Program-made: the position numbers and the translations under genes
The notes under the pieces: model-generated
Databases searched by the model: none
What the model was told of the DNA's origin: nothing
Seen by the model: only the letters and a program-made list of their open reading frames with translations
In this document: in pieces, positions 1-64,000 of the stretch
How positions within the stretch are numbered: position 1 is the first letter of the stretch
Layout: each line of letters opens with the position of its first letter
From: a virus
Virus record (IMG/VR): IMGVR_UViG_3300024507_000369
Coordinates: 80,883-144,882 of that record
Strand: one strand, 5' to 3'
Length of the DNA: 64,000 bases

Positions 1-474
1 TGGTTTGATGTCCCAGTATCCTACCACATCTTTACCAATTCTAAATTCTGTAGTCCAATCTACAGCACTGCTCACACCAAGAGTAGAACAATCTAAATTA
101 CCTACTGTAAGTCTGACTGGGAATTGTCCGTGTTCCTTCGCATACTTAAAGTTCTCAATAATTCTATTGAACTTTTGATTGTAGTAATACTCTTGATGAC
201 ATTTGAGTTCAGCAAACTTATGCTTGATACTCTCAATATGTTTATCAATCTTCTCATCAAACTCTTGTGAGATTTCTTCTAATGACTTGCGTGGTAGTTC
301 AAATTTGATTTCTTGTGCTTCGTTTGGAATTGTGAAGTATTCTTTGAGGAGTTCATACTTTTCGTGGTCTTCTTCAGCATAAGAATACAAATTCATACAC
401 TCAAAGACATTCTTTACATCTGTGAGTGTTTTGATTTTACTTACATCTAATTTATGGTTTAATGGTTCAATCAT
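1..474 (-). CDS. Hypothetical protein, 3' end outside window
   Basis: An open frame runs leftward from an ATG at 474 to the window edge without a stop, giving the first 158 residues. The product is charged and probably helical in its middle part, with many Glu and Lys between residues 60 and 105. I do not recognise a family. The ATG overlaps the stop of the upstream gene as ATGA, as in most neighbours, which supports both the start and membership of the same leftward operon. Confidence 0.7.
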   Translation of the reverse strand, partial: MIEPLNHKLDVSKIKTLTDVKNVFECMNLYSYAEEDHEKYELLKEYFTIPNEAQEIKFELPRKSLEEISQEFDEKIDKHIESIKHKFAELKCHQEYYYNQKFNRIIENFKYAKEHGQFPVRLTVGNLDCSTLGVSSAVDWTTEFRIGKDVVGYWDIKP

Positions 475-779
475 TTCAACCTCAACTTCAACTTCTCAAC
501 ACAATCATTCCAACCACAAGCATATCTATCATCACCACCATCTTCATCAGGCAACCATCTTTCAACAATATCACAAATAACTTCTCTATTTACAAACTCC
601 AATTGTTCTTTACAGAACATCTCATAAAGTGTTTGTGGTTTTGGTTCTTCTACTTTTTGATACTTCACACCATCAATCATTATGGTTTCTTCATCAAGTT
701 TTTGATAAACTCTCATAGTATAATCCACAGCACATCTTCCGTATTTTTTTCTTTCTACGATGATTTCTGGTTCAGTCAT
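471..779 (-). CDS. Hypothetical protein with WLPDE/GWNDC tail
   Basis: Unrecognised acidic protein of 102 residues. Its last 35 residues contain W-L-P-D-E, a short acidic linker, then G-W-N-D-C and a basic end. The same arrangement ends the product of the next gene upstream, so the two proteins are related at their C-termini. The gene is tightly packed between neighbours and overlaps the downstream start by ATGA. Function unknown. Confidence 0.7.
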   Translation of the reverse strand: MTEPEIIVERKKYGRCAVDYTMRVYQKLDEETIMIDGVKYQKVEEPKPQTLYEMFCKEQLEFVNREVICDIVERWLPDEDGGDDRYACGWNDCVEKLKLRLK

Positions 780-780
780 T

Positions 781-1356
781 TCAGTTTTTCCTCTTGATTT
801 CGTTCAAACAATCATTCCATCCTTGATTATATCCCATCTCATCTTCTTCATATTCTAACTCATCAGGCAACCATTCTTCACCCACATAAGTATAATTTCC
901 CTTTCGCACCTCATTAAACCAAAGTCCTTCAAGCAGACGACGAGTTTCACCATCAGTAATACGAACCAGCATCATACCATCAGCAGGTTTCTTTTTCTTA
1001 TACCAAATAACATCAGTTGGATATTCCAGACGATAATAATTCTCACCATTATAAGAGACAACCTCATACTTCCCAGAGTTTTCAAGATACATTCTTGGTT
1101 GAGATTTATGTGTCTCAATCTCTTTGAGGAGTTCAAGTTTCTTTTGAAGCACTTTGATTTCTGCTTCTGTTTTTTCAATATCAGATTTGAAAGTCATAGA
1201 TTTAAAATAAGGAGTAGCATCCATCACACCATCTTTGATTGCTTGTCTAAAAGCATCACGAAGTCCATTTGCGACTTCTTCGGGGTGTTGCTTCCTTGGT
1301 TCCCAGTTTGTTGATTGTCCTTCGTTGATTTCAGTTGGTTTCCAATCGTTATTCAT
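781..1356 (-). CDS. Hypothetical protein with coiled coil and WLPDE/GWNDC tail
   Basis: A 191-residue unrecognised protein. Residues about 55-85 are rich in Glu, Lys and Leu and look like a coiled coil. The C-terminus repeats the W-L-P-D-E ... G-W-N-D-C pattern seen in the downstream neighbour. This is the first gene after the combined terminator/promoter at 1379-1415, so it is likely the head of a transcription unit that continues leftward to the window edge. Confidence 0.72.
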   Translation of the reverse strand: MNNDWKPTEINEGQSTNWEPRKQHPEEVANGLRDAFRQAIKDGVMDATPYFKSMTFKSDIEKTEAEIKVLQKKLELLKEIETHKSQPRMYLENSGKYEVVSYNGENYYRLEYPTDVIWYKKKKPADGMMLVRITDGETRRLLEGLWFNEVRKGNYTYVGEEWLPDELEYEEDEMGYNQGWNDCLNEIKRKN

Positions 1357-1378
1357 TTAAGTGATTACTCATAAGGTC

Positions 1379-1415
1379 AGTATACAACAAAAAAGGTGCC
1401 CTGTAAAGGCACCTT
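1379..1415 (-). promoter_or_regulatory. Nested terminator-promoter element
   Basis: On the minus strand an 8-bp GC-rich stem (1408-1415 with 1393-1400) is followed by a T-run, a classical Rho-independent terminator for the GIY-YIG gene. The loop carries TTTACA (1402-1407). Exactly 17 nt on, after the descending arm and T-run, comes TATACT (1379-1384). The two hexamers match sigma70 -35 and -10 with ideal spacing and would start transcription of the gene beginning at 1356. Hairpin and spacing are read directly; dual function is inferred. Confidence 0.7.
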
Positions 1416-1436
1416 GTTCCAGTTTGTAAAGTGTCC

Positions 1437-2222
1437 TTATACCACTCTCACTCGTTTAGTGATGTCTATTCCATTTTTCTTTTGATAATTTGAAAGAGCA
1501 CCTGCGTTTGTGATAAATCCAGTTTCAAGACACATCCATCTTTGAGAACTTGTTTTTTTACCTCCTATTTTTCCACCTCTTCTTCCATTTTCCGTCATTT
1601 TTTCTTTGCTTTGTCCGTGTATTCCAATTCCAAGTTCATATGTTCTATTTCCACACTTTCTACCATTTTCAACCATCTGGTCTTTGGTTCTTCCGTGTAT
1701 TCCTATTTTAAGTTCGTATGATTTTTTTCCTCCTTGTTTCCCATCTTCACTCATCTGTTCTTTTGTTCTTCCGTGAACTCCAACACCAAGTTGATATACT
1801 CTTTCACCTCCTTTTTTTCCATAAATTTTACCAGTTCTTTTAGCATTTTCACTTCTTTGCTCTTTGGTTAGTGAATGAACTCCTAAACCAAGTTCATAAC
1901 ATTTATTTCCACTTTCACGCAAAACTTTTAGAGATACTTTACCACCACAACTTTCATTTAGACACCATTTATCTGTATTAAAAAATGGTTTTATCAATCT
2001 TTCTTCAATTTCTTGTGCTTTCAACCAACCTTCATCCGTATAATCAAAAAATTGAAGTATTTGTTTCTTTGGTGTATAAAGTTCCCAACACCACTTGTTT
2101 GTTGTAGGAGAACCCCAGTATTCTTCGTTGAAGTATTTTTCCTTATGAACTCCATAATAGTAATATGGAACTTCTTCAAAGGTAATTTTGTATATGTAAA
2201 TTCTTGGACTTTGGTAAGTCAT
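1437..2222 (-). CDS. GIY-YIG-type homing endonuclease with NUMOD3-like repeats
   Basis: The N-terminus has the Y-I-Y-K-I and Y-Y-Y-G-V-H segments expected of a divergent GIY-YIG nuclease domain (residues about 8-100). It is followed by four tandem repeats of roughly 25 residues, each with G-x-G-x-H-(G/S)-x-(T/S)-K-(E/D)-(Q/K) and a glycine-lysine-rich end, which fit NUMOD3 DNA-binding modules, and then a short basic tail. This is the usual architecture of free-standing phage homing endonucleases. It has its own late promoter and lies between two similar terminator hairpins, so it looks like an insulated mobile gene inside the small-gene operon. Activity is not shown. Confidence 0.8.
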   Translation of the reverse strand: MTYQSPRIYIYKITFEEVPYYYYGVHKEKYFNEEYWGSPTTNKWCWELYTPKKQILQFFDYTDEGWLKAQEIEERLIKPFFNTDKWCLNESCGGKVSLKVLRESGNKCYELGLGVHSLTKEQRSENAKRTGKIYGKKGGERVYQLGVGVHGRTKEQMSEDGKQGGKKSYELKIGIHGRTKDQMVENGRKCGNRTYELGIGIHGQSKEKMTENGRRGGKIGGKKTSSQRWMCLETGFITNAGALSNYQKKNGIDITKRVRVV

Positions 2223-2247
2223 CGTTATTCTACAGAAACCGCATTAG

Positions 2248-2255
2248 TATTTATA
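2248..2255 (-). promoter_or_regulatory. Late promoter (TATAAATA)
   Basis: Exact T4-type late promoter octamer on the minus strand, 25 nt before the ATG of the GIY-YIG gene. Recognition by a gp55-type sigma factor is inferred from T4 biology. Confidence 0.7.
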
Positions 2256-2258
2256 ATA

Positions 2259-2280
2259 GAAAAGGTGCCCGAAAGCACCT
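2259..2280 (-). terminator. Rho-independent terminator
   Basis: Minus-strand hairpin with six-bp arms (2275-2280 with 2263-2268), loop TTTCGG, then a T-rich stretch. It follows the gene ending at 2329 and precedes the endonuclease late promoter. Its stem sequence AGGTGC resembles the hairpin on the other side of the endonuclease gene. Confidence 0.65.
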
Positions 2281-2328
2281 AATCTGTCCGTAGAGAATTG
2301 CGGTTTCTATAGACATTTTATTTATAAG

Positions 2329-2535
2329 TCATTTTTTACTCCAACTACCTCGTTCATATAATGCTTCTGTAAGTTTGTTATGCCATTCCAATCTGGCATC
2401 TCGTTGTTCTTCGTATTCTTCGTCAGTAGGAATGGGAGCAAGTTTTGCCCACCAACTACCATCAAGTTTCCATAAGGTATTGTCGGAACATAATACCATA
2501 TCACCAGAGATTTGTATAGGTTTTCTTTCAGTCAT
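2329..2535 (-). CDS. Hypothetical protein
   Basis: A 68-residue protein of unknown function, rich in Trp and charged residues. The ATG at 2535 was chosen because it overlaps the stop of the upstream gene by a few bases and begins M-T-E, like several neighbours. It is the last gene before a terminator. Confidence 0.65.
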   Translation of the reverse strand: MTERKPIQISGDMVLCSDNTLWKLDGSWWAKLAPIPTDEEYEEQRDARLEWHNKLTEALYERGSWSKK

Positions 2536-2776
2536 CACAGGTTTCCTTTGCTATTTTTTTAATCCAAATAATATCAAGTTTGTTTGCCTTTTTTACTACT
2601 CTACCATATTTACTATAACGAAGTCCCCCACCATTTCCCAAATCAAATACAAAAGGACGGTCATCATCTGGATAGGTGGGAGAATTTCTAATTTTACCAT
2701 AAAGAGTTGTATCGTCTCTGCGAACAACTTTGACGACATAATCAACACATTCTTCAAGATTAACAATTTCAGTCAT
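2528..2776 (-). CDS. Hypothetical protein
   Basis: An 82-residue protein without a recognised family. The sequence alternates hydrophobic and charged residues with no membrane segment, suggesting a small mostly beta fold. It is overlapped at both ends by neighbouring genes in the same leftward operon. Confidence 0.65.
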   Translation of the reverse strand: MTEIVNLEECVDYVVKVVRRDDTTLYGKIRNSPTYPDDDRPFVFDLGNGGGLRYSKYGRVVKKANKLDIIWIKKIAKETCDD

Positions 2777-2949
2777 CTTGCCCTCATCGCAGCAATCACA
2801 GCATCACGGGCACTTTTACCTTTTGCTCTACTCATAGGAAATCCACTATTCATAAAAACCCAATCGTGTTCTCCATTCATTTTAGGAGAACACATCTTGA
2901 ATTGATTGAGTAGAAATTCAAGGATTTCTGTGTCTGTTGGTTCAGTCAT
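2773..2949 (-). CDS. Hypothetical protein
   Basis: A 58-residue protein read from the ATG at 2949 (M-T-E-P-T-D), which overlaps the upstream stop; a longer reading to 2973 is possible but less likely. Leu-rich first half, then an Ala/Arg-rich helix near the C-terminus. No family recognised. Confidence 0.6.
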   Translation of the reverse strand: MTEPTDTEILEFLLNQFKMCSPKMNGEHDWVFMNSGFPMSRAKGKSARDAVIAAMRAR

Positions 2950-3301
2950 TTTCTTCATCGGGTAGTTTTTCATTCAAATCAATACCATCTAAAACTTTAT
3001 CAGACCATTTTAGCACATTCTCAATCAGTTTATCATTAACTTCTTTTTTCTTTTCCACAAACTTTTCAATCAGTTCATCATTAGGGTCGTTGAGGATTTG
3101 TTTTACTGGGTCTTTCTCTTCAATCATCAGTTTGATTTGTTTGAGATTATCATAAAGTTCTTTATTGAAATCATAACATTCAGTCAAATGGTCTATGTTG
3201 TTGTCCTCAAAGTTAGTTTCCTCACGGATTTCCCAAGACAAACCATCCATATCTGCTGCGGTTTCTGTGAGAAAGTATTCAAGTGTTTCAAGTAAATTCA
3301 T
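2942..3301 (-). CDS. Hypothetical acidic helical protein
   Basis: A 119-residue, strongly acidic protein with Leu at regular intervals, probably all-helical and possibly coiled coil. No motif, signal peptide or membrane segment seen. It overlaps both neighbours by a few bases, so it is co-transcribed and probably translationally coupled. Confidence 0.68.
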   Translation of the reverse strand: MNLLETLEYFLTETAADMDGLSWEIREETNFEDNNIDHLTECYDFNKELYDNLKQIKLMIEEKDPVKQILNDPNDELIEKFVEKKKEVNDKLIENVLKWSDKVLDGIDLNEKLPDEEND

Positions 3302-3444
3302 TTTCTAATTACAGCAATTACTTTACGATTTGGATACTTCTCTACAATTATATCACGAGCACTCTCATAATCAATAGCATCCTTTACGGTTTCATAATAC
3401 ACAGTTTTATCTGCATCATCCCAAGTTTGAACTTCGTAAGTCAT
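3298..3444 (-). CDS. Small hypothetical protein (48 aa)
   Basis: A 48-codon frame beginning M-T-Y-E-V-Q and ending in a basic tail fills exactly the gap between its neighbours and overlaps both of them by ATGA. This packing, with no other frame available, is the main support. Function unknown. Confidence 0.6.
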   Translation of the reverse strand: MTYEVQTWDDADKTVYYETVKDAIDYESARDIIVEKYPNRKVIAVIRK

Positions 3445-3695
3445 TTCTCCTCCCAATTTGCTCTCACATCTTTATAAGGTTCTGCTTTTACTACATTATG
3501 AATAGTAGGAGTAGTGCTTGAAGCAGGTGGAATATAAGGAGTGCTATAAAGTGGTGGAGATTTACTCAAATACTCTTCAATAATATTACAAGACCATCCA
3601 TCCTCATAGAATTGCTTACCATAGAAAACAGCATCTTCCTTATTTGGAAAGGAAGCAACATAAGTTTCGTTGTGATAGAGTGAATAAACTTTCAT
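3441..3695 (-). CDS. Hypothetical protein
   Basis: An 84-residue protein. The first 45 residues (M-K-V-Y-S-L-Y) look like a small folded domain; residues about 48-70 are rich in Ser, Pro and Thr and probably disordered. No family recognised. It overlaps both neighbours by ATGA. Confidence 0.65.
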   Translation of the reverse strand: MKVYSLYHNETYVASFPNKEDAVFYGKQFYEDGWSCNIIEEYLSKSPPLYSTPYIPPASSTTPTIHNVVKAEPYKDVRANWEEK

Positions 3696-3892
3696 TTCAC
3701 ATTCTCCCTTGCTTTGCGAGCAGCATCATAAAGTTCCCGAAGTCGTTGAGACCTATCCTTTCGTTTATTGACTTGTTCTGGACTATTATACCACACACTA
3801 TCAGTTCCGTGTAATGGGCAATCTGGATTGAGGTTTTTGCTATTGGAGGTCTTGGTTCCTATTTGAATGTAAGAACAGGTGCATTTAGTCAT
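3692..3892 (-). CDS. Hypothetical protein with CxC ... DCPLHG motif
   Basis: A 66-residue protein with C-T-C near residue 4 and D-C-P-L-H-G near residue 24, a spacing typical of small zinc-binding knuckles, followed by an Arg/Lys-rich helix. A closely similar C-x-C ... D-C-P-I-H-G ends the 184-residue protein encoded at 6347-6901. Zinc binding is inferred; function unknown. Confidence 0.65.
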   Translation of the reverse strand: MTKCTCSYIQIGTKTSNSKNLNPDCPLHGTDSVWYNSPEQVNKRKDRSQRLRELYDAARKARENVK

Positions 3893-4116
3893 TTTACAGA
3901 ACTCACAAATACAGGAACTTCACCACAAATGTTAGTTGCGGAATTAATCACATTATAAGACTTCCTACATTCTATCACAATCTCATAAGATTTCAAGAAC
4001 ATCTCTCTGTCCTTTTGAGTATTGTAAGTATTCAGTAGTTCCATAGAAAGGAAATAACCAGTAATGATGAGAAGTGGAATGATGAAGATAAAGATAAAGG
4101 GTTTCATTTCACTCAT
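3889..4116 (-). CDS. Small membrane protein, paralogue of 5208-5426 product
   Basis: About 75 residues from the ATG at 4116, or 72 from 4107. An N-terminal hydrophobic segment of about 20 residues is followed by a soluble tail with E-C-R and I-C-G-E-V-P-V near the end. The gene at 5208-5426 encodes the same layout: one membrane segment, E-C-R, I-C-G-E-V-P-V and a final V-K. The paired cysteines could form a disulphide if the tail is periplasmic. Function unknown. Confidence 0.62.
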   Translation of the reverse strand: MSEMKPFIFIFIIPLLIITGYFLSMELLNTYNTQKDREMFLKSYEIVIECRKSYNVINSATNICGEVPVFVSSVK

Positions 4117-4288
4117 AGTAGGACATATCATAACTACCTTCATTATAACCCATTTGAAAGATTTCTTGGGCAAACTTCACAAAGGCATCAAAGTTTCCAG
4201 AATACTCCCAACCATCATTTTCATCCCAATCTTCTTCAAAGTGTTCTTTTACAAGTTTGATGACTTCTTCATCTAAAATCATAGTCAT
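4109..4288 (-). CDS. Small hypothetical protein (59 aa)
   Basis: A 59-codon frame, acidic and aromatic, beginning M-T-M-I-L-D and ending M-S-Y-Y-E. It fills the space between its neighbours and overlaps the downstream start. No family recognised; support comes from packing and lack of a competing frame. Confidence 0.58.
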   Translation of the reverse strand: MTMILDEEVIKLVKEHFEEDWDENDGWEYSGNFDAFVKFAQEIFQMGYNEGSYDMSYYE

Positions 4289-4436
4289 TTTTCTCCTGTT
4301 CTAAAACATCACGGGCACGGTCAGCAATCTGTCTCAAACTAATGCGAGGGTCATTATAAGATGTCGGAGTCCAATTATCACACCAACTATCAAGTTCAAT
4401 AATAACTCGTTCTAATGCTGATTGAGTTTTAGTCAT
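4269..4436 (-). CDS. Small hypothetical protein (55 aa)
   Basis: Read from the ATG at 4436 (M-T-K-T-Q-S), which overlaps the upstream stop as TGATG. A short helical protein with an Arg/Ala-rich C-terminal half. It overlaps the next gene by about 20 nt. Function unknown. Confidence 0.58.
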   Translation of the reverse strand: MTKTQSALERVIIELDSWCDNWTPTSYNDPRISLRQIADRARDVLEQEKNDYDFR

Positions 4437-4726
4437 CACCAATCCAACTCCACATAAATGCTCCACCCCAAATTATTAGGCAGATTATCTTTCAGGTATT
4501 CTAACATATAATCCTGAAAATCATAAGCAGTTGGAGAACATTCTTCAATCAACACACCATACTCCAAATCCTCTTCGTGAATACTATATTTCACCCACAC
4601 ATCAACCACTCGTAGGTCAGCATAATTTACACCACCAAATCGTTCTGTGGAATTCTTGAGTTCTTCAAGTGCCTTTGTAGCAACCTCCTGAATGAGTGTG
4701 AGGTTCTTATTAAGTGTTTCGTTCAT
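4436..4726 (-). CDS. Hypothetical protein
   Basis: A 96-residue acidic protein with a helical first 30 residues and a mixed alpha/beta second half rich in Tyr and Asp. No recognised domain. Coupled to both neighbours by short overlaps. Confidence 0.65.
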   Translation of the reverse strand: MNETLNKNLTLIQEVATKALEELKNSTERFGGVNYADLRVVDVWVKYSIHEEDLEYGVLIEECSPTAYDFQDYMLEYLKDNLPNNLGWSIYVELDW

Positions 4727-4878
4727 CGTATCCCCGCATCAAATAATTTTTTTAGTTCATGATAAACAAGTTTTAGTGTATTATCAGTTTCTAAATTTAC
4801 ATCTCTCAAAATCCAATAGAGTTCTTTTGCTTGTTGTTCTGTTAGTTCCAAGACATAAGATTTTTTGATTTCAATCAT
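4723..4878 (-). CDS. Small hypothetical protein (51 aa)
   Basis: A 51-codon frame (M-I-E-I-K-K start) predicted to be mainly helical. It fills an otherwise empty 150-bp space and overlaps both neighbours by a few bases, the local pattern for real genes. Function unknown. Confidence 0.58.
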   Translation of the reverse strand: MIEIKKSYVLELTEQQAKELYWILRDVNLETDNTLKLVYHELKKLFDAGIR

Positions 4879-5053
4879 TTTCAATCTCCTCTACATTTAC
4901 ATAAGGAGCAGTTTTCCATTCACTCCATTCCTCACAATCATAAAGGATGGGAGGACATAAATTACCAGAAGCATCAGTAGTAAAAATATGATACCGATAC
5001 TGAATGTCTGGTTTCACTCCCAGTTCATTCTCAACGATACGAAGTTCAATCAT
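4871..5053 (-). CDS. Hypothetical protein
   Basis: A 60-residue protein, acidic in its last third with several Trp and Tyr. The M-I-E start repeats that of the two neighbouring small genes. No family recognised. Confidence 0.6.
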   Translation of the reverse strand: MIELRIVENELGVKPDIQYRYHIFTTDASGNLCPPILYDCEEWSEWKTAPYVNVEEIEND

Positions 5054-5211
5054 TTTCCAAGTTCCTTTTGAATACGATACTCACACCATTCTGTATGATT
5101 TTTAAGTTCTCCGTTGATTTGTGGGTCACTTATCTTACAATAAGAACAGCAGTAATAAGGATTACCACCACCAATAGGTTCTTTTGGATAGTCGTTATAA
5201 TATTGGTTCAT
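5050..5211 (-). CDS. Small Cys-rich hypothetical protein
   Basis: About 53 residues from the ATG at 5211, which overlaps the upstream stop. It has C-C-S-Y-C and a further Cys and His about 15 residues on, consistent with a small zinc-binding fold. Function unknown; the zinc site is inferred from residue spacing only. Confidence 0.58.
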   Translation of the reverse strand: MNQYYNDYPKEPIGGGNPYYCCSYCKISDPQINGELKNHTEWCEYRIQKELGK

Positions 5212-5426
5212 TTCACAAAATCTCCAATCACAGGAACTTCTCCACAAATCTCATTCACTCTTACTACTGTTTGGTCTTTGAGTGCTTGACGACACTCCAA
5301 GTTTTTATTGTATGTTTGTTGGAATAATACTCGTTGTTGTTGGGCATCATAGGTGATGATAGCACCAGCAACGATTGCAATAAAAAATACAAACAAAACT
5401 GCCCAATCAATTCCATCAAATTTCAT
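5208..5426 (-). CDS. Small membrane protein, paralogue of 3889-4116 product
   Basis: A 72-residue protein with one hydrophobic helix (residues about 8-25) and a tail containing E-C-R and I-C-G-E-V-P-V, ending V-K, matching the product of 3889-4116. The pair probably arose by duplication within the operon. An envelope location is likely; role unknown. Confidence 0.65.
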   Translation of the reverse strand: MKFDGIDWAVLFVFFIAIVAGAIITYDAQQQRVLFQQTYNKNLECRQALKDQTVVRVNEICGEVPVIGDFVK

Positions 5427-5715
5427 ACTTAGCCTCCACTTCTTTCACCCGTTCCATAAAACTATCTTCACCATGATCACCTGAATACAGATAATCAATA
5501 TGCCTCATAATCTCTGCCATCTTTTTCATTTTTGGCAGTTGTTCTTTTAGATATTCGATAGTTTCTGGTTCAAAAGCAGGATAATACTCTTCACCATAGT
5601 ATCCACCATCTTCACGTTTCTGACCATTTTTGAGAATCTCATCTTCCAATTCATCAGCAAACTGATAAACTTTGTAGTAATCGTAACCACAGTTACCAAA
5701 ATGTCCACCACTCAT
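5416..5715 (-). CDS. Conserved phage protein (SGGHF family)
   Basis: A 99-residue protein starting M-S-G-G-H-F-G-N-C-G-Y-D-Y. The M-S-G-G-H-F ... Y start followed by an acidic I-A-D-E-L/E-x-E-I-type helix is a pattern I know from many phage proteins of unknown function. No catalytic motif is evident. Overlaps the downstream gene by about 10 nt. Confidence 0.72.
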   Translation of the reverse strand: MSGGHFGNCGYDYYKVYQFADELEDEILKNGQKREDGGYYGEEYYPAFEPETIEYLKEQLPKMKKMAEIMRHIDYLYSGDHGEDSFMERVKEVEAKYEI

Positions 5716-5870
5716 TTTCCAAGTCCTACTGGGGGTTTGATGTCGTTGAACTCATCATACAGCATCCTGGCAAAATGGATGTTAGGTCTTGTGCCAGTTT
5801 CCAAACTGGTACTGGTTGCAACAGTCCACATTATATCAAGTTCTCTTTTGTCAGGTAGAGGTTTAGTCAT
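5712..5870 (-). CDS. Small hypothetical protein (52 aa)
   Basis: A 52-codon frame (M-T-K-P-L-P-D-K-R-E) filling the gap between two well-supported genes and overlapping both. It ends in a Pro/Gly-rich tail. No family recognised. Confidence 0.58.
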   Translation of the reverse strand: MTKPLPDKRELDIMWTVATSTSLETGTRPNIHFARMLYDEFNDIKPPVGLGK

Positions 5871-6156
5871 CTTTCAACTTCATATAATCTTTTGCTTGAT
5901 AGAACAACTCATCACGCCAGTTTCTCCCCCAGATATCAAAAGTAAATCCTAAACGACCAAGAGAGAATAGAAAGGAAAACAGTCTACCATATCCCATAGA
6001 GATTTGAAGATAAGGCCACTCAATCCACTTACCATATTCACCAAAATCAACTGCAACTTGAAGCAGTGAATATCGTTCAGTAAGAAAGAGTGATAGGTAG
6101 AACTCTTTACCATAATCCTCTCTTACACCCCATTTTGCGACTTGAAAGATTTTCAT
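5863..6156 (-). CDS. Hypothetical protein
   Basis: A 97-residue protein rich in Phe, Tyr and Trp, with a G-Y-G-R-L-F-S-F-L-F-S-L-G stretch that could touch a membrane but is short for a transmembrane helix. No recognised domain. Confidence 0.63.
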   Translation of the reverse strand: MKIFQVAKWGVREDYGKEFYLSLFLTERYSLLQVAVDFGEYGKWIEWPYLQISMGYGRLFSFLFSLGRLGFTFDIWGRNWRDELFYQAKDYMKLKDD

Positions 6157-6350
6157 TGGTTTAGTTCCTCTGCAAGTCGAATCATATCACCTTTATCCAA
6201 AACAATTCTACCATCTTGAGCCGTAAAGAACTGCACTTTTTCTGCAGCAAGACAAAGAATAGCAGAAACTAACTTTTCTTCAGTATCAGCACCGAAATTA
6301 TTTCGGTGTTCCCATACTTCATTCATAAATTCTTGTGCTCGTTCAGTCAT
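6153..6350 (-). CDS. Hypothetical protein
   Basis: A 65-residue, probably all-helical protein starting M-T-E-R-A-Q-E-F. No motif recognised; overlaps neighbours on both sides by ATGA. Confidence 0.62.
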   Translation of the reverse strand: MTERAQEFMNEVWEHRNNFGADTEEKLVSAILCLAAEKVQFFTAQDGRIVLDKGDMIRLAEELNQ

Positions 6351-6901
6351 TTTACTTTACCGTGAATAGGACAATCAGCATTAACCCACTTGCGTTCTTC
6401 AGGCATCTCTTCATTATCCATTACAGGACACTTACAACCTTTCTCAACTGCTTCAGGAGACCCAGGAACAACACCATTCCATTCTTGATGAGTCATTGCT
6501 GACATTTCCTCATCGGTATATTGAGGATTTTCGGGTTGCTGGCAGCGTGAAAGTTTTGCTTTCAGATCATAAATCTCATCTTCCAACCTACGGAGTTCTT
6601 TAGAATAATCCTCTGACATCATCAGCTCAAACTCTTCCGAAATTTTACGCATATCTTCTTCACTACGCATATCATTAAATGCAAGCGAACAAGCACCTTT
6701 CATAATACCAATTTCATTATGTCCCATCGTGCGGGCAACAGTTCCAAAGAAACGGAAGAGTTGAATGGTGTTGATGTCTTCACAGGGAATCTCAAAAGTA
6801 TAATGCTCCTCAGGAAGAGTTTCGTCGTCATACATTCCAGACGAATAACTTGGAGTCCATTCAGTATCAAAAGAAACTTTGAGTTTTGCTGTGTAGGTCA
6901 T
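6347..6901 (-). CDS. Hypothetical protein with C-terminal CxC ... DCPIHG motif
   Basis: A 184-residue protein. Residues 1-85 form a mixed region beginning M-T-Y-T-A-K-L-K-V; 85-125 look like a coiled coil; the C-terminus has C-K-C and, about 20 residues later, D-C-P-I-H-G, as in the 66-residue product of 3692-3892. It is the first gene after the nested terminator-promoter at 6924-6955 and so heads the long small-gene operon running to about 2329. Function unknown. Confidence 0.68.
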   Translation of the reverse strand: MTYTAKLKVSFDTEWTPSYSSGMYDDETLPEEHYTFEIPCEDINTIQLFRFFGTVARTMGHNEIGIMKGACSLAFNDMRSEEDMRKISEEFELMMSEDYSKELRRLEDEIYDLKAKLSRCQQPENPQYTDEEMSAMTHQEWNGVVPGSPEAVEKGCKCPVMDNEEMPEERKWVNADCPIHGKVK

Positions 6902-6923
6902 TGCTTTGGATGTCTATGCACCT

Positions 6924-6955
6924 ACTATAAAACCCTTGACCGCGAAAGTCAAGGG
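6924..6955 (-). promoter_or_regulatory. Nested terminator-promoter element
   Basis: Minus strand: 8-bp stem CCCTTGAC/GTCAAGGG (6948-6955 with 6933-6940), then TTTTA, a terminator for the gene ending at 6980. TTGACT (6947-6952) overlaps the ascending arm; 17 nt later comes TATAGT (6924-6929), 23 nt before the ATG at 6901. The same bases therefore supply a terminator and a sigma70-type promoter with ideal spacing. Confidence 0.7.
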
Positions 6956-6979
6956 TGAATGGACAGACTTTAAACTGGT

Positions 6980-7153
6980 CTATGTGGTCAAGAGTTTTCT
7001 ACATATTCTTCTACAACTCTGCGTATCCTCATCACATTCAGTTAGACATTCAAAATATGAATTCATAATTTCGTGCTGGTCTATAAACTCATCTAGCGTA
7101 TTACCGATTTTTTTCCACCCAGCAAGTTGATTGTAAGAAATTAAATTGTGCAT
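6980..7153 (-). CDS. Small hypothetical Cys-containing protein
   Basis: A 57-residue protein read from the ATG at 7153, chosen because a perfect GGAGGT ribosome-binding site precedes it by 4 nt. It contains several Cys (C-L-T-E-C ... C-R-R-I-C) in its second half. No family recognised. It is followed directly by a terminator. Confidence 0.65.
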   Translation of the reverse strand: MHNLISYNQLAGWKKIGNTLDEFIDQHEIMNSYFECLTECDEDTQSCRRICRKLLTT

Positions 7154-7262
7154 AATGACCTCCACGCACAAAGAATATCATAATAAAGAGTTTTCAGTTC
7201 ATTTTTATGACCTTACTATTCTACCACTATCTAGGAGGTTTATGTGGATTGCTTAATACAAC

Positions 7263-7484
7263 TTAATTATAAATTGAACAAGGAACTCTGACTCGTTCTC
7301 TCCAAGTCCTTACATATCCAGGATTCCATCTATTGCCTGGCACATATTCTTCACGATACACAACTTCTGTGCAAATTGGTTCTCTATAATAAACTCTTGG
7401 TTCAAAAGGTTCCCAAAACTCTCTCCAAGTGATAGCACTTGCGGGTAGAGTTGCAAATGGCAAAAGTAAAAGTAAATATTTCAT
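7263..7484 (-). CDS. Secreted small hypothetical protein
   Basis: A 73-residue protein from the ATG at 7484 (TGATG overlap with the upstream stop). Residues 1-17 form a signal peptide (M-K-Y-L-L-L-L-L then A-S-A). The mature part is rich in Arg, Tyr, Trp and Pro. Export to the periplasm is predicted; role unknown. Confidence 0.62.
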   Translation of the reverse strand: MKYLLLLLPFATLPASAITWREFWEPFEPRVYYREPICTEVVYREEYVPGNRWNPGYVRTWRERVRVPCSIYN

Positions 7485-7801
7485 CAGTCTCTTTGTCGCC
7501 AATCGTCTGGTTTGTCTCCTGTGAAGAAATCAATAATATCATCAGCTCCATTGAATCCAGTGCGGTGATTTGAAGGGTCGGGATCACCCAAATCCAATGC
7601 GTTCATAAAGTCATCTAAACTTCCTTCTTGCATATCTGGATTTGCAGCACGGCGTCTTGCTTGCCTTAGAAGTGTTGCAGCGGAACGATTTGCTTTTGCC
7701 AACTTCTCTGCCCAAATCATGTCGCTTAACTCTACAGATTCGCCTTTTACAATTCGCTCACAGATTGCTTCAAGGCGAAGACGGTATTGAGTGGAGAGCA
7801 T
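7484..7801 (-). CDS. Conserved cyanophage hypothetical protein
   Basis: A 105-residue protein starting M-L-S-T-Q-Y-R-L-R-L-E-A-I. The first 70 residues are helical, with a basic A-R-R-R-A segment, and the tail has D-L-G-D-P-D-P-S-N-H. This pattern matches a small protein I have seen repeatedly in T4-like cyanophages, but I know no function for it. Confidence 0.7.
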   Translation of the reverse strand: MLSTQYRLRLEAICERIVKGESVELSDMIWAEKLAKANRSAATLLRQARRRAANPDMQEGSLDDFMNALDLGDPDPSNHRTGFNGADDIIDFFTGDKPDDWRQRD

Positions 7802-7821
7802 ATGTATTACTCAGATAATGT

Positions 7822-8061
7822 TTATTTATTTCTTGATTTTAACTCCTGTTGCAATTCCTTCGCAAGTTTATATGCTCTTCTCCACATAAAATACTTTACA
7901 ATTGGATTTGCTGGATTATGTAAAATCCACCACTTTGTCTTTTCATACTGTACTCTTGCTAGTTGAGTTAGCATATAAAATGCCCTCGCTACTGATTGGT
8001 CTGTAGCAATAAAATACAAAACAAAAGCAAATATAATCAACCAAAAGGTATAAGAACTCAT
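7822..8061 (-). CDS. Small inner-membrane protein
   Basis: A 79-residue protein with a hydrophobic N-terminal segment (residues about 5-21, F-W-L-I-I-F-A-F-V-L-Y-F), followed by an amphipathic, Lys/Arg/Trp-rich helical tail. Topology suggests one membrane helix with a cytoplasmic tail. It resembles small membrane proteins of other cyanomyoviruses; function unknown. Confidence 0.65.
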   Translation of the reverse strand: MSSYTFWLIIFAFVLYFIATDQSVARAFYMLTQLARVQYEKTKWWILHNPANPIVKYFMWRRAYKLAKELQQELKSRNK

Positions 8062-8231
8062 TGTCTCAATGTCTTAAGATATTGTAGGACTTGTTCACGA
8101 ACTGCCATAAGTTCATTAAAACACTTTTGGTTATGAGCACAGTTGCGAAGTTCAGGATCTGGTTTCAATACACTTTCCTCAAAGAGAGTCAGTCCACGAT
8201 TCCACTTGTCAATTTGAGATTCTTCATTCAT
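8058..8231 (-). CDS. Small hypothetical protein (57 aa)
   Basis: A 57-codon frame starting M-N-E-E-S-Q-I-D-K-W, mostly helical, with two Cys. It overlaps the downstream start by ATGA and the upstream stop by a few bases, filling a space with no better candidate. Confidence 0.62.
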   Translation of the reverse strand: MNEESQIDKWNRGLTLFEESVLKPDPELRNCAHNQKCFNELMAVREQVLQYLKTLRQ

Positions 8232-8392
8232 TGTTTTACTACTTTAACGGGACAGGAAGGAATAACTTTGCGGATTTCTTGAATAATTTCTGTTCTTTGA
8301 ACTTCAGTTAATCCCACAACTTTAGAAATGCGTTGAATCACACTCAATGCGTCAGAGCAAGTAATAATGGTTGCAGTAAGAAATACAACCAT
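8228..8392 (-). CDS. Small protein with hydrophobic N-terminus (54 aa)
   Basis: A 54-codon frame with a good AGGAG ribosome-binding site 6 nt before its ATG. The start M-V-V-F-L-T-A-T-I-I is hydrophobic, possibly a short signal or anchor; the rest is soluble with a C-P-V-K-V end. Function unknown. Confidence 0.62.
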   Translation of the reverse strand: MVVFLTATIITCSDALSVIQRISKVVGLTEVQRTEIIQEIRKVIPSCPVKVVKQ

Positions 8393-8436
8393 GGTTTTCT
8401 CCTATTCTACTACTATTTAAGGTAGTTTATAATTTT

Positions 8437-8610
8437 TTAAGAAATTAAGTCATGTCGAAGGCAGACCAACTTACCAATCAAAACACCATAGCGTAGCAAA
8501 ACAGCACGATCTTCATGCTCTTTTGATTCTTTCTTAACCAATCGAATTAGTTCGATAATATCGTCCAAATTCAAGTCTGTATCTTGAATGTTATGTTCAG
8601 TAACTTTCAT
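8437..8610 (-). CDS. Small hypothetical protein (57 aa)
   Basis: Read from the ATG at 8610 (M-K-V-T-E-H-N), which overlaps the upstream stop. The protein is acidic, Leu/Ile-rich and helical. No family recognised. Confidence 0.58.
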   Translation of the reverse strand: MKVTEHNIQDTDLNLDDIIELIRLVKKESKEHEDRAVLLRYGVLIGKLVCLRHDLIS

Positions 8611-8987
8611 CAGTCCCAACTAATATTTTCAAGAAGAACACCTGGCATTACATAAGTCCAACCACTACCACCAACTTTATAATCAAACTTATATTCAAAT
8701 TTGTTGTGACTATCCCAAGTCACATATCCTTTCTCTTTATCAAACCGTCCTTTGATAGTCAAACCAAACTTATTGGAGAAAATGTTACGAGTTCTCAATG
8801 CTCCACCAGTTTCACGAGTTTCAATGACTTTACAAACATCATCATAGGTTTGAACACCATACTCTAAAATACAGTTTGTTTCATATACAAAAGGACGATA
8901 AACTTTTACCTTAGGAACTACTGGTGCAGACTGTGCAAAAACAGGAGAACCAAACAATAGTGCAGCAAGAACAATCAGTTTTTTCAT
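8610..8987 (-). CDS. Secreted hypothetical protein
   Basis: A 125-residue protein from the ATG at 8987. Residues 1-18 (M-K-K-L-I-V-L-A-A-L-L-F-G-S-P-V-F-A) form a clear signal peptide with an A-x-A-like cleavage site. The mature part is beta-rich with two Cys about 12 residues apart that could form a disulphide. It lies directly downstream of the RlpA-like gene, so a periplasmic or cell-wall role is reasonable but unproven. Confidence 0.68.
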   Translation of the reverse strand: MKKLIVLAALLFGSPVFAQSAPVVPKVKVYRPFVYETNCILEYGVQTYDDVCKVIETRETGGALRTRNIFSNKFGLTIKGRFDKEKGYVTWDSHNKFEYKFDYKVGGSGWTYVMPGVLLENISWD

Positions 8988-9295
8988 CCAACAACCCTCC
9001 AACAAACGACAGCGTTACCTTTTTTTACAGAAGAAATGTGAGCAAAAGCAGCATAAGAAAGATCCAAATCAGCATGTGAGTATGGACCACGATCATTTAC
9101 ACGAACAATAACTTGTTTACCATTGTCTTGATTTGTCACCCGTATGCGTGAACCCATAGGTAGATAAGGGTGAGCTGCAGTCCAACGATAAGCGTCAAAC
9201 CGCTCACCATTCGCAGTAACTTTTCCATGAAATCCGTCTCCGACTCCATAGTATGTAGAAATTCCACAAGTCAACGCAGCAATCAATCCAATCAT
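8984..9295 (-). CDS. RlpA-like double-psi beta-barrel protein
   Basis: A 103-residue protein. After a short hydrophobic start it has S-T-Y-Y-G-V-G-D-G-F-H-G-K-x-T-A-N-G-E-R-F, A-A-H-P-Y-L-P-M-G-S-R-I-R-V-T-N and V-N-D-R-G-P-Y, then D-L-D-L-S-Y-A-A-F. This is the conserved order of RlpA/DPBB proteins, including the His and Asp used by RlpA lytic transglycosylases. It lacks the SPOR domain of bacterial RlpA and is little more than the barrel. It may cleave peptidoglycan glycan strands at lysis or entry; activity is inferred from motifs. Confidence 0.83.
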   Translation of the reverse strand: MIGLIAALTCGISTYYGVGDGFHGKVTANGERFDAYRWTAAHPYLPMGSRIRVTNQDNGKQVIVRVNDRGPYSHADLDLSYAAFAHISSVKKGNAVVCWRVVG

Positions 9296-9510
9296 TTCTC
9301 AATTTTCCAATGTTCATTACCAGACTTGGGAATCCAAGTGCAGTATTGTCGATTGATAGAAACCAAAAATAACATGTTATCAGTTTCTTGTTCCACTTCC
9401 ATTGTATGAAGTGATTGCATGATATTCACAAAGCGATTCTTTGCCTTGGAACTTAGCGGTGTTACACTTACAAATTTCTTCTTGGTCTTAGGAGCTTTCA
9501 TAGTGATCAT
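9292..9510 (-). CDS. Small conserved hypothetical protein
   Basis: A 72-residue basic protein. The ATG at 9510 is preceded by GGAGGT at 9 nt; an in-frame ATG at 9501 is an alternative. The N-terminus is Lys-rich and the rest likely a small alpha/beta fold. It is the first gene after the strong sigma70 promoter at 9535-9563 and overlaps the RlpA-like gene. Confidence 0.65.
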   Translation of the reverse strand: MITMKAPKTKKKFVSVTPLSSKAKNRFVNIMQSLHTMEVEQETDNMLFLVSINRQYCTWIPKSGNEHWKIEK

Positions 9511-9534
9511 AGTTTTTCAACCTCCACAAAGGTC

Positions 9535-9563
9535 ATTGTACAGAGTTTTCAGTGTTGTGTCAA
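9535..9563 (-). promoter_or_regulatory. Sigma70-type promoter
   Basis: Minus strand TTGACA (9558-9563), 17-nt spacer, TACAAT (9535-9540), 25 nt before the ATG at 9510. The -35 lies inside the end of the upstream metallopeptidase gene. It would drive the RlpA-like operon in early infection using host RNA polymerase. Confidence 0.72.
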
Positions 9564-9974
9564 GTAGTCTAAGTATTCATTGAAAAGCACTTCTTCCATT
9601 TGAAATGCTTGTTGTTCCCATGGTTGGTCTTCATAGTCCGTCTCAGAGTGGTCTATGCCCCTCCAGTACCTCTTTCCGTGCTTATCCTTCAGAGCACCCA
9701 TAACATGCTGATAAACATGCCAGAGTTCGTGTAGAAGGGTTCTGGTGTAATGGTCAGGGTCCATATGATTGTGTAGTTCAATCTCAAAGCATCTTGGTCT
9801 CCAATTACAACCAATTACTCCTACCCAACCATAAACTCCATCGCGTAACATTCCACGATGATTGACAATGATTTCAAGTTTATATCTTGGAAGGTGTTTG
9901 GAAATGAACCAATCTACAACTTGATTGCAACGACGCTTGCTATAGTTGTATCCACTGGTGTATAATGTAAGCAT
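9549..9974 (-). CDS. SprT-like zinc metallopeptidase
   Basis: A 141-residue protein with H-E-L-W-H-V-Y-Q-H near residue 82, the HExxH zinc motif followed by a downstream Glu/His-rich segment. The size, position of HExxH and the preceding I-E-L-H fit the SprT/zincin-like family found in many phages. In SprT relatives the domain acts on DNA-bound proteins or serves as a chaperone-like zincin; the substrate here is unknown. It lies just upstream of the RlpA-like operon and downstream of a 34-codon gene that overlaps its start. Confidence 0.75.
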   Translation of the reverse strand: MLTLYTSGYNYSKRRCNQVVDWFISKHLPRYKLEIIVNHRGMLRDGVYGWVGVIGCNWRPRCFEIELHNHMDPDHYTRTLLHELWHVYQHVMGALKDKHGKRYWRGIDHSETDYEDQPWEQQAFQMEEVLFNEYLDYLTQH

Positions 9975-10078
9975 CAGAATAGTGCATTAAACACTGCTTC
10001 GGTTACTTTGGTTGCCCAATGAGCAACCCATACAAAACTGCCGACAAAAATCAGTCGGTTCAGATTTGAGTACCTCAT
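9974..10078 (-). CDS. Very small hydrophobic protein (34 aa)
   Basis: A 34-codon frame (M-R-Y-S-N-L-N-R-L-I-F-V-G) with a hydrophobic middle, overlapping the metallopeptidase start as TGATG. It follows the terminator at 10107-10133 and a TATAAT at 10102-10107. Likely a small membrane-associated peptide; function unknown. Confidence 0.5.
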   Translation of the reverse strand: MRYSNLNRLIFVGSFVWVAHWATKVTEAVFNALF

Positions 10079-10101
10079 TCGTTTCTCAGGTGTCTTTAGA
10101 C

Positions 10102-10133
10102 ATTATAAAACCTCCCAAGTCGGTTTTGGGAGG
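10102..10133 (-). terminator. Rho-independent terminator with following TATAAT
   Basis: Minus-strand 8-bp stem (10126-10133 with 10111-10118, CCTCCCAA/TTGGGAGG), then TTTTA. It ends the tail-fibre operon. TATAAT (10102-10107) follows at once, as in the nested terminator-promoter elements, but no good -35 lies 17 nt upstream, so promoter activity is doubtful. Confidence 0.72.
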
Positions 10134-10167
10134 TCAGTGGACAGTTTTATGAGTGTCTACCTCAAGT

Positions 10168-10635
10168 TCAATTTGGAATTAAATTTAGTAAAGATTCTAA
10201 ATCACTTATTGAACTGAACGAATATCTGTTTTTCAGAGGAAATTCTGGAAAGACATATTCTTCAGGATATAAATCTTCGTTAGAAAGAAAACGAAGATTT
10301 GATCTATATTCAACTAAACTTGAATATTCCGCATCGGATAAAGATGTTTCTCCATTAGAACTAGATTGTTCAGAATGTCTTTGAACTAACCAATCAGTTT
10401 CAGTTAAAACTAAAGAAACTTTAGTTTTTAATTCTGTTTGATAACTTTTCTTAAATGTGTTGCGATTAAATTGTTCAACCTCAGTTTCGGAGAATGGAAC
10501 TACTTCCCCATCAACAAGTTTATAAAAACTATGACCTTCATGTTCAGTTGGAATTAAATACCAACCATCACCTTCTTGTTCAGATGATACTTGAACTGTA
10601 CTAATATTTTGTTCGTTAAATTGTACGTATGCCAT
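10168..10635 (-). CDS. Probable tail-fibre assembly or fibre-associated protein
   Basis: A 155-residue acidic protein with E-T-D-W-L-V-Q-R-H-S-E-Q in its middle, a pattern (T-D-W-x-x-x-R-H/D) common to phage tail-fibre assembly chaperones and related small fibre proteins. It is the last gene of the fibre cluster, directly after the terminal fibre gene, the normal place for such a chaperone. A minor virion protein is an alternative. Confidence 0.6.
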   Translation of the reverse strand: MAYVQFNEQNISTVQVSSEQEGDGWYLIPTEHEGHSFYKLVDGEVVPFSETEVEQFNRNTFKKSYQTELKTKVSLVLTETDWLVQRHSEQSSSNGETSLSDAEYSSLVEYRSNLRFLSNEDLYPEEYVFPEFPLKNRYSFSSISDLESLLNLIPN

Positions 10636-10653
10636 TAGAGTACTCCTTTTATA

Positions 10654-11916
10654 TTATCTATTACCATACATGTCTGCACATGCATTATAAACTTTGTAGA
10701 ATTGATACTGATTAGTTGAAGTTAGACCGTATCTATACCAATCAGCAAATTTCATAGTATTAATCATTCTACTATCAACTTGAATATATGGATCAGAAAA
10801 AGTAGATGATAAATTATAGAATTTATTTTGGTCATACATCCAAAAAATACCACCAGTATTTGTCCAATAGTATGATGTTGCAACTTGCATGACAACATAA
10901 GTTGTTTGTGCTGGAATTGTAATGTTTGCCGACCAAGTAAGTCCGTAACTACTATTACCAGTTCTTTGCCCAAGATTTGTCCAAGTACCAGATGTTACTC
11001 CACTATAAGTTCCGTTTTGTCCCGGAGAATATACCCACAAAGAACTTCCATCATGTCCAGATGACCAATATGATGAATGCATTCCATAAATTGTAATTGT
11101 CTTAGAAATGTTGGAATGATTACGAATTGGCATCATTAAGATGCTTACGGGGTTGTAAGAAGTACTGTTTGGATATGCTCCTGATAGAGCTTGAGAACCT
11201 ATATTATTCCCAGTCACATTCATCTGCTGTCTAGTGAGAGGATAATTTTGTCCAGTATCTCCATAATTATAAGTACTATCATTTACTCTTGGGATAAATC
11301 CTAAACCAAACCAAGACCACTGTTCGGCATCAGACTGTCCATTGGCACCATATGCACGAAGATCGCTGACCAATGGACCAGCAGCTACAGCAGGACCATT
11401 AGTTGCCCAACCATTCAGAGTATTTTGTCTTGCATTAATACTATAGATTGCCGAAATACTTTTTCTTGTTCCGCCAAAAATCTGCTCAAGAGAGTTATAA
11501 TCGGCAGATGTGACTGGTTGCCAAGTTTGATCACCTCTTAAGAAAGTTCCTGAGTTAGCAGTACCTGATGCTAATCTTGCAGTTGGTATTGTACCAGAAC
11601 TAAGATTTCCTGCATTAAAAAATATCGAACTATCATATCCATCAAGTAAATCTGCATTCAGATTGTTTACTTTAGTTGTAGATGAAACTGTAAATGGCGC
11701 GGTGCCTGAAGCAGTATTTGATGTAAAAGTAGGTGCAGTAATAGTACCACTAGAAACGGTAAATCCCGAGGGGAAATTGGCTGAAGAAAGAGTTGTAATT
11801 CCAGTTACATTCAGATTTCCTTGAACAGTAATGCTACCCGTAGATGTCAAAGCAGGAACAGTAGGTCCACCTGTCCCTAATCTATTTGCAATATTATCAA
11901 CATTTAGTTGAGACAT
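10654..11916 (-). CDS. Tail fibre protein, probable receptor-binding
   Basis: A 420-residue protein. The N-terminal 120 residues are low-complexity Ser/Thr/Gly repeats with D-G-Y-D-S and A-R-L-A-S-G-T segments typical of phage fibre shafts (D-L-L-D-G-Y-D-S-S). The C-terminal 280 residues are rich in Tyr, Trp, Ser and Asn and unlike the neighbours, as expected for a receptor-binding head. It has its own late promoter (11938-11945). Host specificity is likely determined here or in the neighbouring fibres. Confidence 0.75.
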   Translation of the reverse strand: MSQLNVDNIANRLGTGGPTVPALTSTGSITVQGNLNVTGITTLSSANFPSGFTVSSGTITAPTFTSNTASGTAPFTVSSTTKVNNLNADLLDGYDSSIFFNAGNLSSGTIPTARLASGTANSGTFLRGDQTWQPVTSADYNSLEQIFGGTRKSISAIYSINARQNTLNGWATNGPAVAAGPLVSDLRAYGANGQSDAEQWSWFGLGFIPRVNDSTYNYGDTGQNYPLTRQQMNVTGNNIGSQALSGAYPNSTSYNPVSILMMPIRNHSNISKTITIYGMHSSYWSSGHDGSSLWVYSPGQNGTYSGVTSGTWTNLGQRTGNSSYGLTWSANITIPAQTTYVVMQVATSYYWTNTGGIFWMYDQNKFYNLSSTFSDPYIQVDSRMINTMKFADWYRYGLTSTNQYQFYKVYNACADMYGNR

Positions 11917-11937
11917 ATCCCTAATTTGTTTTTTAGT

Positions 11938-11945
11938 TATTTATA
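11938..11945 (-). promoter_or_regulatory. Late promoter (TATAAATA)
   Basis: Exact late octamer on the minus strand, 21 nt before the ATG of the fibre gene at 11916 and just after the stop of the upstream fibre gene. Confidence 0.7.
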
Positions 11946-11947
11946 GT

Positions 11948-13201
11948 CTATTTATTTAATCCCAGTGGATTTATAACTACAACCTTATTGGAATCAATGT
12001 TTAAAGTTCCGTTAAAATCTATCACTAACTTTGCAAAATTTCCTACAACATAACTTGACGAGACTCCTGTATTTTGATTTCCAATTGTGATTGTTTCATT
12101 CGCTAATATTCTTTTTTCAAAAGGTAGATGCCCAAACATATCTTTTGCATCTTCAACATATGATCCAAGAATACCTTCATCTCTCATTGCAACTTCAATT
12201 CGTGAAGTTGAGTTATTGACCCTAACGCTTACTCCAGTTCCAACAAAGTCTAATGTCGTAAGACCTGCACCAACATATATTCCATTAGAGTTTATACCAA
12301 CGATTGCACCTGCTGTGATATTTAATAATCTTCGGTTGAAATCAATAACTGGTACATTGCCTGCTCTGTATTGTCCTGTTATATTAAAGTTTGCTGATGT
12401 TGTGACTCCGGATATGAAAGAATCGCCATCAACATAAAGAGCTGATGTTGGAGCAGCAAAATTAATACCCAAAGATCCGTTAAAATATGCACCGCCAGCA
12501 ACTTGAAGTCTTTGGTTTGCCGTTCCAGTTGGGGTATCTGCGCCAATTAATAGAGCACTTGAAGCGTGTCTCCATCTAAATCTATTTGTAGAGTTAGTCT
12601 GGAATATAATATCTTGAGAATCATTATGATTAATGATTAATCCACCTGTAGTTGATGTTATCAGAGTTCTATTCCCAGTACCACCAACTTCAGATAATCC
12701 TAAAGTTCCGGCAATAGAAACTTGAGTTGTTGGCGTAACTGTAAGAGCAATTCCAAGTCTTGATGATATATATGCGTTGCCAGTTACTTGAAGTGATTGT
12801 GATGGAGTGCCAGTTGAAGTGGCAGATCCAATTATAACTGGATTTCCTCTAAAAAGCGTAGTATTTGTAAATGTGGAAATTCCAGTAAAAAGAGAAGTGT
12901 CAGTTACATGAAATTTTGATGTTGGAGTTGAAATTCCGATACCAACATTATCAGTACCTGTATCATAAAAAAAGTTATTTGCACCCGCAGGATATCCACC
13001 ATTATTCAATTGAATTGATTTTGCTGGACCCGTTGGAACAAATGATGCGACAATATTAGTTAAATATCTACCATCTCCATGATAATAATTGGCAGTAACA
13101 ACACCAGAAACATTTATATCTGTTAATATTCCTATTCTTTTAGCCGCATCATTTACACCCAAATAAGATGCAAACTGCGATAGTTCTCTGTTGTATGCCA
13201 T
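11948..13201 (-). CDS. Tail fibre protein
   Basis: A 417-residue protein rich in Thr, Ser, Gly, Ile and Val, with repeated V-G-I-G-(I/T)-S/T-x-P and S-x-L-G-I segments (residues about 85-260) typical of trimeric beta-stranded fibre shafts. The end (N-Q-N-T-G-V-S-S-S-Y-V-V-G) resembles fibre tip regions. The N-terminus carries A-S-Y-L-G-V-N-D-A-A-K-R-I-G, likely the attachment end. A CTAAATA late element lies 22-28 nt upstream. Confidence 0.75.
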   Translation of the reverse strand: MAYNRELSQFASYLGVNDAAKRIGILTDINVSGVVTANYYHGDGRYLTNIVASFVPTGPAKSIQLNNGGYPAGANNFFYDTGTDNVGIGISTPTSKFHVTDTSLFTGISTFTNTTLFRGNPVIIGSATSTGTPSQSLQVTGNAYISSRLGIALTVTPTTQVSIAGTLGLSEVGGTGNRTLITSTTGGLIINHNDSQDIIFQTNSTNRFRWRHASSALLIGADTPTGTANQRLQVAGGAYFNGSLGINFAAPTSALYVDGDSFISGVTTSANFNITGQYRAGNVPVIDFNRRLLNITAGAIVGINSNGIYVGAGLTTLDFVGTGVSVRVNNSTSRIEVAMRDEGILGSYVEDAKDMFGHLPFEKRILANETITIGNQNTGVSSSYVVGNFAKLVIDFNGTLNIDSNKVVVINPLGLNK

Positions 13202-13222
13202 TCTTGTAGATCTCCTATGTCT

Positions 13223-13229
13223 TATTTAG
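13223..13229 (-). promoter_or_regulatory. Probable late promoter (CTAAATA)
   Basis: Minus-strand CTAAATA followed by AG, 22 nt before the ATG at 13201. It matches the variant late core seen before several other structural genes here. Confidence 0.55.
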
Positions 13230-13245
13230 AATTGGAGCGAAATAA

Positions 13246-16167
13246 TTAAGCAATATTTCCAATTGAGTCTGAATTTCCTAAGCACCTAATTTTTAGATAA
13301 CTATCCTTAAGCGGCGTAATTGTACCAGCACTGACAAATGCTTTTAAAGTCACTCTGCAGTCTGCAGATGGTATAGCAAGTCCTTTAACCTGAATCAATC
13401 CTCCTGCACCATTAATAATAGATGCTGATGGAGACATTGTGACTGTTTGACCAGTTCCTGCAAGTACTCTTCCACCAACAATGTCAATATTACCAGTAAC
13501 ATTACCAGTTGCAGTTAATGATGCAAATCCAGACCCGGAAGAAGAACTGAAGAGCAATGTGCAAGTTCCTGCTGTCGTTTTCGTGAAGAAGAGATTATAG
13601 TCAATTTCATAATAATGTCCAGAGAGAAGTGAAACTCCTACATTGTTTCCAAACCAAGAAACTGAGGTTTCTGCCGTTGTTGCACTAATATCACTACCGT
13701 TTGCATTTAATCTATAAAATTGCGTTGAGTCAATAAATGCTCTCTTAGTTCCATTTGTAATATCATTTTGTGTTACGAATAGATTCACTCCATCATATTC
13801 AATTGCATTTGATTCTGGCGTTGTTAATAAAGATCCTGCATTAACTTTGATTGGAGCTCCATTAGGAGTTGTTCTACCAGCACCAATATGCAAATTGCTA
13901 CTGATTGTTGTTGTTCCAATTCCAACACCGGGAATAGATGTGTCAAAAACAAATGGTTTTGACGAATCTGAACTTGAAATTTGAGTAGTAACTCCTGCGG
14001 AGGATGATGTTAGAACAACATTAAATGAACCAGAAGACCCAACATTCAATAATACACCATCTTGTCCAGCAAGTCCCTGAGTACCTTGAACACCTTGTGG
14101 ACCTGTATTGCCGAGAGGACCTAGAGTTCCTTGTGAACCTTCAGTTCCTTGCGCTCCCTGACCAGCAAAGGCTCCCTCTCTTCCTTGAACACTGGTGCCT
14201 TGAGTGCCTTGTGTTCCATTAGAACCTTGAAGACCTTGAACACCTTGATTTGATCTACCTTGAATTCCTTGAACACCTTGAGAACCTTGGGAACCATCTT
14301 GACCAACATAACCTTCATTTCCCTGAATTCCCATGAGACCTTGAATACCATCAAGTCCCTGAATTCCTTGAGCACCTTGGATTCCTAATGTTGAACTATT
14401 AATCCAAGAAACATTAGAACCATCACTTCCTAAGACATAACCCAAAGAACCAAAATTTCCATCTTTATCTAAGATATTTCCCGTTACTTTAAGATCTCCT
14501 TGTACATGCAAGTCAGTATCTGCTTTTGTTGTACCTATACCAACTCTACTTTGTCGGTAAATTGTTGTTCCTGCTCCAGTAGTCCAACGCGAAGCGACAA
14601 AAAGACTGCCATTTTGATATAATGAACCACCAAAGTTAATATCAGAATTTACATCTAAAGAATATGCTGATTTTGCCGTTGTTCCTATGCCGACATTAGA
14701 TAATGTATGAATTCCAACTGATGTTTTATTCCAATATTGGGTGCTACCAACACTTACGCCAAGTAAATATTGTCCATCACCATAGTATGTTATAATACCA
14801 GATGATGCAGTAACAATACCCGCAGATATTGATACATTTCCTACAGAAAGACCGGAAGAATTTACAAATCTTTGTACCAATACAGAACTTGCAGAACTAA
14901 TTCCGGTTGATATTGTGCTGGATGCTCCAATTTGAACTACATCTTTTTGAGTAACTCTACTTGAGAATCCTACTGGAGAATTAATCGGGATTACAGTGGT
15001 TTTTGCAAATCCGGGACTGATTAAAACCGCATTAACATAACCACTTTGAACTAAAATTGTTGAGAATCCAACAACTGGAACATCTGTAAAAATACCAACG
15101 ATACTGATAGAACTTCCAACAGATACTCCAATTGTACTTGCAACACCAATTGCTGTTGAACCTATTCCAGTGTTAATTGCTGTTGAAGTATTTAAAAATG
15201 TTCTATTATATGGAGTAACTGCAGTTGTAGTTATTGCAACAACAGGTGCTGAAGTTAGCACTCCAACTACAGTAATTCTATCTCCAACTATAATATCGGA
15301 ACTACTGTCTAAAATTATTTCTGTTGATCCAATAGAAACTGGATTATCTACTGTCTTTGTAAAATTTAAACTTGAATATTGTTGTCCAGTTACATTTAAT
15401 TCGTCAGTTGTGATAGTTCCAGTATCAATTTTATTTTGTGGACCATTTATAGTTACACTTGAAGAACCTACAGTCAATATTCCAGTGATTCTTGCATCAC
15501 CATCGATATAGTTTATGTCAGTTGGTGTAATGAATACTGTAACTCCTGCACCCGTGCCAGCAGCAACTACATCACCGCCAACAAAGTTAATTGATGTAAC
15601 TAAATCAACTGTACCTACAGGTGTTCCTTCATCAAGAACTGTAATACCATTAATAGTTGATCCGCCAGTATATGCGCCGAGCACACCATAACCAACAAGT
15701 TCTACAATATCACCCTGATTTGTTGAAGAAACTAAAGTTACATCGACACTGCTATCATAGTATTCTGAACTTGATAATTTTACACCATTGACAAAAACAT
15801 CAAGTTCATTTGGTGTATGAGTAAATGGAAACTCAAATTGTCCATCAAAAGCAGTATAAGTTTGTACCGTTCTAAAATTAGGAAAACTTGACCACTCAAC
15901 TCCACTATAAGTTGTTCTTAGATACTGTCCAGTTGATCCTAAACTTGTTAGACTTCCTGCAGCTACTGGTCCTTCAAGTACAAGAGTTTGGAAAGTTGCA
16001 ATTCCGGTTAAATTTATATGAGTTGCGGCAATACCACCACGAACATCTAAAGTTGCTCTTGTTACGGTAGTACCAATACCAACTTTATCGTTTGTAGCGT
16101 CGGCAAAGATAAGATTATTGTTTACTTCTAAACCGTTTTTGACAACAAAATTCTTATTTATTCCCAT
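13246..16167 (-). CDS. Large tail fibre protein with collagen-like region
   Basis: A 973-residue structural protein. Residues about 592-702 are a collagen-like run of Gly-X-Y triplets, mostly G-x-Q (G-I-Q-G-A-Q-G-I-Q-G), which would form a triple helix. Both sides are Thr/Ser/Val/Gly-rich with G-I-G-T-T and S-S-V repeats typical of phage fibres, and an early V-F-V-N-G-V-K-L segment of a kind shared with the C-terminal part of the 2002-residue neighbour. The last 120 residues lack repeats and may be a tip domain. A late promoter palindrome precedes it. Confidence 0.8.
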   Translation of the reverse strand: MGINKNFVVKNGLEVNNNLIFADATNDKVGIGTTVTRATLDVRGGIAATHINLTGIATFQTLVLEGPVAAGSLTSLGSTGQYLRTTYSGVEWSSFPNFRTVQTYTAFDGQFEFPFTHTPNELDVFVNGVKLSSSEYYDSSVDVTLVSSTNQGDIVELVGYGVLGAYTGGSTINGITVLDEGTPVGTVDLVTSINFVGGDVVAAGTGAGVTVFITPTDINYIDGDARITGILTVGSSSVTINGPQNKIDTGTITTDELNVTGQQYSSLNFTKTVDNPVSIGSTEIILDSSSDIIVGDRITVVGVLTSAPVVAITTTAVTPYNRTFLNTSTAINTGIGSTAIGVASTIGVSVGSSISIVGIFTDVPVVGFSTILVQSGYVNAVLISPGFAKTTVIPINSPVGFSSRVTQKDVVQIGASSTISTGISSASSVLVQRFVNSSGLSVGNVSISAGIVTASSGIITYYGDGQYLLGVSVGSTQYWNKTSVGIHTLSNVGIGTTAKSAYSLDVNSDINFGGSLYQNGSLFVASRWTTGAGTTIYRQSRVGIGTTKADTDLHVQGDLKVTGNILDKDGNFGSLGYVLGSDGSNVSWINSSTLGIQGAQGIQGLDGIQGLMGIQGNEGYVGQDGSQGSQGVQGIQGRSNQGVQGLQGSNGTQGTQGTSVQGREGAFAGQGAQGTEGSQGTLGPLGNTGPQGVQGTQGLAGQDGVLLNVGSSGSFNVVLTSSSAGVTTQISSSDSSKPFVFDTSIPGVGIGTTTISSNLHIGAGRTTPNGAPIKVNAGSLLTTPESNAIEYDGVNLFVTQNDITNGTKRAFIDSTQFYRLNANGSDISATTAETSVSWFGNNVGVSLLSGHYYEIDYNLFFTKTTAGTCTLLFSSSSGSGFASLTATGNVTGNIDIVGGRVLAGTGQTVTMSPSASIINGAGGLIQVKGLAIPSADCRVTLKAFVSAGTITPLKDSYLKIRCLGNSDSIGNIA

Positions 16168-16193
16168 TGGAGGAGAGCGCCTACCTTTTTACT

Positions 16194-16205
16194 TATTTAT
16201 AAATA
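16194..16205. promoter_or_regulatory. Palindromic bidirectional late promoter
   Basis: The 12-bp palindrome TATTTATAAATA holds a late TATAAATA on each strand: minus strand 16194-16201, 26 nt before the collagen-like fibre gene, and plus strand 16198-16205, 24 nt before the gene at 16230. One site can thus serve two divergent late genes. Confidence 0.7.
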
Positions 16206-16229
16206 TTATAAAAGTATTTCAGAATTAAT

Positions 16230-16493
16230 ATGGCTTCTCAAGTTTTAAGTGGAAGTACTAATGCAACATATACCAATAGCACCGGTCAAAATGTAAGATT
16301 AGTGATAAACTTCATGGCAAATTGTACTTTGATGAATTGGGGTGGAATATCCCTTACTGGAGGTTCAACAAGTATAGCAAAAGGTCGTGAGCCTCTTGTT
16401 TTTCCTAATGAAATTGTTCTCTCCGCAAATCAATCATTTAGTGCAACATGCGGTGCTTACAATATTATTGTAATCAAAGAAGACGGAACCTAA
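16230..16493 (+). CDS. Small probable virion protein
   Basis: An 87-residue beta-rich protein (Ser, Thr, Asn, Gly) starting M-A-S-Q-V-L-S-G-S-T-N-A, with no signal peptide. It is the only rightward gene inside the leftward fibre cluster and is read from the plus-strand half of the palindromic late promoter. Composition and position suggest a fibre-associated or decorating protein. It stops at the last base before the converging stop of the next gene. Confidence 0.65.
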   Translation: MASQVLSGSTNATYTNSTGQNVRLVINFMANCTLMNWGGISLTGGSTSIAKGREPLVFPNEIVLSANQSFSATCGAYNIIVIKEDGT

Positions 16494-16700
16494 TCAAATA
16501 GGATTAGAAAATCCATTTGTTGTAAATGGAGTCTTAAAAGAAACATCAGCAGCAAGTTTATCTTTTGTGATAGTTGCGGCAGCAATTTTTGCTGCCGTAA
16601 CATTCCCGTCAGCAATTTTTGCAGTTGTGACTGCAGAATTGGCAATATCTGCAGTCCCCACTGCTCCATCTAAAATTAAATCTACTTGTGTTTGAGACAT
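16494..16700 (-). CDS. Small fibre-like protein with A-x-I repeats
   Basis: A 68-residue protein with repeats of the type T-A-D-I-A-N-S-A-V-T-T-A-K-I-A-D-G-N-V-T-A-A-K-I, a pattern found in shafts of many phage fibres. Short length suggests either a small accessory fibre protein or a remnant of a larger fibre. It lies between the 2002-residue gene and the rightward 87-residue gene. Confidence 0.62.
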   Translation of the reverse strand: MSQTQVDLILDGAVGTADIANSAVTTAKIADGNVTAAKIAAATITKDKLAADVSFKTPFTTNGFSNPI

Positions 16701-16717
16701 TTTAGTAACCTCCTAAT

Positions 16718-19700
16718 TTAGAATAATCGCCAACCAATGGTGCTATTTACAAACATGAGATTCAGCGAAACATAACCGACATCCATTATCATGTCTTCCG
16801 CAAGTCCCATGAGTAAACTACCATTTCTTGCGATGGTAATATTTTGGAAATTGCCTGTGTTGTTTATTGTAACAAACCACCCAGCCACTGGATTTGTTGG
16901 CAAAGTTATTGTGGTATTATTTTGAGTTACGGAACAAAATTCCTTGTTAACTAACACTTTGTTTGCTGTAGTCGATGTTGTTGAATATAGATTTTTCCAA
17001 GTTATGCCAGCACCTACAGTTGAATCAATTGTTAACATAGTACCTTCAGGTCCAGGTCCAACAATTATTGCACTGTTGTTTGCAGATCCAACAACAAGTT
17101 CACCTTTGTTCTTCCAAGAGTTATCAGATAATAATGCACCCTGAGCACCTAATGCAACTATGAAGTGAGATTTTCCTGCCTGTGGTGGGGTTAAAAAGCG
17201 AATTGTATTTGTGTTATCCCCAGCAGTTTGTAGAACTGTATAGTCAGTTCCTGGTTTCTGAATAACTCCCCCAATAGAAACTATAAGGTTTGCCGCATTA
17301 CCTGATGGTATATAGTTAGTACCATTAATCTTCATGGAGAAATCAGTTCTTGAACCATTGAAAGGTCCACCATTAATTGCCTGATCAATACTATCAACAA
17401 CAGCTGAGTTTCCTAATGGATATGCACCAGTAAGAGAGGAACTGTTGGTGGGAACAAATCCAAGAGCTGTGGTAACTTCGGAATATGATAATGGGGCATC
17501 TGCACCATTTGCCTTTAAGAAATTAGTTGGCGTTGCGTTCAATTTAATAAACTGATTTGCTCTATAAATTGAAGTTTCACCAAGTCCAATAATATTGACT
17601 GTAGAAATGCCAGTTGTTGTATTGTATTGAGTATCTACACGAAGATTTGTGCCTACAAACTTAATTTGAGTTGTTAATCCAACATATGAGGTACTATTAG
17701 CGAGACCAATAGCAATATTGTCGGAAGAAACTGTAATGGTTGCGATACCTATCGCAGATCCAAAAGAACCATTAATCTTAATCGGACCAGATCCTCTTAT
17801 GTCTATGTTGGATGCAACACCAACAAAGTTTCCATTTGCAGATAGTCCAACAGCATTTTCCGAATATGGGAAGATTCTTCCAAACTTTTCCCATCTATTA
17901 TTATTAGTATAAACCCAACCAATATAATCACCCGTAGATGGAATAGCGTTATAATGAACATCACCCGGGTTACCAGCAAGTGCTGGAGTAGAAATTCCTA
18001 CAGTATGCTTTCTTGAGACTGCTGCATCTCCTTGTAAGAAGAGAGAAACTACTTCAATACCTTTAGATGAATTTGAAGTTATCTTCTCATTGAAAACTAC
18101 TGGTCCATTGAACTCAGAAATTGCTCTTCCGTTTGCCCCACCTTCAACACGGATAGAACGATTAAAAGTCCCTTCAATAGCAGTCAAAACATTAAGAGAC
18201 GGTTCATTTCCAATATCTTCACCAGTTACGGTTAAGATTGGAGTATCAAATACTTCTTCCTGTCCAGTAACTGTGCTTAATTTCTTATTACCCGCATATG
18301 AAATTCCTTTATCATTCATACCGGTGTAGAAATTAACACCACCTTCTCTTCTTGTAGATTGTGCTAATAATTCTTCTTCTGTGGAAGTTTGTCTATCTTG
18401 CTTATCGGGGAAAGCAGTTGAATAGTTACCTGGTCCAAATCCAACATATTCGAAGGTATGACCAGATGCACGAATAATTGAATTTCTTCTTAACTCAACT
18501 GGATTTACACTTATTCTTCTTACTGTAGAGTTAATTTTGTGACTTACTGCTTTAGTACCAAGAGCACCTCTAAATACAAAAATTGGATCTCCACTAACAA
18601 TTGTTGATGGTACAGTTGTTTTAACTCTTACAACTTCTCCGTCTATTTGCAAGTAATCTCCAATTTTAATATCCAAATTATCAATTCCTCGGATGGTCAC
18701 ATTATCCGTGGTTGCATCGGTAATACCAAAAAGCAAAGTAGTAGTGATTCCAGCATAATTATAATTCACTCTTCCAGAAATATTTTCATTATCGGGACTT
18801 ATATCTCCATAATTTGAAGTTACTCCTTCTGGATAAACATGACCAAAACTTGTACTGTTTTGAGCTGTGGTAGCAATTCCAACATTTACTACAAAGGACG
18901 TTAACCCAACATTATTAATAATAGAGAATCTTCCATTATGAATTGGAAGTTGATTTCCACTCAGTCTAACAGTATTGTCTATACTAAAACCATGATTTTC
19001 TAATGTTACAATCGTAGCAATTCCAGTTGTATGGGTATATCTAATCGTTGAAATTCCAATAGATCTTCCAGTTAAATAAACAAAGGAATTTTCTGAGAAT
19101 GTTCTTCCAACCCCAGTTGAACTTCGATTAGGCACGGGATTTGCTGAAACTGCCACAAAGCTCTTTGCAGCGCCAACCTTAACATCGGTAATTCTATATA
19201 AATCATTATATTCCAAATAGGAGACTGAAGAAATTCCAGAAACCCTCACTACATCTCCAACATTATTATAAATTTTCGAAACAGTAACAACTCCGTGAGT
19301 GTGTCCAGTTGTTGTTGCTATACCGACTACAGCAAGTGTATTTCCGATTCCATATGCACTACCACCATGCATAATTTGAACTTGGGAAAGACTTCCGTAA
19401 GAGTCAATTACAACTTTTGCAGTTGCATCTTGACCTGCAGCAGACCCAACAAATCCGACTAATTTTGCATTATAATATGTGCCGGGAACATATTTTGCTC
19501 CAGTATTTGCAATACTTACTTTAGTGACTCGATTTAGACCATGTTCTATTGATGTATAAAAGTCATGATTTGTTTGAGATGATGATTTGATGTCAGTAAT
19601 ACCAACTCCAACATCATTATCTTTAAGAAAATCATTAATAGTTTCTTTAGTAATACTATTTTGTACATCATCAACAACAACTTGTCCAATTAAAGATGGA

Positions 19701-22700
19701 GTTGCAAATGAATTTGCTGCATCTGGATCAGATTCTGGATTGTCTCTGTTTAGTTGTGGGTAAAGATCTTTTATTGATTGTGAATATTTTTCTTCTGTAA
19801 ATGGAGTAACTGTGGGTGCGTTTGAGGAATTTAATATAGTTAAGTAATATATACCATCTTGTTTTTCTGGTATGTATTTTTGAACCTCTTTGTTTTGTTG
19901 AATATAATAAACTGAAGTATATTTCTTTCTCTTGAAGTATGGAAGATCTATATCTCTTTCTGTGGTATCATTTAAATATTCGCCGGGATTTGTATTTAAT
20001 CCAACCGAAAATTGTCTGGAGCTTGAAATGCCAGAAACTGTAAATACTCTATTAAATCCTGTTTGGGATACGCCAATTGGATTATATTCGCTCTTAATGT
20101 TGACAAGTTCAACTTGAGAACCAACTGATAAATTATGTGGCAATTCTGTTAAAATATTCGCAACATTTCCACTCCAATTTGCATCAGCAATAAATTTGAA
20201 GTTTCTTTGTTGATTAATATTTGATAAAGTTCCTGTACCAAAATATGTTTGTATTTCTCCAGTGGTTGACCCAATAGAAGCATTTGATTCTTGAATAACA
20301 AAACCATCACTTGGTGGTCTTGCATATAATCTACCAGTTTGTGCAGGAATTACATATCTTAATCTATAAATTCTATCCGATAAAATTCTATTATCTTTTT
20401 TACGAGTTATATAAGTTCTTGGAGTTGCATTTCCTAATGCAGAAACACCAAGAGTCTTTATAATAGAATTAATTGTATTTTCACTTGATGCAGTTGCTAC
20501 CTTTATATACCATTGTTGCTGAATATTATCATATTGAACAGGGTGTCCAATATCTCCAGGATTCTTATCAGAAACTCTACTGACTATTCTTAAAATTCCA
20601 CCATTTGAGTTAATTGTGATCTGATTTCCATTAATTGCATCATTTAAATTTTTTGCAAGTTTAAGAGTTGTATTTGTAGTCAATCCACTTAATGGATTTG
20701 CATTCGTTATTGCATAGTAAATATTATTTGGAATTAACCCATCGGGCAAATGTCCATTTCTACTTAAAATGCGAACTGTTTCTCCATTTTCGAAATTATG
20801 AGCTGTTGGAAAAGAAATGATGCTTGATGTATCGATGCTATTAATTCCAACAATGCTTCTACCAACATAAAAACTCTTTTCAGAACTCGTTTGAGAATTC
20901 TGCATCACAATACGAGAGCGATATTCTTTTACTGTCTCATTAACCGATAGTGTAAGATTTAGATAGTCGTTCTCTTTTGCACCAACTCTATATCCTTCTT
21001 TTATGGTTTCTGGAAGAACATCTGGGTCAGTCTGACCGTATAAGTATAACCTTTCGTTTGTTGTAGTAACCCCTACAACTTTTTGAACATCTATAGAGTC
21101 AAATTCAATTGCATATTCTGTTGGGGAAACATCCTTTGGTGGAATAATATGACTGATATAACCAAAATCATCTTGGGGGAAAGCATTTCTTCTGAATCCA
21201 CTTGAAACTAATGACTTCGCACCAAAGTTAGAGTTGGAGTTTGTGATTGATTGGTCTCCACCAGTATCAACAGAAAAATGCTCTGCATAACCAATTGCAA
21301 AAACAGAGACATTCTGAATGAATGCATCGTTAACACATTTGATGTGGTAGTTTTTATATGCTGGTTTAAAGAGTGCTTTTGAATTGGAACTTATATTTTC
21401 ATTACCAGTTATTGTATTGTCTTCATAAAGTCCCGTGTCAGAGTTATAAACAACAAATGCATTATCATCTTTCTGTAGTCCAATTCCAGTAAATTGGGCA
21501 ACAACCATGGATTTAAATCCACTTGCCTTATCCCCATCTGCAAGAAGTCCACACATTCCGTATACAGAACGCAATGAACAGTTGAAGATGTATGGAGAAG
21601 CAGAGTTAACGGTATCGGATGCTAAAGCGAGTGTAGATCCAGTTGGTGATGGTAAAGCTACTTGTGGTGCATTTTGAACTCTATAGACAAATGTGGTATC
21701 ATTTAATTTTTCCGATATTACATATTGTCCATTATATCCAGGAACTTCTATTCCGTTAATTTTGATTGGAGTATCTGGTTCTAAACCAGGAACATTATCT
21801 ACAGTGGTTACTGTAATTTTATTTGTTGGGGTGATTCCATTACCAGCTTTAATACTGCTTATTCCTACTGATAGACCAGTTGATCCAACAATTCTGTATT
21901 CATCAATTTTTGGTTCAATATCTAAACTTGCTGAAGGATAATCTGGTTCAATTGCACGACCAGATGATGCTCCATAAGCAAGACCAATCTTTTCATAATA
22001 CATGTCAAGATCAGTACGATCATATTCTAAAGCAGAGGGATAAAATGCGTCTTGAATTCTGACACCATTTACACCATCCGCATATTCAAAAACTGTTAAC
22101 TTATGGTGAGAAAAATTAGGGACAAATAGATTATCTGTATAATCTGTGTAGCATATTCCATTTGGATCTGCATCAAAAACAGTGAACTGCCAGAAATAGC
22201 ATCCACCAGTTACTCTAAAAATAGCAGTTCTCTCAATGTTATCATTAGTTGGGTTCGGAACATATAGGGGACGAATCTTTGTTTTACGAAGATCCATTCC
22301 AACGATAGATGTTCCACGAGGGATAATAACACCACCATAAACACTATTAAGTTTGTATAGAGAGTTATTTCTGTCGGTTAAATCAAAGCTTGTTGTGGAA
22401 TCAAATGGTGGGAAATCATTTGAAGTTAGTCCATTTCTCAGTCTATAATTATTCTCTCCATCTGGAATATATCCGGGTCTGTTATCTACTAAGTGATCTC
22501 CCGGATACAATAGAATCGTAGTTTTTCCGAATCTATCGTTGTTTAATCCTCTTTGATACGAAAATCTTGCAGATTCAATTAATGCTCTCTGAATCGTTTT
22601 AAATGGACGAGTTAGAGAGTTTCCTTGATTTTCAACACTATCCGTAGAATCTAAACTATTGGGATCTACGTATATAATTGTACCACGAACTGATTTCAGA

Positions 22701-22726
22701 AAATTATCTAATCTGGAGAGACCCAT
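16718..22726 (-). CDS. Giant structural protein (2002 aa), probable baseplate/fibre
   Basis: The longest gene of the window. Residues about 15-320 (I-Y-V-D-P, T-R-P-F-K-T-I-Q-R-A-L) look like the start of a pectate-lyase-type beta-helix. The middle has many beta-rich repeats with G-I-S-T and V-G-I-A-T-T. Near residue 1580 lies a region with G-N-P-G-D-V-H-Y-N; the last 130 residues are less repetitive. Such long proteins with this beginning are common among cyanomyovirus virion proteins, where they probably connect fibres to the baseplate. It has a late promoter and follows a terminator. Confidence 0.78.
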   Translation of the reverse strand: MGLSRLDNFLKSVRGTIIYVDPNSLDSTDSVENQGNSLTRPFKTIQRALIESARFSYQRGLNNDRFGKTTILLYPGDHLVDNRPGYIPDGENNYRLRNGLTSNDFPPFDSTTSFDLTDRNNSLYKLNSVYGGVIIPRGTSIVGMDLRKTKIRPLYVPNPTNDNIERTAIFRVTGGCYFWQFTVFDADPNGICYTDYTDNLFVPNFSHHKLTVFEYADGVNGVRIQDAFYPSALEYDRTDLDMYYEKIGLAYGASSGRAIEPDYPSASLDIEPKIDEYRIVGSTGLSVGISSIKAGNGITPTNKITVTTVDNVPGLEPDTPIKINGIEVPGYNGQYVISEKLNDTTFVYRVQNAPQVALPSPTGSTLALASDTVNSASPYIFNCSLRSVYGMCGLLADGDKASGFKSMVVAQFTGIGLQKDDNAFVVYNSDTGLYEDNTITGNENISSNSKALFKPAYKNYHIKCVNDAFIQNVSVFAIGYAEHFSVDTGGDQSITNSNSNFGAKSLVSSGFRRNAFPQDDFGYISHIIPPKDVSPTEYAIEFDSIDVQKVVGVTTTNERLYLYGQTDPDVLPETIKEGYRVGAKENDYLNLTLSVNETVKEYRSRIVMQNSQTSSEKSFYVGRSIVGINSIDTSSIISFPTAHNFENGETVRILSRNGHLPDGLIPNNIYYAITNANPLSGLTTNTTLKLAKNLNDAINGNQITINSNGGILRIVSRVSDKNPGDIGHPVQYDNIQQQWYIKVATASSENTINSIIKTLGVSALGNATPRTYITRKKDNRILSDRIYRLRYVIPAQTGRLYARPPSDGFVIQESNASIGSTTGEIQTYFGTGTLSNINQQRNFKFIADANWSGNVANILTELPHNLSVGSQVELVNIKSEYNPIGVSQTGFNRVFTVSGISSSRQFSVGLNTNPGEYLNDTTERDIDLPYFKRKKYTSVYYIQQNKEVQKYIPEKQDGIYYLTILNSSNAPTVTPFTEEKYSQSIKDLYPQLNRDNPESDPDAANSFATPSLIGQVVVDDVQNSITKETINDFLKDNDVGVGITDIKSSSQTNHDFYTSIEHGLNRVTKVSIANTGAKYVPGTYYNAKLVGFVGSAAGQDATAKVVIDSYGSLSQVQIMHGGSAYGIGNTLAVVGIATTTGHTHGVVTVSKIYNNVGDVVRVSGISSVSYLEYNDLYRITDVKVGAAKSFVAVSANPVPNRSSTGVGRTFSENSFVYLTGRSIGISTIRYTHTTGIATIVTLENHGFSIDNTVRLSGNQLPIHNGRFSIINNVGLTSFVVNVGIATTAQNSTSFGHVYPEGVTSNYGDISPDNENISGRVNYNYAGITTTLLFGITDATTDNVTIRGIDNLDIKIGDYLQIDGEVVRVKTTVPSTIVSGDPIFVFRGALGTKAVSHKINSTVRRISVNPVELRRNSIIRASGHTFEYVGFGPGNYSTAFPDKQDRQTSTEEELLAQSTRREGGVNFYTGMNDKGISYAGNKKLSTVTGQEEVFDTPILTVTGEDIGNEPSLNVLTAIEGTFNRSIRVEGGANGRAISEFNGPVVFNEKITSNSSKGIEVVSLFLQGDAAVSRKHTVGISTPALAGNPGDVHYNAIPSTGDYIGWVYTNNNRWEKFGRIFPYSENAVGLSANGNFVGVASNIDIRGSGPIKINGSFGSAIGIATITVSSDNIAIGLANSTSYVGLTTQIKFVGTNLRVDTQYNTTTGISTVNIIGLGETSIYRANQFIKLNATPTNFLKANGADAPLSYSEVTTALGFVPTNSSSLTGAYPLGNSAVVDSIDQAINGGPFNGSRTDFSMKINGTNYIPSGNAANLIVSIGGVIQKPGTDYTVLQTAGDNTNTIRFLTPPQAGKSHFIVALGAQGALLSDNSWKNKGELVVGSANNSAIIVGPGPEGTMLTIDSTVGAGITWKNLYSTTSTTANKVLVNKEFCSVTQNNTTITLPTNPVAGWFVTINNTGNFQNITIARNGSLLMGLAEDMIMDVGYVSLNLMFVNSTIGWRLF

Positions 22727-22757
22727 CTTATTAATACTTATAGTTTCCGTTATAAGT

Positions 22758-22764
22758 TATTTAT
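22758..22764 (-). promoter_or_regulatory. Late promoter (ATAAATA)
   Basis: Minus-strand ATAAATA followed by ACT, 31 nt before the ATG of the 2002-residue gene and immediately after the terminator of the preceding gene. Confidence 0.65.
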
Positions 22765-22767
22765 TAA

Positions 22768-22807
22768 ACGAAAAAAGAGACTAGGATTACTCCCAGTCTC
22801 TTTTCGC
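22768..22807 (-). terminator. Rho-independent terminator
   Basis: Inverted repeat AAAAGAGACT / AGTCTCTTTT around 22772-22804, with a T-run on the minus strand. It ends transcription of the Mom-like gene stopping at 22815. The symmetry and flanking A-run suggest it could also work on the plus strand. Confidence 0.72.
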
Positions 22808-22814
22808 ACTTCCT

Positions 22815-23438
22815 TCACACCTCAATATTATACCATGACTCTTCTTTCCAAGTCAAGCGTTTTTGAAGTTGTTTATCAAATACCATTAAATATCTGTGCT
22901 TTCTACTTCGTTCTTTCCACTCACCTTCATAACCTTTTACTTTTCCACGAGAGTGTTTAGTTCCGTCTGAATAGTAGAAATCTTTTTTTCTATCCGTGAG
23001 ACCGTAATATTTAAAATTGCAAGCCCGATAGATTGTACCAGAATGGTAATCGTTATCAGCATAAGAGAGGATTGCTTTAACTTCAGTATCTCTCCGAAGT
23101 TGTCTAATCGCTTTTGAAACAAACCAAGAAGTGATGTTATATTCACTAGATTGTGTATCAGGTCTGATGCATAATCTGGAGAGTTCGAAGAGTCCTTGTT
23201 GTTCGTGTCTTTCAAGTCCAAATGCTCCTTTCGCTACTTCAGGTACTGGCAGTCCAGTGAATATACAAACTCCTTGAAGACCACCTATATTCAAAGGAGA
23301 GAACTCATTATTTTTAAAGAGTCCGTAATTATATCCAGACTTGAATCCTTTTGATATATCTTTAAGATAATGGTATTTTAGTAAAAGTTCTTCTGATTGT
23401 TTTTTTGTTACTTTATCAATATAGAAGTCAGACTTCAT
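22815..23438 (-). CDS. GNAT-like protein resembling Mom DNA-modification family
   Basis: A 207-residue protein. Key segments are F-E-L-S-R-L-C-I near residue 90, I-T-S-W-F-V-S-K-A-I-R-Q-L near 108, I-L-S-Y-A-D-N near 125 and G-T-I-Y-R-A-C-N-F-K-Y-Y-G near 134. This order (E-L-S-R-L, S-W-F-x-x-x-x-I, S-Y-A-D, G-x-I-Y-x-A-x-N) is that of Mu Mom-like acyltransferase-fold proteins, which in Mu convert adenine to a carbamoylmethyl form that resists restriction. In many phages the biochemical role of relatives is unknown. A protective DNA modification is a reasonable inference, not shown. Confidence 0.62.
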   Translation of the reverse strand: MKSDFYIDKVTKKQSEELLLKYHYLKDISKGFKSGYNYGLFKNNEFSPLNIGGLQGVCIFTGLPVPEVAKGAFGLERHEQQGLFELSRLCIRPDTQSSEYNITSWFVSKAIRQLRRDTEVKAILSYADNDYHSGTIYRACNFKYYGLTDRKKDFYYSDGTKHSRGKVKGYEGEWKERSRKHRYLMVFDKQLQKRLTWKEESWYNIEV

Positions 23439-23608
23439 TCAGGTTGCTTACATTCCATCATATATTCTACAGTGTTTGCTACATCATTCATAGCATCACG
23501 GAGAAATGGTTGTTGACCAGATTCTTGTTTAATGATTGGTCTTGAATCATCAGTGAGAATCCAACGCCACTGCTTCATGGACTCACAATACCATAGATTA
23601 ATTTTCAT
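23435..23608 (-). CDS. Small conserved hypothetical protein
   Basis: A 57-residue protein from the ATG at 23608 (M-K-I-N-L-W-Y-C-E-S-M-K-Q-W-R-W), with T-D-D after the Trp pair. This short pattern recurs in T4-like cyanophages as far as I recall, with no known role. It overlaps the Mom-like gene by ATGA. Confidence 0.62.
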   Translation of the reverse strand: MKINLWYCESMKQWRWILTDDSRPIIKQESGQQPFLRDAMNDVANTVEYMMECKQPE

Positions 23609-23756
23609 GTTTGAAGTGCTCCAGTTCGACCCAGTTAAGGAGTGTTTGGAATGCACTGATAGAGGCAGGAGTGCAGTTATCTTCCTTAAGTTTTTGAACA
23701 TAATATTCAAGTGCTTCAATGACCATTTGACGGTCTTGTTGTGAAATAAGTGACAT
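23598..23756 (-). CDS. Small hypothetical protein (52 aa)
   Basis: A 52-codon frame starting M-S-L-I-S-Q-Q-D-R-Q and predicted fully helical. It lies between the tRNA-Thr gene and the next gene, overlapping the latter by about 10 nt. No family recognised. Confidence 0.6.
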   Translation of the reverse strand: MSLISQQDRQMVIEALEYYVQKLKEDNCTPASISAFQTLLNWVELEHFKHEN

Positions 23757-23774
23757 TGGAGTTATAGAACTCAG

Positions 23775-23846
23775 AGCCCCCGACTGGATTTGAACCAGCG
23801 ACCAACGGTTTACAAAACCGTTGCTCTACCACTGAGCTACAAGGGC
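23775..23846 (-). tRNA. tRNA-Thr (anticodon UGU)
   Basis: A full cloverleaf can be folded on the minus strand: acceptor GCCCTTG paired with CGGGGGC (two G-U pairs), D-arm, anticodon stem ACGGT/ACCGT with loop TTTGTAA, and a GGTTCAAATCC T-arm. Anticodon TGT reads ACA codons. CCA is not encoded. Confidence 0.9.
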
Positions 23847-23847
23847 A

Positions 23848-24117
23848 TTAATCAACAGGTAACATTTCTGGATTTTCCAGTTCAAGTTCAAACATAAGAG
23901 GATGACATTCTTCAAGCATTAAGTAATATGATGCTTGATAAAGGTCCTCTGGTTCAAATCTTCTTTCGTTATCTGCTAATTTGATAAGTTCCAAATCGAA
24001 TATTGATTCGTCTGGAAGGTCGTCAAAAGTAAAAGGAATTTGATTTATGAAATACATCAGAACAATTTGTGTTCCGCGATTGTACCAAACATATCTGGCA
24101 TCTATTCTGTATTTCAT
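23848..24117 (-). CDS. Hypothetical protein between tRNA genes
   Basis: An 89-residue acidic protein starting M-K-Y-R-I-D-A-R-Y-V-W-Y. Its stop is one base from the tRNA-Thr gene, so tRNA processing would trim its mRNA. The second half is rich in Glu and Leu. No family recognised. Confidence 0.65.
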   Translation of the reverse strand: MKYRIDARYVWYNRGTQIVLMYFINQIPFTFDDLPDESIFDLELIKLADNERRFEPEDLYQASYYLMLEECHPLMFELELENPEMLPVD

Positions 24118-24159
24118 AGAATAGTCCCTTACTTTTGTTTATTTAGAGGTATAACCTCA

Positions 24160-24243
24160 TAGGGCGAGGGAGACTTGAACTCCCACGGGCATAAGCCCAA
24201 CAGATTTTAAGTCTGGTGTGTCTACCGATTCCACCACCGCCCC
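24160..24243 (-). tRNA. tRNA-Leu (anticodon UAA)
   Basis: An 84-nt class II tRNA on the minus strand with a long variable arm. Acceptor GGGGCGG pairs with TCGCCCT, anticodon loop CTTAAAA gives TAA, and the T-arm has GTTCAAGTC. It reads UUA (and UUG by wobble), frequent in this AT-rich genome. CCA is not encoded. Confidence 0.9.
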
Positions 24244-24250
24244 AAAAAAC

Positions 24251-24457
24251 TTACGCTTTGTAAGTAGTAGGATTATACTTGATGTACTCCCAGAATGTCA
24301 ACTTCATTTCTTTTTGTGACATTCCGCAGTGCTTTGCTGCTTGAGGGAGATTCCACTTTGCTGAAAAGAGTGCTTCATTTGCCTCTTTTACATTCTCTGG
24401 AGTGGTCTTGATTGGTTCCTCTTTGAGGTCTTTATATGAAATTTTATATGGACTCAT
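24251..24457 (-). CDS. Small conserved hypothetical protein
   Basis: A 68-residue protein with a possible short helix-turn-helix (L-P-Q-A-A-K-H-C-G-M-S-Q-K-E-M-K-L-T-F). This matches the first two helices of simple DNA-binding motifs, so a small regulator is possible; no family was named. It overlaps the upstream gene by ATGA. Confidence 0.65.
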   Translation of the reverse strand: MSPYKISYKDLKEEPIKTTPENVKEANEALFSAKWNLPQAAKHCGMSQKEMKLTFWEYIKYNPTTYKA

Positions 24458-24636
24458 AGGGGACTTGCGTAAGAGAGAGTTTCTTCATCCACTGTAGCAC
24501 GAACGAACTCTAGCACATTCATAAATTCATCTACCGTATCACAGGTCACTTGCTTTTCTGAACCTTCACTGGAATACAGGTACACTGTACGCTTGATAGG
24601 GTCCACAACACAGCGTGAGAGGTACTCGTCTTGCAT
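24454..24636 (-). CDS. Small hypothetical protein
   Basis: A 60-residue protein starting M-Q-D-E-Y-L-S-R-C, probably an alpha/beta fold. It is the first gene after the very strong promoter at 24662-24690, with the HTH-like gene and tRNAs downstream. Function unknown. Confidence 0.65.
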   Translation of the reverse strand: MQDEYLSRCVVDPIKRTVYLYSSEGSEKQVTCDTVDEFMNVLEFVRATVDEETLSYASPL

Positions 24637-24661
24637 TCGGTCGTCCGTTGATTACCCATGT

Positions 24662-24690
24662 ATCATAGCACGGTCAGGGGTCGGTGTCAA
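24662..24690 (-). promoter_or_regulatory. Strong sigma70-type promoter
   Basis: Minus strand TTGACA (24685-24690), 17-nt spacer, TATGAT (24662-24667), 25 nt before the ATG at 24636. Near-consensus; it would drive the small-gene, tRNA and Mom-like unit down to the terminator at 22768-22807. Confidence 0.78.
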
Positions 24691-24694
24691 GGGT

Positions 24695-25372
24695 TTAGAG
24701 TTCCAACCATTGAGAGGGGTGCGTCGAACTCTGGTGATAGTTAAAATGTTCTTCTTTCAAAGTAACACGAATATCACCAGGAATTACAATACGCTCTTCT
24801 TTTCTCTCCGTAAACTTTTGCGTAAAATGACCAACATTACTCGGAAAGATAACAACTGTCCCTTCTTTTGGAGTAATCGTATAGTAATTGCAATTATACT
24901 TATTGTAATTACTGATTAAATTGTTTTGAGAGGATGTTTCAAATATTCCACCAACACATTCATTTTTATTTTTATCCTGAACAATACACAATCTATCAGA
25001 AGTTTCGTCAGTCTTTAGATAATAAACATAACTTAAATTAGATTCATTGTGCGTATGTGGTTTTAATGGTGGTTCTTCATCACTAAAATGGCATCCAACC
25101 CACGATTTGATGTTGTGATAACTCAGTTTACTATAATCTACATTGAGAATTTTGAAGTAATTGTCTATGTGAGTACGAAGTTCTTTAAAAAAAGACTTAT
25201 ATTCTTCTTTTGAATGGACAAATATTTTTCCAGAGTACTCAGGACTTTCGTTCTCATATCCATTAAACCAATAATCACGAAGACGATCTAAATTATTTTT
25301 TTTAAATTCTTCATGACATTGGACATCACCTTGATAAATTATCAAAGGAAATAATTCGTGTATTTTACTCAA
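24695..25372 (-). CDS. 2OG-Fe(II) oxygenase family protein
   Basis: A 225-residue protein. K-P-H-T-H-N-E-S-N-L-S-Y-V-Y-Y-L (residues 105-119) is the H-x-H-x-x-S-x-L-S-x-x-Y-Y motif of the putative 2OG-Fe(II) oxygenase family common in cyanophages; a second His (V-G-H-F-T) and an Arg (E-E-R-I-V-I) near residues 181-195 complete the expected iron and 2-oxoglutarate sites. It ends the fibre/adhesin gene run and overlaps the next gene by ATGA. Hydroxylation of a virion protein or a host target is possible; the substrate is unknown. Confidence 0.82.
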   Translation of the reverse strand: MSKIHELFPLIIYQGDVQCHEEFKKNNLDRLRDYWFNGYENESPEYSGKIFVHSKEEYKSFFKELRTHIDNYFKILNVDYSKLSYHNIKSWVGCHFSDEEPPLKPHTHNESNLSYVYYLKTDETSDRLCIVQDKNKNECVGGIFETSSQNNLISNYNKYNCNYYTITPKEGTVVIFPSNVGHFTQKFTERKEERIVIPGDIRVTLKEEHFNYHQSSTHPSQWLEL

Positions 25373-26142
25373 GTATATCTTTTTCCATTAATAACATACT
25401 CTCTATTATCTCCTGGATAGTCTTCAGGTGTCAAGCCTTCATATTCTGGTATATTTTTAGTTGTATCTTTTCTTTCAGCAAAGACAGTGTAATCGCAATT
25501 GATTGTGGCACCAGAATTATTTTTTACAATAATCTTTGTACCCCATTCAATTTTATCAACAAACAATTCTTGATAATGTCCAACAGGAGTTAATGTTACT
25601 CCAAGTGTTTCAAAATCTACAAGATTTCTCCAGTATTCTGGAAGTTCAATTGTATTTGAATCTTTAAGTTTTCCCCTCAAATAAACTTCTGCAGATGGAC
25701 CTTCTACGCAAATATATCTTAGCCTGTGGTCTTGTTTTGTTGGATGGGGAATATCAAATCCTTTTTTTCCATCCCAGCTACTAGCTGCAGAATTTAATGA
25801 TCTTCCTCCCCATATTAAATTCTCTGCTGTTAGAGTTTTTTGTACTTCAAGATTGCGATCAATATAAACATCTTTACTAAAGTTAGTTAGATCTGCCTCA
25901 ATGTTAAAAGTTGGAATAGGACCACTGTTTCTCTCTAGAGTTACATTGGAAGTACTACTTCCATCCAAATGCAGAGTAACATAATCTGATGGAGATGCTG
26001 TAGTGTTAACCAAAAGCATTGAAACATCGCTTAGGTTAAAGTAACCATCAAATGGGTCTAATGAAAAATCGTCATTATCTCTAAATTCAACATTTGTTCC
26101 GGGACCAGTAAAGGTCCCATATTTTTCAAAAGTATATGCCAT
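25369..26142 (-). CDS. Fibre/adhesin protein with conserved C-terminal domain
   Basis: A 257-residue protein. The first 115 residues are beta-rich (Asp, Thr, Ser, Asn). The last 140 contain F-D-I-P-H-P-T-K, C-V-E-G-P-S-A-E-V-Y-L-R-G, I-E-L-P-E-Y-W and V-T-L-T-P-V-G, and the same series occurs in the product of 27530-28192. The conserved block at the end of unlike stems suggests an exchangeable terminal domain, such as a tip or trimerisation domain. Virion role inferred. Confidence 0.7.
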   Translation of the reverse strand: MAYTFEKYGTFTGPGTNVEFRDNDDFSLDPFDGYFNLSDVSMLLVNTTASPSDYVTLHLDGSSTSNVTLERNSGPIPTFNIEADLTNFSKDVYIDRNLEVQKTLTAENLIWGGRSLNSAASSWDGKKGFDIPHPTKQDHRLRYICVEGPSAEVYLRGKLKDSNTIELPEYWRNLVDFETLGVTLTPVGHYQELFVDKIEWGTKIIVKNNSGATINCDYTVFAERKDTTKNIPEYEGLTPEDYPGDNREYVINGKRYT

Positions 26143-26528
26143 TATTGACTAATCTCCACCTTCTTCCATTCTTGATTTTGCTCATCCCAGTTATAGATTG
26201 CTGGATTTTCTGGATCTCGCTCTGGCATGGGCACTGGAGATTCCCATAAACAAGTTGCCTCATTTAATCTCCAACTTTCATAAGGTTTTGGTGGAATAAA
26301 AGCATTTCTCATATCATCATAAGTGTATCCAACTGATGGATAATTTTTCCTTAGACTGCCATTATAGCTTGCTTGTCTCCAGTTTGTATAATCTCCAAAG
26401 AGAGACTTGCAAAATGCAATTCCTACTTCTTCAGATTCTTGACCATATTGGTCTCTACAATCATCGTTTCCGACAACGACTACACGAAGAACTTGATTTT
26501 CGTGATTAATTTCTGCAAAATGTGCCAT
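26142..26528 (-). CDS. Conserved fibre-associated hypothetical protein
   Basis: A 128-residue protein starting M-A-H-F-A-E-I-N-H-E-N-Q-V-L-R-V-V-V-V, with G-x-x-Y-D-D-x-x-x-A-F-I-P-P-K-P-Y-x-S-W and many Trp. This arrangement is familiar from marine T4-like phages, always among tail-fibre genes, but its function is not known to me. Its ATG overlaps nothing upstream and has an AAGGAG ribosome-binding site. Confidence 0.7.
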   Translation of the reverse strand: MAHFAEINHENQVLRVVVVGNDDCRDQYGQESEEVGIAFCKSLFGDYTNWRQASYNGSLRKNYPSVGYTYDDMRNAFIPPKPYESWRLNEATCLWESPVPMPERDPENPAIYNWDEQNQEWKKVEISQ

Positions 26529-26542
26529 ATTTTTCTCCTTAA

Positions 26543-27463
26543 TTAATTAAAACGAATAGAACCAGAAGTTGTAAATCTATAAACCCTATATCCGGAACGA
26601 GTTGGATTGGTTACAGTTCCACTTACTACAGTGGCAGCTGGATAACTGTCTTTGTATGCAATAATTACAATGCCAGATCCACCATTACCAGCAGGTTCTC
26701 CATTACTATATCTATCATTTCCTCCACCACCACCTCCGGTGTTAACAGTTCCATTACCGCCAGCAACAGTATACCAATTACCATTACCACCACCACCTAA
26801 TCCACCAGAAGTTTGTGATTGGTATGGATGATATGCTCCACCACCTCCTCCACCACCATAATAAGTTTGTGTTCCTGTAATTGAATATTGGAGTCCATTT
26901 CCACCACTTCCACCATAGGTTTGACTTCCTCCATCAGCGCCAGCTCCGCCACCACCACCACCGCCACTATTTCCTTGTCCTCCATTATTTCCAGAACTAA
27001 TTAAGAAAGCCGCAGTGTCTACAGAAGAAACGAAATTATAACTTGCAATTGATTGGTAAAGAGTTCCTCCAACACTACTAGAATTATTATTAGAAGCACC
27101 TCCTCCAGATCCGCCCGATTTCCCACCAGTAGTTATGGATGCTCCACCGGAACCACTACCACCTCCACCACCACCTTGAGCTATTAATTTGGAAAAATAT
27201 GAATCCGATCCAGTAAGTCCATCATATCGAGAACCAGACCAATTTCCTCCAGCTCCACCTGCACCAATAACTACTGAATAATCTGTTGCAGGAATAACCA
27301 AAGTATCTGAGGTATAGACAACTCTACCTGCACCACCACCACCACCTAATGATACTCCACCCCCACCTCCACCACCTACTACCAAAATTTCAACAGGAAT
27401 GGCTCTAGGATCTACTTTAAATGGTATTGTTCCCCCAAATCCAAATTGACTTAATCTACTCAT
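26543..27463 (-). CDS. Glycine-rich adhesin-like protein
   Basis: A 306-residue protein of which residues 25-260 are extremely Gly-rich, with blocks such as G-G-G-G-G-G-G and G-G-A-G-G separated by short beta segments. This is like the polyglycine-rich adhesins placed at fibre tips in some T4-type phages, where Gly-rich helices pack in a sandwich and surface loops bind the receptor. Ends differ in composition and may attach to a fibre. A late element (27495-27501) precedes it. Receptor binding is inferred. Confidence 0.7.
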   Translation of the reverse strand: MSRLSQFGFGGTIPFKVDPRAIPVEILVVGGGGGGGVSLGGGGGAGRVVYTSDTLVIPATDYSVVIGAGGAGGNWSGSRYDGLTGSDSYFSKLIAQGGGGGGSGSGGASITTGGKSGGSGGGASNNNSSSVGGTLYQSIASYNFVSSVDTAAFLISSGNNGGQGNSGGGGGGGAGADGGSQTYGGSGGNGLQYSITGTQTYYGGGGGGGAYHPYQSQTSGGLGGGGNGNWYTVAGGNGTVNTGGGGGGNDRYSNGEPAGNGGSGIVIIAYKDSYPAATVVSGTVTNPTRSGYRVYRFTTSGSIRFN

Positions 27464-27494
27464 TTTATTTTTACTTTTATGCTGATTTAGTAGT

Positions 27495-27501
27495 TATTTA
27501 G
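27495..27501 (-). promoter_or_regulatory. Probable late promoter (CTAAATA)
   Basis: Minus-strand CTAAATAACTA, 31 nt before the ATG at 27463, identical over the core with the element before the gene at 60365. Confidence 0.55.
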
Positions 27502-27529
27502 TATTAAAATCCAAATCAAATTTTCACAA

Positions 27530-28192
27530 TCAAGAATCAATTTCCACTATCAATCTTGGAACATCCTTTCTTGTAGCAAAAACATGATAAAAACAATTTA
27601 TAGGAATTCCTGCTTTTGCTTGAAGATAAATTTTGTTGTCTTGTATTCTTTTTACTATAATATCCTGATGTGATCCAACGGGAGTTAATGATACTGTAAT
27701 TGTATCACTATCTACAAGTTCTGTCCAGTATTCTGGCAACTCAATTACTGTTTGATTTAATGCTCTACCACGAACATAAACACCATTTTCTGGTCCTTCA
27801 AGGCAAGTATGAACTAATTTTTTACCTGCTTTAGATGGGTGGTCAATTACAAAGTTTTTAATTGATGCTTGAAGAACTTTTGTCCTTACAACTTCAGCTT
27901 CAACATATTTTGCTTTTAAGAGTAAATCAACTCTTACAAAGCTTTGAAATCTTGAATATAATCTTGACCACAATGAATAAAGTGGTTGCGTTTTTGCGTC
28001 GGGATTTTTTAATTGCCCAATCATTAAAGATGCCTTTGCTGTGCTATGTTCTCCTGCTGCACCAACTTGAAATGGTCCTTCACAAAATCCAGACCCTCTT
28101 ATTTTTTCATCAGCAACCCCAAGTGCTTTGGGGAAACCTGACCCAACCATCAATTGTCCACCAACTGCATTATCATCCATTAAAAATGCCAT
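27530..28192 (-). CDS. Fibre/adhesin protein with conserved C-terminal domain
   Basis: A 220-residue protein. The ATG at 28192 was chosen because it follows AAGGAG at 6 nt; a longer frame extends to 28261. The C-terminal part has F-V-I-D-H-P-S-K, C-L-E-G-P-E-N-G-V-Y-V-R-G, I-E-L-P-E-Y-W and V-S-L-T-P-V-G, homologous to the product of 25369-26142. The N-terminal 80 residues differ. Probable tail virion protein. Confidence 0.7.
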   Translation of the reverse strand: MAFLMDDNAVGGQLMVGSGFPKALGVADEKIRGSGFCEGPFQVGAAGEHSTAKASLMIGQLKNPDAKTQPLYSLWSRLYSRFQSFVRVDLLLKAKYVEAEVVRTKVLQASIKNFVIDHPSKAGKKLVHTCLEGPENGVYVRGRALNQTVIELPEYWTELVDSDTITVSLTPVGSHQDIIVKRIQDNKIYLQAKAGIPINCFYHVFATRKDVPRLIVEIDS

Positions 28193-28202
28193 AATTTTCT
28201 CC

Positions 28203-28868
28203 TTATTTGTTGTTTCTTGATTGTACAGATCTTCCGCCAACTTTAGAATCTTTGTTGGCAACAGAATCGCTTACCCCTCTAATTATTGGAGCATAAATTT
28301 CCATGACAGTATTTGCAACAATTTCTGCTGTTCCCGGTGTCGCCAATTTATATAAAGATTTGGCATTAACTAAAACTTTTTTCGCATCTAATTCGATATT
28401 TTCGCTTGCATTGATGCGAATGTTTCCTTTGCTACCACCTTCACCAACAGCGACTAATTCGATATCAGTTCCTTGAAGTCTGAGTTTTCCGTTAGAAGCA
28501 ATGATAGCAATACTACCATTCCAAGAATGAATAAAAAGAGTCTCTTCAGATTCTGTTAAATCTTGTCCAGACTCAATAACAACTCTTCCTGGTGCCGTAA
28601 TTTGACTACAACCTTTTCTTGGACCATCATTATCCAAAATGACAGAATGTCTGGCATCAAATGCCTGAACCATAACACCGGCAGTTACATCAGCATTTTT
28701 GTGAATGTGACCGAAACTAATCGACCCATGATCATTACCATACCTCATTGCAGTATAATTCTGCTTAGCAGTATTATTTCTTGAGATATTATCTGCAAGA
28801 AGTTCCTCTCTACCTGCTCTAGGCGGTGTTGCAACCTTTGTATTAAAAGTATTTTGGGCTGTTGCCAT
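28203..28868 (-). CDS. Baseplate spike-like beta-helix protein
   Basis: A 221-residue protein. From about residue 60 onward short beta-strand repeats rich in Val, Ile, Asp, Gly and Asn appear (G-R-V-V-I-E-S-G, N-I-R-I-N-A-S-E-N-I-E-L-D-A-K-K-V-L-V), which fit the triple-stranded beta-helix of phage spikes such as the gp5 C-terminal domain. The gp5-like gene four kilobases upstream lacks such a region, so this gene may supply the needle separately. Inferred from sequence pattern and neighbourhood. Confidence 0.62.
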   Translation of the reverse strand: MATAQNTFNTKVATPPRAGREELLADNISRNNTAKQNYTAMRYGNDHGSISFGHIHKNADVTAGVMVQAFDARHSVILDNDGPRKGCSQITAPGRVVIESGQDLTESEETLFIHSWNGSIAIIASNGKLRLQGTDIELVAVGEGGSKGNIRINASENIELDAKKVLVNAKSLYKLATPGTAEIVANTVMEIYAPIIRGVSDSVANKDSKVGGRSVQSRNNK

Positions 28869-28908
28869 TAGTAGTAAAAATTCAATATACTATTATTTAA
28901 TAGGGTTA

Positions 28909-31900
28909 TTATTGCTCCGTTGTCGATTGCGGAGTTCCTGGAATATTGAGTCTTGGATTGTTACTATTAATATCAGTACCAGATCTCTGAATTGCGCTTG
29001 GAGCTGTAGTAACCTGAGCAGTAATGCTTTCTTGTAGAGTGTTGTAAACTCTGACTTGAGTTCCAACAGTCTTATAGAATCCAGCATATGGAATGCCATT
29101 ATCGTAGTAAACGGCACCATAGTATGCTCTTCCATCTACATATCCAGTTTGCTTGAGACCAACCAAATCTGTAACTTGAATTAATTTTTCTGGAATTTGT
29201 TGGACTTCTAATATTGGATCTCTAACAACACGAAACACTGGTCTAAATGTGGCATTAACACCAGTTTCTGACTCAATAGTAATTTCTGGATATACATCAA
29301 ATCCAATTCCCGGAGTAACAACTGAAACTCCAACAATTCTACCAAAAGAATCGCAATTATAATCAAGCACTGCACCATTGCTCGGAGTAATTTTTATCTG
29401 ATCAACCCCACAGTTATAATTAATTCCCGAATTCTCTACAATAATTCTATCTAAAACAAGTAGAACTGTATATTCTCCACCTTGTGGTGGTGGAGGAGTA
29501 TATCCATTTCCTGGATCTAAAATTTCTACTCTTTCAATAACTCCTCTACCACTTATTTTTTTCGCACATGGTGGTGGAATCAGAATTGCAGAAACTGCCA
29601 TAGGATTGTCTGTCCAAGCAATTGTATCTGAAGAAGAACTTTGAATATCTTTACTGATGTATAGTGCAACTCCCATCGGATTCTTTTCAAAAATAAACTC
29701 ATCGCGAATTTTTGCCTCAGACTTAGTATTCTGCAATATTATCTCAATAGTATGGTTTCCAGCTGTTGCATTAAATGTATATTGAACTTTTTGCCCAACA
29801 AAATCGGATGTGCTATAAACTTCTACACCATCAACTTTAAATATGGCAGCATTATCTGCTTGAAAATTGAATTTATAAACTCCACCCTGAGGGAAATTAA
29901 CATTAGTCCATTTTAATGTAAAATCTCCAATAATTGCTTCATCTTCTTGACTTATAGATTTAAAAACTTTTGGAGAAATAGAGAAGTCGTTCATGTATGT
30001 ACTCCAACGACTATCCTGATATTTAAAAAGTGTTGGACCGCTGTAGGTTACTCCATTTTTTGTAGTAGAACCTCCTGCTGGAGCTCCCGCTTCAACTCTA
30101 AAAATAAGATCATAAGTATTTCTTCCCAAAGGAGTTCTTCTTCTATTTGAAGATTTAAAAATACCCGATGAAGCTGTAATTTGAATGTCGTCATTATCAT
30201 TGTTGGTTGCAATGTAGTCTGCAAAAATTTTATTACTTTCACCTTCACCGGCTTCTTTTGCCTTAGTTCCGTTTTTAATTAATCCTTGCTCAACACTTTT
30301 AAATTTTGCAGAATTTTCTTTTGCAACTACTCTATAATTAATACCAGGTCTTACTTTTATTTTTTCCGTTCTTGTTTCTTTAACCTTTTGGGCACCCAAG
30401 ATGGTAAATGAATCTTTACCGTCTTCAGATGTAAATGAAAAGGATAAATCTCTTATTGCCCCTTCTCCATATACATTGAAAGAGACTTCTGTGCTCTGAG
30501 CGGCAGTTGGTGGAGATGCCCAATCTTGTGTACTAAAAACTTTAGTATCTACATATTTTTTTATTTCTTGTGGTTTATTGTTAACCTCAACTGTAATTGT
30601 ATGTCTACCTTTAGTTAGATATTTCTTTGCTAATTTTGGATTGGTTACATTAAATCCATCTAAAGTCGATACTTCTTGCCCATCGATTAATAATCTTCCA
30701 GTATTATCTCTGGTTCCTTTAACACCATAAAATCCAGCATAAGGAAGATCAACTTCCCAAGAATTACTGAAAGTAACTCCTGCAGTATCGCTTCCCGGAG
30801 TATTGAGAGGAAGAACCGGAGATATTGCATATCTATTCATGAATGGACTCCAAGCATTTCCTCTGGTAAATCTCACTGGATACCATTTTTGAGAAGAACC
30901 CGGAAATCTGGTAGACCAAATTGGATTAGGTGGACATCTTCCAGTTTGTATTGGTGGTTGCTCTTGAGGGATGTTTGGCATTGGAGCAACCATAGATAAA
31001 GAAACTCCCATTGGATTTTCATTCCAAGATTTTGGAGAAATTGTAGTTTCTGTCTGGGAAGTTACTGCGGATCCTGGAACTTCAAAGGTAAGATCATAAG
31101 TGTTTCTTCCGTAAGGTGTCTTTCTTCTATTCGAAGATGTAAAAGTTCCTAAAGAAGTGGTAACCTGAATATCATCATTGTCATTTCTAGTTGAAGTATA
31201 ATCCGCAAAAATTTTGTTACCATTACCCGCAGGAAGTTCCTTACTTTTTACCCCATTTCTAACTAATCCCTGCTCAACTCCTTTAAATTTTGTAGAGTCC
31301 TCTTTTGCCTTTACTTTGTATTTTACTCCAGGTCTTACCTTTATCTTCTCTATTCTTGTTTGTCTGTTGCTCTGAGCCCCTAAGATAGTAAATGAATCTT
31401 TGCCGTCTTCGGATGTGAATGAAAAAGATAAATCTCTAAAGGCACCCTGACCATATACTGTGAAATCTACCTCAACAAAATTTGGTTTAGTGGTAGTTGT
31501 AGATTCATATATTTCCTGATTACGCAATTCAACTCTTATTATATGACTTCCTTCTTGAACTGTTTTTTGGATTGGTTTTGGATTTTCTGCAAATCCATTT
31601 AACTTGCCAACTTGATTATCGTCAATAAAAAGAGTTGCAATATTATCACAATTGCCTCTAAAGATATATTCTCCAGTAATCGGAAAATACTCTTCCCATT
31701 CTAAATTAAAAACAAGACCACTATAATCACTTCCCTTTAAATCGGATGGAGGAACTGGAGAAACTGCATATTTGTTCATATGCTCTCCCCATCTCGGGAA
31801 GGTAACTTGATTTACTTCGTAAATTTCTCCATTAGAGTCTGTAATTGACCTTGGATTAGTTTGTCTCGAAGTCCAGTAAGGATTTTTTAATACGCTTTGG

Positions 31901-32538
31901 TATAAATCAATCTCTCTTCTAATGGGGTCTTCGGTTATTGATGTGTATCCAGATGGATCCCATCTACCAAGATTTTCGCCATTTACTCCAAAAGATTCTC
32001 CATATCCAACATCAGTATCTTCGCATAATTCATATTCCTCAAAATCTTCTTCTCCCTCAAATACTTCTATTTGGTCTGGAGTTTCTCCAAGAATAGATCT
32101 TAAAACAGTTCCGTTGCCAAATAAACAATCATCCTTTGCAATAGTGATTGGTGGATACTTATATCCATGACCACCTCTAACAACATCAACAGCAAGTAAA
32201 GAACCGTCTCTACCAATAATAGGATTTGCTGCAGCACCTACACCATCTCCACCAAAAAATATAATTTTTGGGGGTCCACACTCACGGTAAGATTGAATTC
32301 CGTCACATTCTCCAGTTGCATTGAGTAAGTCGTTAGGAGTTAAATCATTAACTTCATTGATATTCAGATATCTAATGTTATTATTGCCATCAGTAAAAAT
32401 AAAAGTTGTTCCTGGATTATCTTTAGCGTAATTATTTGCTTCACAAATAGTTATTTCCGTAATATATCCAAAGTTTGGGTCTACATATCCGACTTTAATA
32501 TCATCTTTTGTTGGATTAGAAAATAAATTAAAAGTCAT
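28909..32538 (-). CDS. Large baseplate/tail protein with PA14-like repeats
   Basis: A 1209-residue protein with internal repeats. Three modules (about residues 250-345, 560-660, 842-940) share W-x-x-x-M-N-x-(Y/F)-(A/S)-(V/I)-S-P, D-N-x-A/G-x-L-x-I/V-D-G/D and G-x-H-x-I-x-V/I, resembling PA14/GLEYA carbohydrate-binding folds. Two nearly identical modules with S-F-T-S-E-D-G-K-D-S-F-T-I-L-G-A-Q lie at about 365-488 and 693-815. N-P-M-G-V recurs three times. It sits just downstream of the gp5-like gene. Glycan contact during adsorption is possible. Confidence 0.7.
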   Translation of the reverse strand: MTFNLFSNPTKDDIKVGYVDPNFGYITEITICEANNYAKDNPGTTFIFTDGNNNIRYLNINEVNDLTPNDLLNATGECDGIQSYRECGPPKIIFFGGDGVGAAANPIIGRDGSLLAVDVVRGGHGYKYPPITIAKDDCLFGNGTVLRSILGETPDQIEVFEGEEDFEEYELCEDTDVGYGESFGVNGENLGRWDPSGYTSITEDPIRREIDLYQSVLKNPYWTSRQTNPRSITDSNGEIYEVNQVTFPRWGEHMNKYAVSPVPPSDLKGSDYSGLVFNLEWEEYFPITGEYIFRGNCDNIATLFIDDNQVGKLNGFAENPKPIQKTVQEGSHIIRVELRNQEIYESTTTTKPNFVEVDFTVYGQGAFRDLSFSFTSEDGKDSFTILGAQSNRQTRIEKIKVRPGVKYKVKAKEDSTKFKGVEQGLVRNGVKSKELPAGNGNKIFADYTSTRNDNDDIQVTTSLGTFTSSNRRKTPYGRNTYDLTFEVPGSAVTSQTETTISPKSWNENPMGVSLSMVAPMPNIPQEQPPIQTGRCPPNPIWSTRFPGSSQKWYPVRFTRGNAWSPFMNRYAISPVLPLNTPGSDTAGVTFSNSWEVDLPYAGFYGVKGTRDNTGRLLIDGQEVSTLDGFNVTNPKLAKKYLTKGRHTITVEVNNKPQEIKKYVDTKVFSTQDWASPPTAAQSTEVSFNVYGEGAIRDLSFSFTSEDGKDSFTILGAQKVKETRTEKIKVRPGINYRVVAKENSAKFKSVEQGLIKNGTKAKEAGEGESNKIFADYIATNNDNDDIQITASSGIFKSSNRRRTPLGRNTYDLIFRVEAGAPAGGSTTKNGVTYSGPTLFKYQDSRWSTYMNDFSISPKVFKSISQEDEAIIGDFTLKWTNVNFPQGGVYKFNFQADNAAIFKVDGVEVYSTSDFVGQKVQYTFNATAGNHTIEIILQNTKSEAKIRDEFIFEKNPMGVALYISKDIQSSSSDTIAWTDNPMAVSAILIPPPCAKKISGRGVIERVEILDPGNGYTPPPPQGGEYTVLLVLDRIIVENSGINYNCGVDQIKITPSNGAVLDYNCDSFGRIVGVSVVTPGIGFDVYPEITIESETGVNATFRPVFRVVRDPILEVQQIPEKLIQVTDLVGLKQTGYVDGRAYYGAVYYDNGIPYAGFYKTVGTQVRVYNTLQESITAQVTTAPSAIQRSGTDINSNNPRLNIPGTPQSTTEQ

Positions 32539-32542
32539 TATT

Positions 32543-34273
32543 CTATGAATCCGATTTTAAATCTTCTTGATTTTGTCCAGGAGAAGCAAATGGTTTAGCT
32601 GGTTCTGGAGTTATTTTTGTGGTTGGGTTTTGTGCCTTAGAGTCAACTTCACCAACTCTTGGTTGTTGAGAGTTTGCTGCTGCACCACTTCCATTTTGGA
32701 TGATAAAATAATCTGATGCAGGACAACTTGGAGTTAACTCACATCCAAAAATATTTAAAGATATATTTCTGAAACTTAAAGCTGAAGTAATACTTCCAGT
32801 TACATCTCCTATTAAATTTTTCTTATCTTTTACAAACTTGGTAATTTCTCCAATTCCAGACAATATATCATAAAGAAAATTATTCACATTGTCTAATATT
32901 TTAGTAACTGTCTTATTTATTTCTGGCATCTGTCCGGATATTATATTTCCAGTTAATCCTTCTACGGAGCAAATTGGAGTTGTTGGGGTCGATGGTTTTG
33001 TTTTTATCGGCAATTCTTTTTTTAATTGACCGTTCAAAAATCCTCTTATTTGATCACACAAATTATTGGTTATTTTACTGAATAAACAAGTAATTAATTC
33101 GGTTATTCTTTTTTTTACATCAAAATACTTATTCCTTTGATTTGGTGGTATCAAATTTACAGTTTTTGCTAAAGATTTATTAATCTGTTTCATTATATAT
33201 TCCATAATCTTATCAAAGATTATTTTCATGTATTTTGCAATTTCACATGCAAAATTGTTAATCAATTCTTGTATCTGGCTAAAAATTAAAGAAACTGCAT
33301 CAACATAACTTTGGACAGCATTCAAAATCTTATCAATATCCTTCGTTAGGTTTTCTAAAGCAACTTGAATTGCTTTTAATGCAGATTTGACTTTATCGCA
33401 TGGTGAAAGAATAGCAGTCTTTCTGTGATAATAGTCATTTCTAACAATATCCGCTTTTGACTGCTCATGAACAGCATCTACATTTTCCTTTGTTGCTCCA
33501 GGTTTTGTGGGAGATGTTGGAGAATTTGCTGCTTCACATCTTGCCTTAATTCCATTTTGAACTGCTGTTTTTACAAAATTAATAAACTCTGGAGTTCCGC
33601 GAGTTAGATTTCTTGCCTCTGCTTCAGCAGAAGCACTTTGAATATCTCTTAATTGGAAAGAAGTTGGTTGCCTATCTCTTCTTAATCCATATTGGTCTAC
33701 TTGAACTCCCGGTGGAATATCAGCACATTCTTGAGATGTATCTTGGTCTTTTGGTTTGGTAATTACAAGACCTTCATCCGGAACTTTAATATATGGATCT
33801 TTATTACCATCAGCAGGATTTGCATATCCGCTTACAGCAAGACTTCCTGGTTGAGTGTTTGTTACCTTGCTACCGCCAATTGATGTTGCAAGTTGCGTTT
33901 GTGCATTATTACCAAGAACTCCCATGATAACAGGAACTTGCTGATCCTGTCCATCAAGGAAAAATCCAAAAACAAACATCCCCTGCCTTAATGCAGAGGT
34001 TGCTCCTGCATTTGCTTGTCCTCCACCACCAGTCACGGGATACATTACCTGTGCCCAAGGAAGGTCTTGAGAACTTATTTCTTCTTCACCTTGATCATGA
34101 AGACCTATAATTCTAACTTTATATCTGCGAGATTGTCCAGATATTTGCTCTTTAGACTCAAATTTGCTTGAGAGCATATTATCTCTCCAAGTGGAATCGC
34201 TGGCAATTTGCCCTATCCACCAATTGAAATGTGCTCCAAGAAATCCTGGATTAAATAAGGTTCCTTCAGACAT
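32543..34273 (-). CDS. Baseplate hub gp5-like OB-fold protein, without lysozyme
   Basis: A 576-residue protein. Residues about 1-130 (N-P-G-F-L-G-A-H-F-N-W-W-I-G, Y-K-V-R-I-I-G-L-H-D, P-W-A-Q-V-M-Y-P-V, V-P-V-I-M-G-V-L-G) fit the OB-fold domain of T4 gp5 hub proteins. The lysozyme domain that follows in T4 is absent; residues about 290-470 are helical. The ATG at 34273 overlaps the upstream stop as TGATG. It would sit at the tip of the tail tube on the gp27-like trimer, encoded just upstream. Confidence 0.78.
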   Translation of the reverse strand: MSEGTLFNPGFLGAHFNWWIGQIASDSTWRDNMLSSKFESKEQISGQSRRYKVRIIGLHDQGEEEISSQDLPWAQVMYPVTGGGGQANAGATSALRQGMFVFGFFLDGQDQQVPVIMGVLGNNAQTQLATSIGGSKVTNTQPGSLAVSGYANPADGNKDPYIKVPDEGLVITKPKDQDTSQECADIPPGVQVDQYGLRRDRQPTSFQLRDIQSASAEAEARNLTRGTPEFINFVKTAVQNGIKARCEAANSPTSPTKPGATKENVDAVHEQSKADIVRNDYYHRKTAILSPCDKVKSALKAIQVALENLTKDIDKILNAVQSYVDAVSLIFSQIQELINNFACEIAKYMKIIFDKIMEYIMKQINKSLAKTVNLIPPNQRNKYFDVKKRITELITCLFSKITNNLCDQIRGFLNGQLKKELPIKTKPSTPTTPICSVEGLTGNIISGQMPEINKTVTKILDNVNNFLYDILSGIGEITKFVKDKKNLIGDVTGSITSALSFRNISLNIFGCELTPSCPASDYFIIQNGSGAAANSQQPRVGEVDSKAQNPTTKITPEPAKPFASPGQNQEDLKSDS

Positions 34274-34485
34274 CAATCCTCGTAAATTCTACATTCCAGA
34301 GCATTTGGGTTATCATTACAATAAAGTTCTAACCCAGTAGGGTCATGATCATCATCTGGATGGTTTTTAACCCATCTTTCTAAAGATTCTAATTCATCTT
34401 GAGCATGTCTTCTTGATTGCGAAGACACTGTTGGGTCGTCAAGAATTTTTCTGTCATGCTTAATGTGTTGTTCTACATTATCCAT
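34273..34485 (-). CDS. Small conserved hypothetical protein in hub operon
   Basis: A 70-residue, charged, helical protein with E-R-W-V-K-N-H-P-D-D-D-H-D-P and two C-terminal Cys. It lies between the gp27-like and gp5-like genes and overlaps the latter, suggesting a role in hub assembly; no function is known to me. Confidence 0.65.
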   Translation of the reverse strand: MDNVEQHIKHDRKILDDPTVSSQSRRHAQDELESLERWVKNHPDDDHDPTGLELYCNDNPNALECRIYED

Positions 34486-34521
34486 AGTAGAATTTTTTTA
34501 TGCTATTACTATTTAACAACT

Positions 34522-35913
34522 TTATATTGCATTATAAGATGGACTTCCCCTTTTTCCTAAAGAATCTCTAACTAAAGTTAACTTAGTATAACCACCATCC
34601 TTTAAACTTAAATAATGGCATAGTTCAGCAATAACATAAAACCCGCCAAATTGTTTATTAAGTTCTTGAGTATCCTTGCTTGATAGTTCTGGAGAGTCAA
34701 TGAAAATTAAATCGCCCGCATGTAAACTAAAATCTGCACTAATTGTTATTGTAACCTTAGTTGAAAAAAACTGATTATATCTCATCACAGATTGATTCAA
34801 AATATTTTTTGGATCAAAATTTGGATCTCTTGATTTATTAATTTGCTCAGAAACTGGACCAGTTGGCAATGTTCCCCTGTCAATTAGCATGTACTGTGTT
34901 CTTGTAAAATCTTTATTTTTTCCATCTCTAAAAAATTCACTATTATACTTTGGAAATTCTTTACCAGCTTTTTGCAAATTTGATTCTGAACCAGGAGTTC
35001 CACTTGAATTCGCATTTGCATTTATGACTTGATAGTAACAATTAAATGGATCGAATAAAATTGTCCTCGTTGAGTAAGATCCTATCTCAAATTTGGACTG
35101 AACATTTCCTGTAGCGGTGTCAATATTATGTTCTAATATCTTTCCATCATATCCTGAAGGAACATTTGCTCCCCTACTATCAGGTGTTTGATTAAATATT
35201 AAACTTTTATAATTTTTTTTAGAACCAGAAGGAGTATTCTCCGACAAGAGATTTTCTATTGATTTGAATTTAAATCCATCTGAGGTCTCATAGAAAAAGA
35301 AACCTGCACTATTTCCTATTGCCGTTTGTAGTTTTGGAATTGATTTTTTAGCAAGCCAAAGTAAAACATAAAAAGGTCTGCGATTATTTCCTATAAAATT
35401 ATAATTATTCTCGGTTTCTTCTATATCTACATTTTTTTGAGTTCCAAGATATTTTGATTCCGTTAATATTTTCCTAACATGGTCAGATATTTTGCCATCA
35501 AACCGAGAGTTAACTACTGTTTTATAGTTAAAAATAGATTCCTTAGAAACAAGATTTAAAGAAACTACAGTTCTTTGAGTATCTTGACCAATTGGTTTTA
35601 TATTGTCAATATACAAGTCTAATTTTAATTCAACATCATTTGGATCAGTCATCTTAATTGTTGCTTTTTCAGTTCCAACTAAAGGCATACCCTCAATCAA
35701 AGTCTTATACGCATTTTCTGATTCTACAGTCTTACCACTTTCAACATACATCAAATCCAATTTGATAGCTGGATTTAAAATACTTTCATAATAATATAAG
35801 TCAGTAATTATTTTTGAGATATCCTTTTTCTTAGACTTATTATTAGATTCAATAAGAAACTGTTTAATATTATAATCTCTGGATTGTGCAACAGTAATTG
35901 GTGTATTTGCCAT
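34522..35913 (-). CDS. Baseplate hub gp27-like protein
   Basis: A 463-residue protein, near the size of T4 gp27. The segments Y-Y-Y-E-S-I-L-N-P, V-V-S-L-N-L-V-S-K-E and N-Y-N-F-I-G-N-N-R-R-P-F-Y-V-L-L-W-L-A occur where gp27-type hub proteins of marine T4-like phages have them, and L-H-A-G-D-L-I-F-I-D near residue 395 is typical of tube-like domains. It would form the trimeric ring joining spike and tube. Order with the gp5-like gene supports this. Confidence 0.75.
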   Translation of the reverse strand: MANTPITVAQSRDYNIKQFLIESNNKSKKKDISKIITDLYYYESILNPAIKLDLMYVESGKTVESENAYKTLIEGMPLVGTEKATIKMTDPNDVELKLDLYIDNIKPIGQDTQRTVVSLNLVSKESIFNYKTVVNSRFDGKISDHVRKILTESKYLGTQKNVDIEETENNYNFIGNNRRPFYVLLWLAKKSIPKLQTAIGNSAGFFFYETSDGFKFKSIENLLSENTPSGSKKNYKSLIFNQTPDSRGANVPSGYDGKILEHNIDTATGNVQSKFEIGSYSTRTILFDPFNCYYQVINANANSSGTPGSESNLQKAGKEFPKYNSEFFRDGKNKDFTRTQYMLIDRGTLPTGPVSEQINKSRDPNFDPKNILNQSVMRYNQFFSTKVTITISADFSLHAGDLIFIDSPELSSKDTQELNKQFGGFYVIAELCHYLSLKDGGYTKLTLVRDSLGKRGSPSYNAI

Positions 35914-35941
35914 GCTTCTGTATGTTCTATATTAGTATTTA

Positions 35942-38830
35942 CTACATGAAAAGTATGTCTTTAGATGGATCTTCACTTCCACTAATATAAGAGGAATTTT
36001 TTGGTGGTGAAGGCAATACTCTTGGCGGAACAACGGCAGTTATTGGTTGTTCTGGAACATGATACATATAATCTTCCTCAGTTTCTGGAAATCCATCTTC
36101 GGTATATTGACTCAACATGGATATTAAACTTTCTGATGCTCTTTTTCTTTGAGAAACAGTTTCTGTCTTATTAATCAAATCATAAAATGGAATTCCAAAT
36201 AGTTTAACGGAATCAGCATCAACAACATATTCTCCTGGGTGCGTGACTGCATAATCGGTTTTTCTAATTAAACCACCATGTTCATAAGCAACATGCACAT
36301 GATCACTGTGTTCAGATGGTTCATTTCTTGCATGTAGTAGTTGAACTGGTTTAACACCTTTCATTTTATTAAACTCTGCGATAGCAGCAAGAATCGGACC
36401 TTGTTCATAAGCATACGCACCTAAATCAATTGCTCTACCTTGATAATGGTAAGAGTTTGCAGCGTGTCTACCAAGAACTCCACCAAATTCTGGATGCTCA
36501 TGAATACTTCCCGGAACAACACCCAATTTCTGAACATATCTTCCAAGTTCTCCTGCAATCTTACTACCAAGACTTCCATATCCTTTTCCGAGGTCTAAAC
36601 CACCCATACCTTCAGCACCAGAAGTTGGTGCGGTATCGACTTCTCTTTTTTGTTTTAATTTAGAATAATCTTCCGCTGTTCCATGTATTTGGTCTTTTCC
36701 ACCTCTAAATCCACCATAAAAGTAAAATCCATACTTTCTAACCAATTCATTTAACTTTTCATTAATACCACCATTTTTCTGACTGAATGTATCAGAAACT
36801 CCAAGAACTCTAACTTTTGCTCCTATAGATTTTAAATATGAAAGTTGAGATTCAACAGAAGAAAAGTCATCCTTAGAATTTGCAATGCCAGTTGAAAGGT
36901 CAATCAATTTCCCCTGAAGGGCATCGCCTTTTGCTTTTAAAATCTTTAAAACATTTGCCGCACTCCTGCCAACTTGAGTGTCGTCACTATCAGTTCCCTT
37001 TCCACTCCTACCGGCAAATCCATGTGCTATACTATCACCAATAACAAATTGTGCTTGTCCACCAAATTGTGCGAGTGGATTTTCTTGGGTGTCCCCTACT
37101 TTTTGTGCGGAAGGACTTACTGCCCCACCTTGTGTGCTATTTGCCTTCAGTGTTAATTGATTTGATAAATTAGATATAATTGAATTAATTGGATCAGTAA
37201 TAGCATCTTTTACTATAGAACTAATCCAATTTGATATATCAATAGGTCCTGTCTTATCACTGATTACTCCACCTTTAACATCTGGAGATTTTGCAGTATC
37301 TAAAATATCATTCAGAAGATTATTAAGACCTACACCAACTGCTTTAAAATCACTCTCTGGTGGTTTGTCTCCCATTAAAGTTTTAACACTCATTTCAAGC
37401 AAAGGATGTACAAATTTTGTAGTGCCAACAATATCATAAGATTTTTCTAAGTATTCGTATGGATTTGTTATACTGACATCAGAAAAATTCTGATAGAAAG
37501 TTGATATTTTTGTATTAGTTGAATTTTGATATGGAGATAAACCTCCAACATCAACACCAGGCTGTAGCGGAGAAGTTGAAATAACCTCAGTTCTTCTTGC
37601 CTTAACTCCTTTACCTGCTGTTCTTGTGACTGCCCCCATATACATTCCGCCTCTGGTAACCTCTCCTCCTTCAGCGTATCCCATTGCTTCTGTGGCACCT
37701 TTACCATATAAACTTCCAAAAGAACCTTTCTTTTTAGCAAGAAGTCCAAAACTAAGAACATTAACCATTTGTCTTAGTTGCTCTCTAATTCTGGCATCAA
37801 GTTTTCCAAGATTCTCTCTTTGGGTTCTTATTCCTTTACTATCCCCCATTAAGGACATCACCGCAAAATTTATTAACTCAACTGCATATCTAAAGGGAGC
37901 ACCAATAATATCAAGCAATGTTCCTATACCGGTAGAAAGAAAATTATAAAATCTGAGTCCGGGAATAGCAAATGTATTGTAAAAAGCAAGTTTGGCTGAC
38001 CTCGTAATGAGATTTGGATCTTTTTGTGCTTCCTCCACTTTCTTGTAAGCATCTGATTCAAGTTTTGTAGTAAATTTTCTCTGTTGAAAAAGTAATTCAC
38101 CAACAAGAGATGATGCAAGTCCAACGAGACCAACAACTCCGACAGTGGAGCTTGCTATTCTTTGAGCAATAGCTTGCATAGAAGCTCTAAATCCTTGCCT
38201 TTTAACAACCTCTTGAGTAACTTTTTCTTGAATAGTATCAACTGCTTGCCTTTGAACACCTGACTGAGAATCGATTTCAATCAGATCGGAAAAAAGCATT
38301 CCAGCAATAAGCATGGAATTCATTACATTTTTTGCGGTCCCTAATGCTTTCTCATAATTTTGTAGACCTTTATCGCCACCTAATAATTTTGCTTGTTTTT
38401 TACCAAAATCAACTATCTGATAAACTTTATCGACAAATGTGACAAATGAATTTAGTAATGCACCAGAAAACTGAAGAATGAAATCACTAAACTTCATTGC
38501 ACCCACCAAAACACCTTTTAGTTTTGGTGCATGGGGTAAAAGTTTAATTGCAAATGCCCCTAAAAGAACTTTGAATAGGAAATTTTTTACAACATCAAGA
38601 AATCCAAGTTTTTTGACAGGCATCTTAGTGGATACTTGTCTTTCAGAACTATCCGTTGTATCCTCTAATTTTCTTTCCTTTTCTTCAAATCTCTTTCTTT
38701 CGTTCAGTAAATTTTGACGCTTGAACGCAATATCCTTAAATTTGTTTTTTTGTCCAACAAGTTTTTCGACTCGAACTACTTGCTTTTTAAGTATGAAAGT
38801 TGTTGGATTCTTGAGTGTAATGTATGCCAT
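35942..38830 (-). CDS. Tape-measure-like protein with SGNH hydrolase and M15-like domains
   Basis: A 962-residue protein homologous to its upstream neighbour over residues about 60-400 (hydrophobic helices, then G-S-F-G-S-L-Y-G). Residues about 590-720 contain G-D-S-I-A-H-G and D-Q-I-H-G, blocks I and V of SGNH/GDSL esterases. Residues about 790-850 have S-Y-H-Y-Q-G-R-A-I-D-L-G and H-S-D-H-V-H-V, the SxHxxGxAxD and HxH zinc motifs of M15-type peptidases. It ends with G-E-Y-V-V-D-A-D-S-V-K-L-F-G. It probably sits in or at the tail tube and acts on the cell surface. Confidence 0.75.
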   Translation of the reverse strand: MAYITLKNPTTFILKKQVVRVEKLVGQKNKFKDIAFKRQNLLNERKRFEEKERKLEDTTDSSERQVSTKMPVKKLGFLDVVKNFLFKVLLGAFAIKLLPHAPKLKGVLVGAMKFSDFILQFSGALLNSFVTFVDKVYQIVDFGKKQAKLLGGDKGLQNYEKALGTAKNVMNSMLIAGMLFSDLIEIDSQSGVQRQAVDTIQEKVTQEVVKRQGFRASMQAIAQRIASSTVGVVGLVGLASSLVGELLFQQRKFTTKLESDAYKKVEEAQKDPNLITRSAKLAFYNTFAIPGLRFYNFLSTGIGTLLDIIGAPFRYAVELINFAVMSLMGDSKGIRTQRENLGKLDARIREQLRQMVNVLSFGLLAKKKGSFGSLYGKGATEAMGYAEGGEVTRGGMYMGAVTRTAGKGVKARRTEVISTSPLQPGVDVGGLSPYQNSTNTKISTFYQNFSDVSITNPYEYLEKSYDIVGTTKFVHPLLEMSVKTLMGDKPPESDFKAVGVGLNNLLNDILDTAKSPDVKGGVISDKTGPIDISNWISSIVKDAITDPINSIISNLSNQLTLKANSTQGGAVSPSAQKVGDTQENPLAQFGGQAQFVIGDSIAHGFAGRSGKGTDSDDTQVGRSAANVLKILKAKGDALQGKLIDLSTGIANSKDDFSSVESQLSYLKSIGAKVRVLGVSDTFSQKNGGINEKLNELVRKYGFYFYGGFRGGKDQIHGTAEDYSKLKQKREVDTAPTSGAEGMGGLDLGKGYGSLGSKIAGELGRYVQKLGVVPGSIHEHPEFGGVLGRHAANSYHYQGRAIDLGAYAYEQGPILAAIAEFNKMKGVKPVQLLHARNEPSEHSDHVHVAYEHGGLIRKTDYAVTHPGEYVVDADSVKLFGIPFYDLINKTETVSQRKRASESLISMLSQYTEDGFPETEEDYMYHVPEQPITAVVPPRVLPSPPKNSSYISGSEDPSKDILFM

Positions 38831-38834
38831 TTAC

Positions 38835-41800
38835 TTATCCTCTCATACTTAGTATGTCTTGTTCCCAATTAATTTCTTCATCAATAATTGTAGTAGAGGA
38901 CTGAGGTTTGGTCAGAATCGAAGGAGACATTATAAAGTCCACTTCACTATTATCAACGATTATTTCTGGTCTTTGGTCTATTTTTCTACCGGTATATTTA
39001 CTCAAATGCTTTATCAGTTGAGATGATTTTTCATTTCTTTGTTTTTCATTCTCAATGCCATTGATCATACTGAAGAATTGGACTCCACCAAACAAATCAA
39101 CAGAATCTTTATCAATCACATATTCACCTTCGTGCAATAGTCTAATACCACCAGATAAAGTAGGTCCACCACTCTGACGAGAAGAACTTAACATAGATTT
39201 AACTTCAAGATAATTCAAGAATGAAGTTTGATTTCTGTCGCCCACATAACCAACATGAACATGAGGAACTTTATTTGCTACACCAGATAATCCAAGCGGA
39301 GTTCCTGCATTTATTTTGATTCCCGATTTATTCTTAACAGCACTCGATAGTTCATACAAGTGAGTTGCATAAAAGAAATTAACTGTTTTGCCTTTGTGTG
39401 AAAAAGGTTTATCCAATTTTATTCTTACACTATGCTGATCTTGTTGACCGGGCATATTTGGATTTGCATCTTGACCCATTTGAGCAACATGTCCACGCTC
39501 TGCATACTCTAAAATTCCACTAACAGATGCAACAACTTTTGAACCTATAGGCGTTAAAATATCAAGACCAGTATCAGCAGCATATCCTCCTTTATTTGAA
39601 GCAATATTCTGAGAAGGAACTGGGTTTACAACACCAGAAATTGAAGTAGAGACACTCTCTGCACCCATATTTAATCCACTACCATCAGGAGTTTCTGGGT
39701 CACAAATGCAAGGATCTACATTTGCGGCAGGGGAACCTGGTGCTATTTTTGCAGTTGACGGACCTGCACCTTTTTTTATTTGTGCCAATCGTGCCATAAA
39801 ATTAGATCTTGACATACCAGCCCTATTTCCACCAGCGTGTCTGTCAGGATATGTTCCACCACTACTATGGGGAAGACCTCTCCAAGTCGCAGAAAGACGA
39901 TTACCAAACTCTTCATCACTCATCTGACCACTTCTCCACCTTGAAAATCCATGTCCAGAATATAACATTTTTAATGCTGTTCTATCTTGCAATTCTGGCG
40001 TAAACTTATCACTTCCTTTACCACCAGCTGCAACTACACGCTCTAAAAGATATTCTGGCATTTGTTGATATCTACCAACAGCACCATTTGCATTTGATGC
40101 CAACCAAGAAACACTCATTTGAGTTGGTTTTCCTGCAGTTGCACCGCGAGAAACATTAAATGCATCATATTCTTTAGGTCCAGATTCGACTGAAGCAATC
40201 AAATCTAAAATTGCTTTATCAATTGCATCTCCAGCAACAGCAAACCCGCTACCAGTATCGCAAGCAGCAGCACAAGCATCCGCACTTGTTTCTTCAGCAA
40301 CACCCGGTGGAGGAAGAAGACCTAATTGAATTCTAAGTTGATTTTGTATCTGAGAAAATTTGTCCTGCAAACTTTTTGAGATTTCTTGTTCGATAATATT
40401 CTTAAATTCATCAGTTCCTAAAGATGTGTATATTTGATTATACGCTTGCCTATTTTCTTCATAAACTCCGGATAATAATAAAGAGGACAATGAACCACTT
40501 GCATTAGAATAATCTCTATTCGTAATTCTATCTCCAAGAATGGATTTTACAGTTAACCCCATTAAAGGTCCAATTGAACCACCATCATATAAACTTTCAT
40601 AAGAAGAAATCATATAGTTATATTGATTCATTCTATCATTTTCTTTTGGATATGGAAAAATCTGTGTCATCATTCCAGTTCCGCCTATTGCAGATCCAGG
40701 TTGCAATGAACTCGATTGTGGATTGAATGTTCTTGGTATTTCTACTTTTTTACCTTTATTATTTTGAGTATATCCACCCCCAGCAAATTTTTTAACTACT
40801 AACCCACCACTATAATATCCCATATCTTTAACTGCTTTCTGCCCATACAAACTTCCAAATGACCCAGGAGTTTGTAGTTTATTGGCAACGCTATCCATTT
40901 TGAAGAATGAGAAAAGAGGAGCAAATACAGATAGACCCTCTCTTATATTGTCTCGCACTCTTGCATCAAACTTTCCCAAATTTTTATTTTGTTCTTCAAG
41001 TCCTCTTTTATCATTATTAATTTTCATTGCTGCAGCACGAATCAACTCAACACCGTATCTAAAAGGAGCACCAATAATATCCAGAAGAGTTCCAACACTA
41101 CTTAAGAATGCTATCGGAACTTTAAACATTGCGGAGAGAACACCGAATTGGTTCAATCCTTTGGAATATTTTTTAATTTGATATATTCCTTCACCTAAAG
41201 CCGAGGATAATAGACCTGCGCCAAGAACTATTCCAGCAGCACCCAAAGGTCCAATTGCTGCTCGTGCTGCTACCTTTGATCCTTCTTCTGCCGCTTTTGC
41301 TGCTGCTTCTCCTTTTATCTTTTGTTGAATAATATCGGTGCCAGATTCTATTGCTTGACTTGCTGCAGGTATTCCACTACCAACTCCACCAAAATCACTG
41401 AATATCATTCCGGCAATCATGATAGAATTCATTAAAGAATTCGCTTGATTGTTCAATCCATCCAAAGAATCAACTGCTTTTTGTCCGCCAATAGTCTTTA
41501 CTAATTTTCTTGCATGTTCGGCTGCTTGATATCCTTTATCTACAAATGTGACTAATCCATTTAATAATTTGCCACTCATATCAAGAATAAAATCACTGAC
41601 CTTAAACATTGTGGTCAATAATCCCATCATTTGTGGAAGATATTTTAACAGACGAACTGCTACAAATCCTAATAAAACATTAACAATAAATTGTTTTAAG
41701 GAATCTAAGAAACCAAGTTTTTTTCCTATCTTCTTTATTGGTTTTCCTATAAACTTTAATGTTTTTTCAAGTCTTGATTCATAATCAATAAATCTTTCTC

Positions 41801-41933
41801 TTTCAGAATTTTTTCTCTTATCATCAATACTTTTTTTCTGAGTAATTAATGATGACTTAATAAGTTTTTCCTTTGCAACAAATTGTCCCTTTACGGATTT
41901 AAGAGTTGTTGTGAATGGAGAAACTATTTTCAT
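38835..41933 (-). CDS. Tape-measure-like protein with lysozyme-like and M23-like domains
   Basis: A 1032-residue protein. Residues about 70-330 hold several hydrophobic helices as in tape-measure proteins. Residues about 575-720 (I-A-S-V-E-S-G, D-A-F-N, G-A-V-G-R-Y-Q-Q-M-P) resemble phage muramidases, with a Glu in the expected place. Residues about 765-895 resemble an M23/LytM domain: D-T-G-L-D in place of the usual H-x-G-x-D, and H-V-H-V-G for the second zinc site. The missing His may mean altered or lost activity. It ends with G-E-Y-V-I-D-K-D-S-V-D-L-F-G, as in its neighbour. Confidence 0.75.
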   Translation of the reverse strand: MKIVSPFTTTLKSVKGQFVAKEKLIKSSLITQKKSIDDKRKNSERERFIDYESRLEKTLKFIGKPIKKIGKKLGFLDSLKQFIVNVLLGFVAVRLLKYLPQMMGLLTTMFKVSDFILDMSGKLLNGLVTFVDKGYQAAEHARKLVKTIGGQKAVDSLDGLNNQANSLMNSIMIAGMIFSDFGGVGSGIPAASQAIESGTDIIQQKIKGEAAAKAAEEGSKVAARAAIGPLGAAGIVLGAGLLSSALGEGIYQIKKYSKGLNQFGVLSAMFKVPIAFLSSVGTLLDIIGAPFRYGVELIRAAAMKINNDKRGLEEQNKNLGKFDARVRDNIREGLSVFAPLFSFFKMDSVANKLQTPGSFGSLYGQKAVKDMGYYSGGLVVKKFAGGGYTQNNKGKKVEIPRTFNPQSSSLQPGSAIGGTGMMTQIFPYPKENDRMNQYNYMISSYESLYDGGSIGPLMGLTVKSILGDRITNRDYSNASGSLSSLLLSGVYEENRQAYNQIYTSLGTDEFKNIIEQEISKSLQDKFSQIQNQLRIQLGLLPPPGVAEETSADACAAACDTGSGFAVAGDAIDKAILDLIASVESGPKEYDAFNVSRGATAGKPTQMSVSWLASNANGAVGRYQQMPEYLLERVVAAGGKGSDKFTPELQDRTALKMLYSGHGFSRWRSGQMSDEEFGNRLSATWRGLPHSSGGTYPDRHAGGNRAGMSRSNFMARLAQIKKGAGPSTAKIAPGSPAANVDPCICDPETPDGSGLNMGAESVSTSISGVVNPVPSQNIASNKGGYAADTGLDILTPIGSKVVASVSGILEYAERGHVAQMGQDANPNMPGQQDQHSVRIKLDKPFSHKGKTVNFFYATHLYELSSAVKNKSGIKINAGTPLGLSGVANKVPHVHVGYVGDRNQTSFLNYLEVKSMLSSSRQSGGPTLSGGIRLLHEGEYVIDKDSVDLFGGVQFFSMINGIENEKQRNEKSSQLIKHLSKYTGRKIDQRPEIIVDNSEVDFIMSPSILTKPQSSTTIIDEEINWEQDILSMRG

Positions 41934-41935
41934 TT

Positions 41936-44284
41936 TTATCTAATACCTAAGATATTAGCATTTCTTCTATTTGAACTTGACGAAGCACTGAAGGATGGAA
42001 CTGATGGATTTGAACCACTTCCTCTTCCTCCTCCCATTCCACCTCCAGCAACTTTTGGCTTAGATGAAACAACTTTAGGTGCTGGTTTTGGTGTTGGGGT
42101 GATTGGTCTTGAGTTTGGAGATGTTTTACCTATCTTTGCCATTCTCAAGTCTCTTGCTCTCTTCGCCTCAGCATAACTTCCATAATATTTTCCATCCGAA
42201 GATGAATAGTATTTACCCATTGCCGCAGCACCAGATTGCTTTATTCTTGCCTCAGATGCTTTGTCGGCAGCATTTGCTTTATCTATTTGGTCATATGTAC
42301 CAAACATTCTGGTTAATCCACGACCAACTCCACCAAGAAGTCCACCCCTATTCATAAATTCTTGATTTGCAGTTCTTACCTTAGCATTAGTTTCTCTTTC
42401 TCTTTGCTGTGGGGTAATTGAAATTGATAACTTTTTCTTTGCATTTGAATCATTTACTGCTCTTGAATATCCATTAGGTCCAAGGCGTTCATTCATCATT
42501 TTTTTAATATTTTCTTCTTTCATTCCACGCCTTCTCATATCTTCCAAATCACTAATAGCAGTGAGACGCATTTTTCTTGCGTTTAAAGTCTCCTCTCTGC
42601 CAGTAGAACCTTTTGGATCAAAGAAGTCTGCAATAGACTCCAACATTCCTTTGTTTCTTTCAGTTGCTCTTTGATAAGTTGGTTCTCCTCCTTTAAAAGA
42701 CAAGTAAGCAACAAAAGGTCCATCAGGTCCCATCATAATTTTAGTTTTTGGTAGGTTCTTTTTATCTACATTTCCAAGACCACTACTCATCAAACCACCA
42801 CCTTTACCACTATATCCTTTATTTCTGGCACCATACTTATCAACTTGTCCAGAAAGACCCTTTGCAAAATTAGAGGAGTATATAATATCCTTTCCTCTTT
42901 TTTGAGCAAAATATCTCATTCCACCGACATTAATTTCATTAATAGGAATACTATCGGCACCCGTTCCTGCACCAAGGGTTTTTACTCCACCTTTAACAAG
43001 GATTGATTGTCTACCACCATAAGTTGTTCCATAACCAGCACCAAGAGGTGTTTTTACTCCTTTTCCGGATGAAAGTGCTCTTTGAACTCCTACTTGGTCT
43101 TCTATTCTCTTTAATCTTTGGTCTAAAGATAATCTTTTATTATCTTCAAGAACAGGATCTCTATAATTAGGATCTTCTCCAATCAATCCACCACCTACAG
43201 CATGAACTGCATGTCTTACAATTTTGGGGCGATTAGTTCCACCACCAGCAGAGTTCATTGCTTCAAGTGTGCTCACACCAAACTTCTGAACTGCTCCACG
43301 AGACATAACAAATTCACCGTCAGTAAGCATTGCTGGGACTTTATCAATTCCCTTTGGACCAGAAATGCTTCCACCAAGTCCTTGAGTTATATTAGCAAGA
43401 CCACCAGAAGCTAAAAATGCTGTAAATGGATTGAGTTGGGAAGATACTTCTGCTCCAGTTGACTTTAAAATACCTTTTAAGTCGGCAAGACCACCACCAG
43501 CAGCTTCCATTGTGGGAACTGACTGAGGTTCAGGAACTGCTATTTGTGGTGCTTCTCCATCACCCATGAATTTATTGATTGCAAGACCAGTTCCAACAGC
43601 AGCTGCACCGGCAACTCCAAGTTGAAGAAGACCACCGCGCAATCCACCAATTTTTCCACCACCAGCAAATACGGAGGCAATCCCCTTTCTTTTTAGTATT
43701 TGTCCAGTGGCAATTGCTTTTGCTAATCTTGCTGCAATTACAATAAGTCTGGTTGTTAACCCAACGGCAACTCCAGCAACTTTTCTTACAACTCTACCAA
43801 ACCCAGTACCAAATAAAATATAACCAGCAACCAGAGATGGCCACCAATCACTCAAAAATCTCATTATGGAGCGAATTTTGCTCCTATTTTTTTCGTCCGC
43901 AAACCAATTTAATAATAATATAAGTGCTCTACCAAGAAATACGGTAACAAAAAATTGTATTATCTGGTCTAATATACTTTTAACTGGAGCAACAACAGAT
44001 TGTGCTACATTCTTTACGGTTGCAAAAGATCTTTCCAGACCAAGTTCTATACCCTGTCTTCTACTTCTTTCCTGACTTTTTCTTGTTTCATCAACATCTC
44101 TCTTTGTCTGAACATTTTGTTGAGAGAGAAGTTGAATGATATTTGTTAATGATTTAGATATGTCCTGCAGGATGGCAGTGTCTGCAGGGGATGATATTAA
44201 TTGTTGTTGAGGTTGAGCAGCAAAAGCAGAAGAACGAACCGTTGTCGTTCTACCCATCATTTTTTGTGCATTTACTGTTGCCAT
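41936..44284 (-). CDS. Tape measure protein candidate
   Basis: A 782-residue protein. It starts with a Gln-rich helical region, then two or three hydrophobic segments (residues about 105-270), a motif D-G-E-F-V-M-S-R-G-A-V-Q-K-F-G near residue 330 typical of phage tape-measure proteins, and a long basic, Gly/Lys/Ser-rich end. It follows gp26 and gp51, whose T4 counterparts assemble the gp29 tape measure. It is the first and simplest of three related tandem genes; which one sets tail length is not certain. Confidence 0.72.
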   Translation of the reverse strand: MATVNAQKMMGRTTTVRSSAFAAQPQQQLISSPADTAILQDISKSLTNIIQLLSQQNVQTKRDVDETRKSQERSRRQGIELGLERSFATVKNVAQSVVAPVKSILDQIIQFFVTVFLGRALILLLNWFADEKNRSKIRSIMRFLSDWWPSLVAGYILFGTGFGRVVRKVAGVAVGLTTRLIVIAARLAKAIATGQILKRKGIASVFAGGGKIGGLRGGLLQLGVAGAAAVGTGLAINKFMGDGEAPQIAVPEPQSVPTMEAAGGGLADLKGILKSTGAEVSSQLNPFTAFLASGGLANITQGLGGSISGPKGIDKVPAMLTDGEFVMSRGAVQKFGVSTLEAMNSAGGGTNRPKIVRHAVHAVGGGLIGEDPNYRDPVLEDNKRLSLDQRLKRIEDQVGVQRALSSGKGVKTPLGAGYGTTYGGRQSILVKGGVKTLGAGTGADSIPINEINVGGMRYFAQKRGKDIIYSSNFAKGLSGQVDKYGARNKGYSGKGGGLMSSGLGNVDKKNLPKTKIMMGPDGPFVAYLSFKGGEPTYQRATERNKGMLESIADFFDPKGSTGREETLNARKMRLTAISDLEDMRRRGMKEENIKKMMNERLGPNGYSRAVNDSNAKKKLSISITPQQRERETNAKVRTANQEFMNRGGLLGGVGRGLTRMFGTYDQIDKANAADKASEARIKQSGAAAMGKYYSSSDGKYYGSYAEAKRARDLRMAKIGKTSPNSRPITPTPKPAPKVVSSKPKVAGGGMGGGRGSGSNPSVPSFSASSSSNRRNANILGIR

Positions 44285-44290
44285 GATGCC

Positions 44291-44473
44291 TTACAGTTGT
44301 GAGCTTTGCTGTTGTTGCTTCATCCTCTCTTCTTCAAGATGTTGCTCCAAAAGACCAACATAAACATCTCTTTCCCACGGGATCATATTTTCAATCTCCC
44401 ATAAAGAATATTTATGGTACTGTACTAAGGCAAAATTAAGTCGGAAGTAGTTTTCGAGGTCCATATGGACCAT
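44291..44473 (-). CDS. 51: gp51-like baseplate hub assembly protein
   Basis: A 60-residue protein with N-F-A-L-V-Q-Y-H-K-Y-S-L-W-E-I-E-N-M-I-P-W-E-R-D-V-Y, the pattern of gp51-type proteins in cyanomyoviruses, and a Gln-rich end. It lies directly after gp26 and before the tape-measure gene. In T4 gp51 helps form the hub with gp26. An in-frame ATG at 44464 is an alternative start. Confidence 0.72.
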   Translation of the reverse strand: MVHMDLENYFRLNFALVQYHKYSLWEIENMIPWERDVYVGLLEQHLEEERMKQQQQSSQL

Positions 44474-44475
44474 GG

Positions 44476-45195
44476 CTACGCGAAAAAAGACGCTAACCCT
44501 TCAAGAACTACTTCACTTTCAACACCAGTAGTTGGGTTCTTGACAGTGATTTTATGAGAAAGTTTTGGCATTGTTTCAAAGAACTTTTCAATTTCTTTGA
44601 ACTGTGAGGAATTCATTTGATCTAAAAATTCAGTAACCTCTTTTTTAGTTACATCTGCCGTAGACCATACTTCTTCTTCAGTATAGATTTTATCAATGCA
44701 AGATGCAATCAAATCAAAAGATTGTTCCATTGCATTTTCATTTTTAAAATCGAAGTTAGTTTTGATGAATTGGTCAAGTGATGGATATTTCATTTCCATC
44801 ATAATACTACTATCTACCTTAATTTTATTGGTATGTTCTGGATTTTTTTGTACTTTAATATCATCCAAGTTAATACTCACAGAAACATTAGTTTCATTAT
44901 CATCAGGGCAGATAATATTAACCTCAACATCTTCTCCGACAGATTTGCCGCGAATATTGAGAAATAAAAACTCAATGTCAAAAGTTGGTAAATTTTCTAC
45001 TTTAATGTCTTTAGTCAAAATACAACTTTTGATGACATTCTTAATTGCATTAGTAATTTGCTTATTGTCTTCGCTTTCTAAAGCAATTACTAATAACTTT
45101 TCTTCCTTAACAAGAAATGGTCGGTAAAGAATTGTTTTTCCACTTGAAGGCAATTCAAGTTCATAAGTCGGTGTAGAAATCTTAGGTAATGGCAT
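44476..45195 (-). CDS. 26: gp26-like baseplate hub assembly protein
   Basis: A 239-residue protein. T-Y-E-L-E-L-P-S-S-G-K-T-I-L-Y-R-P-F-L-V-K-E-E-K-L-L near the start is the hallmark of the T4 gp26 family. The middle has a beta-rich domain (D-V-E-V-N-I-I-C-P-D-D), and the C-terminus is helical. In T4 gp26 is needed for hub assembly and is not a major virion part. It is followed by gp51 in the same order as expected, and a CTAAATA element precedes it. Confidence 0.82.
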   Translation of the reverse strand: MPLPKISTPTYELELPSSGKTILYRPFLVKEEKLLVIALESEDNKQITNAIKNVIKSCILTKDIKVENLPTFDIEFLFLNIRGKSVGEDVEVNIICPDDNETNVSVSINLDDIKVQKNPEHTNKIKVDSSIMMEMKYPSLDQFIKTNFDFKNENAMEQSFDLIASCIDKIYTEEEVWSTADVTKKEVTEFLDQMNSSQFKEIEKFFETMPKLSHKITVKNPTTGVESEVVLEGLASFFA

Positions 45196-45224
45196 AATGA
45201 CCTATAGAGAAAATCAGATGTGAT

Positions 45225-45231
45225 TATTTAG
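45225..45231 (-). promoter_or_regulatory. Probable late promoter (CTAAATA)
   Basis: Minus-strand CTAAATA, 29 nt before the gp26 ATG, in the short gap after gp54. Confidence 0.55.
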
Positions 45232-45235
45232 ATGC

Positions 45236-46147
45236 TTATGCTCTGACTGAATTTCCAGAAGAATTTGCTGCTTGTTGAGATACTCCACCAACTGTAAAGG
45301 ATGATGGAGAAGAAGTTGCCAAAGCTCCAGCACCATCAAGACCAGGAAGTGCCATATCACCAATGCTAAATTGTGCATTATTGTATATTGCTTGAGTTTC
45401 TGGGTCCACAAAATCGCCAAAAGAAGATTGGGCGTCCGAATGAAGAGGTTCTTTACTTCCAGTTGGGTAAAGAACATACCTAACATAAGAAAAAGACACG
45501 GTACATTTTAGTAGAGATGAAGTATCATAAGAAACTGGCATTGAAGATATAGAAATAGGAAATGCGTTAACAAATTGATAACTCAATGTTCCTCCAGAAT
45601 AAAAATCTTTAGAACCAGTTCTTTCGAATTTTGTGATAGATAATCCCGATTTAGAAACATAATTGGTTGGATAATTTATTCTATAAAAATAATTTGTAGC
45701 TAAAGAACCAGGTCTGCGTACACCTTCAGTTTTCTCTGGACCTTGAGCTACACTTTCTCCAACGATATATTTCATCCATACTTCAAAAAATCTAATTGGA
45801 AGATATTCGCCAGCGTTGACATAAAATGTCATATCAATTCTATCATCATAAATTCTTCTTGAAGCGTGTCTATGAGTAGTTCCGTGATAATCGCTGTTAA
45901 TATCAATGGTCGCAATATTAGATCCAGGAAGCACTGTTTCGCAACAAAGCAAATTCAAAGTATCTTGCTTAATTCCCTCAAATTGATATATTCCATTCGC
46001 TTCGAAATACTTTCTGCCATTAGTCCCAGAGAGTCCAGGGGGAATGGGAATTGATACCTCAAAATGAGATGTTAGTGCTGGGTTCAGTAGTTTGGACTTA
46101 ATGTCCGACACTGACCTTACTGTTCTTCTAACTGGGTCGAATACCAT
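45236..46147 (-). CDS. 54: gp54-like tail tube initiator at baseplate
   Basis: A 303-residue protein with the tube-like fold pattern seen in gp54/gp48/gp19 relatives: H-F-E-V-S-I-P-I-P near residue 28, C-C-E-T-V-L-P-G near 68, D-M-T-F-Y-V-N near 105 and a C-terminal F-P-I-S-I-S-S-M-P-V-S-Y-D. In T4 gp54 sits on gp48 to start tube polymerisation. The gene starts only 42 nt from the divergent gp4 gene. Confidence 0.78.
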   Translation of the reverse strand: MVFDPVRRTVRSVSDIKSKLLNPALTSHFEVSIPIPPGLSGTNGRKYFEANGIYQFEGIKQDTLNLLCCETVLPGSNIATIDINSDYHGTTHRHASRRIYDDRIDMTFYVNAGEYLPIRFFEVWMKYIVGESVAQGPEKTEGVRRPGSLATNYFYRINYPTNYVSKSGLSITKFERTGSKDFYSGGTLSYQFVNAFPISISSMPVSYDTSSLLKCTVSFSYVRYVLYPTGSKEPLHSDAQSSFGDFVDPETQAIYNNAQFSIGDMALPGLDGAGALATSSPSSFTVGGVSQQAANSSGNSVRA

Positions 46148-46148
46148 T

Positions 46149-46156
46149 TATAAATA
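46149..46156 (+). promoter_or_regulatory. Late promoter (TATAAATA) for gp4 operon
   Basis: Exact late octamer on the plus strand, 33 nt before the gp4 ATG, in the narrow gap between the divergent gp54 and gp4 genes. Confidence 0.65.
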
Positions 46157-46189
46157 TTTTTTGACCGTATATATTATGTAGTAAGGATA

Positions 46190-46633
46190 ATGGCAGAAAG
46201 TATTAAGAGTAAATATAAACCATCATATCCAAAAAAGTACATAGGAGACCCAAATAACATTATTTGTAGAAGTAGTTGGGAAAGAAAATTCTGCCGTTGG
46301 TGTGATTTAAATGAAAATATAATTGCTTGGGGCTCAGAAGAAATTCGCATCAAGTATTATGACCCAGTGAAGCAAAAAGTAAGAAATTATTTTCCAGATT
46401 TTATTATTAAGGTAAGAGAACAGTCTGGAGAAATTAAGAAGTATATTGTAGAGATTAAACCGAAAAAACAAACAGTTCCTCCACAGCAGAAATCCAGAGT
46501 AACAAAATCATATATCTACGAAGCCTATACTTATGCTACAAACCAAGCAAAATGGAAAGCAGCAGAAGAATTCTGTAAGGATAATATGATTGGATTCAAG
46601 ATCATCACAGAAAACGAACTGGGTATAGGGTAA
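46190..46633 (+). CDS. 4: gp4-like head completion protein
   Basis: A 147-residue protein with R-S-S-W-E-R-K-F-C-R-W-C-D near residue 27, F-P-D-F-I at 68-72 and I-V-E-I-K-P-K at 86-92. The P-D ... E-x-K arrangement is that of PD-(D/E)xK nucleases and is conserved in the gp4/gp50 head-completion family, which prepares packaged heads for tail joining. It is the first gene of a short rightward operon and overlaps the next gene by a few bases. Confidence 0.85.
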   Translation: MAESIKSKYKPSYPKKYIGDPNNIICRSSWERKFCRWCDLNENIIAWGSEEIRIKYYDPVKQKVRNYFPDFIIKVREQSGEIKKYIVEIKPKKQTVPPQQKSRVTKSYIYEAYTYATNQAKWKAAEEFCKDNMIGFKIITENELGIG

Positions 46634-47019
46634 TGGCAGAAGGTTTCGGGCAATATGCAAGTGTTCCCCCAAGAATGAGAGAGCTCAAAAAGAAAATTGC
46701 TGAGGCTGGAACTAATGACCCAGAAGATTTGATGTTAATTATTATGGATTCTTTAAAAGAAGAAGTATTATATCCAGAGCCAGGAAAATTTTATACTTTT
46801 ATATACAACCCCAAAACACCGGAAATTGAATATGACCAACATCCATTGATTGCTTGTACTTCATTAGAGAGATGGGGATTCAAAGCAATCAATTTTCATT
46901 GGAGAGAAGGTAGGCAATATACTTGGGAAGAAGTTGCTGGCAAACTTCATGTAATAAAGTATGATGAACTTGATGAAATGTTATCTATACCTTATGCAAA
47001 ATTCCGTCTAAATAAATAA
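46633..47019 (+). CDS. Conserved T4-like structural-region protein
   Basis: A 128-residue protein with P-G-K-F-Y-T-F-I-Y-N-P-K-T-P near residue 55, Y-D-Q-H-P-L-I-A-C near 73 and G-F-K-A-I-N-F-H-W near 90. I recognise this pattern from T4-like marine phages, next to gp4 or gp48, but not a proven function. A baseplate role is likely from context. Confidence 0.68.
   Translation: MAEGFGQYASVPPRMRELKKKIAEAGTNDPEDLMLIIMDSLKEEVLYPEPGKFYTFIYNPKTPEIEYDQHPLIACTSLERWGFKAINFHWREGRQYTWEEVAGKLHVIKYDELDEMLSIPYAKFRLNK
47009..47015 (+). promoter_or_regulatory. Possible late promoter (CTAAATA)
   Basis: Plus-strand CTAAATAAATA lies at the end of the preceding gene, about 68 nt before the gp48 start, farther than usual. 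Confidence 0.4.
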
Positions 47020-47083
47020 AACCCACAATTTACGAAGTAAAAATATATTTGATTAGAGAAATTCCACCCTCAAAAGTAAAGTA

Positions 47084-48430
47084 GTGGCAAATACAAAAAC
47101 AAGCAAACCAAGTTTAGTAACTGTAGGAAATCAACAAGTAGCAGTAAAAACTGTTGTCACTGACAATGGAAATAATAATTTTTCCATACAAGTTGTAAGA
47201 AATAGCGCAACTAACCCAAGTGCAACTGGAACTGTTATTGCGGCAACAGATTCCTCAGGAAAGTTAAAGCCAACAGCAAATGCATCATCTCAAGAAAAAT
47301 TAGACATTAGCAATACAAATAGTCAATTAATAAAAGAAGTAAGAAATCAAAAAAGTGGACTTGAAGCACCTTTGGGAGTCACTGATCCAACAGCAAAAGC
47401 AGCATATAATAAGGCAGGTGGTCTTGGATCTGGAAATCAAGCAATAAATCCAGAGCAGAATAAATCCCCAGAATCTCTTCCGAGTGATGAAGCAAAGGAA
47501 GCACTATTTGGAGAATCCGAAAGTTTCAGAGAGAAGACAAGATTAAATTATGGAGATGCTAGATATCCATTAGATTTATCAATAGAATTTCAGGATTGTA
47601 TAAAGTTTACAATTTTAAATTATAGACCATCTTTAGCTGGGGGAAAAGGTGGACAAGGAAGCACCGGAGAAGTTAGTAGAATTGTCACGATTGATAAAGG
47701 AAATCCAACCATAGGTAAAGAAAGACTTGGAACCATAACTCTACCAATTCCGGCAGGAATTTCTGATAGTAATTCGGTGAGTTGGCAAGAAGATCCTATT
47801 AATAACTTTCAAGAAGCTCTCGGCAATATCACTCAAAAATATATCATAGGTGGTACGGAAGCTGCAACACCGGCAGTAGGATCTGCGACAGACACACTGA
47901 AATCTTCAGTAGATTCTGGAGATTTGCAAAGATCCCTCTCTGCCACATTAGCGGGATATGCAGCCCAAACAGATAAGCTGCAGCAGAGAGTATATGGAAC
48001 TATGTTCAATAATAACCTAGAACTGCTGTTTAATGGGCCCGGTCTTAGAACTTTTTCTTTTGGATTTAAATTATCCCCAAGAAGTCCATCAGAAGCAAAA
48101 GAAGTAATGAAAATTATTCGTTACTTTAAGCAAGCAATGTCTGTAAAAAGAAGCAAATCTTCTATTTTACTTAAAACACCAAGAACATTTGCAATATCAT
48201 ATATGTCATCTAATCAACAACATCCATACTTAAATAAATTTAAGGAGTGTGCATTGACATCAATGAATGTTGATTATACGCCAGATGGTCAATACATGAC
48301 ATATATGAGCTCAAATATAAATGAAAGATCAATGATATCATATAATCTAACATTATCTTTCCAAGAACTTGAGCCAGTATTTGATGATGAATATGGTAAT
48401 GAGCAAGTAATTACAAACATAGGTTACTAA
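47084..48430 (+). CDS. 48: gp48-like baseplate tail-tube cap
   Basis: A 448-residue protein read from a GTG start; no ATG fits the N-terminus. N-N-N-L-E-L-L-F-N-G-P, L-R-T-F-S-F-G-F-K-L-S-P-R-S and A-K-E-V-M-K-I-I-R-Y-F-K are characteristic of gp48 proteins of cyanomyoviruses. The first 150 residues are low-complexity (Ser, Asn, Lys) and longer than in T4 gp48. It would sit on the gp27 ring beneath gp54. gp53 follows one base after its stop. Confidence 0.8.
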   Translation: MANTKTSKPSLVTVGNQQVAVKTVVTDNGNNNFSIQVVRNSATNPSATGTVIAATDSSGKLKPTANASSQEKLDISNTNSQLIKEVRNQKSGLEAPLGVTDPTAKAAYNKAGGLGSGNQAINPEQNKSPESLPSDEAKEALFGESESFREKTRLNYGDARYPLDLSIEFQDCIKFTILNYRPSLAGGKGGQGSTGEVSRIVTIDKGNPTIGKERLGTITLPIPAGISDSNSVSWQEDPINNFQEALGNITQKYIIGGTEAATPAVGSATDTLKSSVDSGDLQRSLSATLAGYAAQTDKLQQRVYGTMFNNNLELLFNGPGLRTFSFGFKLSPRSPSEAKEVMKIIRYFKQAMSVKRSKSSILLKTPRTFAISYMSSNQQHPYLNKFKECALTSMNVDYTPDGQYMTYMSSNINERSMISYNLTLSFQELEPVFDDEYGNEQVITNIGY

Positions 48431-48431
48431 A

Positions 48432-49136
48432 ATGTCTTCATATTTCAGCAAACTACCAAACTTTGAATATGTTAGCAGACTACCAAATGCTGGTATATCT
48501 GACTACTCTTTAGTTAAAAATTTATTTAAGAGAGGAGTAATACGAAGTGATATTTTAGACAATTTAACTTTTTTCGAAAAATATAAAATAATTGGTGATG
48601 ACCGCCCAGATAATGTAGCATTTAAAGTTTATGAAGACTCAAGTTTAGATTGGATAATTCTTCTTTCAAATAATATTACCAACATACAAACAGAATGGCC
48701 ATTACCTCAAGATGTTTTTGATTCCCATTTAAGACAAAAATATGGATTTGATGCTGGTTTAAGTTCGGAAGAAGATATTTACAACAACATCTATAATGGA
48801 GTACATCACTACGAAACTATAGAAATTAAAAATAGTCAAGGAGTTGTAATTATTCCCGCCGGTCTTGAAGTTCCATTTAACTATGCATTAGGTATGCAAT
48901 ATTATGAAGAAACTACGGATACTATAGAAACAATTTATGAGGCAGTGAGAGTGGTAACAAATTATGAGTATGAAGAAAAAATTGAAAATGAAAAAAGAAA
49001 TATTTTTGTCCTAAAACCAGAATATATTAGTGTTGTAATCAATGATATGGAAGATATGATGGAATATAAAAAAGGTGCCACTCAGTATGTGAGCGACACC
49101 TTGAAGAGAGCTGATAATATCAGACTATATCAATAA
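48432..49136 (+). CDS. 53: gp53-like baseplate wedge protein
   Basis: A 234-residue protein. Y-F-S-K-L-P-N-F-E-Y-V near the start, R-P-D-N-V-A-F-K-V-Y-E-D-S-S-L-D-W-I-I-L-L-S-N-N near residue 57 and W-P-L-P are the known pattern of the gp53 family. In T4 gp53 holds wedges together around the hub. Last gene of the rightward group; it converges with gp32, whose stop is next to it. Confidence 0.85.
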   Translation: MSSYFSKLPNFEYVSRLPNAGISDYSLVKNLFKRGVIRSDILDNLTFFEKYKIIGDDRPDNVAFKVYEDSSLDWIILLSNNITNIQTEWPLPQDVFDSHLRQKYGFDAGLSSEEDIYNNIYNGVHHYETIEIKNSQGVVIIPAGLEVPFNYALGMQYYEETTDTIETIYEAVRVVTNYEYEEKIENEKRNIFVLKPEYISVVINDMEDMMEYKKGATQYVSDTLKRADNIRLYQ

Positions 49137-50081
49137 TCAATCTTCAGCAAGACGCTGGAAATAAGAAAGAGCATCATCTTCATCATCATCTTGAGAGATT
49201 TGAGGAAGTGAAGGAGACTTAGAACGAGCATAAGACTGTTCTAGTTCTTCTACTACACGCTCTTGAGCAGTAGGAGTTTGAGTGAACTCTTGGAGTTCAT
49301 CTTCTTGCTCAACCACTGCACGGGAACGAGCAGGAGAAGAGTTCTTGAGACCCAGTACCATATTCATACGACGCTCAAGTTCTTCATAAGACTTGAACTG
49401 GTCTGGGGCAGTGATGGCAGTAAGAGAATACTCTTTCTTCCAGAGTGCTTCGAGAGCATCATCATCATCCAGCAGAGGTTCAACCGAACCAAACTCAGAC
49501 TTATCATAGTTCCAGTAACCATCTTTCTTCACAATCTTCAGTTTGAAGTTTGCACCTTGCCAGAAGTCAAAAGGATTGATAGGAGTTTCATCCTCAAACT
49601 CAGGTTGCATTGCTTCCATAAGTTTATCAAAGATCTTCTTACCATACTTAAAGAGAAAGACCTTACCTTCGTTTGCAGGATTTGCAGGATCTTTTACAAC
49701 ATAGATGTTGCTGTAGTAAGACAGTTTACGCTTTTGTTTGCGAACAGTTTCTTTGTTAGACTCAATACCACTATTCCACAGTTCGCGGTTATATTCTCCC
49801 AGAGGATCTTTCTGACCAATAGTAGTCAGAGAGTTTTCAATATACCATCCACCATTACCTTGGAAGGCATGTGAATACATTTTTGCCCAAGGAAGTTCTT
49901 CACCTTCGGGGGCAGGAAGGAAACGGATAACTGCAAAACCGTTACCTGCTTTATCAACTTCGGGTTTCCAGAGACGCTCATCTGCACCACCTGAAGTTGT
50001 ACTCATTTTCTCAACTTCTTTTACCAGTTTAGAAGTAAGAGAACCAAGTTTGGATTGCTTTTTAAGATCAGAAAAAGACAT
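49137..50081 (-). CDS. 32: gp32-like single-stranded DNA binding protein
   Basis: A 314-residue protein. It begins with a basic Lys/Leu-rich segment, as in gp32, then W-K-P-E-V-D-K-A-G-N-G-F-A-V-I-R-F-L-P, W-A-K-M-Y-S-H-A-F and W-Y-I-E-N-S-L-T-T-I-G of the core OB fold, and ends with an acidic Ser/Asp-rich tail for partner contact. The Cys residues that bind zinc in T4 gp32 are absent here. It coats ssDNA in replication, repair and recombination and works with gp59, encoded just upstream. It has its own sigma70-type promoter. Confidence 0.9.
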   Translation of the reverse strand: MSFSDLKKQSKLGSLTSKLVKEVEKMSTTSGGADERLWKPEVDKAGNGFAVIRFLPAPEGEELPWAKMYSHAFQGNGGWYIENSLTTIGQKDPLGEYNRELWNSGIESNKETVRKQKRKLSYYSNIYVVKDPANPANEGKVFLFKYGKKIFDKLMEAMQPEFEDETPINPFDFWQGANFKLKIVKKDGYWNYDKSEFGSVEPLLDDDDALEALWKKEYSLTAITAPDQFKSYEELERRMNMVLGLKNSSPARSRAVVEQEDELQEFTQTPTAQERVVEELEQSYARSKSPSLPQISQDDDEDDALSYFQRLAED

Positions 50082-50126
50082 TAGATTTCTCCGTATTAGT
50101 AGGATTTGGCTTTTGTGTACTTCGTT

Positions 50127-50155
50127 ATTCTACAGGTCAGAACCTGTTTTGTCAA
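50127..50155 (-). promoter_or_regulatory. Sigma70 promoter of gp32 with palindromic spacer
   Basis: Minus strand TTGACA (50150-50155), 17-nt spacer, TAGAAT (50127-50132), 46 nt before the gp32 start. The spacer and adjacent bases contain the inverted repeat ACAGGT-TCTG-ACCTGT, a possible operator. The promoter overlaps the end of the upstream gene. Confidence 0.72.
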
Positions 50156-50474
50156 TCTGCTGCTTCATGATATCAAGCATTTTGGACATATTATTGAGAA
50201 TGATATTCATGTCCGTTCCCGGAGGCATTCCCATCATAATTGCAGAATTAACAATTTTTTCTTTCATTTCGACTGCTTCGGGATCATCGGATAAACTCAT
50301 TCTTGTATAAAGAACTTTTTGTTTATCTAATAGAGTTTCAAGAACTTCAACATGTTCAAGTTTTTCTTCTTTACTCATCGTAGGAAATTTAAAAATATTT
50401 CCATAGATTTGTTCTTGAAGTTCTGCAATTTCAGTCATCTCTGAGCGGACGACTTCGGAGTTAAAGAAACTCAT
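50130..50474 (-). CDS. DUF1825-like protein
   Basis: A 114-residue helical protein: F-F-N-S-E-V-V-R-S-E near the start, then L-D-K-Q-K-V-L-Y-T-R-M-S-L-S-D-D-P-E-A. The F-F-(D/N)-S-E-(I/V)-V-x-x-E start and x-Y-x-x-x-x-L-S-D/E-D pattern resemble the small cyanobacterial DUF1825 proteins, suggesting acquisition from a host. It lies between gp59 and gp32, which are usually neighbours in T4. Function unknown. Confidence 0.65.
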   Translation of the reverse strand: MSFFNSEVVRSEMTEIAELQEQIYGNIFKFPTMSKEEKLEHVEVLETLLDKQKVLYTRMSLSDDPEAVEMKEKIVNSAIMMGMPPGTDMNIILNNMSKMLDIMKQQIDKTGSDL

Positions 50475-51067
50475 TGACCCTCCAAAATAATTTCTTTTAA
50501 AATTCGCCTAAAACGAAATACATCAATATTTAGAAATGGATTATATTTTTTAATCCGACGACTGACGGTTTCCCACACTGGGTCTTGAAGTTTCTTATCA
50601 AACTTGTTCCCGAACAGGAATATTTTGTCATAGATCACCATAGTTTCTATACTAATCTTCCCGCTCAGGAACTTTTTTAGAAGAGGTGGATGTCCCTTTG
50701 AGCACTTAAAAACATCTTCAAAGTTATTATCTTCAAACAAAGATTGACTCTCTTCTCTAAAAACATAAGAAAGAGACTGAATTTTCTTTTGCCAATTTTG
50801 ATATCTTCCTTCACCCTCTTTCATCATTTCACCAATCCACAAAGTTTCTGGATCTGGACAAGAGACAAAGTTTGCAACAAAAAAGTCTATAACTTCTTGA
50901 TCAGATTTTTGCCTTGATATTTTTTCAAACCACATTCTGTCCTTCCGTTTATAAAAAGACTGAACTGTCGCTCTACTTTTACCACAGTACTTAAAATAAT
51001 CATAACTGTCTTTGGTAAAATGATTTTTCAACGACAAATAGCACTTATAGGCATCAAAAGGCATCAT
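50471..51067 (-). CDS. 59: gp59-like loader of gp41 helicase
   Basis: A 198-residue all-helical protein. A-Y-K-C-Y-L-S-L-K-N-H-F at the start, K-R-K-D-R-M-W-F-E-K-I-S and the C-terminal N-P-F-L-N-I-D correspond in order to gp59 of T4 (Y-K-L-Y-L-M-I-K-Q-H, K-R-R-D-K-Y-F-F-Q-K-L, K-I-L-N-I-D). gp59 binds fork DNA and gp32 and loads the replicative helicase. It lies in the gp33-gp59-gp32 order of T4, with one extra gene. Confidence 0.82.
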   Translation of the reverse strand: MMPFDAYKCYLSLKNHFTKDSYDYFKYCGKSRATVQSFYKRKDRMWFEKISRQKSDQEVIDFFVANFVSCPDPETLWIGEMMKEGEGRYQNWQKKIQSLSYVFREESQSLFEDNNFEDVFKCSKGHPPLLKKFLSGKISIETMVIYDKIFLFGNKFDKKLQDPVWETVSRRIKKYNPFLNIDVFRFRRILKEIILEGQ

Positions 51068-51122
51068 TCAAAAAAGTAATATAGGGATTTTTTTGCCGGG
51101 ATTTTTTCCGCCCAAAAATGGA

Positions 51123-51380
51123 TTAAAAAACCAATTTTGCACGGGAAGTTTTTTTAAGAAAGTTTAGTTCCATTGCTTCATACTTAATCTTTTCCTTCAA
51201 AGGTTTTGAAATGAGTTTAGGAACTGATTCTAAATCAATATTGTTTTGCTCACAGAAATGAACAATAGCATCAATATAATTCATTTCAACATTAACTTGC
51301 ACAAGATTTTCAATTTCTTGTGCAAATCGTGATGGACAAAAGAACTTGTTTTCTAATGCTTTTTCTAATTCATTCTCCAT
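51123..51380 (-). CDS. 33: gp33-like late transcription coactivator
   Basis: About 85 residues from the ATG at 51380, which overlaps the exonuclease stop. Residues F-A-Q-E-I-E-N-L-V and P-L-K-E-K-I-K-Y-E-A-M-E-L-N-F-L match in order the T4 gp33 segments ending in E-K-I-Q-S-E-A. The extreme end (A-K-L-V-F) is hydrophobic, as needed for binding the sliding clamp. gp33 bridges RNA polymerase and clamp at late promoters, consistent with the many late elements here. Confidence 0.75.
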   Translation of the reverse strand: MENELEKALENKFFCPSRFAQEIENLVQVNVEMNYIDAIVHFCEQNNIDLESVPKLISKPLKEKIKYEAMELNFLKKTSRAKLVF

Positions 51381-52050
51381 CTGACCCAGTATTGTGATGT
51401 ACAAATTCTTTAATATAACGAACTAATAGTTTAATATAATCCCCTTTGTTTCTTTTGTCAAATACTTTGACTTCACCGCCAGGAGTAACCATTAAAGTAA
51501 TAAGTTTTTTGACAACCTTACCAGTAAGTTCGTAGTATGCTGCAGCGTAGAATGTTTCTTGAACAAAATAGTTTTCAATCCATTCTTCTGGTTTAATTTT
51601 TTCTGAAGTCTTAAAGTCAATAACTGCTAACTCTCCTTCATATTCAGCAATACAGTCAACTCGTCCAGCAAGTCCAAGGTATTCTGAATAAAGAGTTCTC
51701 TCAATTGCATGAATATTATTTATCTTATCAAGATAAGGTTTCGCATGATGAAACATATGCTTTGTCAGGAGTTGATAATCATCCCAGACAAGTGATTTAT
51801 TTTCAAGGTAATCCTGACAGACTTGGTGAAAGTCAGTTCCTCTTGCTGTTGCCTTTTTAGTAATACGATTTGCCTCTTCAAGTCCTACACGCTTTCGCCA
51901 ATCAATAAAGATTTGACGATTATAGAATGAAGTAACTGAAGTAATTGAAGGCACCCACTGACCATCAGGAAGATTGTACAGACGGATGCCATTTGTTTCT
52001 TTCTTTTCTAATTCCAAATCACCTAGGTAATTACAATGAACAAAACTCAT
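51370..52050 (-). CDS. RecB/Cas4-type PD-(D/E)xK exonuclease
   Basis: A 226-residue protein. G-T-D-F-H near residue 71, G-L-A-G-R-V-D-C-I-A near 117, A-V-I-D-F-K-T-S near 130 and Q-E-T-F-Y-A-A-A-Y near 148 are the H, D, E/D-x-K and Q-x-x-x-Y motifs of the RecB-type nuclease family (as in MGME1 and Cas4). It is a conserved exonuclease of T4-like cyanophages and may process DNA ends in recombination or host DNA breakdown. It overlaps phoH by ATGA. Confidence 0.82.
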   Translation of the reverse strand: MSFVHCNYLGDLELEKKETNGIRLYNLPDGQWVPSITSVTSFYNRQIFIDWRKRVGLEEANRITKKATARGTDFHQVCQDYLENKSLVWDDYQLLTKHMFHHAKPYLDKINNIHAIERTLYSEYLGLAGRVDCIAEYEGELAVIDFKTSEKIKPEEWIENYFVQETFYAAAYYELTGKVVKKLITLMVTPGGEVKVFDKRNKGDYIKLLVRYIKEFVHHNTGSDGE

Positions 52051-52799
52051 ACACCAACTTCCATTTTAGCAAGAATATATTCCTTCACAAATCCAGAGCG
52101 AACAATATCATCAACTCCAAATTCAATAATATCAATTGAAGGCATCACACGAAGAACTTTCATGAAGTCAATGATTCCATTCTTCTCATTCGTCTTAATA
52201 AGATCAGATTGAGTAGCATCGCCACAGAACATAATCTTACTGTTTTCACCTACACGAGTAATTATACTATCAAGTTCATGAAAATTCAAGTTTTGGAATT
52301 CATCAACAATCACAATGGCATTATCTAAAGTGGTTCCGCGAATAAAAGAGGTGCTCCAAAAACTGATCGTTCCCTGAGTTTTAAGATTGCCATAAAGCAT
52401 CTCAAATGATGCGTCGTCTGGCATTTGGAACATATACTTTACCATATTCTTATATGGAATCTGATAAAGACTTGACTTGTCTTCATGGTCTCCGGGAAGA
52501 AAACCAATCTCACGAGTAGCAACAAGAGACCTTACAATATAAATTTTTTCGTAAGGACTTCTTTCATCGAGAACATCTTGAAGTGCATTGTAAAGAGTGA
52601 TAAAAGTTTTACCAGTTCCTGCACATCCATAAGCAACAATATTTTGTCCCTTCTCATATGCTCCATATAAAAGTTTTTGATTATCAGTAAGAGGTTCAAT
52701 ATCTCTCATCAAATCAAGACCAATTGGTTTCTTGCGTTTCATTTGTTTTGCAGTCATCCCAACACCAATTGGTTGATCCTCTCTTCTTCTTCTTGCCAT
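52047..52799 (-). CDS. phoH: PhoH-like ATPase
   Basis: A 250-residue P-loop protein. G-C-A-G-T-G-K-T at 58-65 is Walker A and A-I-V-I-V-D-E-F-Q-N near 165 is Walker B, with the I-M-F-C-G-D-A-T-Q-S-D motif near 192. These identify PhoH, common in phages of marine bacteria. Its role is uncertain: links to phosphate stress, RNA metabolism and helicase-type activity have been suggested. Followed by the exonuclease gene with an ATGA overlap. Confidence 0.92.
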   Translation of the reverse strand: MARRRREDQPIGVGMTAKQMKRKKPIGLDLMRDIEPLTDNQKLLYGAYEKGQNIVAYGCAGTGKTFITLYNALQDVLDERSPYEKIYIVRSLVATREIGFLPGDHEDKSSLYQIPYKNMVKYMFQMPDDASFEMLYGNLKTQGTISFWSTSFIRGTTLDNAIVIVDEFQNLNFHELDSIITRVGENSKIMFCGDATQSDLIKTNEKNGIIDFMKVLRVMPSIDIIEFGVDDIVRSGFVKEYILAKMEVGV

Positions 52800-52812
52800 A
52801 AGATTTTAAGAT

Positions 52813-53061
52813 TTAAACGGGTTTTACTTTAGAGCCTGGAACTTGTGATGCTTTTTTAAGAACATCATTCCATCCGGGATGAGATTTTTTAAGTCTATCA
52901 TACACTTCCCCAATATCACCAGATGATGGGCAAGTACTTGGGTCAGACCAATCTCTATCCCACTCGGGATTATCTTTTTTCCATTGATCCCAATCATGAA
53001 CACTGAGAACAACTTCTTTTTGTTCACCAGTTTGTTTATTAATCACTGGATATGTTGCCAA
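52813..53061 (-). CDS. Small conserved hypothetical protein
   Basis: An 82-residue protein read from TTG at 53061, supported by GGAGG 7 nt upstream and the absence of a better ATG. It begins M-A-T-Y-P-V-I-N-K-Q-T-G-E, like the strand-turn start of FmdB-type zinc-ribbon proteins, but the two CxxC pairs are absent. It is rich in Trp and Asp and lies between phoH and thyX. A late element (53088-53094) precedes it. Confidence 0.68.
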   Translation of the reverse strand: MATYPVINKQTGEQKEVVLSVHDWDQWKKDNPEWDRDWSDPSTCPSSGDIGEVYDRLKKSHPGWNDVLKKASQVPGSKVKPV

Positions 53062-53087
53062 TGTTACACCTCCATTGTATGTAAGGA

Positions 53088-53094
53088 TATTTAT
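53088..53094 (-). promoter_or_regulatory. Late promoter (ATAAATA)
   Basis: Minus-strand ATAAATA, 26 nt before the TTG start at 53061, overlapping the end of thyX. It could give phoH and its followers late expression. Confidence 0.55.
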
Positions 53095-53801
53095 TCAATA
53101 GTGATGGAAGGTGCATCAACACACTCAGAACACCCTTCACGAGACCAACCAAGTGCTTCAGACACTGCAGGAAACTGGCAAGTAAAGATGCAACGAACAA
53201 GTTCTGCAATTTCCATGTGTTCCTTCTGTGTACCATGAGCAGAACGAAGATCAATATAATGAATCCATGACCTTACAGAACCGGTCATATAGAGTCTTGT
53301 AGGCGTCGCTAAGGGCAGTACAAACCTTGCACACTCCTTTGCCACACCCTTCTCTAAAAGGCGGTTATAAAGGCGTAGAGACTGCTCAAAATGAACGCGG
53401 ATATCTTCTGTCAGTGTCAGTTTCAGATAGTCGGGAATATCATCAATAGAGTTCTGACGGTTCTTTGTATCTTGGCGGCGCAGTTCAGGCAGAGGAATAG
53501 TGCTATTCAGAAGATTTGTATCAGCATATCGTTGCGAAAATTCTTGATATGTAAATGAACGATGGCGAAGAATCTGAGCTGCTAGTCCACGAGTAGTATT
53601 GATTTCAACAGTCATTGAAGCTTGTTCAAAGATACTCCAGTGTTGATGTTGGATGCAATACTTGAGAAGACCAGAAAACTTATCATTATCCTGATTAGCA
53701 GGATTACTTACCCGAGCACAATATGCCATATGCTTTTCTGCATCGGGAGTAACACTAATGAGTTTTACTTCTGGTTTCATAAACTCAAAATCATCGTACA
53801 T
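53091..53801 (-). CDS. thyX: Flavin-dependent thymidylate synthase ThyX
   Basis: A 236-residue protein from the ATG at 53801, preceded by GAGGA at about 11 nt and overlapping the upstream gene; an in-frame start 42 nt earlier is less likely. R-H-R-S-F-T-Y-Q-E-F-S-Q-R-Y (residues 79-92) is the diagnostic RHRx7S motif that binds FAD and dUMP. ThyX converts dUMP to dTMP using methylene-tetrahydrofolate and NADPH, supplying thymidylate for AT-rich phage DNA. Confidence 0.93.
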   Translation of the reverse strand: MYDDFEFMKPEVKLISVTPDAEKHMAYCARVSNPANQDNDKFSGLLKYCIQHQHWSIFEQASMTVEINTTRGLAAQILRHRSFTYQEFSQRYADTNLLNSTIPLPELRRQDTKNRQNSIDDIPDYLKLTLTEDIRVHFEQSLRLYNRLLEKGVAKECARFVLPLATPTRLYMTGSVRSWIHYIDLRSAHGTQKEHMEIAELVRCIFTCQFPAVSEALGWSREGCSECVDAPSITIE

Positions 53802-53970
53802 CGTATTCATCTTCCTCGTCATAAAATACTTCGTCGTAGTCACTTAAAAAATTTTTAATTTCTTCATAGACAGGATCTTTAACCTCAGTCTCAGGTTCAA
53901 TCTCTGCTTTTAAACAATCTACCAGAGACTCAAGGTTTCTGACAATAAGTTTAAGTTTTTCTCTATCCAT
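53791..53970 (-). CDS. Small acidic protein (59 aa)
   Basis: A 59-codon frame starting M-D-R-E-K-L-K-L-I-V-R-N-L-E-S-L and ending in a very acidic Asp/Glu tail. It overlaps the thyX start and is the first gene behind the nested terminator-promoter element at 53994-54033, which gives strong support that it is expressed. Function unknown. Confidence 0.66.
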   Translation of the reverse strand: MDREKLKLIVRNLESLVDCLKAEIEPETEVKDPVYEEIKNFLSDYDEVFYDEEDEYDVR

Positions 53971-53993
53971 TTTTTATAAACCTCGACAAAGGT

Positions 53994-54033
53994 ATTATAG
54001 ACAAAAAAAGAGGTGGAGTCAAGTCCACCTCTT
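53994..54033 (-). promoter_or_regulatory. Nested terminator-promoter element
   Basis: Minus strand: a perfect 10-bp stem (54024-54033 with 54008-54017), loop CTTGAC, then a run of seven T including the end of the arm: a strong Rho-independent terminator for the gene ending at 54037. TTGACT (54017-54022) sits in the loop plus one stem base, and 17 nt later lies TATAAT (53994-53999), 23 nt before the ATG at 53970. The same 40 bp can end one transcript and start the next. Confidence 0.78.
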
Positions 54034-54036
54034 AAG

Positions 54037-54135
54037 TCATTTTGCTGCTACCAGAGTAGCAAGAGATGCTTTTTGACGCCTCTCTTCTTTTTGTTTTTGT
54101 TCTTTAATGAGTTGAAGAAAGTTTAGTTTTTTCAT
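54037..54135 (-). CDS. Very small basic protein (32 aa)
   Basis: A 32-codon frame starting M-K-K-L-N-F-L-Q-L-I-K-E-Q, fully helical and highly basic in the middle. GGAGG lies before its ATG at about 11 nt, it overlaps the upstream stop, and a strong terminator follows at once. Function unknown. Confidence 0.52.
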   Translation of the reverse strand: MKKLNFLQLIKEQKQKEERRQKASLATLVAAK

Positions 54136-54272
54136 CACTTATGCCCCTCCTTTACAAACTTAACACCACGATAGTTTTCGTTATACTGTTGGGGTTGTTG
54201 CATCATTTGCTGTTGATACTCAAGACGCTTTTGCTTGTCGTATTCAACACCGCGATAAACTACTTTTGACAT
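54135..54272 (-). CDS. Small DUF4278-like protein (45 aa)
   Basis: A 45-codon frame with AGGAG 6-7 nt before its ATG. It has Y-R-G-V-E-Y near the start and Y-R-G-V-K-F near the end, separated by a Gln-rich stretch. The Y-R-G-V-x-Y motif is typical of the small cyanobacterial DUF4278 proteins, also found in cyanophages. Role unknown. Confidence 0.62.
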   Translation of the reverse strand: MSKVVYRGVEYDKQKRLEYQQQMMQQPQQYNENYRGVKFVKEGHK

Positions 54273-54299
54273 TAGGTTTTCTCCTTAGTTTTTAGGTTA

Positions 54300-54396
54300 A
54301 AGAGCGTTCCTTCAGTCGGCGTTTCCGTTCGCTATTTGCGAATAGCGAATGAACGAATTGCGTTCCGCGTCGGCTTACTTCCGTCCTATTAGGTTT
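54300..54396. repeat. Intergenic hairpin flanked by an imperfect direct repeat
   Basis: Between genes lies a 9-bp inverted repeat (54328-54336 with 54341-54349) around a TGCG tetraloop. It is flanked by two copies of GCGTTCC ... GTCGGC (from 54304 and 54361). No T-run follows, so it is not a typical terminator. TTGCGTTCCG recurs in the psbA leader hairpin. Confidence 0.5.
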
Positions 54397-54599
54397 TAGC
54401 ACTTTACTATGAAATCCTTTCGGAGTTCTAATAACAATCGGTCCTCTATCTTTTGAATTACTACATCGTCGTTTTTAACGATGTCCATTAGTTCCATCGC
54501 GGTGTCGCAAGAAACTGCAACCTGTTGGATGCTAGATGCTTGTGGCGCTGAAACGAAGAGGAAAGGAACCCATGCTAAAAGCAAGAGTGCTTTAGTCAT
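54396..54599 (-). CDS. Small secreted protein
   Basis: A 67-residue protein with a signal peptide (M-T-K-A-L-L-L-L-A-W-V-P-F-L-F-V-S-A) and a short mature region with two Cys. A TATAAT sits just upstream near 54618-54623, with no good -35. Location in the periplasm is likely; function unknown. Confidence 0.6.
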   Translation of the reverse strand: MTKALLLLAWVPFLFVSAPQASSIQQVAVSCDTAMELMDIVKNDDVVIQKIEDRLLLELRKDFIVKC

Positions 54600-54677
54600 A
54601 GGATGAACGGTAGAGGATTATTATACCTCTATTCAACTTATATAGGAAGTTTTGTGTGTATTTCCTGATACAGTTTT

Positions 54678-55004
54678 CTATCTCTCAATATAACTTAATG
54701 TATGATTGGTAGCATAAAGTTGTTGGATAATAATATCACATCCAATCTTTGGATTACAATCACCACAAGTATAAACATCAACTGCTGCCTTACCTTCTTC
54801 TGGCCATGTATGAATGCTGATGTGACTTTCGGACAACAAGCATATTACAGTAACTCCTTGTGGTTCAAACTTTTTTGAAATTGTTTGAACCACAGTAGCG
54901 CCGCTCGCTGCTGCCGCGTTTTCCAATAAGTCTATAAGACAACGCTCGTCGTCCAAAAGGACAAACGAGCATCCATACAAATTAAGTAGGTAATGCTTCC
55001 CCAT
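54678..55004 (-). CDS. speD: S-adenosylmethionine decarboxylase SpeD
   Basis: A 108-residue protein. L-L-S-E-S-H-I-S-I-H-T-W-P-E (residues 56-69) is the diagnostic prokaryotic AdoMetDC motif: self-cleavage before Ser60 creates the pyruvoyl cofactor; His65 and Cys80 (Y-T-C-G-D-C) complete the site. It makes decarboxylated AdoMet, the aminopropyl donor for spermidine. It is a recurring cyanophage metabolic gene; polyamines may help DNA packaging or host physiology. It overlaps the upstream gene. Confidence 0.93.
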   Translation of the reverse strand: MGKHYLLNLYGCSFVLLDDERCLIDLLENAAAASGATVVQTISKKFEPQGVTVICLLSESHISIHTWPEEGKAAVDVYTCGDCNPKIGCDIIIQQLYATNHTLSYIER

Positions 55005-55216
55005 TACAACGGATTCTCCTCTGCTTCTTTAATTAATGAACTCACAATATCTTCTGTGCCATCCATTGTTTTGATAGCATACAGAGATGATTTCTTATAT
55101 TTTTTAATTTTCTTATATTGTTTTAAAACTATGTCTATATTATCTAAGTCAATAGTAATTTTGGCATCTTTACCAATTCTATTTTCTTTTCCTTGACCAC
55201 CAAATCCTGCGCTCAT
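55004..55216 (-). CDS. Small basic hypothetical protein
   Basis: A 70-residue protein: Gly-rich start (M-S-A-G-F-G-G-Q-G-K), then a Lys/Ile-rich helix and an acidic end. Placed between speD and the next gene with overlaps on both sides. No family recognised. Confidence 0.63.
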   Translation of the reverse strand: MSAGFGGQGKENRIGKDAKITIDLDNIDIVLKQYKKIKKYKKSSLYAIKTMDGTEDIVSSLIKEAEENPL

Positions 55217-55551
55217 TTTTTCTTCTTTTTCTCAGGTTGTTTGTATCCCCAAAGTTTTGGATTGGTTCTACCATATCCAAAATCAATCTTTTTAACAGCA
55301 CCTGGACCATACTTGTCATAGTACATATCAAAAAGATTTACTCGTTTAGGGCAACGAGTCAAATCAATATATTCTTCACCATCAACAAGATACCAAATTA
55401 AATATGCATCATTGGGTAGAGAAGAATCTTTTGCTTTTTCTACAGTAGTTTTTTCTAAAATAATTTCGCATCCATATTCATATGGCAGAACTTTATTAAT
55501 CTTAGTCTTATTTTCTGCCATTTTACTTTTTTCTCCTACCGCTGTACTCAT
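55213..55551 (-). CDS. Conserved hypothetical protein
   Basis: A 112-residue protein from the ATG at 55551 (M-S-T-A-V-G-E-K), overlapping the upstream stop by ATGA and preceded by a G-run. It contains Y-L-I-W-Y-L-V-D-G-E-E-Y-I-D-L-T-R-C-P and G-Y-G-R-T-N-P-K-L-W-G-Y, and ends in a Lys run. The pattern is familiar from T4-like cyanophages; function unknown. Confidence 0.7.
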   Translation of the reverse strand: MSTAVGEKSKMAENKTKINKVLPYEYGCEIILEKTTVEKAKDSSLPNDAYLIWYLVDGEEYIDLTRCPKRVNLFDMYYDKYGPGAVKKIDFGYGRTNPKLWGYKQPEKKKKK

Positions 55552-56123
55552 GAACGACCCCCCCATTGAATATCGGAGTAGGCTTCGGAAACAATTTCTT
55601 TAGTTATTTTATATTTAGTTTCAAGTCTTTTATCTTTTGTTAGAACTAAAACTTCCGCTTCTTTAGGATGAAGTCCCTCCAAAATATTAATGAACATGGT
55701 TTCTCTACGAAGAGAACTTAGTGTATCATTGCCACCTTTTACAAAGTTATAGAACATATGATACTCTCTTCGGATAGAAGACTTCCCTTGGTCCATAGAT
55801 CCAAGAGAATTGGAGTCTAACTCATCCATTTTAGAAACTGCATCATTAATTTTTCCACTTAGAGTTCCACTGTAAGAGGTTTGTTCTCCAGTGCTTGCAT
55901 ATGGAACATCACCTTCAGGAAGCAGTGAAATCACAGTATCATCAAAATTCCAAATAAAAATTGCTTTTAGGGAATCATGTTCATAAGTTTTAAGAACTTC
56001 CACTTTCTTTGCATTACTTCTTTGCTTTGATGTAAGCTCTAAAATCTCAAATATAAAAGGATTTGTGGGAAGAGTTTCAATCGGTTTTTCAGTCGTCGCT
56101 TTCTTCGTCTTCGTCGTAGTCAT
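55548..56123 (-). CDS. DUF6433-like conserved phage protein
   Basis: A 191-residue protein from the ATG at 56123. The body contains Y-E-H-D-S-L-K-A-I-F-I-W-N-F-D-D, H-M-F-Y-N-F-V-K-G-G-N-D-T-L, F-I-N-I-L-E-G-L-H-P-K-E-A-E-V-L-V and I-V-S-E-A-Y-S-D-I-Q-W-G, matching a conserved family of cyanomyoviruses that I associate with DUF6433. The L-H-P-K-E-A segment is highly conserved. No known function. Confidence 0.72.
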   Translation of the reverse strand: MTTTKTKKATTEKPIETLPTNPFIFEILELTSKQRSNAKKVEVLKTYEHDSLKAIFIWNFDDTVISLLPEGDVPYASTGEQTSYSGTLSGKINDAVSKMDELDSNSLGSMDQGKSSIRREYHMFYNFVKGGNDTLSSLRRETMFINILEGLHPKEAEVLVLTKDKRLETKYKITKEIVSEAYSDIQWGGRS

Positions 56124-56322
56124 AATCGTAATCGTTTTCAAATCGTACAGATACTATTTCGTCAGGAATCACCTGCCCATTTTCATCAAAGAACTCTGGA
56201 TGTAAATATGGAGGTTTTGACTCCAACAAATGCCTATAAGTTAACCAACCTATTATACCTCCTACCATAAAAAAGAGCAATGTGAACATTGTAACGAATG
56301 TTATTACATATGCTGTTTCCAT
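56089..56322 (-). CDS. Small membrane protein with acidic tail
   Basis: A 77-residue protein: one membrane helix at residues about 6-28 (V-T-M-F-T-L-L-F-F-M-V-G-G-I-I-G), a conserved-looking P-P-Y-L-H-P-E-F-F-D-E-N-G and a tail of alternating Asp and Tyr. It overlaps the DUF6433-like gene by about 35 nt. Likely inner-membrane; function unknown. Confidence 0.68.
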   Translation of the reverse strand: METAYVITFVTMFTLLFFMVGGIIGWLTYRHLLESKPPYLHPEFFDENGQVIPDEIVSVRFENDYDYDYDEDEESDD

Positions 56323-56340
56323 TTTTCTTCTCCAGAGAGT

Positions 56341-56547
56341 TTATTTTTTCCTAATATCAAAATGAAATTCTATAAAGAAATGAAACTCTCTACGGAAGAG
56401 AGAAATCATTTTACCAAACTTCACTTGAAAAGTCTTTGGCGTTGATGATTTTCTCCTCCTATTGCGTAGTAATAATTCAACACCCCTATTAATTTGAGGT
56501 TCTGACTTATTTAGTTTGCTTCTTTCTCCTTCCTGGTCTTTTGTCAT
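56341..56547 (-). CDS. Small basic conserved hypothetical protein
   Basis: A 68-residue basic protein from the ATG at 56547. The end K-T-F-Q-V-K-F-G-K-M-I-S-L-F-R-R-E-F-H-F is a pattern I recall from other cyanophages. It overlaps the upstream gene by about 40 nt. Function unknown. Confidence 0.62.
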   Translation of the reverse strand: MTKDQEGERSKLNKSEPQINRGVELLLRNRRRKSSTPKTFQVKFGKMISLFRREFHFFIEFHFDIRKK

Positions 56548-56866
56548 GATTATATCTCCAGGCATCTTCAAGAATACCGTAAAGGTAATTTCTTATTTTT
56601 CTTGCTTGTGGTTTTGGAATATGTCCATATCCTTCACGAAGTTGTTTATGAATCTCATCTGATCCACCCTCAAGATAATCATCCAAATCCATTACAAGAT
56701 TACTCAGCTCGTGTGCTGTATTACTTTCAATAAATTGTTCAACCTCTACTTTTTTAGTTCCACGAACTTTTAGATAATCATAAAAACTCAAAACAAATTG
56801 ACCATTGAAAGCATAATCAATTGCTTTTTCTACATCGTTACAAACTTCGTGAATGGTGTTTTCCAT
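56507..56866 (-). CDS. Conserved hypothetical protein
   Basis: A 119-residue protein from the ATG at 56866, which overlaps the glutaredoxin stop as TAATG. It is helical with R-G-T-K-K-V-E-V-E-Q-F-I-E and ends in a basic R-R-K-K-Q-T-K tail. No domain recognised. Confidence 0.68.
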   Translation of the reverse strand: MENTIHEVCNDVEKAIDYAFNGQFVLSFYDYLKVRGTKKVEVEQFIESNTAHELSNLVMDLDDYLEGGSDEIHKQLREGYGHIPKPQARKIRNYLYGILEDAWRYNHDKRPGRRKKQTK

Positions 56867-57102
56867 TAAACTAGATTTTGCTCCTTTAGATATTGAACAG
56901 TATCGGTGCATCCACCAATGTGTTGGTCATTTACAATCACTTGAGGAAAGGTAGATCCCTCTCCGAATTCTGAATAAAATTCTTCTCTACTAAAATCACT
57001 ATTCAATTTGTAGACTACATGTTGCAGTTGTGCCAACTCTAGCACCTGTTGAACTTTTGTGCAATATGGGCAACCATCTTTTGAATAAACTGTGAACTTC
57101 AT
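56866..57102 (-). CDS. Glutaredoxin
   Basis: A 78-residue protein from the ATG at 57102. The redox site is C-P-Y-C at residues 11-14, followed by T-F-P-Q-V near 55 (cis-Pro) and I-G-G-C-T-D near 64, all standard for glutaredoxins. It probably reduces ribonucleotide reductase or other phage proteins using glutathione. The gene overlaps neighbours at both ends. Confidence 0.92.
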   Translation of the reverse strand: MKFTVYSKDGCPYCTKVQQVLELAQLQHVVYKLNSDFSREEFYSEFGEGSTFPQVIVNDQHIGGCTDTVQYLKEQNLV

Positions 57103-57230
57103 TTTTTTCTGCAATTTTGTGGAATATTTATAGAAGATTTATTATAAGTCTTTACTGGTGGTCTGTAAAGTCCAGGCCATGTATCACGAATAATTTCTGC
57201 GAGTTTGTATGGTGTTGTAGAAGTTATCAT
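57099..57230 (-). CDS. Small hypothetical protein (43 aa)
   Basis: A 43-codon frame (M-I-T-S-T-T-P-Y-K-L-A-E-I-I-R-D-T-W-P-G) overlapping the glutaredoxin start by ATGA and the stop of the 24-codon frame upstream. The P-Y-K-L-A-E-I-I-R start looks like a real folded segment. Function unknown. Confidence 0.58.
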   Translation of the reverse strand: MITSTTPYKLAEIIRDTWPGLYRPPVKTYNKSSINIPQNCRKK

Positions 57231-57301
57231 AAGTCCTGCATAACAGATAATATAAACATTAGGATTCCAAAAAGTTGGAAGAGAACTAAGATGAGAAGCA
57301 T
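57227..57301 (-). CDS. Very small membrane peptide (24 aa)
   Basis: A 24-codon frame made almost entirely of hydrophobic residues (M-L-L-I-L-V-L-F-Q-L-F-G-I-L-M-F), a single membrane helix. It overlaps the next start as ATGA and the end of the endonuclease gene by about 15 nt. Length makes it uncertain. Confidence 0.4.
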   Translation of the reverse strand: MLLILVLFQLFGILMFILSVMQDL

Positions 57302-57855
57302 TTGAGGTTTTCTACTAGGAGTTCTAATTCTTGTAGGGATGCGTCCCATTTTAGGGCATTCGCTCTTGAAGATATAACCCAAATATTATCGGGGGTATAT
57401 CCTTTACCAGGAACCTTTTGATCTAAACTAGGATTTCTTGGATCTCTTTTATCATTAGTAGATACAAGAGGTATTCCAAGTAAAGGACAAGTTTCTGGAA
57501 TAATAATATCATCTATAGTTATACTAAATGGAATACCCTTTCTTTTTGCCCTATGTTGAGCATTATGAAACATACTATATCTTCTATCGTCTTTTTTTAA
57601 TTCACCTTCTGGTTTCTTTTTAGTTTTATTAAAAGCAATAGTAGTTTCTCTCCTAACACACCCACAACTAGTAGTTGAACCATTCATAAGACCATATCTC
57701 TCGCAAGTTTTTTCTCCACCACATTCACATTTACAAGTTGAATAAACTCTATTCTTCCCACTCTTAAAGACTACTTCTTCTTTCAGGACAGTAAGTTTTC
57801 CAAATTTTTTACCAATCAAAGCACCACAAGGTTTTGATTTATTATTTAAGGGCAT
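57286..57855 (-). CDS. HNH-type homing endonuclease candidate
   Basis: A 189-residue protein. The N-terminal part has I-G-K-K-F-G-K-L-T-V-L, then C-K-C-E-C-G-G-E-K and S-C-G-C, a zinc-binding DNA-contact region common in phage homing endonucleases. The C-terminal part has C-P-L-L-G-I-P-L, S-L-D-Q-K-V-P-G-K-G-Y-T-P-D-N-I-W-V-I-S and R-A-N-A-L-K, as in HNH-type nucleases that lack the usual His pair. It lies next to psbD with its own exact late promoter. Confidence 0.72.
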   Translation of the reverse strand: MPLNNKSKPCGALIGKKFGKLTVLKEEVVFKSGKNRVYSTCKCECGGEKTCERYGLMNGSTTSCGCVRRETTIAFNKTKKKPEGELKKDDRRYSMFHNAQHRAKRKGIPFSITIDDIIIPETCPLLGIPLVSTNDKRDPRNPSLDQKVPGKGYTPDNIWVISSRANALKWDASLQELELLVENLKCFSS

Positions 57856-57880
57856 TATCCTAACTTTGAATATCTATTAT

Positions 57881-57888
57881 TATTTATA
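57881..57888 (-). promoter_or_regulatory. Late promoter (TATAAATA)
   Basis: Exact late octamer on the minus strand, 25 nt before the endonuclease ATG at 57855, between it and the psbD terminator. Confidence 0.7.
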
Positions 57889-57913
57889 TTTTATCATACT
57901 TTGGGTCTTATGT

Positions 57914-57944
57914 AAATAAAAAAGACCCCAACAATGAGGTCTTT
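57914..57944 (-). terminator. psbD terminator
   Basis: Minus-strand 7-bp stem AAAGACC/GGTCTTT (57938-57944 with 57921-57927) followed by a T-run, four bases after the psbD stop. Confidence 0.75.
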
Positions 57945-57948
57945 AAAA

Positions 57949-59010
57949 TCAAAGTGCGTTGCCCCGAGGCAAAACTTCCTCTGGAAAAACAAAATTTTCA
58001 TGTGGTTGGTCTACGGGAGCCATCCAAGCACGAAGCCCTTCGTTAAGAAGTATATTCTTCGTGTAGAAAGTTTCGTATTCCGGATTGACGGCTGCTTCAA
58101 TCTCCTGACTAACAAAGTCGTAAGCACGAAGATTGAGAGCAAGACCGATAATCCCGATAGAAGATGTCCAGAGACCCATGACGGGAACAAAGAGCATAAA
58201 GAAATGTAACCAACGCTTGTTACTAAAAGCAATTCCAAAGATTTGCGACCAGAAACGGTTAGCAGTAACCATTGAATAGGTTTCTTCCTCTTGTGTTGGT
58301 TCGAATGCCTTGAATGTATTTGCTTGATCACTATCTTCAAATAGTGTGTTTTCTACAGTTGCTCCGTGAATAGCACAGAGCAGTGCTCCACCCAGTATAC
58401 CAGCAACACCCATCATATGAAATGGGTTAAGAGTCCAGTTGTGAAAACCCTGAAGGAACAGAAGGAACCTGAAGATAGCAGCAACACCAAAGGAAGGTGC
58501 AAAGAACCAACTGGATTGACCCAGAGGGTACATCAGGAAGACGCTCACAAACACTGCGATGGGACCAGAGAATGCAATTGCGTTGTAAGGACGGATGCCT
58601 ACCAGTCGTGAGATCTCAAACTGGCGAAGCATAAATCCGATCAGACTAAAGGCCCCGTGGAGCGCCACAAAAGTCCATAGTCCCCCAAGTTGGAACCACC
58701 TGACGATATCCCCTTGAGCCTCAGGACCCCAGAGCAGAAGAAGAGAATGACCCATAGAATCTGCTGGAGTACTAACTGCTGCAGTAAGAAAGTTTGCACC
58801 CTCAAGATAGGAACTCGCAAGCCCGTGAGTATACCAACTCGTGACGAAAGTTGTCCCAGTAATCCAACCACCAAGAGCAAGATAAGCAGTGGGAAAAAGA
58901 AGAAGTCCAGACCAGCCAACAAAAACGAAACGGTCTCTTTTAAGCCAGTCATCGAGTACATCAAACCATCCTCGTTGTTGAATAGGTTGTGAAAGTGTAG
59001 AAGAAGTCAT
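57949..59010 (-). CDS. psbD: Photosystem II reaction-centre protein D2
   Basis: A 353-residue D2 protein of normal length with five membrane helices. With a one-residue offset, Tyr161 is the redox-active TyrD, His190 its partner and His198 the P680 ligand; M-H-G-A-T-V-E-N and the iron/quinone His segments are also present. The end (V-L-P-R-G-N-A-L) is the normal D2 C-terminus. Phage D2 with D1 renews photosystem II during infection. A sigma70-type promoter overlaps a late element upstream, and AAGGAGGT precedes the ATG. Confidence 0.97.
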
Positions 59011-59031
59011 AACCTCCTTAGTTATTTCTCA

Positions 59032-59065
59032 TATTTATCTTAACATTCCTTAACAAAGTAGTCAA
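59032..59065 (-). promoter_or_regulatory. Composite sigma70/late promoter of psbD
   Basis: Minus strand TTGACT (59060-59065), 17-nt spacer, TAAGAT (59037-59042), immediately overlapping late ATAAATA (59032-59038). The late element is 21 nt before the psbD ATG. psbA has the same arrangement. Confidence 0.7.
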
Positions 59066-59078
59066 TGAGTGTTTGTGC

Positions 59079-59201
59079 TTATCCCCAATACATCTGACCG
59101 AGAGTGAATAAGACAAATACAAGAACTGTAAATACCATCATACCTACACCTGCCCAGATGATCCAGGGTTCCATAGGATGATGTTGATTATTATGAGACA
59201 T
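59079..59201 (-). CDS. Small membrane protein upstream of psbD (40 aa)
   Basis: A 40-codon frame: polar start rich in His and Asn (M-S-H-N-N-Q-H-H-P-M-E-P-W), then one membrane helix (I-I-W-A-G-V-G-M-M-V-F-T-V-L-V-F-V-L-F) and a short L-G-Q-M-Y-W-G end. It sits between a terminator and the psbD promoter. Its form is like small photosystem or cytochrome b6f subunits, but I cannot match it to one. Confidence 0.6.
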   Translation of the reverse strand: MSHNNQHHPMEPWIIWAGVGMMVFTVLVFVLFTLGQMYWG

Positions 59202-59227
59202 AAAAAAAGAGGGTTGTTACACCCTCT
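59202..59227 (-). terminator. Rho-independent terminator
   Basis: Minus-strand 7-bp stem AGAGGGT/ACCCTCT (59221-59227 with 59208-59214) followed by a run of T, directly before the 40-codon gene and after the psbA-like remnant. Confidence 0.7.
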
Positions 59228-59252
59228 AATTATATCAGTTATTCAGTTGTTA

Positions 59253-59312
59253 TCAACCAATTGAAGGTGCAGTGAGAGCAACAGGAGTTGCTTCAGAAAA
59301 CTGAGGATAGGT
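59253..59312 (-). pseudogene. psbA 3'-end remnant
   Basis: On the minus strand the frame ending at the stop 59253-59255 reads [13 protein letters not shown], the typical end of D1. The intact psbA in this window ends [12 protein letters not shown]. Ten of the last eleven residues agree, with several synonymous changes. Upstream (T-Y-P-Q-F-S) the match ends and there is no start codon. It is followed by a terminator, as a gene end would be. It looks like a leftover of a second or former psbA. Confidence 0.75.
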
Positions 59313-59324
59313 TTTTATTATTAC

Positions 59325-59352
59325 TTGACTTTTTGATAATTTATGATATAGT
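59325..59352 (+). promoter_or_regulatory. Sigma70-type promoter
   Basis: Plus strand TTGACT (59325-59330), 16-nt spacer, TATAGT (59347-59352), 42 nt before the ATG at 59395. It drives the single rightward gene in this region. Confidence 0.7.
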
Positions 59353-59394
59353 TTCTTAGTGGAAACACACATCACACACATTAGGAGAATATCT

Positions 59395-59598
59395 ATGACA
59401 CCTTATGAACTTCGATTTGAAATCTTTAAGCAAGCATATAATATGCTTAATGACCAGTTTAGCATGGAATATGATACTGCTGTTCGTTGGAATGAAGATG
59501 AGAACAAAAAAGTAGCAATGGATTATCCAGAGTTTCCAACACTTAATCAAGTTCTAGAACAAGCAGAAATCATTAATGATTTTGTAAGTTCCAAATAA
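59395..59598 (+). CDS. Small hypothetical protein, own early promoter
   Basis: A 67-residue protein from the ATG at 59395, chosen for the AGGAG site about 9 nt upstream. It is helical and acidic (M-T-P-Y-E-L-R-F-E-I-F-K-Q-A). It is a complete monocistronic unit with its own promoter and terminator, pointing against the neighbours. No family recognised; an early host-directed function is possible. Confidence 0.72.
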   Translation: MTPYELRFEIFKQAYNMLNDQFSMEYDTAVRWNEDENKKVAMDYPEFPTLNQVLEQAEIINDFVSSK

Positions 59599-59602
59599 AG
59601 TT

Positions 59603-59631
59603 AAAGGAGGGTTTTATCCCTCCTTTTTTAT
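59603..59631 (+). terminator. Rho-independent terminator
   Basis: Nine-bp stem AAAGGAGGG/CCCTCCTTT (59603-59611 with 59618-59626) followed by a T-run on the plus strand, just after the stop at 59598. It also lies at the end of the converging leftward gene stopping at 59631 and may serve both. Confidence 0.78.
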
Positions 59632-60365
59632 TATCTTTTGTTTCTATTATAAGTTGCTCTTACAGCATCAAAAGATACTCTATCCTTTTCCTTTTCATCA
59701 TCGGGAAGATTTGAATATGATGTATTAGCAAGTTTTGCTCTTCTTTGTTTCTTTTCTGGTGTTTGGTCTGTACTTGTTTTAGCAGTTCTTGCCCAACCCT
59801 GATGAACTGCATCAGCACCTGCTTCTCTTGAAGTTCCACTACCACTTCTTTCACCTCTTCTAATAGCACGAAGGGCAGCGGCAGCAGATGAACGATTTGC
59901 TGCTCTACCGAAAGAACGCTTATCACCAGATGCTCTACCATATCCATATCTTTTATCTAATGCAGCATCAGATGCTTTCTCATAAGGACTATCCTCTCTT
60001 TCTATAATATTGTCTCTCCACTCTTCACTCATATTCACCATAATTGCTTCTGCTGCTTGTTGAGTATCAGCATATCCTTCATCAAGTAAGTGTGAAAGAA
60101 TTAGATCGTAAACATCTACTTCTTCTTTTGCTAAATCAGAATCGACACGAACATTTGAACCTGTTCTTACATTTCTTCTTGCTGCTGCCTGATGAGCGCG
60201 GCGTCTTGCCATCCAAGCACCACTTATACCACCACTATCTACATCTTGTGCATCTCTCTTTCTTAACATTCCTTTGACTTTTCTATCAGAGATTTCATCC
60301 AGTTGCTGATTTTCAACAACTTCCATATATGCTTCTTGAAGATTGCGAAGTTCTTGTGCGTCCAT
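59631..60365 (-). CDS. Cyanophage protein with VDVYDLILSHLLDEGYAD motif
   Basis: A 244-residue hydrophilic protein. V-D-V-Y-D-L-I-L-S-H-L-L-D-E-G-Y-A-D (residues about 84-101), followed by T-Q-Q-A-A-E-A-I-M-V-N-M-S-E-E-W, is a block that recurs in several virion-related proteins of T4-like cyanophages. The rest is rich in Arg, Ala and Ser and probably disordered. A CTAAATA element 20 nt upstream suggests late expression. Structural or capsid-internal role is possible but not shown. Confidence 0.68.
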   Translation of the reverse strand: MDAQELRNLQEAYMEVVENQQLDEISDRKVKGMLRKRDAQDVDSGGISGAWMARRRAHQAAARRNVRTGSNVRVDSDLAKEEVDVYDLILSHLLDEGYADTQQAAEAIMVNMSEEWRDNIIEREDSPYEKASDAALDKRYGYGRASGDKRSFGRAANRSSAAAALRAIRRGERSGSGTSREAGADAVHQGWARTAKTSTDQTPEKKQRRAKLANTSYSNLPDDEKEKDRVSFDAVRATYNRNKR

Positions 60366-60380
60366 TTTTATGAATACTTT

Positions 60381-60743
60381 TTAGTTATTTAGGTATTCTA
60401 TCATCTTTTGAAGAGTGCTGATGTTGTCTCCTACAAGACCTAATGCAGTGTTGCAGTTGTTACAGAGAACACCACGAACCTTATTTGTAGAGTGGCAGTG
60501 GTCTATACACTTCTTGGTTAGTTCCACATCACATATTTGGCAGTTCTCATTCTTCATTAGGTCATTATATTGGTCTTCTGTAAGTTTAAATCTGCGTCTA
60601 GCATATTCGTGAGTCTTATAATATTGCCTACGAACTTCCCGTTCACAATCCTTACACTTTGATTGAACCCCAGAAGGTCTACTACTTCTTTTAGAGAAAC
60701 TATCAAGTTCTTTTGTTTCTCCACATCTACTACAAGTTTTCAT
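60381..60743 (-). CDS. Endonuclease VII-like HNH homing endonuclease
   Basis: A 120-residue protein from the ATG at 60743. C-S-R-C-G-E-T-K and C-K-D-C-E-R form a zinc site at residues about 3-35; C-Q-I-C and I-D-H-C-H-S-T ... V-R-G-V-L-C-N-N-C-N-T-A-L-G are the core of the recombination endonuclease VII family. Such genes in phages often act as homing endonucleases. It lies directly downstream of psbA, with its own late promoter plus the nested terminator-promoter of psbA. Confidence 0.85.
   Translation of the reverse strand: MKTCSRCGETKELDSFSKRSSRPSGVQSKCKDCEREVRRQYYKTHEYARRRFKLTEDQYNDLMKNENCQICDVELTKKCIDHCHSTNKVRGVLCNNCNTALGLVGDNISTLQKMIEYLNN
60386..60392 (-). promoter_or_regulatory. Probable late promoter (CTAAATA)
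   Basis: Minus-strand CTAAATAACTA, 20 nt before the ATG at 60365, overlapping the end of the endonuclease gene. Confidence 0.55.
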
Positions 60744-60769
60744 TATGGTATGGAAGTTTGGTATGGAAC

Positions 60770-60776
60770 TATTTAT
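60770..60776 (-). promoter_or_regulatory. Late promoter (ATAAATA)
   Basis: Minus-strand ATAAATA, 26 nt before the endonuclease ATG at 60743 and just after the -10 of the nested element. Confidence 0.62.
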
Positions 60777-60778
60777 GA

Positions 60779-60815
60779 ATAATACCATAAAAAAAGAGAC
60801 CTGTAAAGGTCTCTT
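60779..60815 (-). promoter_or_regulatory. Nested terminator-promoter element after psbA
   Basis: Minus strand 8-bp stem AAGAGACC/GGTCTCTT (60808-60815 with 60794-60801) and a long T-run form the psbA terminator. The six-base loop is TTTACA (60802-60807), a good -35; 17 nt later is TATTAT (60779-60784), a good -10, before the endonuclease gene. Confidence 0.72.
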
Positions 60816-60840
60816 CATTCTTATTCAGTTTTTATAAAAC

Positions 60841-61920
60841 TCAACCGATTGCGGGTGCAGTAAGGGCAACAGGAGTGTTGCTAGCAGCAGCAAGATCCAG
60901 AGGGAAATTGTGTGCATTCCTTTCGTGCATCACCTCGAGCCCGAGTCCAGCACGGTTCAGAACATCTGCCCAAGTGTTGAGGACACGACCCTGTGAATCA
61001 ATGATGGACTGGTTAAAGTTGAAACCGTTGAGGTTGAATGCCATGGTGCTAACACCAAGAGCAGTGAACCAGATACCAACTACAGGCCATGCAGCAAGGA
61101 AGAAGTGCAGCGAACGTGAGTTATTAAAGGAAGCATATTGGAAAATAAGGCGTCCGAAATAACCGTGAGCAGCAACGATGTTATAGGTCTCTTCTTCTTG
61201 ACCAAACTTGTAACCATAGTTCTGTGACTCGTTCTCAGTGGTTTCACGAACCAGTGAGGAAGTAACCAGAGAACCGTGCATAGCACTGAACAGAGAACCT
61301 CCAAAGACACCAGCCACACCAAGCATGTGGAAGGGGTGCATCAGGATGTTGTGCTCTGCCTGGAACACAAGCATATAGTTGAACGTACCAGAGATACCCA
61401 GAGGCATCGCATCAGAGAAAGAACCTTGACCGAAAGGATACACCAGGAACACAGCAGAAGCAGCAGCCACAGGTGCAGAGTAAGCAACACAGATCCAAGG
61501 ACGCATACCAAGACGGTATGAAAGTTCCCATTCACGACCCATGTAAGCGTAGATACCGATAAGGAAGTGGAACACTACAAGTTGGAAAGGACCACCGTTG
61601 TAAAGCCACTCATCAAGCGAAGCAGCTTCCCAGATGGGATAAAAGTGCAGTCCAATCGCGTTGGACGAAGGAATAACAGCACCAGAGATGATGTTGTTTC
61701 CGTACATGAGTGAACCAGCAACGGGTTCACGGATACCATCAATGTCCACTGGGGGAGCACCGATGAATGCGATGATGAAACAAGTCGTAGCAGCAAGCAG
61801 GCAAGGAATCATGAGGACTCCGAACCAACCGACATAAAGACGATTATCGGTTGATGTGACCCAGTTGCAGAATTGTTCCCAAGTATTCGATTGTCGTTGA
61901 CGTGAAATTGTAGCAGTCAT
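60841..61920 (-). CDS. psbA: Photosystem II reaction-centre protein D1
   Basis: A 359-residue D1 of standard length. All key residues are at standard numbers: Glu130, Tyr161 (TyrZ), Asp170, Glu189, His190, His198, His332, Glu333, His337, Asp342 and Ala344, so water-oxidation and P680 ligands are complete. A 15-residue C-terminal extension follows Ala344 and would be cut by host CtpA. Glu130 corresponds to the high-light type of cyanobacterial D1. It replaces damaged host D1 in infection. No intron is present. A strong promoter and a structured leader precede it. Confidence 0.98.
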
Positions 61921-61971
61921 TGTTTTAAGCAGTTAGTAAGACCATCAGGGAAATGGTGGAGATACTATGCT

Positions 61972-62079
61972 CCCCGCACCCTTAGCGGGGATATGAGAGA
62001 CGTAATTTATACACCCATAGGTCTCGGTTATCGGGTGTCTAACAATGTTAAGGGAACGTTGCGTTCCGTAACATTTGTT
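61972..62079 (-). promoter_or_regulatory. Structured psbA 5' leader with two hairpins
   Basis: Between promoter and psbA ATG lies a leader of about 160 nt. A long imperfect hairpin occupies 62041-62079, with arms ATGTTA/TAACAT and GGAACG/CGTTCC around a three-base loop. A second, CCCCGC/GCGGGG with a seven-base loop, occupies 61972-61990. Neither has a T-run. They could control mRNA stability or translation. Confidence 0.6.
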
Positions 62080-62083
62080 TACC

Positions 62084-62117
62084 TATTTATCATACTACGG
62101 TTTGCCGCCTGTGTCAA
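62084..62117 (-). promoter_or_regulatory. Composite sigma70/late promoter of psbA
   Basis: Minus strand TTGACA (62112-62117), 17-nt spacer, TATGAT (62089-62094), overlapping late ATAAATA (62084-62090). It is near-consensus for host sigma70 and also carries a complete late core. Confidence 0.78.
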
Positions 62118-62144
62118 CCCCCCTCCCCAAATGGGGACACTCTC

Positions 62145-62151
62145 CTAAATA
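62145..62151 (+). promoter_or_regulatory. Probable late promoter (CTAAATA)
   Basis: Plus-strand CTAAATA, 29 nt before the ATG at 62181, heading the rightward group of secreted proteins. Confidence 0.5.
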
Positions 62152-62180
62152 CTCATAGTGTTTATCACAACAATAAGAAA

Positions 62181-62642
62181 ATGAAAAGACTTCTATTAGC
62201 CTTTTCGTTATTCTTCGCAATCCCAGTTAATGCTGCTGAAATTACATCAAAAATCACTGATTCCGTTCAATTGAAAGTTGATGGTGCCGCAGTTCAATCA
62301 ACTCGAATTGGTGCTTCCTATTCGGCGTCAGGAACCAATATCCAAGCAACATCCTTTGGAGGTGTTGGTGGTGCTGGAACCTATGACATTAATACTCCAG
62401 GTCAAGCATTTACTTTCTCTGAAAGTTTCAATGCTGCTGATACTCCAGTTAATACTCAAACAGTTACTAACGGTGTTATTGGAACACCAAATCTCTACGG
62501 AGATAGTGTAACTCAAGTTGGTGGTGAGAAAGGAACTCTTGCAGGTACTCTTTCACCAACTGGTGTTCCTACTGTTACTGCTGGTGGTGCTGGAACAAGT
62601 GCTACTGCTCAAAGGTCCATTGAACTGAGTGTATTCAAATGA
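62181..62642 (+). CDS. Secreted beta-rich protein
   Basis: A 153-residue protein with a signal peptide (M-K-R-L-L-L-A-F-S-L-F-F-A-I-P-V-N-A) and a mature part rich in Thr, Gly, Val and Ser. The segment S-G-T-N-I-Q-A-T ... Y-D-I-N-T-P-G-Q-A-F-T-F-S-E corresponds to G-T-N-I-N-I-P ... Y-S-I-T-T-P-G-A-P-F-Q-F-S-E in the next gene, so the two are related. Export to the periplasm or outer surface is likely; function unknown. Confidence 0.75.
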   Translation: MKRLLLAFSLFFAIPVNAAEITSKITDSVQLKVDGAAVQSTRIGASYSASGTNIQATSFGGVGGAGTYDINTPGQAFTFSESFNAADTPVNTQTVTNGVIGTPNLYGDSVTQVGGEKGTLAGTLSPTGVPTVTAGGAGTSATAQRSIELSVFK

Positions 62643-63004
62643 GACATTTAACTCCCGTTTTGCTTTTAGCAACGGGAGTCATTTGTACTCCCGTTTATGC
62701 TGAGAGCGTTGTGCCTAATTTTACTAGAGGCACAATCAATGCAACAACAGAATCTACAACAAGAATTGTAGAAGCAATCCGCCAAGTTGAATATACAACT
62801 GGTGAATCTTATACTGTAACTGGTACGAACATCAACATTCCTGGAAATCCTACTAAGGATACAAATTATAGTATTACAACTCCTGGTGCTCCATTCCAGT
62901 TCAGTGAAACCTATCTCGGACCTGGAGTGGCAAAAGAAACATGGATAGATCGCACCACAGAAACTCAATCAACTACTACATCAATCTCTGTCTTTACGCA
63001 ATAA
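62639..63004 (+). CDS. Secreted beta-rich protein, related to upstream gene
   Basis: A 121-residue protein with a signal peptide (M-R-H-L-T-P-V-L-L-L-A-T-G-V-I-C-T-P-V-Y-A), then Thr-rich sequence and the T-P-G-x-x-F-x-F-S-E segment shared with its neighbour. It overlaps the neighbour by ATGA. Probably acts with it at the envelope; function unknown. Confidence 0.73.
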   Translation: MRHLTPVLLLATGVICTPVYAESVVPNFTRGTINATTESTTRIVEAIRQVEYTTGESYTVTGTNINIPGNPTKDTNYSITTPGAPFQFSETYLGPGVAKETWIDRTTETQSTTTSISVFTQ

Positions 63005-63519
63005 TTTCAACAGGGACTGCATTTGCTCAGCAAGCTCCATCAAATACAAACATCGCAGGACCTTCAGCATCTGCTACTGGTAATGTAACAAACCAGGCAG
63101 TTCAAGTGCTTCAGGGCCCTTATGCTATGAATACATTTGGTGCTGGTGTTTCTTGTCAAGGACCAACATTTTCCCTGGCACCATTTATTATTGGTAATGG
63201 TAATGCTAGTCAAGATCCAGAACAGTTTTCATCTTATTCTGGAAATGCTGGATTATCTATGGGATTTAATATTCCCTTAGATGGTTCTTTACAAGAACTC
63301 TGCAAATCAAGAGCAAGAGTTGAAATCTCAAGACAACAAGCCGAAGCTGATAAAGCAAGATTAGATTTTGAACTTGTAAGATTATTAAAATGTGGTGAAG
63401 CATACAAAGCAGGAATTATGTTCCATCCTGATAGTCCTTACTACAAAGTTTGTGAAGATATTGTTGTGAAGTACCCAAGAGTTGAGGATGTGGTCAATGG
63501 AACCAATACAACCTATTGA
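62941..63519 (+). CDS. Secreted protein with C-terminal helical domain
   Basis: A 192-residue protein. Its start lies inside the previous gene; residues 1-29 hold a hydrophobic stretch ending S-T-G-T-A-F-A, a signal peptide. The mature part begins with Gly/Ser/Asn-rich sequence (G-N-V-T-N-Q-A-V-Q-V-L), has two Cys pairs, and ends with a charged helix (S-R-A-R-V-E-I-S-R-Q-Q-A-E-A-D-K-A-R-L-D-F-E). The exact start is uncertain because the 64-nt overlap is long. Confidence 0.68.
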   Translation: MDRSHHRNSINYYINLCLYAIISTGTAFAQQAPSNTNIAGPSASATGNVTNQAVQVLQGPYAMNTFGAGVSCQGPTFSLAPFIIGNGNASQDPEQFSSYSGNAGLSMGFNIPLDGSLQELCKSRARVEISRQQAEADKARLDFELVRLLKCGEAYKAGIMFHPDSPYYKVCEDIVVKYPRVEDVVNGTNTTY

Positions 63520-64000
63520 TAATCCAAACTTAAGGCAAATAATCGGAAATAATCCGATTAACATACCGAGTGCAAGTATCAACAGAATATCTGGTCCATC
63601 TATAATCTCAACTATAGATAGACCAAATGTTCGTTCTGTAGAAGCACCTGTTGTTCGTGGTCTTGAAGTTCCTGTTATTGATGCCCCAAATACTACGATT
63701 AAATATCCAGTTATTAATGTTCCAACTCAAGCAGAGTTTGATGCTGCTGTAAAAGCAGAGCGTGAAAAACAAGCAACAGAACAACAAGAAAAAACAAGGG
63801 GGTTGCCTGATACTACCCCCCCACCTCAACTGCCTCAGGTTGCTCAAACCCCCCCTACTCAAACTCCTGTTGTTACTCCAGTTGCAGAAGTTCCAGCAGA
63901 TAAACCACAACCAACATTTTCTGTTTATGGTGTCGATATTAATTTACCTGACCCTTCTCTTGTTGCTACGGCTGGTGCTGTCGCAGTAGTCACAACTGCT
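63497..64000 (+). CDS. Proline-rich protein, 3' end outside window
   Basis: An open frame of 168 codons from the ATG at 63497 to the window edge. It starts M-E-P-I-Q-P-I-D-N-P-N-L-R-Q-I-I-G-N-N-P-I-N-I-P, has a short charged helix (about residues 80-100) and then a Pro/Thr/Gln-rich linker (T-P-P-P-Q-L-P, P-P-T-Q-T-P). The last visible residues (A-T-A-G-A-V-A-V-V-T-T-A) look like the start of a membrane helix. Possibly an envelope-spanning partner of the three secreted proteins. Confidence 0.7.
   Translation, partial: MEPIQPIDNPNLRQIIGNNPINIPSASINRISGPSIISTIDRPNVRSVEAPVVRGLEVPVIDAPNTTIKYPVINVPTQAEFDAAVKAEREKQATEQQEKTRGLPDTTPPPQLPQVAQTPPTQTPVVTPVAEVPADKPQPTFSVYGVDINLPDPSLVATAGAVAVVTTA

Follow-up and report, generated by a model that had tools for sequence, protein, structure and literature searches.

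Four intergenic sites in the window

The window analyzed here makes up the final 64,000 bases of a virus record that is 144,882 bases long. It carries thyX and psbA, and its td region resembles that of T4-like Synechococcus and Prochlorococcus phages. The sequence-only reading had described four places in it where a terminator hairpin and a sigma70 promoter share the same bases. All four were found where it had placed them, on the minus strand and with 17 nt between the -35 and -10 boxes in each, and all four are indeed situated between two genes of the same strand, past the end of one and ahead of the start of the other.

Site A (53994-54033) consists of a hairpin with a 10-bp stem and the loop CTTGAC (54033-54008), a -35 box TTGACT (54022-54017), a T-run, and a -10 box TATAAT (53999-53994). 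It separates a 32-aa ORF predicted from the sequence (54037-54135), which also occurs in the related locus L028, from a 59-aa ORF (53791-53970) ahead of thyX (53091-53843), both ORFs being on the minus strand. Site D (60779-60815; hairpin 60815-60794, -35 TTTACA 60807-60802, -10 TATTAT 60784-60779) lies between psbA (60841-61920) and an endonuclease VII-like ORF (60381-60743) that comes directly after psbA, again all on the minus strand. The homing endonuclease F-CphI annotated in S-PM2 likewise comes after psbA. Searching Rfam families at the gathering score gave three matches in the window and none at the four sites; among the three is a PhotoRC-II RNA (RF01717, 84.1 bits) upstream of psbA (61957-62050, minus strand).

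Site B (1379-1415) is built from a hairpin (1415-1393), a -35 box TTTACA (1407-1402), and a -10 box TATACT (1384-1379). The protein encoded after it had no match in named phages. The ORF ahead of it (1437-2222, minus strand) weakly matches a homing endonuclease family (phrog_314, E 2.1e-06). Site C (6924-6956) has a hairpin (6956-6932), a -35 box TTGACT (6952-6947), and a -10 box TATAGT (6929-6924), and represents a second geometry: the -10 box starts at +3 past the hairpin core, whereas it starts at +10 or +11 at the other sites, and it directly follows a short T-run of four T. The earlier placement of the -35 box in the hairpin loop needs correction: at sites A, B, and D the box takes up the loop together with the uppermost part of the stem, and at site C it lies in the ascending arm.

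A GC-rich hairpin with an immediately following T-run, the mark of an intrinsic terminator, is present at the sites, the run at site C being four T long. The calculated RNA folding energies of sites A, B, C, and D are -15.6, -14.2, -15.1, and -13.3 kcal/mol, with z values of the hairpin folds between -3.66 and -5.04 relative to shuffles.

The pairing exceeds chance expectation

We scanned the window with a strict terminator definition (a minimum of 7 bp and 4 G-C pairs in the stem, and of 5 T in 8). The scan returned 15 terminators, and a nested promoter was present in exactly the four sites named above. Among 120 dinucleotide-preserving shuffles of the window, 118 contained no composite and 2 contained one (mean 0.017 versus 4 observed). 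When the real terminators were kept and the promoter was sought at other offsets, 0.40 composites were expected against the 4 seen. Looser scans of the window add weak matches at 10271-10300 and 59291-59306 on the plus strand and at 63628-63589 and 58427-58408 on the minus strand, which were left uncounted.

Relatives were taken as the best 80 loci retrieved with thyX and the best 80 each retrieved with the ORFs adjoining sites D, B, and C. Together with the window they amount to 321 sequences (4.21 Mb) with 633 unique terminators; identical hairpins were collapsed in such counts, near-identical phages were still included, and many contigs are close kin, so that the counts overstate independence. 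Lack of enrichment in related genomes had been named beforehand as a refuting outcome; the comparison was run, and enrichment was found. A paired promoter with its -10 box at +2 to +14 past the hairpin core accompanied 160 of the 633 terminators, falling into 117 groups at 75% identity. The offsets peaked at +10 (53), +11 (35), and +3 (22), the last being the geometry of site C with 22 unique terminators, and lesser counts were obtained at +8 (13), +9 (10), +13 (9), and +7 (8). Each of the background offsets (-40 to +1 and +15 to +59) held at most 8. The 17-nt spacing was used by 45 of the 49 composites of the first set.

Cyanobacterial DNA behaved differently from that of the phages. A composite with its -10 box at +10 to +12 was present in 46/169, 26/217, 14/125, and 14/136 terminators of the td, D, B, and C sets, respectively, and in none of the 187 unique terminators from the best 80 cyanobacterial psbA loci. 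With TATAAT-like -10 boxes at +7 to +13, the counts were 213/629 for viral terminators (window excluded) versus 6/187 for cyanobacterial ones. A -35 box lay 16 to 18 nt from that -10 in 123 of the 213 viral cases versus 0 of the 6 cyanobacterial cases, leaving 90 viral -10 boxes without a -35 at the threshold used.

Composites also made up 29 of the 145 terminators in five long phage contigs (1.09 Mb). Twenty genome shuffles yielded 2, and about 3.7 were expected from other offsets. These 29 composites tend to sit at gene boundaries: an ORF end was near the hairpin in 22 (random, 26%), an ORF start was near the -10 box in 21 (random, 20%), and an ORF of at least 80 aa spanned the site in 5 (random, 42.5%). 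Some of them have weak boxes, such as AAAAAT. The promoters are recognized as matches to a consensus, their -35 boxes vary (TTGACT, TTTACA, TTGCGA, TTGAAA, and others), and stem sequences differ between composites within one genome. In a 204,829-base contig, to which three window proteins matched at 100%, the same four composites were present together with two outside the window.

The element occurs in named isolates

The td loci of 11 named isolates were inspected, and 8 of them carry the element. Five were detected by script (Sf-FR1, S-H9-2, S-SCSM1, S-MbCM7, and P-TIM68), and three were recognized by eye from a hairpin, a T-run, and a -10-like box (P-SSM2, Syn1, and S-SKS1). No element was found at the td loci of Sf-CH5, S-SSM7, and S-T4. 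Several of the isolates with td composites are Kyanoviridae by their records.

Longer stretches of isolate genomes were scanned as well. The looser scan gave four matches in 50 kb of SynMITS9220M01, of which one, with the boxes TTGCGA and TATAAT and located at the td site, was counted. It gave one match in 50 kb of S-PM2 and one weak match each in S-CRM01 (78.6 kb) and Syn9 (50 kb). Four matches were obtained in 36 kb of S-SRM01. The strict scan of a further 18 kb of S-PM2 found no nested composite.

Conservation and compensatory changes at the td site

Conservation was followed at the td (thyX) site, where 64 of the best 80 loci were testable; the other 16 lack 550 nt of upstream sequence and were left out. 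The strict element of site A is kept in 41 of the 64. In six more, the hairpin, the T-run, and a -10-like box are present and the loop or -35 has diverged (L048, L049, L051, L053, L056, and L064). A terminator without a -10 box is present in seven (L057, L060, L065, L067, L070, L071, and L072), and neither terminator nor -10 was found in ten, indicating that the terminator-promoter pairing is dispensable at these loci. As a separate observation, an ATG stands immediately after the T-run in each of the seven.

We aligned 14 td sequences, hand-picked from scanner hits and hence containing hairpins by construction, and analyzed stem covariation. Both sides had changed in 7 of 10 pairs. Cells with both sides changed numbered 25 versus 10.8 in shuffles, and the covariation score was 0.480 versus 0.248. 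Sliding the partners by +2 columns still left 77.9% paired with a score of 0.405, which is high because the loop is displaced in 4 of the 14. Within the largest td class, the final base of the -35 box itself covaries with its stem partner, being A-T in 11 and T-A in 3 of 14 unique sequences.

An upstream dyad accompanies some of the promoters

A dyad with the consensus KGRCASTT-N4-AASTGKCM is located at a fixed distance upstream of TATAAT-like boxes in the window, in contigs G001, G002, G003, G006, and G007, and in S-PM2 (L483) and S-SRM01 (L484). Upstream of site B, the dyad at 1417-1436 (minus strand) agrees with 15 of the 16 consensus positions. The one upstream of site C (6961-6980, plus strand) agrees with 13, which is below the counting threshold of 14. 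No dyad with at least 13 of 16 positions adjoins site A or D. The earlier view that geometry and not copying is conserved is thus correct only in part, as sites B and C have the upstream dyad in common. Another dyad lies at 5792-5811 of the window. A related site predicted from the sequence (10102-10158, minus strand) combines a dyad (10158-10139), a hairpin (10132-10111), and TATAAT (10107-10102), with no recognizable -35.

At the threshold of 14 of 16, the five contigs contain 177 dyads versus 18 in one Markov control; these counts take both strands of a near-palindrome, include some places twice, and use a consensus drawn from the same genomes. TATAAT-like boxes matching 5 of 6 positions were found 57 times at +50 to +53 from the dyad start and at most 4 times at each of the other offsets from +20 to +119. 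When 4 of 6 positions were allowed, 88 of the 177 dyads had a box, and an intrinsic terminator lay between the two in 20 of the 88. The 18-kb S-PM2 stretch holds six dyads with a TATAAT-like box. Some dyad-type promoters have a hairpin around the -35 and no T-run. The dyad may mark a regulated class of cyanophage promoters.

Possible gene gain and exchange next to the element

Comparison of td loci revealed differences in gene content at the element. In L001, a single element stands between the 32-aa gene and the ORF preceding thyX. In L028, an element, an extra ORF (3653-4054; 133 aa if begun at ATG, 152 aa if begun at a TTG farther upstream), and a second element lie between these two genes. 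By eye, the resemblance to L001 is greater on the left side for the left copy of L028 and on the right side for the right copy. A similar arrangement is present in L015 (3557-4042), with a different ORF and a different left neighbor. Neither of the extra ORFs had a Pfam match above the cut-off. Of 861 pairs of td loci, 244 are similar over the 300 nt upstream of the element and 584 on its downstream side, a comparison that is biased by the downstream position of the bait. In the manner of PeSLs (see below), the element may mark sites of gene exchange.

Interpretation and alternative explanations

The geometry, the enrichment, the placement at gene boundaries, the conservation at the td site with compensated stems, and the absence from the examined cyanobacterial loci are all visible in the DNA itself. 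On this basis, the sites are probably composite intergenic cassettes in which a host-type sigma70 promoter has its -35 box within a terminator hairpin. We infer that both halves are functional, that the outcome is insulation and re-initiation, and that the promoters are early ones. An RNA polymerase arriving from the upstream gene would make the hairpin and stop in the T-run, near the start of the -10 box. The T-run lies within the promoter spacer, and the -10 box comes 17 nt past the -35. The same DNA would then act as a promoter and recruit free or recycled polymerase with sigma, and the next transcript would start a few bases on, ahead of the start codon of the next gene. Polymerase might be handed over directly at the nested element, and one that is waiting on the promoter could in addition act as a barrier to read-through. 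A fuller version, namely that cyanophages possess a distinct nested class in which a terminated polymerase remains at the promoter just transcribed and is passed, recycled, straight to the next gene, and that in a large subset the upstream dyad adds regulatory control and defines a hitherto undescribed promoter class in variable gene regions, is a tentative proposal that we regard as doubtful.

The T-run of a terminator in AT-rich DNA could simply continue into a TATAAT-like word. The window does have a GC content of only 36.4%, and promoter-like matches in 44001-64000 number 71 versus 59.8 in shuffles (sd 8.4), a slight excess only. Such chance adjacency is nevertheless extremely unlikely, given the sharp offset and the -35 box kept at 17 nt, and the pairing fails to arise in shuffles, at other offsets, or in cyanobacterial terminators. 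As a general account it is refuted statistically, and lone weak sites elsewhere may still be due to chance. It is also very unlikely that the terminator alone works and that the boxes are relics or go unused during infection. The often imperfect -35 boxes and the seven td loci with a terminator and no -10 would fit such a situation, but the -10 box is kept while the stems diverge, and the last -35 base changes together with its stem partner.

Alternatively, the palindrome might overlap the -35 as the DNA operator of a dimeric regulator, with the terminator function being incidental. Hairpins around the -35 without a T-run, as in some dyad-type promoters, and the spacer hairpins without a T-run in RB49 are in line with an operator. 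The stems, however, differ between loci and show compensating changes, which suits RNA pairing and not a fixed protein site, and the T-run is on the promoter's own strand, making an operator quite improbable. That the element serves chiefly in recombination, as a site where genes are swapped, and is maintained by exchange and not by selection on transcription, is suggested by the two copies around an ORF in L028 and L015 and by the lower similarity of td pairs upstream than downstream. We consider it unlikely, as stems that differ within one genome offer little common sequence to recombine, and the td bait lies on the downstream side of that comparison. An attenuator or leader belonging to the downstream gene was dismissed on logical grounds: transcription is expected to begin downstream of the hairpin, so the hairpin would not be part of the new transcript.

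If the reading as a terminator hairpin containing a promoter -35 is correct, it would yield a sequence-based rule for recognizing the boundaries of cyanophage transcription units, together with a compact natural part for stopping and restarting transcription in about 40 bp. It would broaden the idea of the PeSL to include cyanophages, with a layout that is new. It would also offer a natural test of whether cells use polymerase recycling, so far an in vitro observation, and would make the sites in P-SSM2, Syn1, S-H9-2, S-SCSM1, and S-MbCM7 candidates for RNA-end mapping.

Comparison with PeSLs and polymerase recycling

Studies of PeSLs (promoter early stem-loops) reportedly dealt with phages RB49, phi1, PST, and nt-1. 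The sequence-only reading knew of no named element of this kind, a statement that has to be withdrawn: as titles and citations indicate, PeSLs are composite promoter-terminator motifs of T4-type phages, published in 2010 (Arbiol) and 2014 (Comeau), and the titles of these papers tie the motif to modular gene shuffling. The literature listings openly available contained these PeSL citations and a discussion of S-PM2, and no description of the nested layout was found among them. In passages of two further reports (PMC1524935, PMC3037559), promoters as well as terminators are described for T4-like phages and for cyanophages, and no composite is among them.

For S-PM2, excerpts of PMC4503421 consider stem-loops and an early promoter as possible PeSLs and give the stem-loops and the promoter separately. 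According to the same excerpts, S-PM2 has a lower PeSL density than its T4-like counterparts, and acquisition of the ORFs in question by way of PeSLs is judged unlikely. One of the stem-loops published there (11369-11391) is immediately flanked by a dyad (11349-11368) on one side and a TATAAT box on the other. The segment 11349-11391 of S-PM2 (10494-10536 of L483) may thus belong to a composite missed by the strict scan.

Restarting is also known from work on intrinsic termination. In excerpts of a single-molecule study (PMC6978380), the polymerase often stays on the DNA after termination and can restart nearby, and post-termination recycling of RNA polymerase is also treated in PMC6978322. 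The likeness lies in the restart at a nearby promoter, with the difference that here the terminator and the promoter occupy the same bases. Moreover, recycling was demonstrated in vitro with E. coli polymerase, whereas the present element is known from its sequence.

We compared the layout with stretches of three T4-type phages. In RB49 (150 of 164 kb), the promoter comes after the terminator, with the -10 box at +33 to +45, in 11 of 41 terminators, and the nested layout is present in 1 of the 41. Other intergenic promoters of RB49 have a GC-rich hairpin between the -35 and the -10 and no T-run (L082 and L084). The cyanophage sites, with the -35 inside the terminator hairpin, fit neither of the layouts measured in RB49, a promoter after the terminator or a spacer hairpin. 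None of 9 terminators in 35 kb of T4 and none of 19 in 50 kb of KVP40, mostly structural genes, has the nested layout. The nested layout is common in these cyanophages and rare in the examined stretches of RB49, T4, and KVP40. Judged by sequence, the cyanophage sites resemble PeSLs in combining a sigma70-like promoter and a stem-loop terminator in one short unit of T4-like phages, and one td locus here likewise has an ORF between two copies. The composite is, from the evidence of conservation and enrichment, real and conserved as a nested variant of the PeSL-type element, and the sites are probably the cyanophage counterpart of the PeSL in a tighter, nested layout.
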